A stretch of DNA of 39,331 nucleotides, from positions 1-39,331 of IMG/VR virus record IMGVR_UViG_3300028400_000002; one strand, given 5' to 3'. The notes beneath the pieces are model-generated. The model was not told the DNA's origin and did not search any database. It saw only the letters and a program-made list of their open reading frames with translations. Source of the DNA: a virus. Position numbers and translations under genes: made by a program. Shown one piece after another: positions 1 to 39,331 of this stretch (its first letter is position 1; every line of letters starts with the position of its first letter).

Positions 1-98
1 CACTGCGTAGAGTTTTTCCTCAATTTCATGCGCCATTTTCTATCTCCGATTCAAGAGTAGTTGTAGGCTTCCGCACAAGATCAAATTCAGGCATAGGC
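1..98. repeat. Terminal direct repeat (left copy) marking a circular assembly
   Basis: Bases 1-98 are identical to 39234-39331. The repeat falls inside coding sequence: it holds the end of one leftward gene (26-289) and the first 12 codons of the gene that starts at 39269 (equivalent to 36 on the left). Direct terminal repeats of T7-like phages usually lie between genes and are longer, so an overlap left by assembling a circular or circularly permuted molecule is the simpler reading. A genuine short terminal repeat is not excluded. Confidence 0.9.
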
Positions 99-289
99 AT
101 GTATAGACCATTGAATACTTTGTAGGTACCAATAGAAGAAGGGTTCACATCAAAGAAAAATCCATACTCCTTCCCATCAGACATTAAGATGGCGATAGCA
201 TTATCTTGGCCTTTGAGATCTGGGTATCGCCAAGGATTTCCCGCACGAGTTTGGTGGGTTCCAGGGGTTGGAAGTTGTTGATTAGTCAT
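26..289 (-). CDS. Hypothetical protein, 87 aa
   Basis: I do not recognise this protein. The longer reading frame reaches 394, but the ATG at 287-289 has a good GGAG site 7 bases upstream and the upstream part is occupied by another small gene in a different frame, so I start here (MTNQQLPTPG). The protein has a Pro/Gly-rich N-terminus and a region YGFFFDVNPSSIGTYKVF that looks beta-rich. No membrane segment is visible. In the closed circle it is read just after the 131-aa zinc-finger gene (38874-39269), and its start overlaps the stop of the 51-aa gene upstream. Confidence 0.7.
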   Translation of the reverse strand: MTNQQLPTPGTHQTRAGNPWRYPDLKGQDNAIAILMSDGKEYGFFFDVNPSSIGTYKVFNGLYMPMPEFDLVRKPTTTLESEIENGA

Positions 290-437
290 AATAATTCTCC
301 GTCTCTTTGAGTACCTTAGCGCTAAACCACTCATAGAGAGTGTTTGCCAATGATGATTGCTTGGAAGTGTACATAACCTCCTCTCCAGAAGCAAACCACC
401 AAATGGTGAAAAATGCGCCCCAAAGGTTGTCGCTCAT
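282..437 (-). CDS. Small hypothetical protein, 51 aa
   Basis: Found by reading the minus strand. ATG at 435-437 is preceded by AGGAG at a normal distance. The product begins MSDNLWGAFFTIWWFASGEE and ends ETENYYD. The N-terminal stretch with Trp and Phe residues is hydrophobic and could contact membrane, but it is short. The stop overlaps the start of the next gene (287-289), which suggests translational coupling. The leader contains the third, reduced copy of the structured RNA element (459-509). Function unknown. Confidence 0.6.
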   Translation of the reverse strand: MSDNLWGAFFTIWWFASGEEVMYTSKQSSLANTLYEWFSAKVLKETENYYD

Positions 438-458
438 TTTAACTACTCCTCTTAAAAA

Positions 459-509
459 GGTGGCGATCCGCTGACTAAGCTGCAGGCTGAGATATTACGG
501 GCTACCACC
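459..509 (-). ncRNA. Structured RNA element, reduced copy C
   Basis: On the minus strand this leader ends with CAGCGGATCGCCACC, matching the 3' end of element copies A and B, and is followed a few bases later by the Shine-Dalgarno of the 51-aa gene. GGTGG (459-463) can pair with CCACC (505-509). The long inner CTGGCTG/CAGCCAG stem of the other copies is absent, so this is a shortened or decayed copy. It lies just after the stop codon of the 58-aa gene. Confidence 0.45.
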
Positions 510-510
510 C

Positions 511-687
511 TTACCAATCCCCGAAGTTGTCCCAGATAAAGGAATCGTCATAGTCATAATCGTCGGCAGTGCTGTAGTTGCCCCGTCTTTTCTTCTGTCG
601 TTGCTGGCCTTCCTCCTCGTCGTAGCTACTATCAAGCCTATTTCTGATCCATTCGTTTTCAATTTCGGTAAAGTTAATGTCGGGCAT
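511..687 (-). CDS. Small acidic hypothetical protein, 58 aa
   Basis: ATG at 685-687 follows AGGAGATAGATAA, a strong ribosome site. The protein starts MPDINFTEIENEW, has a basic patch QRQKKRRGN and a very acidic aromatic tail (ADDYDYDDSFIWDNFGDW). No family recognised. It sits between structured RNA copies A (upstream leader) and C (downstream). Small acidic phage early proteins often bind host factors, but nothing here shows a target. Confidence 0.65.
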   Translation of the reverse strand: MPDINFTEIENEWIRNRLDSSYDEEEGQQRQKKRRGNYSTADDYDYDDSFIWDNFGDW

Positions 688-708
688 TTATCTATCTCCT
701 GTATAAAG

Positions 709-828
709 GGTGGCGATCCACTGGCTGACCGATTTCCCCACGCTACCCACTATGTACCTGAGACATAGTGGACGTATCGGTCTAGGTCGTCTAGCAAGAC
801 GTCAGGTCGCCGCAGCCAGCTTCACGCC
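709..828 (-). ncRNA. Structured RNA element, copy A, with predicted pseudoknot
   Basis: Read on the minus strand between the 65-aa and 58-aa genes. Outer stem GGCG/CGCC pairs 825-828 with 712-715; an asymmetric internal loop follows; inner stem CTGGCTG/CAGCCAG pairs 813-819 with 721-727. Inside are a 6-bp stem (728-733 with 776-781) and a perfect 9-bp hairpin (747-755 with 763-771) with a 7-base loop. Six loop bases (756-761) are complementary to 802-807, giving a pseudoknot. The element ends about 10 bases before the next Shine-Dalgarno, so it forms most of the leader of the 58-aa gene. I match it to no known riboswitch or ribozyme. Confidence 0.65.
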
Positions 829-838
829 ATAAGTTTAC

Positions 839-1036
839 TTATTTCATTAATGCCACATCAGCAAGAAAGCCAATGTCATCAGCAAAGTCAAATTCACCTA
901 CTTCCATAGCCACTCGACATATAAGTAAAAGCATATCGACAAAGCAATTTTGGAACGCAATATCACCATCATCAAATTGTGCCCAATTTCTAGCCACATA
1001 AAGATCAATCAACTTTTCTGTAGTAGATAAATCCAT
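839..1036 (-). CDS. Small hypothetical protein, 65 aa
   Basis: ATG at 1034-1036 with GGAG about 8 bases upstream. The sequence (MDLSTTEKLIDLYVARNW...) is predicted mostly alpha-helical and acidic, with a hydrophobic helix around CFVDMLLLICRVAMEV that may be a buried helix rather than a membrane segment. No family recognised. It is flanked by structured RNA copy B in its leader and copy A just after its stop. Confidence 0.65.
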   Translation of the reverse strand: MDLSTTEKLIDLYVARNWAQFDDGDIAFQNCFVDMLLLICRVAMEVGEFDFADDIGFLADVALMK

Positions 1037-1063
1037 ATCAGGACTCCATCTCGATGTAAAGGG

Positions 1064-1149
1064 ATGCGATCCACTGGCTGGCCCGTAGCCCTTAGCGACC
1101 TATCCATCTGCTACGGGAGCAGGTCGTCCAACGCAGCCAGCTTCACGCC
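1064..1149 (-). ncRNA. Structured RNA element, copy B, with predicted pseudoknot
   Basis: Minus-strand leader of the 65-aa gene. It shares with copy A the 5' block TGGCGTGAAGCTGGCTGCG and the 3' block CAGCCAGTGGATCGC. The inner CTGGCTG/CAGCCAG stem (1134-1140 with 1074-1080) is intact. The internal hairpin differs completely in sequence from copy A but is again perfect: 1110-1117 with 1082-1089, 8 bp, 20-base loop. Loop bases 1096-1101 (CGACCT on plus) pair with 1121-1126 (AGGTCG), a pseudoknot in the same topological place as in copy A. Preserved pairing with changed sequence argues for a real RNA structure. Confidence 0.65.
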
Positions 1150-1158
1150 ATAAAACAT

Positions 1159-1794
1159 TTAATGTACAGCTTCAGAAGATTGGTACACTTCATCAAGTAC
1201 CATATCAAGGGCTGCAATAATACTCGTTTTATGTCCCTCCTGGTCCATAGTTTGCAGAGAAGGCAACAAGGAAATAACTTGTGCTGCCAGATAGGTATCA
1301 GGCCAGCCACGCACACCTTCATCTACATTCTGTTGGACGGCAAGCATTGTTAACATCAGTTCTTTTTTATCTTCATCCAGAGTTTTATGAAATTCCTCAA
1401 TGTAATGAAAAACTTCAAGAGAATCATGTTTGACACTTTCAACAAATTCAGTGTCAATCTCAACGTTATGATCCTTTACATAAGAATCCAGTAGTTCCAG
1501 AAAACGACGTTGTTCTGCTACAATATTGTTGATATTATCAGGATTTACCTGACAACGAAGTACCCACGGTGAAGCCAGTCCGTAAAGTTCTTCGATAGAA
1601 GCTGCGGGCGGATTGCTACTCAGGATATTCTCCACTTCGTTGTTAAATCGAGAAGTGACCTTCTTGACTACTTCCGACAGATTTTCGGATTCGTTGATAA
1701 TTTCCTTGAAATTCACAAGGCAAGTTTTCAAATCTTCTCGTGCTTGGATTTTATTTTCAATTTCCCGAATGTCGATGTTTTCAACAGTCATCAT
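1159..1794 (-). CDS. Hypothetical acidic helical protein, 211 aa
   Basis: Start chosen at ATG 1792-1794, preceded by GAGAGGAAAAC; a second ATG follows directly. The product is acidic and predicted almost entirely alpha-helical, with coiled-coil-like stretches at about residues 8-60 and 125-160 and no membrane segment or cysteine motif. No family recognised. It lies downstream of the primase gene after a 216-base gap that contains an AT-only tract, and it precedes RNA copy B. Confidence 0.7.
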   Translation of the reverse strand: MMTVENIDIREIENKIQAREDLKTCLVNFKEIINESENLSEVVKKVTSRFNNEVENILSSNPPAASIEELYGLASPWVLRCQVNPDNINNIVAEQRRFLELLDSYVKDHNVEIDTEFVESVKHDSLEVFHYIEEFHKTLDEDKKELMLTMLAVQQNVDEGVRGWPDTYLAAQVISLLPSLQTMDQEGHKTSIIAALDMVLDEVYQSSEAVH

Positions 1795-2010
1795 GTTTTC
1801 CTCTCTTTGGTTTGGATTTAATGACAGTGCTCTTGATGCACAGTGAGTAAGATATGTCCCGACGCAAAAAGTTCAACCCGCCCCTGAGATTTTTGATACC
1901 ACATTTTGTGTGGGTACCGTGTAGGTTAAACTGTGTTTTTATTTACCCGTATTTCTCTGTATATGTATTATATTATATATATAATATAATATTAAATATA
2001 ATATATAATA
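1795..2010. other. Gene-free spacer with extreme AT-rich tract (about 1957-2056)
   Basis: The spacer between the primase gene and the 211-aa gene contains about 100 bases made almost only of A and T, with many nested palindromes of TATA and ATTAAT type. The tract also encodes the end of the primase (final YKYINNNN). Nearby is a small inverted repeat CCACA/TGTGG (about 1899-1913). Such a tract melts easily and is a reasonable candidate for a replication start region or a weak terminator; no iterated binding sites are visible to settle it. Confidence 0.4.
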
Positions 2011-2832
2011 TTAATTATTATTATTAATATATTTATATAATATATTATATATATCTAATCTGTTTAGTTCCTTTGGGTCAATTCCGGGGCAATCTAGGAC
2101 AATCTGTACGGGTATTCCCAACTCATCCCGTACTTTCCTTGCGGCCTTTCTCTGTTGCTTCCGCACTTCCGGGTTATCATTGTCGAACCACACCAAACAC
2201 ATTTCCGGCTTTTTGTCAAGCAAAAATTTTACTGTTTCTCCCTTGACACCGACAGTTAATTGTGCTAAGGCACACACTGGTAAATTTCTGTCAAGGGCAG
2301 TTTCAGCTACAACTATGCTTGATAAAATGTCTTCAGTCAAAATACAAAGACGCGGGTTATTTAATTCTCCGGCTTTGAATACAGTTTGTTTTTCTTTCAA
2401 GTTTGATAAATAACGCTTGGGATTGTTCATCCTGTAAATACATCCATCGATATCATTTACTGGTAGTTTTAACATGCCTTGCTTGGGCAAGTACTCAATT
2501 CCGTACTTGTTAATTTCCTGTTGATTGAGCATGCGGGTAAAGGCCACCATGTCTCCAGGCCACAAGGTCCGGTCACTGATACCCTGTACGGAACAATCAG
2601 GTAAGTTATTGATTTTCTTAGATTTTTCCCTCTGCTTGACAAGTGGGGAAAATTCTGCTAAGGGGATAAATGCCCTCTCATGACACCTGTGACAATACGC
2701 AAACCATCCTTTTTCTTCTCTGGTAATCTGCAACGACGGGCGGCTTTCTTTGTGACATTCATGCGGCCAATAAACAGAACGGCCCACTTCCATATGGGCC
2801 AGTTTTTGCCTGATTTCTTTTTTATTAATCAT
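2011..2832 (-). CDS. DNA primase, zinc-binding and TOPRIM domains (T7 gp4 N-half type)
   Basis: Makes RNA primers for replication and probably works with the separate helicase encoded at 37005-38219. An N-terminal zinc-ribbon-like region carries Cys26/His27 and Cys47, Cys50, His51 (CHRCH). A TOPRIM core follows: Glu167 in LCILTEDIL and the acidic pair Asp217/Asp219 in VWFDNDN. There is no helicase domain, so primase and helicase are separate here, unlike T7 gp4. The start overlaps the stop of the methyltransferase-like gene (2825-2832), indicating coupling. The C-terminal residues YKYINNNN are encoded by the AT-rich tract and may be a recent, non-conserved extension. Confidence 0.8.
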   Translation of the reverse strand: MINKKEIRQKLAHMEVGRSVYWPHECHKESRPSLQITREEKGWFAYCHRCHERAFIPLAEFSPLVKQREKSKKINNLPDCSVQGISDRTLWPGDMVAFTRMLNQQEINKYGIEYLPKQGMLKLPVNDIDGCIYRMNNPKRYLSNLKEKQTVFKAGELNNPRLCILTEDILSSIVVAETALDRNLPVCALAQLTVGVKGETVKFLLDKKPEMCLVWFDNDNPEVRKQQRKAARKVRDELGIPVQIVLDCPGIDPKELNRLDIYNILYKYINNNN

Positions 2833-3412
2833 CCAATGTTCCCCATTGTTCCGCCATAGCTAAAGCTATTCCCAAATATGTTTTTGAACGGTCACGTTTA
2901 CGTGTTGGACTTGGTCCCATTTTCCAAACACGTTGTTCCCTACCTTCAACTATATTTGTAGGCTTTAATTTTGGTACGTTATGCAGATATAATCCTGTCT
3001 TTTTTGTTTCACCGTGACCAAACTGCCACGGTTGAATATATTGTAATTCCCCGTCATGTAAATGTTGAAAAATTACAGACACAGGATTTTCCAGTACAAC
3101 ATGATCAGATTTTTGCAAAGCTAAATCCCATAATGATTTTGTCCATTCTATAGCTTTTAGTCTTTTGTTATGATAGGTCATTCCTTCTCCATACCACCTG
3201 TTACCGCTAACAGCCAGGGCAGTACAATCAGGATGCAAAATAATTAAATCCCATTTCCCGTTATTTTCCAATGTTTCTATAATATCACCTTGTATATGCC
3301 AGTCCGGATTTCCTCTTGTCGGCAACAAATCACAAGAATATGCCTCGTGCCCTTTTAACCTGAAGGCATTAGTGACTGTGCCGGATTCCTCACAGCCTAT
3401 TAAAATTTTCAT
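2825..3412 (-). CDS. SAM-dependent DNA methyltransferase-like protein
   Basis: 195 aa. The N-terminal MKILIGCEESG resembles the SAM-binding first strand and loop of cytosine C5 methyltransferases. HPDCTALAVSGNRWY occupies the place of the catalytic PC motif, and LENPVSVIF matches the ENV/ENP motif. The C-terminal part (FGHGETKKTGLYL, then a TRKRDRS basic segment and GIALAMAEQWG) matches a common phage family usually called putative DNA methylase. It may protect phage DNA from restriction; it is shorter than true C5 enzymes and lacks an obvious target-recognition domain, so specificity is uncertain. Ribosome site GGAGGATTAC lies in the end of the upstream gene. Confidence 0.65.
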   Translation of the reverse strand: MKILIGCEESGTVTNAFRLKGHEAYSCDLLPTRGNPDWHIQGDIIETLENNGKWDLIILHPDCTALAVSGNRWYGEGMTYHNKRLKAIEWTKSLWDLALQKSDHVVLENPVSVIFQHLHDGELQYIQPWQFGHGETKKTGLYLHNVPKLKPTNIVEGREQRVWKMGPSPTRKRDRSKTYLGIALAMAEQWGTLDD

Positions 3413-3595
3413 TTAGTAATCCTCCAATTCAATTCCTTCACTGTCCAACCAATCATTGAAACCTACGCGATAAGCTACTGGATCGGTTTCTTTCAGTGTT
3501 TGTGACGTTGGGTAGTAAATCCCTGCAATGTTTACGTCGCCGTAAACTTCATCCAGAAAATCATCATACAGTTTTTTAGCTTCATACTCGTACAT
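3413..3595 (-). CDS. Hypothetical protein, 60 aa
   Basis: I choose ATG 3593-3595 because GAGAGGTGA lies at a normal distance; an upstream GTG would add three residues (MII) and overlap that site. Product MYEYEAKKLYDDFLDEV... ends DSEGIELEDY and is acidic. The pattern DPVAYRVGFNDWLDSEGI resembles short phage proteins of unknown role. The stop is adjacent to the methyltransferase-like start, and the gene end carries that gene's ribosome site. Confidence 0.65.
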   Translation of the reverse strand: MYEYEAKKLYDDFLDEVYGDVNIAGIYYPTSQTLKETDPVAYRVGFNDWLDSEGIELEDY

Positions 3596-3624
3596 GATAA
3601 TCACCTCTCTTTTGTTTTATGGGT

Positions 3625-3816
3625 TTAATCAGCAGTATACCAACGTTTCAAGGTTACTTCTCTATCAGTAACCTGTACCAAGGTTGAATCATACGCTTGC
3701 GGCGGATAATCCGCAAAGTATTGCGCCTTGATTGTGTCCACGGTTTCGACCTTGGGGTTATATTGGAAAGTATCATAAATCCAAGGGCCTTCCTGTTTAC
3801 GTTTTAACCATTTCAT
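3625..3816 (-). CDS. Hypothetical protein, 63 aa
   Basis: ATG at 3814-3816 follows a strong CAGGAGGAAC site. The product begins with a basic segment (MKWLKRKQEG) followed by a Tyr-rich polar region; no motif or membrane span recognised. It is part of the tightly spaced leftward gene series. Confidence 0.65.
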   Translation of the reverse strand: MKWLKRKQEGPWIYDTFQYNPKVETVDTIKAQYFADYPPQAYDSTLVQVTDREVTLKRWYTAD

Positions 3817-3838
3817 GATTATGTTCCTCCTGTGTTGT

Positions 3839-4354
3839 TTAGGGTTTCAAGGTGTTGGGTATGTCGTTCTGTTCAATCTTCAAGATTTGAGTGATAACGA
3901 AATACTCCGGCCCCGCTTTCCACATATTATTGGCAGGTTCATCAGTAAATTCCCCATTGCGGACATTAAAGATATGTCCCGTTTCCGGGACAATACCCAA
4001 CATGGCCGCTAAAGGATGCGATTTAACAGCGACCAAATAATTTCCGTGTTTAGTATATTTTTCAATGTCTGAGAATGAGATAATTTTTTGTGGATTGTCC
4101 AAATCCAATTGGAAAACCTTCTTGTATTTGATATGTAATAGGTCCAATAGTTCATACTGTTGCATGTCTGACAATCCGTTTTTGGGAAAGTTTTTATCGA
4201 CGTGCATTGTAGCGTTTACGGCACGGATCCAGGCCGTTTCTACTAATTTTTGTGGAGCATTATCAGGTAATACAGCCGACAAGGTACTAACTACAGGGCA
4301 AGGCATATCAATATGATATTTTTCACTCAAAGCATAAAATACTTGCGGATTCAT
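3839..4354 (-). CDS. Hypothetical protein, 171 aa
   Basis: Start at ATG 4352-4354 with AAAGGAAC upstream. The C-terminal half (GNYLVAVKSHPLAAMLGIVPETGHIFNVRNGEFTDEP) has the look of a papain-like fold, with a His in GHIFNV and a Cys in the N-terminal MPCPVVSTLS. The pairing of these as catalytic residues is only a guess. No confident family assignment. Confidence 0.65.
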   Translation of the reverse strand: MNPQVFYALSEKYHIDMPCPVVSTLSAVLPDNAPQKLVETAWIRAVNATMHVDKNFPKNGLSDMQQYELLDLLHIKYKKVFQLDLDNPQKIISFSDIEKYTKHGNYLVAVKSHPLAAMLGIVPETGHIFNVRNGEFTDEPANNMWKAGPEYFVITQILKIEQNDIPNTLKP

Positions 4355-4424
4355 GGTGTTGTTCCTTTCATATTGTTTCGGTTAGTTTGATGTGGCGTCC
4401 CTGCCGAATGTTCCATTGATTTTA

Positions 4425-4604
4425 TTAATCAATGTCAAACAGTTCCTTGACTGCCCCATCTGCAAAGGCATGAGACAGCCATATGACAAGGAAAGATTGT
4501 ACTCCGTGATTTGAATAGTCCAAAATGAGATACCACAATACGCCGAGTAATAATACTGTCAGATGGCGTTTGTAGTGATTTAAACGGGTTTTTATCTTGT
4601 TCAT
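4425..4604 (-). CDS. Small membrane protein, 59 aa
   Basis: Start ATG 4602-4604. A longer overlapping frame exists (to 4626), but this frame gives a credible protein: basic N-terminus MNKIKTRLNHYKRH, then a hydrophobic span (LTVLLLGVLWYLIL) and a second moderately hydrophobic segment (VQSFLVIWLSHAFA), ending DGAVKELFDID. It is followed upstream in the operon by another two-span small protein (4634-4777). Role unknown; inner-membrane location likely. Confidence 0.55.
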   Translation of the reverse strand: MNKIKTRLNHYKRHLTVLLLGVLWYLILDYSNHGVQSFLVIWLSHAFADGAVKELFDID

Positions 4605-4633
4605 GGTACTGCCCTTTCTTTTTCATGTTTGGG

Positions 4634-4777
4634 TTACAAGGTCAGTTCCAAGGCAAAGGCCACAAGGGCACACAGCCCCGCCAAGGAACCGAACGGATCA
4701 TGGTGGGTAATGCCGTCTAAAACCCATAAGACAGCAGATGCACCGATGAATATTGACACAATATCAATTCCTAGCAT
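4634..4777 (-). CDS. Small membrane protein, 47 aa
   Basis: ATG 4775-4777 follows GGGAGGTATTGGAA. The product MLGIDIVSIFIGASAVLWVL... contains two hydrophobic spans separated by DGITHHDPFG, and ends with a second span GLCALVAFALELTL. The start overlaps the stop of the 70-aa gene upstream. A hairpin membrane protein; I cannot assign a function, and its position far from the holin argues against a lysis role. Confidence 0.55.
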   Translation of the reverse strand: MLGIDIVSIFIGASAVLWVLDGITHHDPFGSLAGLCALVAFALELTL

Positions 4778-4983
4778 TTCCAATACCTCCCAATGTAGTA
4801 AGCATCGGTTTGCTTGTGGTCATCGTGGAACATGCTGCTAACTGCCTGAAGTTGTAACGCCCGGACAAAGAGCCGATAGACGCCGTGACGGCGAGCGTAC
4901 ATAGCAGCAGCATAAGATCCCCAATTATTGATGTTCTCTGCTGCCCGGATTGCGTGACAGGCTTCAACACTGTACTCATACAT
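4771..4983 (-). CDS. First gene of the leftward block, 70 aa hypothetical
   Basis: ATG 4981-4983 with AGAGGG about 9 bases upstream. An overlapping 94-aa frame reaching 5048 lacks a ribosome site and I treat it as a shadow. The product MYEYSVEACHAIRAAENINNWG... is predicted helical, Ala/Tyr-rich, with basic residues RRHGVYRLFVRAL in the middle and Cys near both ends. It ends with TAG overlapping the next start. As the first gene read leftward from the control region, it is likely expressed early. Confidence 0.6.
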   Translation of the reverse strand: MYEYSVEACHAIRAAENINNWGSYAAAMYARRHGVYRLFVRALQLQAVSSMFHDDHKQTDAYYIGRYWKC

Positions 4984-5013
4984 GGCTGTAACCCTCTTAT
5001 GTTGGTTGCGGGT

Positions 5014-5041
5014 ACTATAGTTTTAGACCAATGTGATGTAA
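5014..5041 (-). promoter_or_regulatory. Weak candidate leftward promoter
   Basis: Minus-strand reading gives TATAGT (5014-5019) as a fair -10 element and TTACAT (5036-5041) 16 bases upstream as a poor -35. It lies just upstream of the first leftward gene. Position supports it more than sequence does. Confidence 0.3.
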
Positions 5042-5163
5042 GGTTCAAATGATATTTTTTAATACGTGGCCAGGCCTTGATAAATCGACGCTAATACCCC
5101 TTGGATAACCTTAGAAAAAATGTGCTACGATTACCCAATAGGGCAATTATTGAGTACAGGTGG

Positions 5164-5177
5164 TAGTGGTCACTAAC
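5164..5177. promoter_or_regulatory. Operator-like palindrome, copy 1
   Basis: TAGTGGTCACTAAC; arms TAGTG and CACTA around a 2-base centre. The same sequence recurs within the longer palindrome at 5255-5270. Two copies of one palindrome in a divergent promoter region suggest a regulator binding site. Confidence 0.4.
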
Positions 5178-5254
5178 CCCATAACCCGCATGAATACTGG
5201 CATTAGCATAATTTATGACAATCAGGGGGCATGATTTTGGCATACTTTACGCAC

Positions 5255-5270
5255 GTTAGTGGTCACTAAC
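5255..5270. promoter_or_regulatory. Operator-like palindrome, copy 2
   Basis: GTTAGTGGTCACTAAC, 7-bp arms GTTAG TG / CA CTAAC around GT. It repeats the core of 5164-5177, with centres about 90 bases apart. A dimeric DNA-binding protein, phage or host, is the natural ligand; the HTH protein at 25127-25483 is one candidate but there is no direct link. Confidence 0.4.
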
Positions 5271-5306
5271 TTATGCAAAGGCCATGCCAATCCATGTGCG
5301 CCCAAT

Positions 5307-5327
5307 TGCAAATGAGAATGATTTGCA
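5307..5327. promoter_or_regulatory. Fur-box-like palindrome
   Basis: TGCAAAT (5307-5313) and ATTTGCA (5321-5327) flank GAGAATG. Aligned with the classical 19-base Fur consensus, the segment beginning GAGAATGAT matches at 13 of 19 positions. It lies about 30 bases upstream of a possible 34-codon ORF. The resemblance could be chance. Confidence 0.3.
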
Positions 5328-5354
5328 TTAAGATTCCACCAGGAAGGGCTGACT

Positions 5355-5459
5355 ATGAAAAAAGGCATAGGGGGCGGGGGGCATGCGGCCAATGTGCGGC
5401 CTGAGATAGCGGTCCAGCGAGAATTTTGGGAATTTTCAAAACTGGTAAATTTCCCTTAA
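5355..5459 (+). CDS. Possible 34-codon ORF in the control region
   Basis: ATG 5355-5357 is preceded by AGGAAGGG at normal spacing, which is the only good ribosome site in this region on the plus strand. The product starts MKKGIGGGGHAANVRPEI and ends FSKLVNFP. No family recognised and the Gly run is low complexity. It could be a leader peptide or a small early protein, or it could be spurious. Confidence 0.3.
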   Translation: MKKGIGGGGHAANVRPEIAVQREFWEFSKLVNFP

Positions 5460-5770
5460 TCAGTGAATATTGTCACATAGGCTCTCAGAAGCTATATGAG
5501 AAGGTTTAAGAAGGGGTAATAGTAGGGTACTGGGTTTTGTACAAAGTCCTCTCAGACGGCTTCTCAGGAGGTCTGGTTGGGTATTTTGGAGGGAGTTTAG
5601 GGTTTAGGGTAAATCCAGGGATGGTTATTTATTATTTTATGGGTATTATTACTTTGGTAATATATTTTGTAAAAAATTTCATTTTTTGGTCAAAAATGGA
5701 CATTTCGTGTGACATATATAGTAGAGGGTAATAAAAAATTTTTATTTGCGCTAGTTGCGCCTATAGGTTT

Positions 5771-6027
5771 CGTGGAATGATTAGCTGGTACGTCCTCAAC
5801 CACGTTAAATAACAATCGGAAGCCAGTAACACTCAAATCCAGGCTCTGTCCGTGCCCACTGACAACCTGGCCCCGGGACATTAGGTCGTAGGGGGACGCT
5901 GAGTACCCTGTGTCGAGGATGATTAATCAGTTACCGGGCTGGAAAACTGGTAAATGTGATTAATCTAGACAGGACAATCATTGAAACAAGTCAAAATTAT
6001 CTTGACGGCTCAATGGCGGTCCCGGGG
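5771..6027 (+). ncRNA. Hairpin-rich candidate structured RNA upstream of terminase
   Basis: A 9-bp perfect inverted repeat CCCCGGGAC (5871-5879) / GTCCCGGGG (6019-6027) encloses a branched region. Inside are GACGC/GTGTC (5895-5899 with 5910-5914), GATTAATC/GATTAATC (5921-5928 with 5958-5965) with an inner TTACC/GGTAA (5931-5935 with 5949-5953), and GTCAA/TTGAC (5990-5994 with 6002-6006). Upstream lie CGTGG/CCACG (5771-5775 with 5800-5804) and CCAGG/CCTGG. No open frame explains this. It may be a leader RNA, a packaging recognition site near terS, or a replication element. Confidence 0.4.
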
Positions 6028-6092
6028 GAAAAGGGGCTACTGCGCCTGAATGGAATATACACTGTAATAAAATCAAACACTTAAAGAATTAT

Positions 6093-6506
6093 ATGTCAAA
6101 TCGTAAAAGAATTTATGGCAAACAGATCTTGTCCCGAGACGACGCCGAGAGTGAGCAACGGCAACTGGAAAAAAAGACCAAAAAGAAACCGGGCAAGAAG
6201 CTATCCAAGGCCAAAAGAGCAACCCTGTTGCGGGAAGCCTTGAGGCAAGGTTTTGAGGAAAAGCTACGAGAGGATTTTCTGGACGTAGTGGACGCGGTAG
6301 TTACAGCGGCCAAAGAAGGTAATATGAAGGCCGCACAGATGATTCTGGACCGTGTAGTACCCACTATTTCACATGAGTCACCAACTGACAAGAAGGGCAT
6401 CCAGTCGGTAAATATCGTGATTGGCTCAGTGAATGGTTATGACGATCAACAACCAAAGGAACTGTCCATTTCACCTGCTGACGTGATTGATATGACTGAT
6501 GAGTAA
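6093..6506 (+). CDS. terS: Terminase small subunit
   Basis: 137 aa, directly before the large terminase gene, which it overlaps by 8 bases. It should recognise phage DNA and start packaging with TerL at the portal. The N-terminal half is strongly basic (QLEKKTKKKPGKKLSKAKRATLL), followed by a helical segment (LREALRQGFEEKLREDFLDVVDAVVTAAKEGNMKAAQMILDRVVP) of the type seen in helix-rich small terminases with an armadillo-like repeat, and an acidic tail ending DVIDMTDE. Start at ATG 6093; the ribosome site is weak (TTAAAG), so leader structure may matter. Assignment rests on position and this pattern. Confidence 0.7.
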   Translation: MSNRKRIYGKQILSRDDAESEQRQLEKKTKKKPGKKLSKAKRATLLREALRQGFEEKLREDFLDVVDAVVTAAKEGNMKAAQMILDRVVPTISHESPTDKKGIQSVNIVIGSVNGYDDQQPKELSISPADVIDMTDE

Positions 6507-7809
6507 CATAACCCTTGACATAAAACTGCATCCTGCGCAGTTGGAAGTATTTACTGATCCTCATCGGTTCCGTGTCCTGATGGCTGGCAGGCGCTTTGGG
6601 AAGACCGTACTAGCTAGGACTGAACTGATTACTGCTGTCTTGCAGGACTTTGATGACCAAGGCAGACCATTGAAACACACGGTTGTATGGTACGTAGCTC
6701 CATCGTACCCTGTAGCCAAGGAAATCATGTGGGAACCCTTGAAGGACCAGATGGCACCTGTAATCAGACGAGTCTCGGAAAAGGAGATGTGGATTGAGGC
6801 TATAAATGGCCGTCGTATCTACATCAAAGGTGCCGAGAAACCTGACAGTCTCCGTGGTCGTGGTGTCTCCATGATGGTCCTCGATGAAGTGGACAGTATG
6901 CGGGACAACCTGTGGGACGTAATTCTTCGCCCCACTTTGGCTGACGTACAAGGTAGAGCCTTGTTTATTGGTACGCCTGCCCCCGGCGGGGAACTTGCAA
7001 GATTCTACCAGTACGGAGAAGATCCTGAAATGCTGGACTGGAAAAGCTGGCATTTCTCCACGTTTGACAATCCGTTCATTGACAACAGTGAACTGGAAGA
7101 CGCCAAACGTACAATGTCCAGTGCCGCGTATCAGCAGGAAATCATGGCTGATCCGAATGCAGTAGCAGGTTCAGCACTGGATCTGAGTCATTTGAAGTTC
7201 GCACCAAAATCTGTTGTTCCCGGCGTGAGACTTATTGCAGTGGACTTGGCCGGTTTTATGGACGAGAACACTGCCGCTCTTACTGCCAAAAAAGGTAATA
7301 AGAAGAAATTGAATACTGACGAAACAGCTATTGCCTTGGTGGAAGTGTCTCAGGAAGGCTGGTTTGTACACAAGATCATTCATGGTCGTTGGGGGGTACG
7401 GGAGACTGCACTGCGTATAATTCAGGCTGCACAATCATTCAAGCCTGTAGCTGTCGGAATCGAGCAAGGAGCTTTACGTAATGCAGTCTTGCCATATTTG
7501 AAGGACAATATGGTTAAACTTGGAGTGTTCCCTACATTGGTTGAACTCAAGCATGGTGGGACCAAGAAGACTGAACGAATTATTTGGGCACTTCAAGGCC
7601 GTTTGGAACATGACTCCATTGTTTTCAACAGTGAAGAAAATTGGGATGACTTCTTGAAACAGGCCAGGGCTTTTCCGCACCCATACATGCACGATGATTT
7701 GTTGGATGCCTTGGCGTACATTGATCAAATGGCCCCTGTAGCTCCAGTGGCCGCAGACAGATTCAGAACTAGCAACTTTACTCCGGTAGATGAATATGCA
7801 GGATACTAA
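6499..7809 (+). CDS. terL: Terminase large subunit (ATPase and nuclease)
   Basis: 436 aa packaging motor that cuts concatemeric DNA and pumps it into the prohead. The ATPase has Walker A AGRRFGKT (29-36), Walker B MMVLDE (125-130, acidic Glu130) and a coupling segment FIGTPAPGG (157-164). The RNase H-like nuclease has Asp249 in LIAVDLAG, Glu near GIEQGALR and Asp residues in HDDLLDALAYID near the C-terminus. Length is normal for podovirus TerL. It overlaps terS at its start and the portal gene at its end. Confidence 0.95.
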   Translation: MSNITLDIKLHPAQLEVFTDPHRFRVLMAGRRFGKTVLARTELITAVLQDFDDQGRPLKHTVVWYVAPSYPVAKEIMWEPLKDQMAPVIRRVSEKEMWIEAINGRRIYIKGAEKPDSLRGRGVSMMVLDEVDSMRDNLWDVILRPTLADVQGRALFIGTPAPGGELARFYQYGEDPEMLDWKSWHFSTFDNPFIDNSELEDAKRTMSSAAYQQEIMADPNAVAGSALDLSHLKFAPKSVVPGVRLIAVDLAGFMDENTAALTAKKGNKKKLNTDETAIALVEVSQEGWFVHKIIHGRWGVRETALRIIQAAQSFKPVAVGIEQGALRNAVLPYLKDNMVKLGVFPTLVELKHGGTKKTERIIWALQGRLEHDSIVFNSEENWDDFLKQARAFPHPYMHDDLLDALAYIDQMAPVAPVAADRFRTSNFTPVDEYAGY

Positions 7810-9967
7810 AGACCTTACTTACAATTCAGAGCAAACAGACGCTCAGACAATTTCACCACAGCAATCCCTGATTAACTGGATTCTGTCCCGTGTACGCAGC
7901 TGGCAAGACGTGCGTGACCGGGAATTCAAGGAAGATTGGGAAAAGTTTTATTTGATGTGGCGTTGTCGTTTTGACAATAAGCTACGTTCTCGTGTTGAAG
8001 AGAGGTCCAAGATTGTATCTCCTGCATTGATGCAGGCTATTGACGACAACATTGCTGAAATTGAAGACAGCCTGTTTTCTACAGACAGCTTGATGGATCT
8101 GATTGATAATTACGGAGATCAGGACAACACGGACATTATGAAACTCCGTGAGCTTCTGCGGGAAGATATGGACAATCAGAACGTAGAAGATGCCTTGAAG
8201 GAAATCATTACCTCTATGGTAATTTATGGAACAGGGATTGGTAAAGTTGTACTTGAGGAACAAAAGTACTATGAAATGCAGGTTGTAAACAATGTTCCTC
8301 AAACTATTCAGGATTCCAAGTTTGTAGTAAAGGTAATTCCAATTCACCCTGAAGAATTTGTTATTGATCCTGCTGCACGTTCTATTGATGATGCTCTTGG
8401 TATGGCTCATGTAACCATTGTACCAAAGCACTCAGTAGAGACCAAAATGAGAGAAGGCGTGTACGCCAATATGGACATTGGTGGTATGTCTCAAGGGTAT
8501 CCTACTCCTGAATTGTACAAACAACCACAGGAAGGGGATAATCCGGTAAATTATGAGGACCAAACCAAGATCATTGAATATCATGGTCTTATTCCAAAGA
8601 AACTTTTGTACAACGCACAGTTCGGTACTGATGTAACTGAAATCAGTGACCTTCTGGCAGAAGGCGAATCAGAACGTCTTGCAGACGTATTTGACGAAGG
8701 CCCGGAAGAAATGGTTGAAGCAATTATTACTATTGCTAATGACCAGTATCTACTCCGGGCTGTAGAAAATGAATTTATGATGAAGGACCGCTGCTTCATT
8801 GCAGCAGTTTATGAAAAGATTCCCAATCGGTTTTGGGGACGCGGCATTGGGGAAAAGGGTATTAATGTAGCCCGCGCCATTGACGCAGAACTTCGCGCTC
8901 GCATTGATAGCATGGCACTTAGTCTGTCTCCCATGCTTGGTATCAATGCAGCAGCACTCCCGCCGGGAGCACCAGTCCCGAAGGTGGCACCGGGAGAAAG
9001 TCTGCTCTTCAATGGTGATCCTAGCGTGGCACTCAAGGAAATCCGGCTCTCCTCTGTCGGCCCCGAGTCTTTTAATCAAACGTCTGAGCTTCGTCAGATG
9101 TTACAGCAAGCTACTGGCACACTGGATATGACTCGTCCAGAAGGGTACGCAGGTGAGAAGACTGGTGTTATTAATGCTGCTCTTATGCAACCTGCAAAAC
9201 GAGCCAGTCGTGTTGTACACAATGTAGAGAACATGCTTATTAAACCTCTTGTGTACAAATTGGCATGGCGTTATATTCAGTTTGATCCCATGCGGTATCC
9301 TGCTACGGATGTAACTTTTAGAGTCAAAACCCGTCGTTCGGCCTTGTCTCGCCAAATGCAGGCACAGGAGTACTCAAATCTTCTGTCTACTGTTCCACAG
9401 GACAGTCCTGCTTATTATATTCTATTGAAAGGGATTTTTGAGAATAGTTCTATTCCTGATCGTGAGCAGGTTATCGCTATTATTGAGCAAATGATGCAGA
9501 TGCAGCTTCAGGCTCAAATGCAGCAGCAACAAGCTGATCCTGTTATCATGGCACAACTTGAAAAGATTGCTGCTGAGATTGAAGCAATTAAAACTGATAA
9601 TAACCTTAAACTTGCCAAGTTCCAGGTTGAAACTGCTCTCAAGGAAGAAGATCTTGCAATCAAGCGTGAAAAGATTGTGCTTGATAGTAAACTGGAAGCT
9701 GCAAATATTGAGCAGGACGCTATGACCACTCAGGCGCAACTTGCAATGCAAGCAGACGAAATGCAATTTAACCGTCTCAAGGAACTGCAAGCTATGGTAG
9801 AACAAACTGCCAAGAAACTTGAACAACAATCTAATGTTGTATCCAAGAAAATCAGGATTATTGAAGATGACATGGGTAATCCGATTGGTGGTGAAGTAGA
9901 AGAATATGACTCTAATGGTAATCTTGTTGGTACAAAGAAAATTGATTTAACTGATTTGGAGAAATAA
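7790..9967 (+). CDS. Portal protein (podovirus type, long form)
   Basis: 725 aa; forms the dodecameric ring at the capsid vertex through which DNA passes and to which the tail attaches. The N-terminal DRDFKEDWEKFYLMWR-like region and the segment VIYGTGIGKVVLE followed by PEEFVIDPAARSIDDA are typical of large podovirus portals. The C-terminal 170 residues are long helical, Gln/Met-rich (QMMQMQLQAQMQQQQA) with coiled-coil character, as in P22-like portal barrels. It overlaps terL; ATG 7790 and ATG 7796 are both possible starts. Confidence 0.85.
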   Translation: MNMQDTKDLTYNSEQTDAQTISPQQSLINWILSRVRSWQDVRDREFKEDWEKFYLMWRCRFDNKLRSRVEERSKIVSPALMQAIDDNIAEIEDSLFSTDSLMDLIDNYGDQDNTDIMKLRELLREDMDNQNVEDALKEIITSMVIYGTGIGKVVLEEQKYYEMQVVNNVPQTIQDSKFVVKVIPIHPEEFVIDPAARSIDDALGMAHVTIVPKHSVETKMREGVYANMDIGGMSQGYPTPELYKQPQEGDNPVNYEDQTKIIEYHGLIPKKLLYNAQFGTDVTEISDLLAEGESERLADVFDEGPEEMVEAIITIANDQYLLRAVENEFMMKDRCFIAAVYEKIPNRFWGRGIGEKGINVARAIDAELRARIDSMALSLSPMLGINAAALPPGAPVPKVAPGESLLFNGDPSVALKEIRLSSVGPESFNQTSELRQMLQQATGTLDMTRPEGYAGEKTGVINAALMQPAKRASRVVHNVENMLIKPLVYKLAWRYIQFDPMRYPATDVTFRVKTRRSALSRQMQAQEYSNLLSTVPQDSPAYYILLKGIFENSSIPDREQVIAIIEQMMQMQLQAQMQQQQADPVIMAQLEKIAAEIEAIKTDNNLKLAKFQVETALKEEDLAIKREKIVLDSKLEAANIEQDAMTTQAQLAMQADEMQFNRLKELQAMVEQTAKKLEQQSNVVSKKIRIIEDDMGNPIGGEVEEYDSNGNLVGTKKIDLTDLEK

Positions 9968-9970
9968 ATT

Positions 9971-10375
9971 ATGGCTGTAGCATATAGTACAACTGTTCGT
10001 AATAATCGCCTTACTCAAATTGCAAATGCTGTTGATGGTGGTACTGGTGCGGGTATCTTGACCATTTATGATGGTACTCGTCCTGCTACTGGCGGAACTG
10101 CAACTAATGCTTTGTCTCAGCACACTATGTCTGATCCGGCCTTTGGTACTCCTTCTAGTGGTTCCATGACCGCTAATGCGATTGGTAGTGCCACTGCTTC
10201 CGCTACTGGTACTGCTACTTGGGCACGTATTACCGATAGTGCCGGTACTTTTGTATGTGATATGGATGTAGGTGCTACTGGTTCTGGTGCGGAACTTGAG
10301 CTTGATAGTACCAGCATTACTTCTGGGCAAACTGTGAACATCAATAGTCTGGTTATTAATGAAGGTAACGCATAA
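9971..10375 (+). CDS. Probable virion protein, 134 aa
   Basis: Begins MAVAYSTTVRNNRLTQIANAVDGGTGAGILTIYDGTRP, followed by a Thr/Ser/Ala/Gly-rich beta region. Proteins with this start (short N-terminal helix, then a beta domain with YDGTRP) occur in structural clusters of many phages. It lies between portal and capsid genes, so a head decoration or minor structural role is plausible. The stop overlaps the start of the next gene. Confidence 0.6.
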   Translation: MAVAYSTTVRNNRLTQIANAVDGGTGAGILTIYDGTRPATGGTATNALSQHTMSDPAFGTPSSGSMTANAIGSATASATGTATWARITDSAGTFVCDMDVGATGSGAELELDSTSITSGQTVNINSLVINEGNA

Positions 10376-10596
10376 TGCTTAAAAAATATTTGTGGAATAT
10401 TCTGATTTCTATTGATCAGTTTATAAATACCTTGTTCGGAGGTGACCCGGACGAAACCATTAGTTCTCGTCTTGGTAAAATGTACAAGAAATCGACATTT
10501 GCTTATATTGTGTGTAAATTCTTGTCTTTTTTCGACAAGAGACATTGTGAAAAAGCTATTGAAGCAGATGAAGGTAAAGATTCGGTGGTCAAATAA
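10375..10596 (+). CDS. Small conserved phage protein, 73 aa
   Basis: The sequence LISIDQFINTLFGGDPDETISSRLGKMYKKS matches a pattern seen in many unrelated phages, in which an amphipathic or membrane-associated N-terminal helix precedes GG-PDET-SSR. The role of this family is not known to me. The start overlaps the previous stop (TAATG) and its stop overlaps the next start in the same way, so the three genes are translationally linked. Confidence 0.65.
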   Translation: MLKKYLWNILISIDQFINTLFGGDPDETISSRLGKMYKKSTFAYIVCKFLSFFDKRHCEKAIEADEGKDSVVK

Positions 10597-11024
10597 TGGC
10601 TTGGTACGCAGTATACAATACTTCTGATAATTCCCTTGTAAGTATCGGGCAAGTAGTCGCTTCTGATACAGAGCTATCCGCCAAAGGGTATGCTTCTGCT
10701 GGGCCTTTTGATTTTGATCCTCGTCAGCCGGGCTATCAGTGGAACCCATCAACGCTTACATTTGATGTTGTACCGATCCCTCGTTCACCGATTTCGGTGC
10801 AAGCATTCTTCGACCGTTTTACTGACGCAGAACTCGGCGCGATCATCAATGCGCGGGACAACTCAACAGATCCGAATGTGCAAATCACGCTTAAGGGCTT
10901 CTTTGAGCGGTTGTATGCTGCGAACGAAGTGAATCTCGATTCACAACGAATCATAAATGGACTTGATTATCTCGTTGCTCAAGGGCTCCTTGATTCTACA
11001 CGACCATCGGAGATCCGGGCATGA
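10596..11024 (+). CDS. Hypothetical virion-associated protein, 142 aa
   Basis: N-terminal MAWYAVYNTSDNSLVSIGQVV is a short beta segment seen at the start of many phage proteins that report on position-dependent values. The C-terminal half (SVQAFFDRFTDAELGAIINARDNS...LKGFFERLYAANEVNLDSQRIINGLDYLVAQGLL) is helical and resembles small domains found in structural gene clusters. Base use is more GC-rich than in the following genes, which may hint at separate origin. Function unknown. Confidence 0.6.
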   Translation: MAWYAVYNTSDNSLVSIGQVVASDTELSAKGYASAGPFDFDPRQPGYQWNPSTLTFDVVPIPRSPISVQAFFDRFTDAELGAIINARDNSTDPNVQITLKGFFERLYAANEVNLDSQRIINGLDYLVAQGLLDSTRPSEIRA

Positions 11025-11866
11025 GTCATCTGTCACTATTGCATACTCCTAGTGCTATTTTGGAGGATGGTACAGATACTACAACCTCTGCTGCTGTTAC
11101 TGTTAATACAGGAGCAAGTTCTTGGGGCAGTTGGACTGAACTTGTTCCTAGTACAGCAACACATACGAATAAATTACAGCTTCGTTTTTGGCCTTATGCT
11201 TTATATGATAATGATACCAATGCTACAAAATGGAGTTATGTACAAATTGGTATTGGCGCAGCAGGTTCAGAAGTAGTTATTCTGGATAAAATTTCTATTC
11301 AAGGTTATATGGGATTTCAAACTTATGTTTTTGATGTTGATATTCCTAAAGGATCTAGAGTAGTAATTCGTATTGCTAGTGCCAGTGCACAAGCATATAA
11401 AGCATCTGTTCTTTTGTGGAATCAACGTAGTAGTAAACCTGTCCACATTATAGACTCATCTTATACAGAAGCAGGTAGTTCTCCGGCCAATGCCCCTTCT
11501 CAAAATCTGGCAACACCAACTGCTGATAATACTTGGACAAGTTGGACAGAGCTTGTAGCTTCTGCTAGTGAAGATGCCACAGAGATTATGTTAATGATAA
11601 ATTCTTATAATAGAACTGGTGGGGAAGGGGAGGAAAATTTGCTGTTCCAATTAGGCAAGGGTGCTGCTGGATCTGAGGTTGCTGTGGATTCTTCTACCTT
11701 TCCACATTTTATGGCTAGTTATTCAGATTATGTTTTTGCTTACAAAACAGTAATACCTTTCAAAGTTACAGCAGGAGAGCGTATTGTAATTCGTTGGCAA
11801 GATGATAATTGGACAGCACATACTGCATATGATATGCGTTGTATGTTTATGTTGTTTGGAGATTAA
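11021..11866 (+). CDS. Putative virion surface protein with two tandem beta domains
   Basis: 281 aa. Two halves share a pattern: SWGSWTELV then GIGAAGSEVVI in the first (about 34-95), and TWTSWTELV then GKGAAGSEVAV in the second (about 170-230). Each half ends with a strand of the form RVVIRIASA / RIVIRWQDD. This is an internal duplication of a roughly 135-residue beta-sandwich-like unit. No catalytic motif seen. Placement before the scaffold and capsid genes suggests a decoration or minor head protein; a fibre-like role is also possible. Confidence 0.6.
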   Translation: MSHLSLLHTPSAILEDGTDTTTSAAVTVNTGASSWGSWTELVPSTATHTNKLQLRFWPYALYDNDTNATKWSYVQIGIGAAGSEVVILDKISIQGYMGFQTYVFDVDIPKGSRVVIRIASASAQAYKASVLLWNQRSSKPVHIIDSSYTEAGSSPANAPSQNLATPTADNTWTSWTELVASASEDATEIMLMINSYNRTGGEGEENLLFQLGKGAAGSEVAVDSSTFPHFMASYSDYVFAYKTVIPFKVTAGERIVIRWQDDNWTAHTAYDMRCMFMLFGD

Positions 11867-11869
11867 CTT

Positions 11870-12217
11870 ATGGCTGTTGTAGCAAGCGGGACAATTACAC
11901 CAACAACTGTTGGTACTGAAGAACAAATTACTAGTCAGACTAATGCTGGTTATTACCATGCTGTTATTGACATTTCAAATCTGGCAAGTGGAGAACAAGT
12001 AGAAGTCACTATCCGTAAAAAAGTACTTTCTACTGATAGTATTGCAGTTGGTTCTGTTGCTGGTACCGTATTCAAAGATACGTTTGATTATGATGACGCA
12101 CAAACTATTCCTGTACGTGAACTTCCGCCGATCCACTCAGAACATGAATATTTGTTATCTATAAATCAATTAAACGGTACTGCCAGATCCTTTAAGTATA
12201 GTGTAGATACACCTTAA
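11870..12217 (+). CDS. Putative minor structural protein, 115 aa
   Basis: Starts MAVVASGTITPTTVGTEEQITSQTNAGYYHAVIDISNLASGEQVEVTI, a beta-rich domain with the YHAVIDISNLASGE pattern, like small beta-sandwich virion proteins. The stop is shared with the next start (TAATG), so expression is coupled with the 272-aa gene. It follows the tandem beta-domain protein directly. Confidence 0.6.
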   Translation: MAVVASGTITPTTVGTEEQITSQTNAGYYHAVIDISNLASGEQVEVTIRKKVLSTDSIAVGSVAGTVFKDTFDYDDAQTIPVRELPPIHSEHEYLLSINQLNGTARSFKYSVDTP

Positions 12218-13035
12218 TGTATTATTGGCTTATAATCCCTCCTGCTGTCACATCTACCAGTGGTAGCGGAGCAATAAATGGTTCAGGAACCATTACAAAC
12301 CAGAATGATACTATCACTTCCAGTGGTACTGTAATTGTTTCTGGTACTAGTAATATAAATAATGCCAATGATGCAATTACTGCTAATGGTGCGGTAATAA
12401 TTAATGCTGATGGGAGTGTCACCAATGCAGGTGATACTATCACAACAATCGGTTCAGTAGAAGTTACTGGTACTTCCAGCATTGATAATAATAATGATAC
12501 TATAACTGCTAGTGGTACTGTTCAAAGTGGTTATATTGGAAATGCCACTATCAATAATGCAGACGATACTGCATCTGGTTCTGGAACAGTTATAATCTCT
12601 GGTCAAGGAACTGTTAATGAATCTTCTGATTGGATTGACGGTTCTGGTACTGTTCCAAGAACTAATGTTGTTGGTGGCAGAAGCGTACAAAGAAAAAAGA
12701 AAACAGAAGCGGAGCTTAGAAAAGAATTTATACAACGATACCCGACTCTGGCCCCTCTTGTCACTGCTACCAAAGCAGACATACTTAAAGTAGAAAAAGC
12801 AGTAGAAAAACAGCAACCTGTTTCTGATAGTGCCCTTTATCATGCTCTTACCAGAGAAATTGATCTCTATCTTAAAGCAATAAAATTTCTTAAGCAGCAA
12901 CAGCTAGTAAAAGCAAGGGCAAAGAAACGGCTCTTGGAAAAACTTGAAGAAGCAAAACAAATACAACAAAAAGTACAAAAACAACAACAAATCAAACGTC
13001 GCAAAGCAATTCTTATGATATTGGAGGCAGCATAA
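12217..13035 (+). CDS. Repeat-plus-coiled-coil virion protein, 272 aa
   Basis: The N-terminal 145 residues are degenerate repeats of about 20-25 residues built on GSGTI-NxNDTI-SSGTVxVSGT, low in charge and rich in Ser, Thr, Asn and Gly, as in stacked beta structures. From about residue 155 the character changes sharply to a basic, Lys/Gln-rich helix (LLEKLEEAKQIQQKVQKQQQIKRRKA) with coiled-coil periodicity. A hydrophobic start (MYYWLIIPPAV) precedes the repeats. A surface or tail-attached fibre-like protein is possible; no homologue recognised. Confidence 0.55.
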   Translation: MYYWLIIPPAVTSTSGSGAINGSGTITNQNDTITSSGTVIVSGTSNINNANDAITANGAVIINADGSVTNAGDTITTIGSVEVTGTSSIDNNNDTITASGTVQSGYIGNATINNADDTASGSGTVIISGQGTVNESSDWIDGSGTVPRTNVVGGRSVQRKKKTEAELRKEFIQRYPTLAPLVTATKADILKVEKAVEKQQPVSDSALYHALTREIDLYLKAIKFLKQQQLVKARAKKRLLEKLEEAKQIQQKVQKQQQIKRRKAILMILEAA

Positions 13036-13036
13036 C

Positions 13037-13288
13037 ATGGGTGAAAATGAGCAACTTGTAGAGGATCTTCTGGAACTTACTGCACATCCTAAATGGGAAG
13101 TATTTGTAGAACAAGCCACGTTACGAATGGAACAAATCAAAGAGACTGCTCTTTTTGTAGAATCCTTTGAAGAACTTAAACAACTTCGTGGTGAATATGA
13201 AACTCTGGCTCGTCTTGCTAATACACGAGAAGTAATGAAACAAATCCGTGATAATTATAATGAGGAGCAGGAATATGAAGGTCTTTGA
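13037..13288 (+). CDS. Hypothetical protein, 83 aa
   Basis: Acidic, helical protein starting MGENEQLVEDLLELTAHPKWEVFVEQATLRMEQIKE. This start, with a short helix followed by HPKW, is typical of small phage proteins located upstream of the scaffold. The end overlaps the zinc-ribbon gene that follows; the final codons GAATATGAAGG contain that start. Confidence 0.65.
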   Translation: MGENEQLVEDLLELTAHPKWEVFVEQATLRMEQIKETALFVESFEELKQLRGEYETLARLANTREVMKQIRDNYNEEQEYEGL

Positions 13289-13514
13289 CAAGGAATGCCC
13301 AAACGGGCATGTAAATGAATATTTTGTTCATGACAAAGATGAACAAGTATTGTGTAAACAATGCGGCGAAGTCTGTACAAAGACTCTCCTAACCGCAACC
13401 AACTTTTCATTGGATGGAACCGATTACGCCTTCCCCACAGCCGCGATGAAGTGGGACAAGAGGCACAGCCTGGAAGCTGTACAAAAGAAAAAACAGCGGC
13501 AGCAAGAAGTATAA
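13275..13514 (+). CDS. Zinc-ribbon protein, 79 aa
   Basis: Start chosen at ATG 13275 because GAGGAGCAGG precedes it; the longer frame from 13248 lies inside the upstream gene. Two Cys pairs form a zinc ribbon: CPNGH near residue 8 and CKQCGEVC near residue 30. The remainder (DGTDYAFPTAAMKWDKRH, then a Lys/Gln-rich tail) resembles phage proteins of the FmdB-like zinc-ribbon group. Position just before the scaffold gene suggests an assembly role. Confidence 0.7.
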   Translation: MKVFDKECPNGHVNEYFVHDKDEQVLCKQCGEVCTKTLLTATNFSLDGTDYAFPTAAMKWDKRHSLEAVQKKKQRQQEV

Positions 13515-13540
13515 CCAGATAAGCCATAAAGGCTCTGGTT
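13513..13540 (+). terminator. Hairpin between the zinc-ribbon and scaffold genes
   Basis: AACCAGA (13513-13519) pairs with TCTGGTT (13534-13540), with an inner GCC/GGC (13523-13525 with 13531-13533) and ATAAA loop, followed by TGTATT. This could attenuate transcription or protect an RNA end upstream of the highly expressed scaffold and capsid genes. The T-run is short. Confidence 0.4.
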
Positions 13541-13578
13541 TGTATTAACCACACCACAATCCCTAGGAGGACGGTAAC

Positions 13579-14436
13579 ATGACGATTGAAAACGAAGCCA
13601 AAGTAGATGATCTGATCTATAATCCTGATAATCAACCTATTAAATTCGACGAGGAACAAACAGGAGAAGAACAACAGAATACTGAAGCAGAAAATAATGT
13701 TTCTGATAATGATTCTGTTGAGAACAACGAGACTAATCAGGAACATGAAATTGAAATTCCTGAAAAATTTAAAAACAAGTCTCTAGAAGACGTAATTAAA
13801 TCCTATGTTGAACTCGAAAAAGAATTTGGCAGGAAGAATCAGGAAGTTGGTGAACTTCGTAAACTCACTGATCAGATTCTTCAACAGTCTTTGGCTGAAA
13901 ATCAATCTGTCAATTCTTCTGCTCTCAGCCAAAATGATGAGCTTGATGATTTTGATCTGTTGGACAATCCGATTGAAGCAGTTGAAAAACTGGTTGAACG
14001 GAATCCGAAACTTCAACAGATTGAACAGGAACTTCGGCTGACTAAAGCAGAACTGGCGCAGAAACGGTTGAATGAACTGCATCCTGATTATCAACAGATT
14101 ATTCAGGACGCAAGTTTTCAGCGATGGGTATTTGAATCCCCTGTCCGCAAACAACTGTTCCTGCAAGCGGATCGTGAATACGACTTTGAAGCTGCAAATG
14201 AGCTTCTGAACTGGTATAAATCTTCCAAGAAGATCGCCACTGAAACTCGCAAAACCGAGGCTGAAAAAGTCTCCAAGAAAGTCACAACCGAGTCCAAAGG
14301 GACCGGCGGCACGGAGAATAACAAGCCTGTCTTTAGTCGTAAGGAACTGATCCGCCTCCGTGTGGAAGATCCTGCCCGTTATCGTGAGCTTGAACCTATG
14401 ATCATGGAGGCTTACGCTGAGGGGCGTGTGCGTTAA
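13579..14436 (+). CDS. Capsid scaffolding protein
   Basis: 285 aa, immediately before the major capsid gene. The N-terminal 55 residues are acidic and disordered (EEQTGEEQQNTEAENNVS...). Then comes the segment IPEKFKNKSLEDVIKSYVELEKEFGRKNQEVGELRKL, a hallmark of podovirus scaffolds. The C-terminal part is a charged helical domain ending in basic residues (MEAYAEGRVR), which usually contacts the capsid protein. It directs procapsid assembly and leaves or is degraded before packaging. Ribosome site AGGAGG. Confidence 0.85.
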   Translation: MTIENEAKVDDLIYNPDNQPIKFDEEQTGEEQQNTEAENNVSDNDSVENNETNQEHEIEIPEKFKNKSLEDVIKSYVELEKEFGRKNQEVGELRKLTDQILQQSLAENQSVNSSALSQNDELDDFDLLDNPIEAVEKLVERNPKLQQIEQELRLTKAELAQKRLNELHPDYQQIIQDASFQRWVFESPVRKQLFLQADREYDFEAANELLNWYKSSKKIATETRKTEAEKVSKKVTTESKGTGGTENNKPVFSRKELIRLRVEDPARYRELEPMIMEAYAEGRVR

Positions 14437-14466
14437 ACAAACCAAGCTAATAGGAGGTAATTAACA

Positions 14467-16008
14467 ATGGCTCTTGGTACTAATCACGTAACCGCGACTC
14501 GTGCGGCTACCTTCATCCCTAGCCTGTAATTTGGGGATGTAAAACCTGTTCTGAAAAACTGGAAGCGGACTTCGGGTGCCGTAACCAGAGGGAACCTTAA
14601 GTACAACACCGCAGTTCACTACGGAGGGTAGTATGAAGCGAATAAGTTGGAAATATTTAGCTGGATTGATTGACGGAGAAGGTTGCATAGACGTACAAGT
14701 AACAAAAGGAGTATATGTACGTCCCCGCCTTCGTATTCAAATGACAGTCGCTGCAAATGAGCTTAAAGAAATACTTTTAGCTAATTTCAAAGGGACTGTT
14801 CATTACGATGGGAGAAAAGCCAAAAACCCTGCTTGGCAGGATTCATGGACAATCTCCTGGGATGGATATACAAGATCTTGTGCCATTCTTAGAAATGTCG
14901 TCAATCATCTTATAGTAAAAAAAGAGCAAGCACGTTTCTGTCTTTGGATGGAAAGAAACGTCAAAGGAAAGCAAGTCAGTACAGAAGTACGGGACGCTAT
15001 CCGGGAAGAGCTCAAGCTAATGAAAAAGGACCCGCACAGACTAAGTGAACAGGCGCAAAAGAGAATAACTGCTCTTTTGTGATGCGATAGTCGAGCCAGT
15101 TGAAAAACTGGTAGGAATGGTGGTCCGATGAGATCGTGGCTAGTCGTGAAAAGAAACTGGTGATGGCTAATCTGGTCAACAAAATCACCCACGGCAAAAA
15201 CAAAGGTGACACCATCCACATTCCGGCTCCGGTACGTGGTGATGCCTCTGCCAAGGTAGCAGAAACCGCAGTTAGCTTCATTGCCAACACTGAAGGTGAA
15301 GTAACTGTCACCATCGACAAGCACTATGTGTATGGTCGTGTGATTGAAGACTTCACTGACGCTCTGGCACTGACTTCGCTGGCCAAGTTCTACACTCAGG
15401 ACGCTGGCTACGCTCTGGCTCGTCAGGTTGACAATGACATTTTTGCCCAGCTTGAAAGCCTGCAAGGTGGTGCTGCTGCCGGTACTGGCGCCTGGGGTAG
15501 TGCAGTAATTGGTGGTGACGGCTCTACCACCTGGGATGCTACTGCCAATACCAACACTGGTAACGGTAGTGCAATCACTGATGCCGGTCTGCGTCGTATG
15601 ATCCAGACCCTTGATGATGCTGATGTGCCGGATACTGACCGTGCTCTGGTCATTCCCCCGGTAGAGCGCAATAACATCATGGGTATCTCTCGGTTCACCG
15701 AGCAGGCCTTTGTTGGTGAGGTTGGTGGTCAGAATACCATCCGTAATGGTCGGATTGGTAATCTGTACGGTGTGGAAGTGTACGTAACTTCCAATTGCCC
15801 CACCATCACCGCTGCCGACTCCAGCACTCAGTATCGTATTGGTGCTCTCGTACATCGTGATGCCATTGTGTACGCTGAGGCTATGGGTGTCCGTGTTCAG
15901 ACGCAGAACAACGTAGAGTATCTCGGCACTCTGCTGGTAGCTGATACCATTTATGGTGTTGGTGAACTGCGCGACGATCACGGTCTGGCTATCGTCGTAC
16001 CCGCCTAA
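14467..16008 (+). CDS. Major capsid protein, split by a group I-type intron (join 14467-14525, 15120-16008)
   Basis: Exon 1 encodes MALGTNHVTATRAATFIPSL and is followed in frame by TAA at 14527. Exon 2 resumes with WSDEIVASREKKLVMANLVN. Joining 14525 to 15120 restores codons S-L-W-S-D-E and gives 948 bases, 315 aa, with no frame change. The N-terminus FIP-LWSDEI and the NLV region near KKGDTI are typical of HK97-fold capsid proteins of podoviruses. GGAGGT precedes the ATG. Without splicing only a 20-residue peptide is made, so capsid production depends on intron removal. Codons in exon 2 are GC-richer than in neighbours, as expected for a highly expressed gene. Confidence 0.9.
14526..15119 (+). 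mobile_element. Group I-type intron with homing endonuclease in the capsid gene
   Basis: 594 bases. Exon 1 ends in U and the intron ends in G (15119), as required for group I splicing, and removal restores the capsid reading frame exactly. A perfect 6-bp GNRA hairpin CCAGTT-GAAA-AACTGG (15096-15111) sits just before the 3' splice site, like a P9 element. ACTA (14618-14621) and TAGT (15088-15091) could form P7 with sequences resembling the R and S core elements. The endonuclease ORF lies between them, in a P8-like position. The P1 pairing at the 5' site looks weak, so the core fold needs modelling. Confidence 0.8.
14633..15082 (+). CDS. LAGLIDADG homing endonuclease (intron-encoded)
   Basis: 149 aa. 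The motif YLAGLIDGEGCI (about residues 8-19) is the LAGLIDADG dimer helix with its acidic catalytic residue; only one motif is present, so it should act as a homodimer. The following beta strands (RPRLRIQMTVAAN) and a second region DSWTISWDGYTRSCAIL are as in the LAGLIDADG_1/3 families. GGAGGG precedes the ATG. It should cut intron-less alleles of the capsid gene to spread the intron, and could also act as a maturase, though nothing shows that. Confidence 0.9.
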   Translation: MKRISWKYLAGLIDGEGCIDVQVTKGVYVRPRLRIQMTVAANELKEILLANFKGTVHYDGRKAKNPAWQDSWTISWDGYTRSCAILRNVVNHLIVKKEQARFCLWMERNVKGKQVSTEVRDAIREELKLMKKDPHRLSEQAQKRITALL

Positions 16009-16030
16009 TCCAGGTTAGGCACTAACCAGT

Positions 16031-16067
16031 GGTAACCCTGCCCCCACTTTGGGGGTGGGTGTTTACC
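16031..16067 (+). terminator. Strong hairpin after the major capsid gene
   Basis: GGTAA (16031-16035) pairs with TTACC (16063-16067), enclosing CCCCCA/TGGGGG (16041-16046 with 16050-16055) and partial CCC/GGG pairing between. It lies between the capsid stop and the ribosome site of the 53-aa gene. No long T-run follows, so it may act as a pausing or RNA-stabilising element that boosts capsid mRNA relative to downstream genes rather than a full terminator. Confidence 0.5.
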
Positions 16068-16088
16068 CAACTAATCAAGGAGATTTAT

Positions 16089-16250
16089 ATGAAATTCATG
16101 CACCCGGAAACCAAAGAAATCTTTGAAGTACCTGATGCGCATGGACAAACCCTGTTGGAACAAGGGTTTTATAAACGAGTAGAGGACACCGTAGAAGTTC
16201 GCCGTAAACCGGGGCGTCCTCGTAAAAATGAACAAGTAAACGGTGGCTAA
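16089..16250 (+). CDS. Small basic AT-hook-like protein, 53 aa
   Basis: Start ATG 16089 is preceded by AAGGAGATTT; the longer frame from 16029 would pass through the hairpin. Sequence MKFMHPETKEIFEVPDAHGQTLLEQGFYKRVED... ends with EVRRKPGRPRKNEQVNGG, where the GRP core flanked by basic residues matches an AT-hook. Small proteins with this layout are common between capsid and adaptor genes of podoviruses. A DNA-contacting head completion role is possible. Confidence 0.7.
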   Translation: MKFMHPETKEIFEVPDAHGQTLLEQGFYKRVEDTVEVRRKPGRPRKNEQVNGG

Positions 16251-16252
16251 TA

Positions 16253-16906
16253 ATGACCTTTTTGGAACTTGTAAATAAAGTTCTTATACGTCTTCGTGAG
16301 AATACGGTTTCTTCCGTATCTCAAAATGATTATTCCACCATGATCGGTGAATTTGTCAATCAGGCTAAAAACTTGGTTGAAGACCGTTGGTTATGGCAAG
16401 CCCTCAAAAACAAGGAAACTATTGCTACTGCCAGCGGCACGTATGAATACACTCTTAGTGTAGCTGACCGTAAAATTCAACCGCTTCAAATGTTTCTACC
16501 AGACAAGAAACTAGAACTTGTGCAGTCCAATTTGCCGTACATCAGGCACGGCATTGAAATCGAACAATTACAATCTGTACCTACCAAATACGTAATCTCA
16601 GGGCAGGATTCCAGTGGTAATATCAATGTCTGGTTATATCCGATTCCTGATGATACGTACACGATTGATTTTTATTATTTTGCAGACCAACCGGAACTTA
16701 CCAATGATACTGATCGGCTGATTGTTCCTGCCCTTCCAGTGATTCTTGCTGCTACTGCTTTAGCTTTGGAAGAGCGTGGTGAGGATACTGGTCAGTCACC
16801 CAACACTCTTTGGGCACAATATGAACGTTCTATTGGTGCTGCCATTATTCGAGATGTGGAAAGTACTGTAGATAATTACTCTTTTGATGCTGGACAACTT
16901 ATCTGA
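16253..16906 (+). CDS. Head-to-tail adaptor (tail tube A / P22 gp4-like)
   Basis: 217 aa. N-terminal helices TFLELVNKVLIRLRENTVSSVSQNDYSTMIGEFVNQAKNLVEDRWLWQALK, then a beta domain (GTYEYTLS, DRKIQPLQMFLPDKK, INVWLYPIPDDTYTIDFYYFADQPELT) and C-terminal helices with ILAATALALEERGED. This order is characteristic of podovirus head-tail adaptors that sit below the portal. It lies just before the tail hub gene and its stop overlaps that start (TGATGG). Confidence 0.75.
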   Translation: MTFLELVNKVLIRLRENTVSSVSQNDYSTMIGEFVNQAKNLVEDRWLWQALKNKETIATASGTYEYTLSVADRKIQPLQMFLPDKKLELVQSNLPYIRHGIEIEQLQSVPTKYVISGQDSSGNINVWLYPIPDDTYTIDFYYFADQPELTNDTDRLIVPALPVILAATALALEERGEDTGQSPNTLWAQYERSIGAAIIRDVESTVDNYSFDAGQLI

Positions 16907-18417
16907 TGGCTGAACAAATTGTAAATATATCAATTCACAATCCAGGTAACAAAGGTATCAACAGTGAATCCGCTGTATTGATGGATCCTTCCTGGGCTGA
17001 GGAACTTGTGGATTGGGTTTACAATGGTTTTTCTGAGCTTCAAATCAGAGAAGGCTATAAACATATAGCTGACACTACTTTCTCTGATCCAATCAAATCT
17101 ATTTATGAATATACCGATGATTCTGGTATAACAAGAATTATTTGTGGTGCTGGTACCAAGATTTATTCAGTGGACAGTCTTGGGAACACTACTGATGTAA
17201 CTGGAACCGTCACAGCAACAGATGGTAACTGGCAGTTTGCAACTTTTAATGGGACTTGTGTTGGTTATCAATCTGGACACGCACCTATTGTATTGCCAGA
17301 TAATTCAAGTACATTTGCCCCTGCAACTGGTACGCAATACAACGGCTCCATGTGTGTAGTAGCAGGTGGGCGCATATGGACTGTGTACAATAATACTCTG
17401 CATTACAGCGATCTTCTCATTAATGATTATGGTACTGGTTCCTCTGGTTCATTTGATTTGGATATTTATTGGCCCAAGGGCAATGACACTGCTGTAGCTC
17501 TTGCTGAGCACAATGGCTTGCTTATTGTCTTTGGTCGGGAAAGCATCATCATTTACCAAGGATACGATGATGTATCAACCATGACTCTGCAAGACACTAT
17601 TGCCAGTATAGGCTGTATTGCTCGGGACAGTGTGCAGTCTACTGGTATGGATATTACTTTTTTGTCCAATCTTGGATTGATCAGTCTTGGTCGTCTTATT
17701 CAAGAGAAATCTCTCCCCGCCAAGGAATTATCCCGTAACATCCGCAAGGACATGATTCGGGTTATCAATGCAGAACCTAACAAGGACGCAATTAAAGCTA
17801 CGTACTATGCTAGTTATGGCTTGTACGCTATCTCCTTCCCTCAGACACAAATTATGTACTTGTTGGATGTAACTAATCCTTTGTCTGACGGTACATATAA
17901 AGTTTTGTCATGGTCACTTTATCCAAGTGCCATGTTCTTTAGTCAGGATTCCAATAGTTTTTATCTGTCACAAGACACGGGGTACTTACAGAAAATCACC
18001 GGAACACAAGATGGAGTAAATTTTAGTGGTTCAGGCGGAACTGACATTAATCCACGGTACAAGTCAAACTGGACTGTATTATCTCCTGACCTGACTTCAA
18101 CAATCAAGATTGTCAAGTCTTTGAAAACTACTACTATGGGGTCAGGCACCTATGTCACTCTTGGAGTAGCCTATGATTTTCTTGATGTTTTTCACGAAGT
18201 AGTCGCTACATCGACTGCTCTCTCAACTCCTTCTGTGTATGGGACTGCCACATATGCAAGCAGTACTTATAGTGGCTTGTTCTCACAACAGGAAAACAGA
18301 GCAAACATGAAATCATCTGGGCAAACAATTCAAATAAAACTGGAAGCCCAATCTGTAAGTAAAAACTATACTCTTAAACGAATTGACGTTAGACTCAAGG
18401 TAGGTAAACTAGTATGA
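16906..18417 (+). CDS. Tail hub / nozzle protein (P22 gp10-like)
   Basis: 503 aa, beta-rich. The pattern NPGNKGINSESAVLMDPSWAEELVDWVYNGFSELQIREGYK at the N-terminus, followed by repeated blade-like strands (IKSIYEYTDDSGITRIICGAGTKIY; GRIWTVYNNTLHYSD; GLLIVFGRESIIIYQ), fits the beta-propeller nozzle that seals the podovirus tail. It follows the adaptor directly, as expected. No enzymatic motif seen. It ends at TGA overlapping the start of the collar-fibre gene. Confidence 0.75.
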   Translation: MAEQIVNISIHNPGNKGINSESAVLMDPSWAEELVDWVYNGFSELQIREGYKHIADTTFSDPIKSIYEYTDDSGITRIICGAGTKIYSVDSLGNTTDVTGTVTATDGNWQFATFNGTCVGYQSGHAPIVLPDNSSTFAPATGTQYNGSMCVVAGGRIWTVYNNTLHYSDLLINDYGTGSSGSFDLDIYWPKGNDTAVALAEHNGLLIVFGRESIIIYQGYDDVSTMTLQDTIASIGCIARDSVQSTGMDITFLSNLGLISLGRLIQEKSLPAKELSRNIRKDMIRVINAEPNKDAIKATYYASYGLYAISFPQTQIMYLLDVTNPLSDGTYKVLSWSLYPSAMFFSQDSNSFYLSQDTGYLQKITGTQDGVNFSGSGGTDINPRYKSNWTVLSPDLTSTIKIVKSLKTTTMGSGTYVTLGVAYDFLDVFHEVVATSTALSTPSVYGTATYASSTYSGLFSQQENRANMKSSGQTIQIKLEAQSVSKNYTLKRIDVRLKVGKLV

Positions 18418-19190
18418 GTAATTATTCAAATACTTTCAATGGTGCCAATAAAGACGCAACCAATGCCACAATTTTTGGTGCTGATTTTGATACTGAATTT
18501 GATAATATCGCTACAATGTCCACTACCAAGGCGGATAAGGTAGTTACTCCTGTTGCCAATAATATCCTTATTATGGATTCCTCTGGTAATTTATCCGATG
18601 GGAATATACAAGTTAGTGCATTGTGGCACAGTGGCAACGATGGTTCCGGTAGTGGACTAGATGCTGATTTATTGGACGGTTATCACGGGAGTATTTGGGT
18701 TCCTGTCGGAGTAATCCAAGCCTTTGCAGGCTCAACTTCTCCATCTGGATGGCTAGAATGTGATGGTTCAGCAATTAGTAGAACTACTTATGCAGATTTA
18801 TTTGCTGTAATTGGAACTACTTTTGGTGCCGGTGACGGTTCCACTACATTTAATCTTCCTGATCTTCGTGGTGAATTCATCAGGGGCTGGGATAATGGAA
18901 GAGGAGTAGATGCTTCTAGGGCGTTTGGTAGTAGTCAATCAGATCAAAATAAGAGTCATACACACACTGCAACAATAGACAGTGCGGGTGCTCATACTCA
19001 TACAATATCTGAAAACGATCTTAATTCTCAAGGGGGCTCTGGAAGGGCTATGTCTAATAGCTCCTCTCAAACAGGTACTCAAACTACCAGTAGCAATGGT
19101 ACACATACGCATACCATTACTATAGACAATGATGGTGGGACTGAAGCTCGCCCTCGTAACATTGCTTTGATGTATATTATCAAATACTAA
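18414..19190 (+). CDS. Tail fibre with collar domain
   Basis: 258 aa. After an N-terminal attachment region, residues about 100-165 form a Tail Collar domain: VGVIQAFAGSTSPSGWLECDGSAISRTTYADLF, FGAGDGSTTFNLPDLRGEFIRGWDNGRG. The C-terminal part has repeated HxH motifs (KSHTHT, GAHTHT, GTHTHT), which in T4 gp12-type fibres bind metal along a trimer. It ends GTEARPRNIALMYIIKY, a usual end for this family. A host-recognition role is likely, and the variable segment lies between the HxH motifs. Confidence 0.85.
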   Translation: MSNYSNTFNGANKDATNATIFGADFDTEFDNIATMSTTKADKVVTPVANNILIMDSSGNLSDGNIQVSALWHSGNDGSGSGLDADLLDGYHGSIWVPVGVIQAFAGSTSPSGWLECDGSAISRTTYADLFAVIGTTFGAGDGSTTFNLPDLRGEFIRGWDNGRGVDASRAFGSSQSDQNKSHTHTATIDSAGAHTHTISENDLNSQGGSGRAMSNSSSQTGTQTTSSNGTHTHTITIDNDGGTEARPRNIALMYIIKY

Positions 19191-19208
19191 ATAGAGGTGT
19201 AAATAATT

Positions 19209-20000
19209 ATGGGACCGTTTGGTAGTTTTCTTGTTGGTGCTGCTGGCAGCTTACTTGGTGGGCTTCTTGGTGGTGGCGCTGAGTCTGGTCGCCAAAGCCA
19301 AACTCAGAACACATACACTCAAGCAAACCCCTTCAGCTATGATACTGGCTTATTTAGTGGTAGTTGGAAAAAAGGCAAGGGAGAAGTCTCTTTGTCTCCT
19401 GAGATGCAGCAATTACTTGACTACAATCTTATGAATAGCTTGGCTACCACTCCGAGTGTCATGCTGGAAGCCAACGCCATGAAGCAGGGCTTTGGTTCTA
19501 ATCTGTTATCATATAATCCGACTGTCGCGGCTCAACAGCTTTACAGCAAGCTTGCTCCCGCTCGTGAACGAGATTTTATGAATCAGTATTTGGGCCTGGA
19601 AAACAGATTGTTTAGTCAAGGTCGCCTCGGCAGTTCTGGTAATTTGTCTGGTCAGGCCGACTTGGAAGCATTGTTCAGAGCACAGGAAGCTCAACGAGCA
19701 CAGGATATGTTCAAGAGTTATGGCTTGGCACAAGACACTCAACGTAATTTGTTTGATCTTTATTCCTCTGCTGCGGGACTTCCCTCCGCTGTGTCTATGG
19801 CTAATCTTCAGCCTTTGTTTGCTATTCAAACAGCTTCCTTGCAGCCTATGGGCCTGTTTGGAGAACTAGCTGGTTCCCGTGGCACTCAAACCGGGACAAC
19901 CACTTCTTATGGTCCTTCTGGACGTTATATGCTTGGTGCTGGCCTTATGAATGCCGGTGGCAGTATTATGGGCGGAGCATTGCCCAAACTCTTTGGTTAA
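19209..20000 (+). CDS. Putative ejection protein 1 (internal virion protein), 263 aa
   Basis: Start MGPFGSFLVGAAGSLLGGLLGGGAESGRQSQTQNTYTQ is a Gly-rich membrane-active-looking helix, followed by a Gln/Ala-rich helical middle and another Gly-rich helix (RYMLGAGLMNAGGSIMGGAL). Small internal virion proteins that enter the host envelope with the DNA have this composition. It is first of three genes between fibre and lysis cassette, the usual place for ejection proteins in P22- and T7-like phages. Confidence 0.6.
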   Translation: MGPFGSFLVGAAGSLLGGLLGGGAESGRQSQTQNTYTQANPFSYDTGLFSGSWKKGKGEVSLSPEMQQLLDYNLMNSLATTPSVMLEANAMKQGFGSNLLSYNPTVAAQQLYSKLAPARERDFMNQYLGLENRLFSQGRLGSSGNLSGQADLEALFRAQEAQRAQDMFKSYGLAQDTQRNLFDLYSSAAGLPSAVSMANLQPLFAIQTASLQPMGLFGELAGSRGTQTGTTTSYGPSGRYMLGAGLMNAGGSIMGGALPKLFG

Positions 20001-20015
20001 ACGGGGTAATAAATA

Positions 20016-21038
20016 ATGGGACTTCTCTCAGCAAATGAATTGTTTAATCAATGGCTTTCTCAGAATAAACCGAATCCTAGCGTAGCCCTGCAAATTGATC
20101 CTATGATGGCCGCAGGTATTAATGCGGCTGAAAAACTTGGGCTTGGATTGGCTGGTTTATTTGGTGCTGATGTAGTGCCAGAAGAAATTAAACGCCGTCG
20201 TCTTACTGAGCAGGCCCTTAAAGGTATTAATATGACAGATGAAAAATCCTTGGCACAGGCTGTTCAGATTGCCTTGGCTAATCAGGACTATCAGATGGCT
20301 GATGACTTGTTCAAGAAATATCTTGATCTGCGAGGGGTGGCTGTGGACCAAATGCGAGCAACACGGCCTCGTAGCACTGCTCGTCCAAGGTTTACAAAAG
20401 ATTATGTAATGAACTCTAATGGAGTAACTTTGACTCGTTTGTATTCTCCTGATACAGGTGAAGTAAGGTACATAACTCCTGAGAACAAGGTTCTTACTGG
20501 AGAACAGGCGAGTAAAATCTATGGAACGCTATCCCCTGTAAGTAAGAACCCTCCAGAAGGGACCAGCCCAACTATTATCGAAGATAACTTGAAAAATTAT
20601 CTGGACTCCAATGCTGGTTATGGTCCTATTTCACAAGACGTAGCAAGTCTATTTGCTAAAGATATTAGTAATTTGCTGCGTAATGATACCGCAATCAGAA
20701 CTGTTTACGGTCAACGAGGGTTATTCGATATTCTAACCTCTGTTATGGATGAAGTAGTAGGCGGCGGAATAACTTTGGGAGGCCTACTGCCTAAAGAATG
20801 GAAGCTTGACCAAGAAGAGATCAATCTTATTAATAAAAAATTCAATCAGAGAATTAATGAAATCAAGAAGGAGCTATACAAAAATGATGCACAAAAATCA
20901 AAACAGAAAAAAGCAAAAACGAAAAAGACAAAGAAAACAGAAAAAGTAAAATCACAGTTCTTTGAACAAGTAGATAATGAACCCGTCGGTGGAGTAACTA
21001 CTCTCACTGTAGATGACCTTATGAGGTTTGCACAATAA
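20016..21038 (+). CDS. Putative ejection protein 2, 340 aa
   Basis: Helical protein with an N-terminal segment SALQIDPMMAAGINAAEKLGLGLAGLFG-like, a central domain with DEKSLAQAVQIALANQDYQMADDLFKKYLDLRG, and a very basic C-terminal run of Lys, Thr and Gln (about residues 290-315). The basic tail could bind packaged DNA. No enzyme motif seen. It abuts the next gene with no gap, so the three internal proteins appear to be made together. Confidence 0.55.
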   Translation: MGLLSANELFNQWLSQNKPNPSVALQIDPMMAAGINAAEKLGLGLAGLFGADVVPEEIKRRRLTEQALKGINMTDEKSLAQAVQIALANQDYQMADDLFKKYLDLRGVAVDQMRATRPRSTARPRFTKDYVMNSNGVTLTRLYSPDTGEVRYITPENKVLTGEQASKIYGTLSPVSKNPPEGTSPTIIEDNLKNYLDSNAGYGPISQDVASLFAKDISNLLRNDTAIRTVYGQRGLFDILTSVMDEVVGGGITLGGLLPKEWKLDQEEINLINKKFNQRINEIKKELYKNDAQKSKQKKAKTKKTKKTEKVKSQFFEQVDNEPVGGVTTLTVDDLMRFAQ

Positions 21039-24000
21039 ATGCGTGTTCGTTCAAAACGTACTGGCCTCGTTTACGAGGTTCCTGACAATGTCACTCCTGA
21101 AGTCCTTGACAAAGGATTGAAGGGTTATGAAGACCTGTTGATCAAAAAACAGGAACAGGAAGTACAACGGATTGCTAAAGAAGGTATTACTCCACAAGAA
21201 GCTGCTGCTCCTATTAAACAAGAATTACAAAATCTGAAAGAAGGAGATTATCTAGGTGCATTAAGTCTTTTTAGCAAAGCTGGAGTAGAAGGGGCTACCA
21301 GCTTCCTTAAAAATTTGGCAATCAAAGCTCTGCCAGAGAGTATCGCGGATGAAGCTGTAGCTTTTGGTAAGGGCCTGAAAGCAGGGGCGACTAGTCTAGA
21401 ACGCGGTATAGCTGACTTGTTTGGCCTGGATGTTCCAAAGGAACTGGATAAAATTACCAGCGAAAATCAACTTTTGCAGGCGGGAGATGAGTACAGTGGT
21501 AGCACTTTTACAGGTGAACTAACTGGCTTATTCCTCGATCCAACAGGTTTGGCTATTGGTAAACTGGCTGTTCCTGGTAAACTGGTAGAAAATCCAGTCC
21601 TTAGAACCGCACTCAGCACTGGTGTACAGGGCGGAGCATGGGGTGCCCTCGGTTATACTCCCTTTGATGACCGGGCTGAAAGAGCAGGAATGGGTGCCTT
21701 GGCAGGCTTGGCTGGAGGTGCAGCTATCGCCAAAGGCACACAGGCCTTAGAAAAACTGCCAGAAAAGCTAATGGAAAAGACAGTAAATAAGGCGCAAAAG
21801 GAACTAGTTGCCCGCATTGCTCTCGGAGAACAGCCCTCCGCTGCCATGAAAGCTGTACGTGCTGCGTACAAGATCGGCAAACGGCCTCTCAGGGTTCCCA
21901 GCCGTCAAGATATTGCTGCCAGCAAGGCAGATTGGAAGACTGCTGCGGCCCTTCTGAAGACTCCACAATATCGGGCACAACAGGAAGTATATGCCCGTGT
22001 AGCTTTTGGGGAAGCTCAGAAAGACGCCGTAGCTGCTGCTCGGGCTGCTACTGGTTACAAAGGGCCTCTTCGTATCCCTGTAAATCCTGAAGTAGCACAA
22101 CGTAACTACGATAAAATGCTTGAAGCAGCAACTCCTGTCCTGCGGTCTTTTACTTTTGCTGATCCCAAAAGTGGCAAACTCTCTGACAAATTGTTTTGGA
22201 AGCTAAAAAGACAAATTTCCAAGATTGCTTATCCTTTTGAAGATGCTCTTGCAGACTTTAGTCCCAAGGTTTTCAATGCGTTTCGTCGTTCCAACAACAA
22301 AGCTAAACTTCTTGAAGCTAACTTGTTTCAACAACATGCCCCACTGGATGATTGGCTGCAAAAGGCTTTTCCAAAGTTGAACAAATCTTTGCAAAAAGAA
22401 GTACAAGATGCCTTTATTGACAATACTGTACCTGAGTTACTGGCAAAATACTCTGGTACAAACAAACTCAAAGGTTTGGAAAAAGCGTGGCAACAAAGTT
22501 CAAGAGCTTTTGCTACGGAAGCTCAAATCATGAAGGGACTTGGGACCAATCTGGAAGTAAATTCAAATTATTTCCCCCGCGCAGTAAAAGACTTTGAAGG
22601 GTTTACAAAAGCCTTGGAAGACATGCTGGCAAAACGCGGTGTACCCAAGGAAAGACTTGCTCAAGCTTTGGCAAAGTGGGAAGACAAGTATCAACGAGCG
22701 CCAGGTCCAGATGAGCTGGAGGCTATTGCATGGTCCTTGGTGCAAGGTAAAGAATTTACACCTACTCGTACCTTCCTGCAAGGCAGAAAATTTGACAAAG
22801 TCCCTGAAGAACTGAAGCCTTTTTATGCCGGGCCTCGGGAAACCTTACACACACATCTAAAGCAGGTCAGTGATGAATACGCAGATAGAATGTTTCTCAA
22901 CCTTCTTGGCGGTAAAGTAAAAGGCAGTACAAAACTCGAATTGAACAAAGAGATCCTTGCCAAGATCCTGTCCCGCAGTATTCCTGAGTCCTCGGTAAAC
23001 AAAGCCAAGGAGGCCGCTGAGCGGTATATGAAGTATATTGCAAACAGGGACGCTGGTATGGATCGAGGCTTGCAGATAATCAAAAACGGTATTTATGGAC
23101 TTACTATTGCCAACCCTCGGGCAACAATGACACAGCTAATGGACGCTGGCCTTGGCATCTACAAACACAGCTTACGGGACATGACCAAAGCTGCTGCTCG
23201 TGGTATCTTGAGCAAGATTTTCAAGAACAAGTCTGTAGTTGATCTGGACCGAGACTTTGGTTTGCACCAAATTGGTGAAGAATTTGTTACTAGGCAAGGA
23301 CTTGACCGCAGGCTTTTGGAAACTGGTCTAAACATGGCTGGATTTACAAAACTTGACCGGGCCATGAAAGTAGCCAATTCAGAAGCAGCTATGACTAAGG
23401 TCAAACGTCTGTTGGAAAAAGATCCCGTAGCTTTCTATAAAAAATGGGAACCGTACTTTGGCAAAGACATTCGTATTGCCGTACAGGCGGTAAAAAACTG
23501 GAAGCCCGGAACTGAGCCACACCCCTTTTTGAAAGAAATTGCTCTCAATGAACTACTGGATATTCAGCCATTGACTATGGCTCAGATGCCCCTTACTTAT
23601 ATTGCCAACCCGAATAGCCGTATTCTGTACACTCTGCAGACCTTCCTGTTGCGTCAAACTGGCTTCCTGCGTCGAGACATTTATAAGGAATTTCAAGCAG
23701 GCAATATTAAGGCAGGTATGAAGAAAACATTTTCGTATCTTGCTGCTATGCTTGCAGTAGGTGTTCCTGTGTCCATAGCAAAGGACGCTTTGGTAGGGAA
23801 AATCAATGATAAAAAATTCTCGGAACATGTAGCCAATGCTTTTCTCAATAGCGTGGGCCTCGCAAAATCAATCCTGTCTGGAGAACAACCTACAGATTGG
23901 GTGGCTGATCCAAGAGAAATTATTACTTCGTACTACAAAGATATTAAAGATAGTCCTGATTATGTCAAACCTATTGCGTGGATACCGTTCTTTCGTCCGT

Positions 24001-24053
24001 GGATACATGAAATGGCTAAAGAAAATCGAGAATGGAATAAAAAACATAATTGA
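21039..24053 (+). CDS. Large internal virion / ejection protein, 1004 aa
   Basis: The longest gene. Residues about 60-260 are Ala/Gly-rich and contain membrane-like helices (AGMGALAGLAGGAAIAKGTQ). Two consecutive segments at about 248-350 look like repeats: ELVARIALGEQPSAAMKAVRAAYKIGKRPLRVP and EVYARVAFGEAQKDAVAAARAATGYKGPLRIP. The rest is helical, with a late hydrophobic stretch (FSYLAAMLAVGVPVSIAKDALV). No transglycosylase or protease motif is visible. In T7 and P22 such proteins leave the virion to form a trans-envelope channel; this role is inferred from size and location. Confidence 0.65.
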   Translation: MRVRSKRTGLVYEVPDNVTPEVLDKGLKGYEDLLIKKQEQEVQRIAKEGITPQEAAAPIKQELQNLKEGDYLGALSLFSKAGVEGATSFLKNLAIKALPESIADEAVAFGKGLKAGATSLERGIADLFGLDVPKELDKITSENQLLQAGDEYSGSTFTGELTGLFLDPTGLAIGKLAVPGKLVENPVLRTALSTGVQGGAWGALGYTPFDDRAERAGMGALAGLAGGAAIAKGTQALEKLPEKLMEKTVNKAQKELVARIALGEQPSAAMKAVRAAYKIGKRPLRVPSRQDIAASKADWKTAAALLKTPQYRAQQEVYARVAFGEAQKDAVAAARAATGYKGPLRIPVNPEVAQRNYDKMLEAATPVLRSFTFADPKSGKLSDKLFWKLKRQISKIAYPFEDALADFSPKVFNAFRRSNNKAKLLEANLFQQHAPLDDWLQKAFPKLNKSLQKEVQDAFIDNTVPELLAKYSGTNKLKGLEKAWQQSSRAFATEAQIMKGLGTNLEVNSNYFPRAVKDFEGFTKALEDMLAKRGVPKERLAQALAKWEDKYQRAPGPDELEAIAWSLVQGKEFTPTRTFLQGRKFDKVPEELKPFYAGPRETLHTHLKQVSDEYADRMFLNLLGGKVKGSTKLELNKEILAKILSRSIPESSVNKAKEAAERYMKYIANRDAGMDRGLQIIKNGIYGLTIANPRATMTQLMDAGLGIYKHSLRDMTKAAARGILSKIFKNKSVVDLDRDFGLHQIGEEFVTRQGLDRRLLETGLNMAGFTKLDRAMKVANSEAAMTKVKRLLEKDPVAFYKKWEPYFGKDIRIAVQAVKNWKPGTEPHPFLKEIALNELLDIQPLTMAQMPLTYIANPNSRILYTLQTFLLRQTGFLRRDIYKEFQAGNIKAGMKKTFSYLAAMLAVGVPVSIAKDALVGKINDKKFSEHVANAFLNSVGLAKSILSGEQPTDWVADPREIITSYYKDIKDSPDYVKPIAWIPFFRPWIHEMAKENREWNKKHN

Positions 24054-24064
24054 GAGTACAAAAG

Positions 24065-24331
24065 ATGAGTTCTGAAATTACTAAAGGCTGGCATCTTCGT
24101 AAGGATGTGACAATAGGTAATATTATTGTCACTATTGGTCTTATCATTACTTCTGTCACAGCTATTGTAGCTTTTGACAGACGTATAACTATCCTGGAAC
24201 AACGGCAACAATACTTGTCAGAAATTATGTCCATGCAAAATAATACTATTCAAAGGCGCATGGATCGTATCGATAACAAGCTGGACAAGATAGAAGAACT
24301 ACTTAGGGAAAAATATGAAAGCAATCGTTAA
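24065..24331 (+). CDS. Membrane protein with coiled-coil tail, lysis cassette, 88 aa
   Basis: I choose ATG 24065; a TTG at 24050 overlapping the previous stop would add five residues. Residues about 16-36 (IGNIIVTIGLIITSVTAIVAF) are one transmembrane span, followed by a charged coiled coil (RRITILEQRQQYLSEIMSMQNNTIQRRMDRIDNKLDKIEELL). This layout fits an inner-membrane spanin-like or holin-associated protein. It lies directly before two other lysis-region genes. Confidence 0.65.
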   Translation: MSSEITKGWHLRKDVTIGNIIVTIGLIITSVTAIVAFDRRITILEQRQQYLSEIMSMQNNTIQRRMDRIDNKLDKIEELLREKYESNR

Positions 24332-24659
24332 TATCTTACTGTTGTTGTTAATTCCGATTCTCGGTTATACTAAAACAGAAAGGGATTATGTCAAAGACGA
24401 TTGTGTTGGCACAATAGAATACGTTTTACCAGACAGAACAAGAGTAGATTGCCTGACAGATTATGTTGCTTGGGAATATGATTATGCTCACAAATGGTAT
24501 GAAGCTGTCGGACAGGCATTATATTATGCCATGTGGACCGGGAGAATAGGAGGAGTAGCATTAATTGCTGACTACAAGGATATACGATTTATTCAACGAG
24601 CAAAATTAACTATTGAACATTACAACTTGCCAATTAAACTTAAGGTGGTAAACAAATAA
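24315..24659 (+). CDS. Secreted protein of the VDCLTD family, 114 aa
   Basis: The N-terminus MKAIVNILLLLLIPILGYTK is a signal peptide. The mature part contains RTRVDCLTDYVAWEYDYAHKWYEAVGQALYYAMWTGRIGGVALI, a pattern I have seen in small exported bacterial and phage proteins; its D...ExD...W-EA-GQ-L-Y arrangement resembles a PD-(D/E)XK nuclease fold. Two Cys residues might form a disulfide. It overlaps both neighbours and lies between a membrane protein and the holin, so an envelope or periplasmic role during lysis or superinfection control is possible. Confidence 0.55.
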   Translation: MKAIVNILLLLLIPILGYTKTERDYVKDDCVGTIEYVLPDRTRVDCLTDYVAWEYDYAHKWYEAVGQALYYAMWTGRIGGVALIADYKDIRFIQRAKLTIEHYNLPIKLKVVNK

Positions 24660-25066
24660 TGTTACAGATTATCCCTGCATTACTCGGCGGCTTAACCCGA
24701 CTTGCCGATAAACTTATTGTTGACAAGGACAAAAAAGCAGAATTTGCTTTCAAGAGTCAGGAAATGACACACGAATTGTCCCTTAAACTCTTGGATATGA
24801 AGACTTACCCGTGGATTGACGGGCTTGTTAAACTTGCTTATGCCAGTGGAGCAATCGTAAAAGGGTTATTTCGCCCCATTGTATCTGCGGGGCTTATTGG
24901 TTATGCCCTTTATGACCCCACTGTAATAGATAAATTACACAATATGGGAACCGTAGGGGACGCGATTCTTACCGCAATCTTCGGTAGTTTCCCCGGCTGG
25001 ATGGTTAGTCGCCACGTTGAGAAAAAACAGAAACAACAAAAGACAAATGATAACTTTGAGGATTAG
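24659..25066 (+). CDS. Holin, 3-TM superfamily type
   Basis: 135 aa. The segment DKLIVDKDKKAEFAFKSQEM followed by PWIDGLVKLAYASGAIVKGLFRPIVSAGLIGYALYDP matches the GTA_holin_3TM pattern: an N-terminal hydrophobic stretch, a charged linker, then membrane spans. The basic tail HVEKKQKQQKTNDNFED is typical. It should permeabilise the inner membrane at lysis. It is the last rightward gene, stopping at TAG 24 bases or so before the convergent junction. The endolysin candidate is far away at 31985-32536. Confidence 0.75.
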   Translation: MLQIIPALLGGLTRLADKLIVDKDKKAEFAFKSQEMTHELSLKLLDMKTYPWIDGLVKLAYASGAIVKGLFRPIVSAGLIGYALYDPTVIDKLHNMGTVGDAILTAIFGSFPGWMVSRHVEKKQKQQKTNDNFED

Positions 25067-25126
25067 GGCGATTAACTGGCCTGACCTGAAATTTCCTCCA
25101 ATTAATCTATGGTCCCTCCCTGTTAC
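25067..25126. other. Convergent junction between the two transcription blocks
   Basis: Only 60 bases separate the holin stop from the stop of the leftward HTH gene. GATTAA (25070-25075) and TTAATC (25102-25107) form a weak imperfect inverted repeat. I see no GC-rich hairpin with T-run on either strand, so efficient intrinsic termination is not evident. Confidence 0.4.
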
Positions 25127-25483
25127 TCAATCTAATTCACCAAGTTCCTCTAGCTCCTCCAATGCAATGAGGATTTCCAGCGGGTCAGCAGAAAAATCAG
25201 GTAACTCCACTGGCCTGCCCGTAACTGGTGATGTTCTATAATTACCAGTATCAATAAGGGTAGGTAAATTAAGGGCCTGAGAATTCTGCGCCCGCTGGCT
25301 TTTTCTTTCCTGTCGTTTGTTTAGATATTTACCATAGATATACCGCCTAACTGTCCTGGCTGAACAGCCAAGTACTTCAGCTATTTCTTTAGGCTTCTTG
25401 CCCTGTTTCCAAAGCTCCTTTAGACGGGTTATTTCAACAGCCGTCAGATGTTTGAACTTCCGCCTCTGTTTCTGCTTTGCCAT
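25127..25483 (-). CDS. Helix-turn-helix DNA-binding protein, 118 aa
   Basis: Start at ATG 25481-25483 with GGGGAGGGG directly upstream. After a basic N-terminus (MAKQKQRRKFKHL) residues about 14-52 form an HTH: TAVEITRLKELWKQGKKPKEIAEVLGCSARTVRRYIYGKY, of the kind found in transposase-like and sigma-like regulators. The C-terminus is acidic (FSADPLEILIALEELEELGELD). It is last in the leftward block and overlaps the MazG-like gene by 50 bases. Likely a transcription regulator; the palindromes at 5164 and 5255 are possible targets. Confidence 0.7.
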   Translation of the reverse strand: MAKQKQRRKFKHLTAVEITRLKELWKQGKKPKEIAEVLGCSARTVRRYIYGKYLNKRQERKSQRAQNSQALNLPTLIDTGNYRTSPVTGRPVELPDFSADPLEILIALEELEELGELD

Positions 25484-25868
25484 TCCCCTCCCCACTATAA
25501 TTATCTTTGATAAACACTCCATTCACTGTTTTACCAGTACGATCCTTGATCTTATTATATGCTGCTTCTAAAGCCGCTACCAAATCAATTTCCAACATTT
25601 CTGAAAAAATAATCAATGTAACAAGAACGTCCCCAAGTTCCAATGCCAGATTTTGTAAAAAAGTCTCTGGTTCTGGCATAGAAAGATCATATTGTGCCTC
25701 ATTAAATTTCAAAAACTCCTGATACATTTCTGCCAGTTCTTCCATAGTTTTACCAAATTGAGCAGCAGGATTAGGAGAATCAAACAAATGTTTTTCATCC
25801 GCCCAATCAATAATATTGCTTGCTAATCTTTCAAACGTCTGTGTCTTCTTGAGTTTCACCACTTTCAT
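25434..25868 (-). CDS. MazG-like nucleotide pyrophosphohydrolase
   Basis: 144 aa. The helical core carries EELAEMYQEF and LALELGDVLVTLIIFSEML, the EExxE and ExxD metal-binding pairs of MazG/all-alpha NTP pyrophosphatases, followed by AYNKIKDRTGKTVNGVFIKD, a common end in phage versions. Such enzymes hydrolyse NTPs or dNTPs and can adjust nucleotide pools or alarmone levels during infection. It sits next to RNR and ThyX genes, in keeping with nucleotide metabolism. The C-terminal tail after FIKD is unusual and overlaps the HTH gene. Confidence 0.8.
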   Translation of the reverse strand: MKVVKLKKTQTFERLASNIIDWADEKHLFDSPNPAAQFGKTMEELAEMYQEFLKFNEAQYDLSMPEPETFLQNLALELGDVLVTLIIFSEMLEIDLVAALEAAYNKIKDRTGKTVNGVFIKDNYSGEGNGKAETEAEVQTSDGC

Positions 25869-26283
25869 TCTCCTCTGTATAACGCTTTAACCCCGTATAA
25901 TACGACCGGGTTTCTCCTCCCATTCCAAAATAAGGGCTTCTAGGGTTTCGTAATTCTTCATGGTACCTCCAATTAACTTCAAGTGAATCAGGATCAATAA
26001 GTACGGGTGGTTTAAGATGAAATTGCCACACTTCCACTTCCCATCTTGGGAGATACATATTCCGTATTGATTTCTCTACGTCCGAAAGCTGACTAAAGAA
26101 CCGGGGCCTCTTGCCCCAATTCTGAGTAGTAGTTAACCATAGTCCTGTAGTAGCAGAACGGATAGCGTACACACAAGTAGGTCTGATTGGCCTAAATCGT
26201 TCATACTTCATCCGTTTAATGTCCGGCAAATACTTCCGGTCTAAGGACCGTCTATATTTTTTAAGTTCTTTCGTTACTCTCAT
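25831..26283 (-). CDS. Hypothetical protein, 150 aa
   Basis: Basic N-terminus (MRVTKELKKYRRSLDRKYLPDIKRMKYERFRP), then TCVYAIRSATTGLWLTTTQNWGKRPRFFSQLSDVEKSIRNMYLPRWEVEVWQF, a beta-rich domain with a pattern found in phage proteins that begin YAIR...TGLW. The C-terminus is polar. No function recognised. It overlaps the MazG-like start by 38 bases and follows the HNH gene. Confidence 0.65.
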   Translation of the reverse strand: MRVTKELKKYRRSLDRKYLPDIKRMKYERFRPIRPTCVYAIRSATTGLWLTTTQNWGKRPRFFSQLSDVEKSIRNMYLPRWEVEVWQFHLKPPVLIDPDSLEVNWRYHEELRNPRSPYFGMGGETRSYYTGLKRYTEENESGETQEDTDV

Positions 26284-26286
26284 AAA

Positions 26287-26802
26287 TTAAAGCTCACAAT
26301 GGCCAGCAGGACACAAATTATTTTTCATGTATAAATACAACTTTTCTATTTCAGAAAATGTTAAGTTCTTTTTAAGTGCGTTTACTTTCTTAGAAATAAC
26401 TTGTACATTACCTTTAATATACCCTTTAGTTGGGTCTATTCTATCCAAAGACGGAGCGTGTTCTGTCTTAGGTTTTAACTCTACTCCTAATACAGGACAT
26501 TTATTAGGAATTATAATATCAGACACTTCTATGTTAAAATCTAGCCCCTTCCTTTTCGCCCTTCTTTTAGCAGCATGATACAGCTTAACTTCCAACGGAA
26601 TATTTTTATGTTGTTCTATCGAAATATCACGTCTACATTCTTTACATACGGTGTTTACTCCATATAAACAATCTTTATGTTTATGAAATTGATCAAATGG
26701 TTTAATTTTTTCACATTTAGTACAAGCCCGCGTCCCTGCGGGCCAATCTTTTCCGTGACCTTTCCATCTAGCTTTTATCATGGCTTCTGTAGCCTTACTC
26801 AC
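26287..26802 (-). CDS. HNH (endonuclease VII-type) homing-like endonuclease
   Basis: 171 aa from GTG 26802, which overlaps the reductase stop (GTGA); ATG 26781 is an alternative start. A four-Cys zinc site (CTKCEK... CKECRR) precedes KCPVLGVELKP and SLDRIDPTKGYIKGNVQVISKKVNALK, the beta-beta-alpha metal nuclease core of phage free-standing HNH enzymes. The gene is AT-richer than its neighbours. Its last codons (LCPAGHCEL) closely resemble the C-terminus of the reductase (see findings), suggesting insertion at the end of that gene. Confidence 0.85.
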   Translation of the reverse strand: MSKATEAMIKARWKGHGKDWPAGTRACTKCEKIKPFDQFHKHKDCLYGVNTVCKECRRDISIEQHKNIPLEVKLYHAAKRRAKRKGLDFNIEVSDIIIPNKCPVLGVELKPKTEHAPSLDRIDPTKGYIKGNVQVISKKVNALKKNLTFSEIEKLYLYMKNNLCPAGHCEL

Positions 26803-28667
26803 AACTCACACCCCCCAGCAGCCGTGCAGGCCAATTCTTTAGTATTCACTGTACTATCATCAGTTTCAATAAACTTTGACCAATCAATTTTGGGGAAGTT
26901 CCCAACAGCTTCCTCATATTCTTCCTCGGTAATCTCCTGATAAGGAGCCTGCGGGTACACACCACCATCATACGGCAAGAAAGAAAGACCACCAATACTA
27001 TCAAAATTTTCCCAAACCCATTGGCCTACTTCCATCCATTCATTTTCACGGACGTACACAGTAATGGAAGGATTATGTTCAGTCCAGTACTCCCTGTACT
27101 GTTTCCAAAGCTCAAGCTGATCAATAGCAGTCAAATCATCCCGAAATTTGGCGTTATCCGGGGACTTGATAGGAAAATAAAATACAGTCACATTTTCCTC
27201 AGCACCAATAGCAGGTTCATTGGGCACTCCCTGTTCCTTAAGAAACACAGTAAGAGGGTCTTTGTTATCAGCCCTGACACTACGAATATAATACTGACTA
27301 AACCTAGGATGAATACCACTGGCACTATTTACAAGCTGCGACACAGTACCACTGGGCTTGACAGTGGTAATCATCTTGGACTCCTCCAAACCCAAATGCT
27401 GAGAAATACGTTTATTTGTTTCCCGAGCATGCAACCGCAAACGACCAAGCATCTGCGCTGTTTCTTCGCATACAGTACCAGTTAACGGGTTGTCAAGAAT
27501 GCCTGTAAGAGACACACCAAGAAGCCTCTCTTCCTCGGAATTGGTCTTCCATTTTTTAGACAAATATCTGAAGTCAGTAAATCCGGCCTGAAGTGTGCCA
27601 AGAATAGTGGCGACTTCCACCTTTTGCATCAAAGTCTTTTGAGTGTCCCCTGGACGAATTACAACTTCAGTGAGATTGCAGAACTGTCCACTGCGAAGAA
27701 TAATTTCACCACAAGGATTTGTACCAAATTCCCGAACTTCACGACCATATTTCTCTGCCTGATTTTGCGCAGCTTGTCGGTTGAAGATTCCTCGTTCACC
27801 AGACTTGGATTCATATAGGGCCACCCATTCACGCATAAATGTGCCCATATCAGGTTTGCCGTCGTACACAGCACTATTATTGGCAAGGGCACGATGCGGA
27901 TTGTGCTCCCAAAACATCCCGTCCTTGGCATGTCTCATCTGGTCATCACCAAGATCAGACAAGGAAATAAGAGCACTCCGACGTACACCTCCAACCACTA
28001 CAATATCCGCCACTTTACACATCAGATCATGGCATTCCAGGCTGGTTAGCTTGCGTCCAGCGGCCTGTTTGAACAGGTTTACAGCAAACTGGAACAAATC
28101 ATCCAAGGGCTGCGGGCCACTTGCCCTGCCTCCGAATGTCTTGAGACGAGCACCTGCGGGCCTTACACGACTAAGATCCCACTTCGGAATCTGTCCATTA
28201 ACAAGCATTGAGATAAGTTCTCTAAAAGACTTGGCCCACCCAATCTTGCTGTCTGGCACGACAATAGTCGTCTCACTCTCATGAAATTCGTCTGCGACTA
28301 CTGGCAAATTACGCACCCATTGCTGTTCTACACTGAAACCAACTCCAGTGCCACACATCAGAATATACATGGCCTCATCAAAAGCCCGTAGATCATCTAC
28401 AGCACGAAAGGCACAGTTATAAATCGCTACATTATCTTTCTCAGCGGCTTTGCCAGCAGTCATCATGGCCCGCATACTAGGCATAACATCCATGTTGACA
28501 ATCACGGGCTTGGCTTCTTTCTCAAGCCACCCTTCCATAGTCGGGTAATGTTCCTTCATGAAATCAATGTATCGTTGTACAGTCTCTTCCCATTCTTCCC
28601 TGCGATTCTCAGCCCCAATCCAACGAGCATATCGACTCTTGTGAATATACCGCGAATAATCGTCCAT
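26799..28667 (-). CDS. nrdJ: Ribonucleotide reductase, class II (adenosylcobalamin-dependent), monomeric type
   Basis: 622 aa; reduces ribonucleotides to deoxyribonucleotides for phage DNA synthesis. Active-site features are visible: Cys85 in NVAIYNCAF, NPCGE at 317-321 with the thiyl-radical Cys319, and Cys330 in RSGQFCNLTE. KPSGTVSQLVNSASGIHPRFSQYYIRSV is the usual phosphate-binding region. No small (NrdB) subunit or activase gene accompanies it, which fits class II. The C-terminus ELACTAAGGCEL carries the redox Cys pair as CX5C. ThyX and MazG-like genes nearby complete a nucleotide-supply module. Confidence 0.9.
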   Translation of the reverse strand: MDDYSRYIHKSRYARWIGAENRREEWEETVQRYIDFMKEHYPTMEGWLEKEAKPVIVNMDVMPSMRAMMTAGKAAEKDNVAIYNCAFRAVDDLRAFDEAMYILMCGTGVGFSVEQQWVRNLPVVADEFHESETTIVVPDSKIGWAKSFRELISMLVNGQIPKWDLSRVRPAGARLKTFGGRASGPQPLDDLFQFAVNLFKQAAGRKLTSLECHDLMCKVADIVVVGGVRRSALISLSDLGDDQMRHAKDGMFWEHNPHRALANNSAVYDGKPDMGTFMREWVALYESKSGERGIFNRQAAQNQAEKYGREVREFGTNPCGEIILRSGQFCNLTEVVIRPGDTQKTLMQKVEVATILGTLQAGFTDFRYLSKKWKTNSEEERLLGVSLTGILDNPLTGTVCEETAQMLGRLRLHARETNKRISQHLGLEESKMITTVKPSGTVSQLVNSASGIHPRFSQYYIRSVRADNKDPLTVFLKEQGVPNEPAIGAEENVTVFYFPIKSPDNAKFRDDLTAIDQLELWKQYREYWTEHNPSITVYVRENEWMEVGQWVWENFDSIGGLSFLPYDGGVYPQAPYQEITEEEYEEAVGNFPKIDWSKFIETDDSTVNTKELACTAAGGCEL

Positions 28668-28689
28668 CTATTATACCTCCCCTATTTTA

Positions 28690-28911
28690 TTATTCTTTAA
28701 TCCAACCAAGTTTAATCGCCACTTGTCGTACCTTATCAGCGTCCCTGATAGCGTATTCCCAAGCCGGGACTGACACACCACCAGACCAATAGACTTCCTT
28801 ATTTGGGTTAATCCCGTCCACTTCGCACAAAGCTACTGCAATCTGTCGATTCAAGTCTTGTACAGGACTTTCACTGTTTACTTCTTTAACGATCTTGTCC
28901 ACTTTGCTCAT
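28690..28911 (-). CDS. Small hypothetical protein, 73 aa
   Basis: Start ATG 28909-28911 is supported by GGAG about 12 bases upstream; the frame extends to 28941 but that part lies in the upstream membrane protein gene. Contains SPVQDLNRQIAVALCEVDGINPNKEVYWSGGVSVPAWEYAIRDADKV. The DGINP-x-E-WxGG pattern suggests a small globular phage protein, but I cannot name the family. Confidence 0.6.
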   Translation of the reverse strand: MSKVDKIVKEVNSESPVQDLNRQIAVALCEVDGINPNKEVYWSGGVSVPAWEYAIRDADKVRQVAIKLGWIKE

Positions 28912-29278
28912 CTTTTTGCAACTCCTTCTCAAAGAAATCATTAAGATATTTAACTACATTTTTTGGTAATTTAGATAATTCTTTATCTTGTTTAATATAT
29001 TCTATACCATCTTCAACTACTTTTGAAGCTACATATAAATTCATTACTTTTTCAGATGGAATAATAACAGAAAGTAATAAAGAACAACTACTAACAATAA
29101 AACCTCTTTTTACCCATTTTAGTAAATTATTTTTCATTTCTTCTGTATATTCTTCTGAATATATAAACCCTAAAAATATACTAGCTGCTGTTCCAGTAAT
29201 AATAAAAATTATTGTAGCAATAACAGAAATATCTCTAAATATTCCAGCTAACCACAGCAAAAGAATATAATCAGTCAT
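28886..29278 (-). CDS. Membrane protein, 130 aa
   Basis: Two transmembrane spans: about residues 18-37 (ISVIATIIFIITGTAASIFLGF) and 58-76 (RGFIVSSCSLLLSVIIPSE), followed by a charged helical cytoplasmic domain (VVEDGIEYIKQDKELSKLPKNVVKYLNDFFEKEL). The gene is markedly AT-rich compared with its neighbours, suggesting separate acquisition. Proteins with this two-span layout and a YIKQDKEL-like tail occur in many phages without known role. The ATG at 29276-29278 has no strong ribosome site. Confidence 0.6.
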   Translation of the reverse strand: MTDYILLLWLAGIFRDISVIATIIFIITGTAASIFLGFIYSEEYTEEMKNNLLKWVKRGFIVSSCSLLLSVIIPSEKVMNLYVASKVVEDGIEYIKQDKELSKLPKNVVKYLNDFFEKELQKDEQSGQDR

Positions 29279-29280
29279 TT

Positions 29281-29451
29281 TTATTTACCTCCACGATAAC
29301 CTTGAGCATACGCAGCCCTGCCTTGCCGCTCTGCTTTTTTCTTTGCCCGAGCTCTGGCCGCGCTGTCACCACATTCATAATAATATTTCTTACCGTGCTT
29401 GCCCCATTGAGCAAAGCACCCTTGACTGTCTTTACCAGTATGAACAGGCAT
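29281..29451 (-). CDS. Small basic phage protein, 56 aa
   Basis: ATG 29449-29451 follows GGAGGAATAAAGT. The product MPVHTGKDSQGCFAQWGKHGKKYYYE... ends with Arg/Ala/Lys-rich helix and AYAQGYRGGK. This layout (GKDS-GCF-WG-GKKYYY then a charged helix) recurs in many tailed phages as a short conserved protein of unknown function. Confidence 0.65.
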   Translation of the reverse strand: MPVHTGKDSQGCFAQWGKHGKKYYYECGDSAARARAKKKAERQGRAAYAQGYRGGK

Positions 29452-29455
29452 TACT

Positions 29456-29731
29456 TTATTCCTCCAGTTTTTCTGTATCCTGATAAATGGCTTTCATAAG
29501 AATGTCCTTGGTTACGTCCATAAGGACATAAAAATCAGAAAGTCCTTTTACGTCGTCTGTCTGAGGGGCAAGGAGAGCAATGCCACCGGATTCCCGATCC
29601 ACCCCGACAAAGAAATGGATCTTTTCAAGATCAAATGAATCAAGAGACTTGATCAGAAAATCCTTGCGCTCAAGTTTGCTCTCGATTTTATCAAGTTTTT
29701 CACGAGTCATCGTGTCAACAATATCAGTCAT
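29456..29731 (-). CDS. Hypothetical protein, 91 aa
   Basis: Start ATG 29729-29731 preceded by GAGGAG; the longer frame lies inside thyX. A helical N-terminus (MTDIVDTMTREKLDKIESKLERKDFLIKSL) is followed by a beta region IHFFVGVDRESGGIALLAPQTDDVKGLSDFYVLMD. The gene overlaps the end of thyX by 8 bases. Function unknown. Confidence 0.65.
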   Translation of the reverse strand: MTDIVDTMTREKLDKIESKLERKDFLIKSLDSFDLEKIHFFVGVDRESGGIALLAPQTDDVKGLSDFYVLMDVTKDILMKAIYQDTEKLEE

Positions 29732-30611
29732 AGTTCTTGTACTCCTCTTGTTCAACTTCCTGCCTGAATTGAATCCATGGCATCCTGAAATTGCCAGAAT
29801 ACCAATCACCCCACTTGGTTACATGAGTTACACCTTGAGTGGCCAAGGTTCCACCCCAAATCTTTCGGGCCTGATGTTCAAATGGGGACATATGCCTGTT
29901 TTTCAACAGTCTCTTGCTAAGTTTGGAATCTTTTTCATAAGAAAGTTCCCCCGGATTACCATAAGATACACGAGCACACCGGGCCGCTGAAATCATACAC
30001 AAATCCTTGTACTGTGGCGTTTTGGTGTAGTCTTCAGTAGTAATATAAGGTAAATGCCATGTCTCATTTATACCAATAATTACATCAGCAGTATCAATCA
30101 TAACTTCGTCCATTAAAAAAGCAAGTTCTTGAATTTCAGGTTGAGCATTTTCAGAAAGGCGAAGATCAAAAAAGTTATTCCAATCCGTAGCAGTAATTAA
30201 TACACGAATATGTTGATAGGGCCACAATACTCGATTGGTCCACTGCTTATGCAAACCGTATTTTTCAAGGTCTCTATGGGCAACACGACTATATATTACT
30301 CCAGTATTCCAACTATGTTTAACTAATCGAACATCTTCTTTGGAAAGAAACTCTGTTCCAACCATCCCTTTTTGTTCTTTCAAATATGAAACAGGAAAAT
30401 AAGGGAAAAATTCTACTTCTTCTCGAAGTTTACTCATAGACATGGCCCGATTGCTTTGTGCATTACGACTAAACATCCGGTGCGTCATAACTTCAGGATG
30501 AATAATCATCGGATAATAACATTCAAAAGTAACCAAAGAATCATGCCGTTGAATAATCCGAACGGCTGATTGATCACCAACATACCAAGGAGTAGGCTCA
30601 CTGCAAATCAT
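29724..30611 (-). CDS. thyX: Flavin-dependent thymidylate synthase
   Basis: Makes dTMP from dUMP using FAD and methylene-tetrahydrofolate. The signature is present as HRMFSRNAQSNR (a variant of RHRxxSxNxxSxR), and HMSPFEHQ matches the second conserved region. The internal GMVGTEFL region and long middle insertion are usual for phage forms. I start at ATG 30609-30611 because GAGGA lies 9 bases upstream; ATG 30624-30626 would add five residues. It overlaps both neighbours and belongs to the nucleotide module with nrdJ and the MazG-like gene. Confidence 0.85.
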   Translation of the reverse strand: MICSEPTPWYVGDQSAVRIIQRHDSLVTFECYYPMIIHPEVMTHRMFSRNAQSNRAMSMSKLREEVEFFPYFPVSYLKEQKGMVGTEFLSKEDVRLVKHSWNTGVIYSRVAHRDLEKYGLHKQWTNRVLWPYQHIRVLITATDWNNFFDLRLSENAQPEIQELAFLMDEVMIDTADVIIGINETWHLPYITTEDYTKTPQYKDLCMISAARCARVSYGNPGELSYEKDSKLSKRLLKNRHMSPFEHQARKIWGGTLATQGVTHVTKWGDWYSGNFRMPWIQFRQEVEQEEYKNYD

Positions 30612-30876
30612 AACTATTTTCCTCATCAATAATAAGAGTCACAGGGACTACTTCAAAAGCAGTCTTTTCTGTGTCGTCCCAAAGTTCAGATATTACCACA
30701 TGCCCCTTTTTCAAATACTCCCAAAACAGATTTACTTCATTGGCAGTAAATAGCGCTGGTAATTCCTCGGAATATTCAAAGGGAATCAGGTCATATTCCA
30801 AACCTTTACCAGTAATATCACTAAGATACCAACCAGTAAGTTTATCCTTAATAATAAATCTTTTCAGTTTTTTCAT
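30598..30876 (-). CDS. Hypothetical protein, 92 aa
   Basis: Start ATG 30874-30876 overlaps the phosphoesterase stop (ATGA), indicating coupling; an upstream ATG (30882) would add two residues. Begins MKKLKRFIIKDKLTGWYLSDITGKG, a pattern seen in small phage proteins with a KxTGWYLS motif, and continues with an acidic beta/alpha region. Function unknown. Confidence 0.65.
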   Translation of the reverse strand: MKKLKRFIIKDKLTGWYLSDITGKGLEYDLIPFEYSEELPALFTANEVNLFWEYLKKGHVVISELWDDTEKTAFEVVPVTLIIDEENSYDLQ

Positions 30877-31655
30877 AACCATTTCTCAAGCAAATAATTT
30901 ATAGACACGAACATAGGATCGTATTGCCCATCATGCACTTCATGCTTGACAACCACTCCTCGCCAATGTGGATTACCTTGTGGTCCCATATAATCCATAT
31001 CATGCATGTAAAAAGCCCCCGCAACCAAACCCTGTCTTACTGTACCATCAGACAAATGTTGAACACCGTACTGCAAAGTTTGCTGGTGTCCCATTGTAAA
31101 TGACCATCCAAGTTTGTTCAACTTGTTGTCAATAGTTCCCCCAAGAATACCCCGTTTCAGGGACTGCGGGTTCCTGAAATAATGACTGTATCTAATACCA
31201 TCAATATTTATAATATGCTCAAACGGCACAAGTTCCCAACCAAAATCAGTATAACCAACAGGATCACTATGGTCAAGAATACCTTCAAGTAATGGATGAT
31301 CTTCTACGTACCGTGTAACACGATGCTCATGGTTCCCCATCAACATAACAAGACGAGGACTATATTGCTTCTTCTTGTTCCTGTAACGTCTCTCGTTATA
31401 TTTCATCATAGGCTCCATAAGCACTTCCATTGCATGATGTGCCGCATGAAGATCATTGATTAGCCGTTTACCTTCTACTTCAATAGGTTTGTTAAATTTG
31501 CTAAGAGATGGGAAATCTGCGAAATCTCCCGCACAAATAATCACATCAGGCCGTTGGTCCAAAATATAATTACCAAGTGCTCTAAGATGATCCAATGGAA
31601 TATCTGGTTCAGCTTGTACATCAGGAATAAACAAATGTTTATTATTTATTAGCAT
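30873..31655 (-). CDS. Calcineurin-like metallophosphoesterase
   Basis: 260 aa. Metal-binding motifs are in order: FIPDVQ (with Gln in place of the usual His of DxH), CAGDFADF, MGNHEHR and TMGHQQ, then a late HEVHDGQY. This matches phage metallophosphoesterases of the calcineurin superfamily. The substrate (nucleic acid, nucleotide or protein phosphate) cannot be told from sequence. It overlaps the endonuclease I-like gene at its start and is coupled with the 92-aa gene at its end. Confidence 0.8.
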   Translation of the reverse strand: MLINNKHLFIPDVQAEPDIPLDHLRALGNYILDQRPDVIICAGDFADFPSLSKFNKPIEVEGKRLINDLHAAHHAMEVLMEPMMKYNERRYRNKKKQYSPRLVMLMGNHEHRVTRYVEDHPLLEGILDHSDPVGYTDFGWELVPFEHIINIDGIRYSHYFRNPQSLKRGILGGTIDNKLNKLGWSFTMGHQQTLQYGVQHLSDGTVRQGLVAGAFYMHDMDYMGPQGNPHWRGVVVKHEVHDGQYDPMFVSINYLLEKWL

Positions 31656-31992
31656 AATCTTTCAAAGCCTCTATTTCAGTCAATGCAAACCATTTAAAAC
31701 CTTCCTTGTTACACCATTCCGCCATTGTCATTTTTGCTCCCTTACGAACTTTCTTGCCAGGATTGGACAAGAGAAATACAAGCTCCTTTTCCTCTGGCAA
31801 CCATTGCTTTACTGCCTTATACTTCTTTGTGTCCCCAGGCCTGAAGAATCCTTTGACTTCTACCAGAATATCCCCATGTACAAAATCAGGAGTATACCAA
31901 CTCTCAATCTGGTAGAAGTATTGTTCAGGTTCATATTCCCACTCTTCCCCAAGAAGATACGCAACCCTGTTTTCCAGTTCTGATTTATACAC
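31642..31992 (-). CDS. Endonuclease I-like Holliday junction resolvase (T7 gp3 type)
   Basis: 116 aa. The PD-(D/E)XK core reads YTPDFVHGDILVEVKGFF, with Asp, Glu and Lys in T7 endonuclease I spacing, preceded by the SELENRVAYLLGEEWEYEP helix-strand and followed by KKYKAVKQWLPEEKELVFLLS. T7 gp3 shows the same order. It should cut branched replication intermediates and help degrade host DNA. It is next to the amidase gene, as gp3 and gp3.5 are in T7. Overlaps neighbours at both ends. Confidence 0.85.
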   Translation of the reverse strand: MYKSELENRVAYLLGEEWEYEPEQYFYQIESWYTPDFVHGDILVEVKGFFRPGDTKKYKAVKQWLPEEKELVFLLSNPGKKVRKGAKMTMAEWCNKEGFKWFALTEIEALKDYANK

Positions 31993-32536
31993 GCAGCTTT
32001 TTTACCTCTTCGGCAATAATTGAAAAACCTTCTGGCTGATAGAGATATCCTCGTAATTCTTCTACTGAAATATAATTACCAGGATCAACTTTACGTTCAG
32101 AATCAATTTCATTGTGACCTACAATATACGCTTCTGGATAAATTCTATGTAATTCGCCTACAAGAATATCCAGTTGTCCAAATTGTTCTGGATTAATTCT
32201 ACCACTACGAGTAGCATCCACAAACTTGGCATAAGTCATAAAACCTGGAATCATAACTTCAATTCCCACGGAACAATGATTGAATCCCTTGGCATGAGCA
32301 CCAATACGATCATGACTTAGCATACGCTCAATAACACCAGACGGAGTAATCATATAATGAGGCATCAAACGAGTATCAACCAGAAAGTCCTCAGCACGAG
32401 AAACATTGCCCTCATAATCTTCCAAAAATTCAGCAATAGTATGAATTACGATAAGTTTGGTTTCTTCTCTGGTACCAAACTCATTATCCATATACTGCTT
32501 CAAGCTGTGATCAATCACAAATCTACCGTTTTTCAT
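31985..32536 (-). CDS. N-acetylmuramoyl-L-alanine amidase (T7 lysozyme-like endolysin)
   Basis: 183 aa Amidase_2 domain. Zinc ligands: His32 in LIVIHTIA and His141 in IVGHNEID, with Asp151 in RKVDPG in the third-ligand position (Cys in T7, Asp in many others). PHYMITPSGVIERM and HCSVGIEV are further hallmarks. It cleaves the bond between muramic acid and the peptide stem and should act with the holin at 24659-25066. No signal peptide, so holin-dependent release. In T7 the homologue also inhibits RNA polymerase, but no phage polymerase is seen here. Confidence 0.85.
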   Translation of the reverse strand: MKNGRFVIDHSLKQYMDNEFGTREETKLIVIHTIAEFLEDYEGNVSRAEDFLVDTRLMPHYMITPSGVIERMLSHDRIGAHAKGFNHCSVGIEVMIPGFMTYAKFVDATRSGRINPEQFGQLDILVGELHRIYPEAYIVGHNEIDSERKVDPGNYISVEELRGYLYQPEGFSIIAEEVKKLRV

Positions 32537-33353
32537 TTTCTGTTACCTCTGTCATCTTTGGTTCACGAATAATCTTGGTAAAAAAGACAGGCCCACGACT
32601 ACCAATAAATGTTCGAAGACCCGGCCAGCAATGATGTTTATATTCACAATAAGAGCAATTTACTCCCAAAACCATGTTGCCAGATTTACCATAAGGTTCA
32701 TCAAAAAATCCGCGTTCTGGAGGTTCTTGCATGGTTTCCACAAATCGAAGATTCTCAATCCGTTGTTCTACATCGGGAAGTTCATCATCAAAAACTTCCA
32801 TAAAATGAATGTGCCCAAGAACCTTATGAACTACCAACAACCCTTGTCTCTCTACACCAGTAGCTTTCTTGTACAAAGCCAGTTGATGTAAATAACCAAA
32901 AGGGTCATCCTTCAACAAGCCTCGTTTTACAAACTTGTTTTCAAAAGCATAAGGTGACGCAGACTTTACATCGATCAAAACACCATCAATAATGGCATCT
33001 ATATGTCCACGTATCCCCGCAACCTCTACTGTATCCTGTTCTCGTTCTACTGTATGCCCCGCGATCTTGGCAAGCTCCAGGACTGCTGCTTCAATTACAT
33101 CGCCAGTTAGGAACTTCATAAACACATGTGGTTCAAGGGGTTCCGGTTCAATGTCGGGTTGCAAGTTGTACCATAACTTCCTGTCACATGGAACACCAAT
33201 ATTACTGGCTCGCAGTGTGCCGTTCTTCTTGTTCCTATTCTCAGCCGCACGATGAAGTGTATCCAATACTATTGTCAAATATTCGTCTGCCTTACCACTG
33301 GCAAGTAAAATATAAATATCATCTACAAGAGTGTCTATTGTTTTATTACTCAT
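32523..33353 (-). CDS. PD-(D/E)XK exonuclease (Cas4/RecB-like)
   Basis: 276 aa. RASNIGVPCDRKLWY, then GHIDAIIDGVLIDVKSAS (catalytic Asp, Asp-x-Lys) and a Gln motif YLHQLALYKKATG. A C-terminal cluster CSYCEYKHHC together with the N-terminal Cys (PCDRK) could hold an iron-sulfur cluster as in Cas4/AddB nucleases. In this gene order it probably replaces the T7 gp6 exonuclease, processing DNA ends for recombination and concatemer maturation. It ends with TAG, one of three amber-terminated genes noted. Confidence 0.8.
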   Translation of the reverse strand: MSNKTIDTLVDDIYILLASGKADEYLTIVLDTLHRAAENRNKKNGTLRASNIGVPCDRKLWYNLQPDIEPEPLEPHVFMKFLTGDVIEAAVLELAKIAGHTVEREQDTVEVAGIRGHIDAIIDGVLIDVKSASPYAFENKFVKRGLLKDDPFGYLHQLALYKKATGVERQGLLVVHKVLGHIHFMEVFDDELPDVEQRIENLRFVETMQEPPERGFFDEPYGKSGNMVLGVNCSYCEYKHHCWPGLRTFIGSRGPVFFTKIIREPKMTEVTENEKR

Positions 33354-33592
33354 GCCCGATTATTCCATTCCTTAATAGCTATTTCTTTTGTTGCTTCCCA
33401 ACCAATCGAGGCACCACAACCACGACCAAAAGTAGCGTCACAACATACTGTGTAACCGTCTTCTCCAAAATCAATCCTTTCGAGTTCACGATCAGAAAAC
33501 CCCAAATATTCTGATCCATATCTAGAGACATGTACCACACCTTCTTCCTAAGTAGCGCCACAAAACGGACAAGGCTTCAGTTTAACAGTCAT
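33350..33592 (-). pseudogene. Lar-like zinc protein interrupted by an in-frame TAG
   Basis: From ATG 33590-33592 the frame reads MTVKLKPCPFCGAT, then TAG (33548-33550), then EEGVVHVSRY... to CGASIGWEATKEIAIKEWNNRA. CPFCGA at the start and a second CxxxxGxGCGASxGWEATKEIAIxEWNxR at the end are the two halves of the Lar restriction-alleviation family pattern. So the amber splits one coding region at codon 15. Options are a nonsense mutation, a sequencing error, suppression, or restart at GTG 33538 (GGAAGAAGG lies just upstream). TAG ends at least three other genes here, so a recoded genome is not indicated. Confidence 0.7.
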
Positions 33593-33831
33593 TTTGTAAT
33601 CTCCTTTGGTTCACAATAAACGTACTTCTCTTTCGGATTCTTGACAGTAGGAATATTCCATTGATAACAAGTCAGATTGTCGTATTCCACTGTCACATTG
33701 GGCGGAATACCCCACCGTGGTTCTTTATCAAACTTGGCTTTGTAATATCCATCAGCAACATTGATGATTGCAAATGTTACCAGGAAAGCTACTACAGATA
33801 CCAAACCAAGTTCACCAAACAAACGTCCCAT
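33589..33831 (-). CDS. Membrane-anchored protein, 80 aa
   Basis: An N-terminal span (LGLVSVVAFLVTFAIINVADGYY) is followed by a polar domain with a Cys pair (NLTCYQWNIP ... YVYCEPKE) that may be periplasmic and disulfide-bonded. Stop overlaps the start of the Lar-like gene (ATGA). No family recognised. Confidence 0.6.
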   Translation of the reverse strand: MGRLFGELGLVSVVAFLVTFAIINVADGYYKAKFDKEPRWGIPPNVTVEYDNLTCYQWNIPTVKNPKEKYVYCEPKEITK

Positions 33832-33983
33832 TATGGAGCCCTCCAGAATTTACGCTCAGGTTCAAACCAACGCTTAGGAAGAAACATCTTATTGATCTTC
33901 TTAACAAATCGTCTGTTGTAGGGCCTGCCAAAAGACCGCTTGGCGTTAAAAAATGACCATTTTGCAATATCATAAAACTTCAT
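33831..33983 (-). CDS. Small highly basic protein, 50 aa
   Basis: ATG 33981-33983 follows ACAGGTGATT. Product MKFYDIAKWSFFNAKRSFGRPYNRRFVKKINKMFLPKRWFEPERKFWRAP is strongly basic and aromatic, so nucleic acid or membrane surface binding is plausible. Its stop (TAATGG) touches the next start. Function unknown. Confidence 0.6.
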   Translation of the reverse strand: MKFYDIAKWSFFNAKRSFGRPYNRRFVKKINKMFLPKRWFEPERKFWRAP

Positions 33984-34048
33984 AAAATCACCTGTATAAA
34001 AATAGTTACTTCCCTGTAACTACAATCAATCGCCAAGTCCTGCGACAC

Positions 34049-34516
34049 TTAAAACGGTTCATCCGCTTCAGGCGGCTCCTGATTTGTTTCTTGTTGTTCA
34101 ACCCGTCCTCCGGTGTACACCCATGCCTCGAAAATAGCAGCCAGGTCAGTAATTAAACTGGCAGCATCACGAAGTTGGCTGTCCTTGGCAGTCTTCCCGA
34201 TAGTCGGGACAACAATAGCCGTAGCATGAGCAAGGGCATTTTGCCTGATAATATGCCGTTGTGTCTCGGCATCACGGGAAATACCCTTGGTTCCACGTGA
34301 AACACCCCCTGAGACTGCCTGAGAGCCATTCTGAGCCACTTTCAGATTGGAGATATACCCACCCTCAGCTACCTCAAAAGTCACCTCAGAACCCTTCTCA
34401 GCGGCTACAGGATACTTGCTGTTGTACCACTTGTCATTCACCAGAATGCCATAGGTGCCCCGCTTGGTCTTGCCCTTGGTCTTTGCTTCGATTACACCAG
34501 TTACAGTATTACTCAT
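34049..34516 (-). CDS. Single-stranded DNA-binding protein-like
   Basis: 155 aa. The N-terminal beta-rich half (GVIEAKTKGKTKRGTYGILVNDKWYNSKYPVAAEKGSEVTFEVAEGGYISNLKV) looks like an OB-type fold, the middle has SRDAETQRHIIRQNALAHA, a pattern of phage SSB-like proteins, and the C-terminus is acidic ending EADEPF, like the protein-recruiting tail of SSBs (and of T7 gp2.5). It is encoded beside the polymerase genes. It should coat single-stranded DNA during replication. Confidence 0.7.
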   Translation of the reverse strand: MSNTVTGVIEAKTKGKTKRGTYGILVNDKWYNSKYPVAAEKGSEVTFEVAEGGYISNLKVAQNGSQAVSGGVSRGTKGISRDAETQRHIIRQNALAHATAIVVPTIGKTAKDSQLRDAASLITDLAAIFEAWVYTGGRVEQQETNQEPPEADEPF

Positions 34517-34782
34517 TATTTAGCCTCCTTGAAATGTTTAGTAATAATCTTTTTCAGTTGTTGACCCATTGTTTTTGTAATGTCATACACAATCCCTTGA
34601 TCAATAAGGGCTTCGTAAATTTCATCACGTACAAAATCTTCTTGAAGAACGCTAATCATTTCTTGTTTAATAGCGTTTACAAGTTTTTTCTTAAAACTTT
34701 CATCTTCAAGAAGTTCCTTTTTTGCTACATTAGCTACTTCTTTTACCAGTTCAGACAAAACTGCACTTTCAATATTACTCAT
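34516..34782 (-). CDS. Hypothetical helical protein, 88 aa
   Basis: Charged and helical throughout (MSNIESAVLSELVKEVANVAKKELLEDESFKKKLVNAIKQEM...). Its start overlaps the polymerase stop and its stop overlaps the SSB-like start, so it is made with replication proteins. No family recognised; a replication accessory role is only suggested by position. Confidence 0.6.
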   Translation of the reverse strand: MSNIESAVLSELVKEVANVAKKELLEDESFKKKLVNAIKQEMISVLQEDFVRDEIYEALIDQGIVYDITKTMGQQLKKIITKHFKEAK

Positions 34783-35675
34783 ATTACTTTCCTCATAGTT
34801 GACATTGTTTCACCTACTTCCACTTCGACAAGTGGGTTCATAAAAAGTTCAATACCATAATAGGTATACAAATATTGTGGAACACCTTGTTCCATGATTT
34901 CCCTTACTATCTGTGCTGCTTCTTCGATAAAGTCCTCCTGTACATAACCAACAATGGAATCATGAACTGTATTAGCCAATACCAAATACCACAATAAATC
35001 ATTTTCCATAATGTAATCGTTCAGATTACTAAATGCAATCGGTACAAGATCACCAGTAGCGAATCCTTGTACTGGATAATTCTTAATGTTCGGGGGATTA
35101 AATGAAGTCATAATCCCTTTTCGTCTTAACCAATCAGGACTGTCATTTTCATAGAATACATATCGTCTGCCAGTGGGGCTGCCAAGCCATGATACCTTAC
35201 ATGGATAACCTTTCTCTGTCCTGCGCTTGCTTGGTTTTGCCTGTTCCTTTACAGTTTCAATCCACAACTGCTGTAATCGTTTTACTTCCGGGTAACGGCC
35301 ATAATAGGATTTAATAAAGTCCTCGGTCACATATTTAGGCAAACCAAGTTTACGAGACATACTGGCAGCACTGGCACCGTACTGCAACTGAAAGGACATT
35401 TGCTTGTTTTCCTTTCTTAACTTGTGCCATTTCTCGTACTCAGGATGATTCTCGTCCTCAAGTATGGCTTTCACTTTGTCATAATCTTCTTTTAGACGTT
35501 CACAAAGCAATGCAGTGTGAATATCCACTCCACTTTGAATATCATAACGCAACTGTCCTGGACCAGCCAGTTGTGCAAGGATCATGATTTCAAGCTGACT
35601 GTAATCAGCCGTAATGATATGTGTATAATCAGGATGCGGCACGATGCAGTCTTTAATCCCTGTAATACTAGACAT
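34779..35675 (-). CDS. DNA polymerase, PolA-family C-terminal (polymerase) part
   Basis: 298 aa. Motif A DYSQLEI (Asp24), motif B KENKQMSFQLQYG (Lys91 to Tyr99) and motif C VHDS (237-240) of family A polymerases are all present. Fingers and palm are intact, but exonuclease and most of the thumb are in the separate upstream gene. The ATG overlaps that gene's stop (TAATG, start at 35675), which favours re-initiation and equal expression. Together the two parts give 691 aa, close to T7 gp5. A two-chain enzyme is likely. Confidence 0.85.
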   Translation of the reverse strand: MSSITGIKDCIVPHPDYTHIITADYSQLEIMILAQLAGPGQLRYDIQSGVDIHTALLCERLKEDYDKVKAILEDENHPEYEKWHKLRKENKQMSFQLQYGASAASMSRKLGLPKYVTEDFIKSYYGRYPEVKRLQQLWIETVKEQAKPSKRRTEKGYPCKVSWLGSPTGRRYVFYENDSPDWLRRKGIMTSFNPPNIKNYPVQGFATGDLVPIAFSNLNDYIMENDLLWYLVLANTVHDSIVGYVQEDFIEEAAQIVREIMEQGVPQYLYTYYGIELFMNPLVEVEVGETMSTMRKVI

Positions 35676-36856
35676 TAATCTACTTCCTTATTGGAAATAT
35701 TTTGAACATTGGGATTACTACTTGACAATCTGCCAGTAGCAGTAATAGTGTGATTAAAGCGAGGATGTATTACACCAAACTCACTTTGAACATTCAGAGC
35801 ATGTTCCAAATATGATTTGTACATAGTTAATTCCTTGTTCACATGCCTGTACTCACGAAGCACATCAATCAATTCATGTTTACCTGCAAGTGCTGCTAGT
35901 GTATCATCATTACTATTCTTTTCTCCTTGCCACTCTGGCACAAGAGGGTTTTCTACAACAACGGGTACTTGTACTTTTTTGGTTTTTACTTGCCCCTTAC
36001 GAGCACCTGTCTTGTAACGTACAGGTTCGCCAGTTTCTTCATTAATAATTGGCGCATCTGTTTTATAATATCCAGCTTCACCACCAAACAAAAATGCTGT
36101 TACCTGTTTTGGACTATCCAAGTTGGGCTCAAACCGTACAACACCATCCGGGTTGAACCTGCTGGACATTTCAAACAACAATCTACCTTTAAGTTTATCC
36201 ACCTTTTGTTCTGTTTCAGAAATCAAAGTATTAAGTTTTTCAAGATCAAACCAAATCCCCATGAAAGACATGATTGTTGTAGCAATCAGGGAACGATTCC
36301 TGTCAAGAATAAGCTGGTACATCCCTAACTGTTTTGCTTTTTCAATTTGTAACAAAGCGATACGTCCTGTAATATCCACGTCCTGTTTCAAATACTCAGA
36401 AAGAATGTCATGCGGAATATCAGTCGTGTCATACCCTGCTTCCCACCATTCCTTTACCTTATCCGACTTACCGGGAATTCCGTATCGTTGCGCCAGTTTA
36501 TCCAAACTGATCATCTTTACCTGTTGTCCAGCTAGCATATATTCCGCCAACTGAGTATCCCAAATTTTAATGTCTTTGATGTACTTGATTCCGTTATCTC
36601 TGATTGCGTACGTCAAATCAAAAGCAAGATTATGACCAGCAATCATTGCCTCAACAGGGAATCTATCCTCGGGCCATTCATCCCATTCTTCGTACTCGGC
36701 AGTGATGGAATTCATAAAAGCACCGAGGACAAGTTTATTGTCCATATGGTAGGGATTGGCAGGGAAACCATCAGCAAGAACAAACTGTGAAAACTTTGGT
36801 TGATTTCTTACTGTGGTTTCAATGTCAAAGGCAATCAGTTTCACTCTGCAATCCAC
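35675..36856 (-). CDS. DNA polymerase, PolA-family N-terminal (3'-5' exonuclease and thumb) part
   Basis: 393 aa. Exo I AFDIETT (Asp11, Glu13), Exo II AGHNLAFD (Asp80) and Exo III YLKQD (Tyr155, Asp159) mark a DnaQ-like proofreading domain. After a thumb region it ends with HTITATGRLSSSNPNVQNISNKEVD, the segment that in intact enzymes leads directly to motif A. The break thus falls a few residues before the palm. The first codon is GTG at 36856; a GTG at 36844, which overlaps the stop of the membrane protein gene, would remove four residues. Confidence 0.85.
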   Translation of the reverse strand: MDCRVKLIAFDIETTVRNQPKFSQFVLADGFPANPYHMDNKLVLGAFMNSITAEYEEWDEWPEDRFPVEAMIAGHNLAFDLTYAIRDNGIKYIKDIKIWDTQLAEYMLAGQQVKMISLDKLAQRYGIPGKSDKVKEWWEAGYDTTDIPHDILSEYLKQDVDITGRIALLQIEKAKQLGMYQLILDRNRSLIATTIMSFMGIWFDLEKLNTLISETEQKVDKLKGRLLFEMSSRFNPDGVVRFEPNLDSPKQVTAFLFGGEAGYYKTDAPIINEETGEPVRYKTGARKGQVKTKKVQVPVVVENPLVPEWQGEKNSNDDTLAALAGKHELIDVLREYRHVNKELTMYKSYLEHALNVQSEFGVIHPRFNHTITATGRLSSSNPNVQNISNKEVD

Positions 36857-36999
36857 TTACCAAAAATACCACCGCTAAACCATCCAGCAGACACAGCAAA
36901 CAACAAAGAACTAATTTGTTGTGCAGTTTCATTACCAGCAAGGCCAAGAATAATAGCAACTACAGTATTAAAAGCAAAAATTCTATCCGCAATAATCAT
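36841..36999 (-). CDS. Small membrane protein, 52 aa
   Basis: ATG 36997-36999 follows GAGAGGTAATTAAA. Two hydrophobic segments (RIFAFNTVVAIILGLAG and SSLLFAVSAGWFSGGIFG) make it a probable inner-membrane hairpin protein. It lies between helicase and polymerase genes and overlaps the polymerase start by 16 bases. Function unknown. Confidence 0.6.
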   Translation of the reverse strand: MIIADRIFAFNTVVAIILGLAGNETAQQISSLLFAVSAGWFSGGIFGKWIAE

Positions 37000-37004
37000 T
37001 TTAA

Positions 37005-38219
37005 TTACCTCTCAGTCATTTCATTTACACAAACCCTGAACGGGTCAAGTTCAACATAACAACGCATAACTGGATCACACCCCGGCATCACCTCCTTTGT
37101 TTTCACAATATTCAATCCACGATAAAAACTGTCATCCTCATAATCCTTTCCCATCATAATAATAAAATCTGCCTCTGCCTGTGGCCCTGTCTTGCCCATA
37201 TACAACATATGTTGTTCAGGAAATGGTTTGCCTGCTGCCTCAGCATCCGCAAGATGCGCCGCGATTACTGGTACATTTTTCACATTGGCAAGTTCCCGTG
37301 CCCAAGTGAACAATCCATGAATACGATATGCTTCATTCTCGTTCTGTCTCCAACCACGCAATTTATACAACTGATCAAAGAAAACAATGTCAGGTTTATA
37401 TTCATCTACAAGAAGTTCAATTTCTCGTGGGTGAAGTTTACGAGCATTTACTAGTACGAATCTATCTGCATAAACTTCCATAAATTCTTCGATCAATTCA
37501 TCATTCAACTCATCCTTGGTCACACCAAGGGTGGATAATGCAGCACGAAGATAAACCTTTTTATCTCGTTCTTCGTTATTAAAAAACAACACTGTTTTTT
37601 CCAGTCTCAAAGCATTTGCTGCTTCATTCAACAATACTGTTGTTTTACCTGTATCTGGCCTGGCACCAATAATAGTCATTGTGCCGGGCTGAATCGGTCC
37701 AATGTTTCTGTTCAAAAAATCAAGTGACCAATCAAGAACGCTGGCCTGCCCGTACATATCCTCAAACACTTCACCAAGTGTTGTATGTAGTACTGCCTGC
37801 TCTGCTGCCTTTAATAGCTCTGTCTTCTTGTCAAAATCTTCCATGATTGACAGGATACTATCAAAAGTTTCCTGCCCATTCAGAACCATATCAGCAGTGT
37901 ACGCAAGTTTATCTGCTATTTCCCGTTCATGCAGCTTTGTTGCCAGTTCAGTAAATTCAGCATCGGCATCATCAATAGCCAGTGCTTCATTCACAAGCAC
38001 CTTGATTGAATTAAATACATCGGCGGGCAATCCCTGTAACATCAGGGTTGCAACTACATCATTTACATTAATTGTGTCATGTTGTTCGCGCCATTCGTGC
38101 ATGGCGTCAAGAAAAATTTGTGCAGGGCGAGTAAGAAGTTTCTTGTCGAGAAGATCATACCAAACACCAAACTTGTCAAAATTGTCAATAAAAAATCGAA
38201 CAACACTAGCTTCTATCAT
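37005..38219 (-). CDS. Replicative DNA helicase, DnaB-like
   Basis: 404 aa. The N-terminal 150 residues are helical (DnaB N-domain-like: ASVVRFFIDNFDKFGVWYDLLDKKLLTRPAQIFLDAMHEW). The RecA-type core has Walker A GARPDTGKTT (185-194), the catalytic Glu in FFNNEE, Walker B PDIVFFDQL (Asp282) and an arginine-finger-like C-terminal region. It unwinds the fork and should load or work with the primase at 2011-2832. The ATG overlaps the stop of a 31-codon ORF (ATGA). Confidence 0.85.
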   Translation of the reverse strand: MIEASVVRFFIDNFDKFGVWYDLLDKKLLTRPAQIFLDAMHEWREQHDTINVNDVVATLMLQGLPADVFNSIKVLVNEALAIDDADAEFTELATKLHEREIADKLAYTADMVLNGQETFDSILSIMEDFDKKTELLKAAEQAVLHTTLGEVFEDMYGQASVLDWSLDFLNRNIGPIQPGTMTIIGARPDTGKTTVLLNEAANALRLEKTVLFFNNEERDKKVYLRAALSTLGVTKDELNDELIEEFMEVYADRFVLVNARKLHPREIELLVDEYKPDIVFFDQLYKLRGWRQNENEAYRIHGLFTWARELANVKNVPVIAAHLADAEAAGKPFPEQHMLYMGKTGPQAEADFIIMMGKDYEDDSFYRGLNIVKTKEVMPGCDPVMRCYVELDPFRVCVNEMTER

Positions 38220-38311
38220 TCACAAATCCTTTTTGGATCAATAATATTATCAATTTCTACAAGTAATTCTTTAATATCTTTAGCTGTATCTTTTTCATCT
38301 TTATTGGTCAC
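38216..38311 (-). CDS. Possible 31-aa ORF before the helicase gene
   Basis: GTG 38309-38311 opens VTNKDEKDTAKDIKELLVEIDNIIDPKRICE, an amphipathic helix, and the TGA overlaps the helicase ATG. No good ribosome site precedes the GTG; an upstream ATG is followed at once by TAG. It may be a small gene or a leader that couples helicase translation. Confidence 0.35.
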   Translation of the reverse strand: MTNKDEKDTAKDIKELLVEIDNIIDPKRICE

Positions 38312-38320
38312 CTACATTTA

Positions 38321-38518
38321 TTATCTACACAAACCACAATATCCGTGCTCTTCTCCGTTCTCATATCGTGTTCGCCACATCATGCACTGATCGGCGATAC
38401 AAGAATTCCAATCTTGCGGCGAGCTTGTTAAGCCATGGCGATTGCACGGGGCTTCCTCAGTAGATAAAACGTGACGCACAAACGGACACCATTTCTGTCT
38501 TGCTTCTTCAGGTTTCAT
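38321..38518 (-). CDS. Cysteine-rich zinc-binding protein, 65 aa
   Basis: Start ATG 38516-38518 preceded by AAGGAG. Sequence has CPFV, CNRH, SCIADQCMMWR and GYCGLC; six Cys plus His can bind one or two zinc ions. The pattern K-CPF-x-C-x(n)-C-x3-C-MMWR is common in small phage proteins of unknown function. Start overlaps the 51-aa gene stop (ATGA). Confidence 0.7.
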   Translation of the reverse strand: MKPEEARQKWCPFVRHVLSTEEAPCNRHGLTSSPQDWNSCIADQCMMWRTRYENGEEHGYCGLCR

Positions 38519-38670
38519 AATGTTTCTCCTTCTGCGCAATCAAAACCGACCATCCAGTCGATATATGCCTCTGTTCCTTCGTCATACGGGCAATGCACAC
38601 GTTCAGCACCTTCAAGAAAGGCTTTATAGCCTTCATCCCATAGTTGCTGGAAAGTTTTATCGTCACTCAT
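38515..38670 (-). CDS. Small Rmf-like protein, 51 aa
   Basis: ATG 38668-38670. Product MSDDKTFQQLWDEGYKAFLEGAERVHCPYDEGTEAYIDWMVGF... follows the pattern of ribosome modulation factor-like small proteins (GYxA...G....CPY....YxxWMxGF), which occur widely in phages. Whether it binds ribosomes is unknown. It overlaps both neighbours by a few bases. Confidence 0.65.
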   Translation of the reverse strand: MSDDKTFQQLWDEGYKAFLEGAERVHCPYDEGTEAYIDWMVGFDCAEGETL

Positions 38671-38881
38671 CCACATTCACCTCACGCTTTGCTGTAATGA
38701 CAATTTCCTTATTCTTTTGCATCTGTTCTTCATTTGCCAGTTCAGCTCCACAAACATCACAAATGTTGTAGTAGCAAGTTACAGACAATTCTCGACCTTT
38801 GTAGAGTATTGCATTGTCTTCTTCCTGCTCGTAAAGAGTGCCCTCTCCACAAACAGGACATTTCTCACTAACTTCACTCAT
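38663..38881 (-). CDS. YgiT/MqsA-type zinc-finger protein, 72 aa
   Basis: Start at ATG 38879-38881 with GGAG 8 bases upstream; the longer frame lies in the upstream gene. CPVCGEGTL then YKGRELSVTCYYNICDVCGAELANEEQMQKNKEIVITAKRE matches the zinc-binding N-domain of MqsA-like antitoxins, including the conserved EQ...N...AKRE region, but the DNA-binding HTH domain is missing. It may act on a host toxin or simply be a zinc-ribbon protein. Confidence 0.65.
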   Translation of the reverse strand: MSEVSEKCPVCGEGTLYEQEEDNAILYKGRELSVTCYYNICDVCGAELANEEQMQKNKEIVITAKREVNVDE

Positions 38882-39269
38882 CAGCTTTCTCCATCTTCTC
38901 TTTTCCGCAAGCTCGACACTTGTAGAATGACTCATACATGGTGTGACCAGTCTTCCCCCACATATGGTTATCCGCTGGGCACTGATTCCTGCCCCACTCC
39001 TTGATCTGCTCCTCAGTCATTTCTTCAGGACAGTACTCCAGCATGAGGCGGTCGATCTTTGCTTGTTGTGCATTCAACGAAGCAAGCAAGCCGTCTATAA
39101 CTTTGTTCAAATTGTGAATTTGTTTGTCTCTCCACGCCAATTCCATAGCAATGTCGCCTTTGTAATGGAGATTTTCTGCGGTCATAGCCTCCATGTGGCG
39201 AGAAAACCAAGGTTGAAGTTCATAAGGATTACGCACTGCGTAGAGTTTTTCCTCAATTTCATGCGCCAT
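38874..39269 (-). CDS. Hypothetical zinc-finger protein, 131 aa
   Basis: MAHEIEEKLYAVRNPYELQPWFSRHMEAMTAENLHYKGDIAMELAWRDKQIHNLNKVIDGLL... The middle is a coiled coil and the C-terminus has CPADNH plus CRACGKEK, a zinc-binding pair set. The first 12 codons recur at positions 1-36 because of the terminal repeat. Its ATG overlaps the stop of the gene at 26-289 across the circle join. Function unknown. Confidence 0.65.
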   Translation of the reverse strand: MAHEIEEKLYAVRNPYELQPWFSRHMEAMTAENLHYKGDIAMELAWRDKQIHNLNKVIDGLLASLNAQQAKIDRLMLEYCPEEMTEEQIKEWGRNQCPADNHMWGKTGHTMYESFYKCRACGKEKMEKADE

Positions 39270-39331
39270 TTTCTATCTCCGATTCAAGAGTAGTTGTAGG
39301 CTTCCGCACAAGATCAAATTCAGGCATAGGC
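39234..39331. repeat. Terminal direct repeat (right copy)
   Basis: Exact copy of bases 1-98. Joining the two copies makes the leftward gene series continuous: the gene starting at 39269 is followed by the gene ending at 26, whose stop overlaps that start region. This continuity supports one closed genome of about 39,233 unique bases. Confidence 0.9.

What the first reader, a model, noticed from the sequence alone, without database searches (positions are those of the whole stretch)
459..1149. A repeated, covarying pseudoknotted RNA element in the leaders of three consecutive small genes
On the minus strand, three spacers end with the same block, GGATCGCCACC (or GGATCGCATCC), just before a Shine-Dalgarno site. 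Copies A (709-828) and B (1064-1149) also share TGGCGTGAAGCTGGCTGCG at the 5' side. Their inner stem CTGGCTG/CAGCCAG is identical. The enclosed hairpins differ entirely in sequence yet are perfect in both (9 bp and 8 bp), and in both the hairpin loop pairs with the same upstream single strand: ACCTGA/TCAGGT in A, CGACCT/AGGTCG in B. Keeping pairing and topology while changing sequence is what selection on RNA structure produces. The copies lie in different leaders of one operon, so they may regulate translation, process the transcript, protect mRNA ends, or bind a phage or host factor. I match it to no known riboswitch, ribozyme or phage RNA class. Copy C (459-509) is reduced.
Basis: partly seen in the sequence, partly recalled or inferred. 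Interest (0 to 1): 0.82.

Follow-up and report, generated by a model that had tools for sequence, protein, structure and literature searches.

The report
Phage RNA with fixed end, variable core
Several otherwise unrelated bacteriophages carry, just upstream of short genes or beside tRNA genes, a previously uncatalogued RNA whose two ends always zip into the same helix while its middle changes completely, probably a tRNA-like processing and protection tag for phage messages.

Summary
The conserved part is the outer frame, not the pseudoknot: WWAU|GGCG-UGAA-GCUGGCUG ... CAGCCAGY-GGAU-CGCC-RCC, i.e. a 4-5 bp stem, a tandem G.A internal loop and an 8 bp stem. I found the same frame in 10 further copies, on seven uncultivated phage contigs and one phage-like contig of a Chromatiales MAG. 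The contigs range from 33 to 60% G+C and share few genes. All 12 complete copies are sense to the flanking genes; six have a start codon 21-28 nt downstream; three lie within 200 nt of tRNA genes. Frame pairs show three double changes plus wobble changes. No Rfam family matches; cultured phages and E. coli genomes gave no true match. Conserved unpaired flanks (A-2, U-1 | G+1 ... R73-C-C) are what bacterial RNase P reads in pre-tRNA, so I favour a tRNA-like, RNase P-type 5'-end-forming leader (about 0.4). Regulatory leader, antiterminator and DNA-level site remain live rivals. There are no expression data.

The parts
813..828 (-). copy A, 5' strand of the frame: GGCG (P1), UGAA (tandem G.A loop), GCUGGCUG (P2); preceded by AU at 830-829
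709..727 (-). copy A, 3' strand of the frame: CAGCCAGU (P2), GGAU (loop), CGCC (P1), unpaired ACC
728..812 (-). copy A interior (85 nt) with a 9-bp hairpin and pseudoknot ACCTGA (807-802) / TCAGGT (761-756)
   Evidence: not shared by homologues other than B
685..687 (-). start codon of the 58-aa ORF (511-687) behind copy A, 24 nt after CGCC, with Shine-Dalgarno AGGAG
1134..1149 (-). copy B, 5' strand of the frame, identical to copy A
1062..1080 (-). copy B, 3' strand of the frame CAGCCAGUGGAUCGCA-UCC; the outermost P1 pair is lost
1081..1133 (-). copy B interior (53 nt) with an 8-bp hairpin CCCGTAGC/GCTACGGG and pseudoknot CGACCT (1126-1121) / AGGTCG (1101-1096)
1034..1036 (-). start codon of the 65-aa ORF (839-1036) behind copy B, 28 nt after the frame
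459..477 (-). copy C: 3' strand only (UAGUCAGC-GGAU-CGCC-ACC), no 5' partner; upstream of a 51-aa ORF starting at 437

Best explanation
The element belongs to a phage-borne RNA family: a constant terminal helix (frame) that closes on a freely changing interior, placed between genes as part of the transcript. Most likely it works as a tRNA-like 5'-end-forming leader. Host RNase P, or a nuclease that reads the same signals, cuts the polycistronic RNA at AU|GGCG. The downstream message then starts at the base of a long stable helix, with R-C-C as its unpaired 3' overhang and the start codon a fixed 21-28 nt further on. This separates the gene from its upstream neighbour and shields its new 5' end. 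Where a promoter lies directly upstream (copies D and G) nearly the same 5' end is made by initiation. Shown: the frame, its conservation and changes, orientation, spacing, tRNA proximity, the two promoter matches. Inferred: that it is cut, by what, and that this insulates or protects the mRNA. The interior is taken to be a phage-specific add-on.
For: Frame in 12 complete copies on 9 contigs, with M, J, K found by one strand and L by the other, each then showing the unqueried strand. Compensatory and wobble changes in the frame. Unpaired bases flanking the helix are conserved: A at -2 in 11 of 12, U at -1 in 10 of 12, R-C-C after the 3' strand in 10 of 12, also where no Shine-Dalgarno follows. 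A pseudoknotted non-tRNA RNA is cut by bacterial RNase P RNA only when given a 3' RCC tail, and base -1 affects the site (PMC12710915). All copies sense; start codon 21-28 nt downstream in six; upstream stop codon 7-12 nt before the frame in six. Three copies within 200 nt of tRNA genes on the same strand. Promoters of 11 of 12 consensus bases end 12 and 5 nt before the frame in D and G.
Against: No cleavage or expression data. The helix is longer than the 12-bp acceptor-T stack and carries G.A pairs. The fourth base of RCCA is A in five copies only (H, J, K, L, M). Sequence of the 8-bp stem is kept more strictly than RNase P would require. Copies with their own promoter (D, G) would not need a cut. 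Copies B and I deviate in RCC.
Confidence: 0.4

Rival explanations
1. A regulatory leader: a phage or host protein (or a small molecule) binds the tandem G.A frame and controls translation or decay of the next gene, with the interior as a tuning or second binding domain.
For: Fixed 21-28 nt distance to the start codon in six copies; strict sequence conservation of the frame, including the G.A loop, across dissimilar phages.
Against: Following genes are unrelated (Lar-like protein, dNMP kinase, short unknowns, PHROG 1376), and copies G, K and L have no start codon close behind. No conserved aptamer-like interior.
Confidence: 0.25
2. A DNA-level element: ends of a mobile or recombination site (attC-like single-strand hairpin with variable tip) that shuffles small genes or interiors.
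For: Near-identical frames in phages of 33-60% G+C with few shared genes; tandem small genes separated by copies in the window and in contig G003; interiors exchanged wholesale.
Against: All 12 copies are sense and sit in leaders or tRNA spacers; five pairs vary by G-U wobble, which fits RNA; no GTT/AAC core; J and K convert loop mismatches to pairs in helical register.
Confidence: 0.12
3. A processive antitermination RNA (put/EAR-like) that modifies RNA polymerase at the start of transcription units.
For: Copies D and G start at or within a few nt of a promoter-matched transcription start.
Against: Most copies lie inside operons without a promoter match, are repeated gene by gene, and no terminators needing read-through were evident near the window copies.
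Confidence: 0.1
4. A self-cleaving ribozyme that cuts at AU|GGCG by itself.
For: Conserved non-Watson-Crick loop and a conserved flank at a presumed cut site; neighbourhood of tRNA genes recalls phage HDV-like ribozymes (from memory).
Against: No ribozyme model matches copies A, B, D-H or L even at permissive thresholds; few conserved unpaired bases; interior not conserved.
Confidence: 0.06

Closest known systems
Non-tRNA substrates of bacterial RNase P (4.5S RNA precursor, phage RNAs, RCC-tailed hairpin and pseudoknot substrates; PMC12710915)
   Same: Helix beginning with G+1-C, preceded by U-1 and followed by unpaired R-C-C; sometimes next to tRNA genes; phage RNAs are among known substrates.
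   Different: Frame contains a tandem G.A loop and two stems in fixed sequence; interior is replaced from copy to copy; cleavage not shown.
Integron attC sites
   Same: Imperfect hairpin with two paired boxes, an unpaired spacer and a variable tip; arrays with small genes (comparison from general knowledge).
   Different: No GTT/AAC core; RNA-type wobble changes; fixed spacing to start codons; no integron context seen.
Phage antitermination RNAs (HK022 put) and EAR
   Same: Structured RNA at the 5' end of phage or operon transcripts (copies D, G); from general knowledge.
   Different: Repeated before single genes inside operons; no known put/EAR sequence compared; no terminators seen to be overcome.
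Mobile regulatory cassettes of T4-type phages (PeSL)
   Same: Promoter or stem-loop cassettes between small phage genes (from general knowledge).
   Different: Only D and G have promoters; the stem here encloses a long variable interior.

Membership tests
RNase P substrate (tRNA-like) | G+1 at the cut site with U at -1 and a C opposite G+1 | tested here: met
   U-1 in 10 of 12, G+1 in 12 of 12, partner C or U in 11 of 12
RNase P substrate (tRNA-like) | Unpaired R-C-C(A) directly 3' of the helix | tested here: met
   RCC in 10 of 12; exceptions B (UCC) and I (AUA); RCCA in 5
RNase P substrate (tRNA-like) | T-arm stacked on a 7-bp acceptor (12 bp in all) | tested here: not met
   Stem is 4-5 bp + G.A loop + 8 bp; only F and G have a 5-bp/7-nt T-like hairpin UUGAAGU
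RNase P substrate (tRNA-like) | Cleavage by RNase P | not testable with these tools
   no biochemistry or RNA-seq at hand
Any Rfam 15 family (riboswitches, ribozymes, YrlA, GOLLD, T-box and others) | Covariance-model score at or above the gathering threshold | tested here: not met
   no match on the element in the window or in homologous loci
Riboswitch | Conserved aptamer core in front of genes of one pathway | tested here: not met
   no conserved interior; downstream genes unrelated
Integron attC | R-box core GTTRRRY / RYYYAAC | tested here: not met
   ends read AUGGCG ... CGCCRCC in the copies
Phage put/EAR antiterminator | Read-through of terminators downstream in cis | not testable with these tools
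   no terminators needing read-through seen near the window copies
   present in A and B only; other interiors lack the same topology

The most novel reading that the evidence does not exclude
Phages use a universal RNA socket: a sequence-constant, tRNA-acceptor-like frame read by host RNase P, into which unrelated interior RNA modules are exchanged, so that operons are punctuated by structured RNAs much as mitochondrial transcripts are punctuated by tRNAs.
Probability: 0.2. Interest if true: 0.85.

Novelty: new variant of a known kind. Interest (0 to 1): 0.62.

Why it matters
A structured RNA whose outer helix is kept almost letter for letter across dissimilar phages while its interior is replaced wholesale is unusual: most RNA families keep a core and vary the periphery. 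If the frame is a host-read processing site, phages would have a portable way to set message ends gene by gene, and the frame would be a simple handle for excising and stabilising RNAs. It also gives a search model that retrieves members from phages without shared gene order, so the question is directly testable.

Tried and rejected
Chance: three exact blocks at the three leaders only, and homologues found by one strand showed the other strand unasked. Known RNA families: none. Host housekeeping RNA: the model is absent from about 790 genome searches (overlapping samples) in the order, class and phylum of the one MAG that has it. Cultured phages, plasmids and E. coli genomes: only chance-level matches; the doubtful ones were opened and lacked the second strand. 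Riboswitch: no shared interior or pathway. Common interior fold: folding z-scores average -0.45; the commonest interior 6-mer, GUAGCG in 6 of 12, is matched by 1 of 300 shuffles but partly reflects related pairs F/G and D/H. Further weak model hits in the same contigs (9-21 bits) have broken frames and look like chance. Relatives of the upstream 211-aa protein: none found. Resemblances of GUGAAG...UGGAUC to the 3' end of 16S rRNA, and of the 5' strand to Y RNA, were considered from memory and dropped. That the conserved CC only pairs with the Shine-Dalgarno GG was considered; it is also kept in D, G, J, K and L, where no close Shine-Dalgarno follows.

Full report
What was given. The window is a whole 39,331-base uncultivated virus record. 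Its large terminase is closest, at about 39% identity, to those of Pseudomonas syringae phages. The region of interest lies on the minus strand among short genes without Pfam or PHROG matches.

Checking the observation. Copies A and B share 22 identical bases at the 5' side and CAGCCAGTGGATCGC at the 3' side. GGATCGCNNCC without mismatch occurs exactly at the three leaders. Inside, A has a perfect 9-bp and B a perfect 8-bp hairpin, each with a loop that has a 6-nt complement upstream; in dinucleotide shuffles this combination appears in 1 of 2000 (A) and 0 of 2000 (B). Read closely, the pseudoknot strands are not independent in sequence: both copies carry CGACCTG on the 5' side and AGGT on the 3' side. 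Copy C keeps only the 3' strand.

Homologues. Exact-pattern scans of 2.9 million virus contigs and of 84,980 genomes gave mostly chance matches. Filtering for both strands of the frame left ten further complete copies. D and G lie on one 83.7-kb contig, E on a 33-kb contig, H and I on a 52.9-kb contig, F on a 40.6-kb contig, J on 43.5 kb, K on 14 kb, M on 5 kb, and L on a 6-kb contig of a Chromatiales MAG that carries a phage-type DNA methyltransferase. D to I come from IMG/VR records 3300028399 and 3300028400. M, J and K were picked by their 3' strand and proved to have the 5' strand; L was picked by its 5' strand and proved to have the 3' strand, so the pairing of the halves is an independent finding. 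The contigs range from 33 to 60% G+C and share only scattered genes, mostly at 20-68% identity, except those of J and K, which share some genes at 80-90%.

The frame. Eleven copies were aligned (the 414-nt hybrid copy H was left out). Pair counts: three pairs have a change on both sides (A-U for G-C in I, C-G for U-A in P2 of J, C-G for U-A at the fifth P1 pair of F), a number reached by 2 of 500 shuffles; five pairs vary by G-U wobble; sliding the partner strand destroys pairing. In J and K the loop reads AGAC/GGAU, which turns the U.U and A.G neighbours of the G.A pairs into A-U and C-G. Unpaired bases next to the helix are conserved as well: A at -2, U at -1, and R-C-C after the 3' strand. 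A covariance model (R1) finds its training copies at E 1e-15 to 1e-24 and no convincing new one in the same contigs. A separate two-strand matrix scan of 6.3 Mb of held loci again returned only the known copies above its reversed-sequence control in the part of the ranking printed.

The interior. It measures 31 to 137 nt, or about 380 in hybrid copy H, and cannot be aligned across the family. F and G share one type (UGUAGCG ... GUCGG-UUGAAGU-CCGRC). D, E and H share a 5' hairpin (GCGUG-GAAAAUCGCAGA-CACGC in D and E, GUGUG-GAAAGCAGA-CACAC in H, a covarying stem), and D and H a 3' hairpin. Nested folding is on average no stronger than in shuffles (mean z -0.45). The A/B pseudoknot topology is not seen in the others.

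Context. All 12 copies are sense to neighbouring genes. Six (A, B, E, F, H, M) have a start codon with a Shine-Dalgarno site 21-28 nt after CGCC, as does C at 24 nt. Six (A, B, F, I, K, M) begin 7-12 nt after an upstream stop codon. D and G have 11-of-12 sigma-70 promoter matches ending 12 and 5 nt before GGCG; the other copies have none beyond shuffles. G lies in a tRNA cluster, about 6 nt before a tRNA that is split by a group I intron; J lies about 110 nt after tRNA-Thr and L about 195 nt before tRNA-Met. The genes that follow are unrelated.

Mechanism. Sense orientation, wobble changes and leader position place the function in RNA. A helix that starts with G+1-C, is preceded by A-U and followed by unpaired R-C-C, and that in three contigs sits among tRNA genes, has the signals that bacterial RNase P reads. 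Work on RNase P shows that a pseudoknotted, non-tRNA RNA becomes a substrate once it carries a 3' RCC tail, and that the base at -1 affects the site (PMC12710915). I therefore favour processing at AU|GGCG, giving the downstream message a structured 5' end, with about 0.4 confidence. Cleavage itself is inferred. The strict sequence of the 8-bp stem is more than RNase P would need and leaves room for a protein-binding leader (0.25), a DNA-level site (0.12), an antiterminator (0.1) or a ribozyme (0.06).

Novelty. No Rfam 15 family matches the window or eight homologous loci at gathering scores, nor do copies A, B, D-I and L match on the element at permissive thresholds. No open-access paper held prints the frame, and BLAST of cultured phages, plasmids and E. 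coli genomes found only chance matches. It is a new RNA family by those tests. I file it as a new variant of a known kind because structured and processed phage leaders are known; the constant-end, exchangeable-core design is the unusual part.

Noticed in passing
L463 1162-1408 (minus), contig IMGVR_UViG_3300028400_000004: A phage tRNA with CAT anticodon loop is interrupted by a group I intron and lies directly behind copy G of the element, in a cluster with Arg, Lys, Thr and Leu tRNAs.
   Followed up: partly
window 5164-5177 and 5257-5270: Two exact copies of TAGTGGTCACTAAC, 93 bp apart, with palindromic TAGTG/CACTA arms, in the spacer between divergent gene blocks: operator-like.
   Followed up: no
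window 1960-2060: About 100 bp of nearly pure A/T with nested palindromes between the 211-aa ORF and a DNA primase-like ORF; a promoter or replication-origin candidate.
   Followed up: no
window 1-6000 and 25100-39269: Leftward replication genes occupy both ends of the contig, as if the genome were circular or circularly permuted and cut inside this block.
   Followed up: no
L457, G003:C1:26450-26863: A 414-nt hybrid element: one intact 5' strand, an internal CAGCC without GGAUCGCC, a second GCUGGCUGG and an intact 3' strand, as if two copies had fused.
   Followed up: partly
L799 4453-4560 (minus): Directly behind copy K lies a second long inverted pair GTTTTGCCCAC ... GTGGGCAACC enclosing about 90 nt, another possible structured RNA.
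   Followed up: no
interiors of copies A, D, F, G, H, J: GUAGCG recurs in 6 of 12 otherwise dissimilar interiors (1 of 300 shuffle sets as high).
   Followed up: partly
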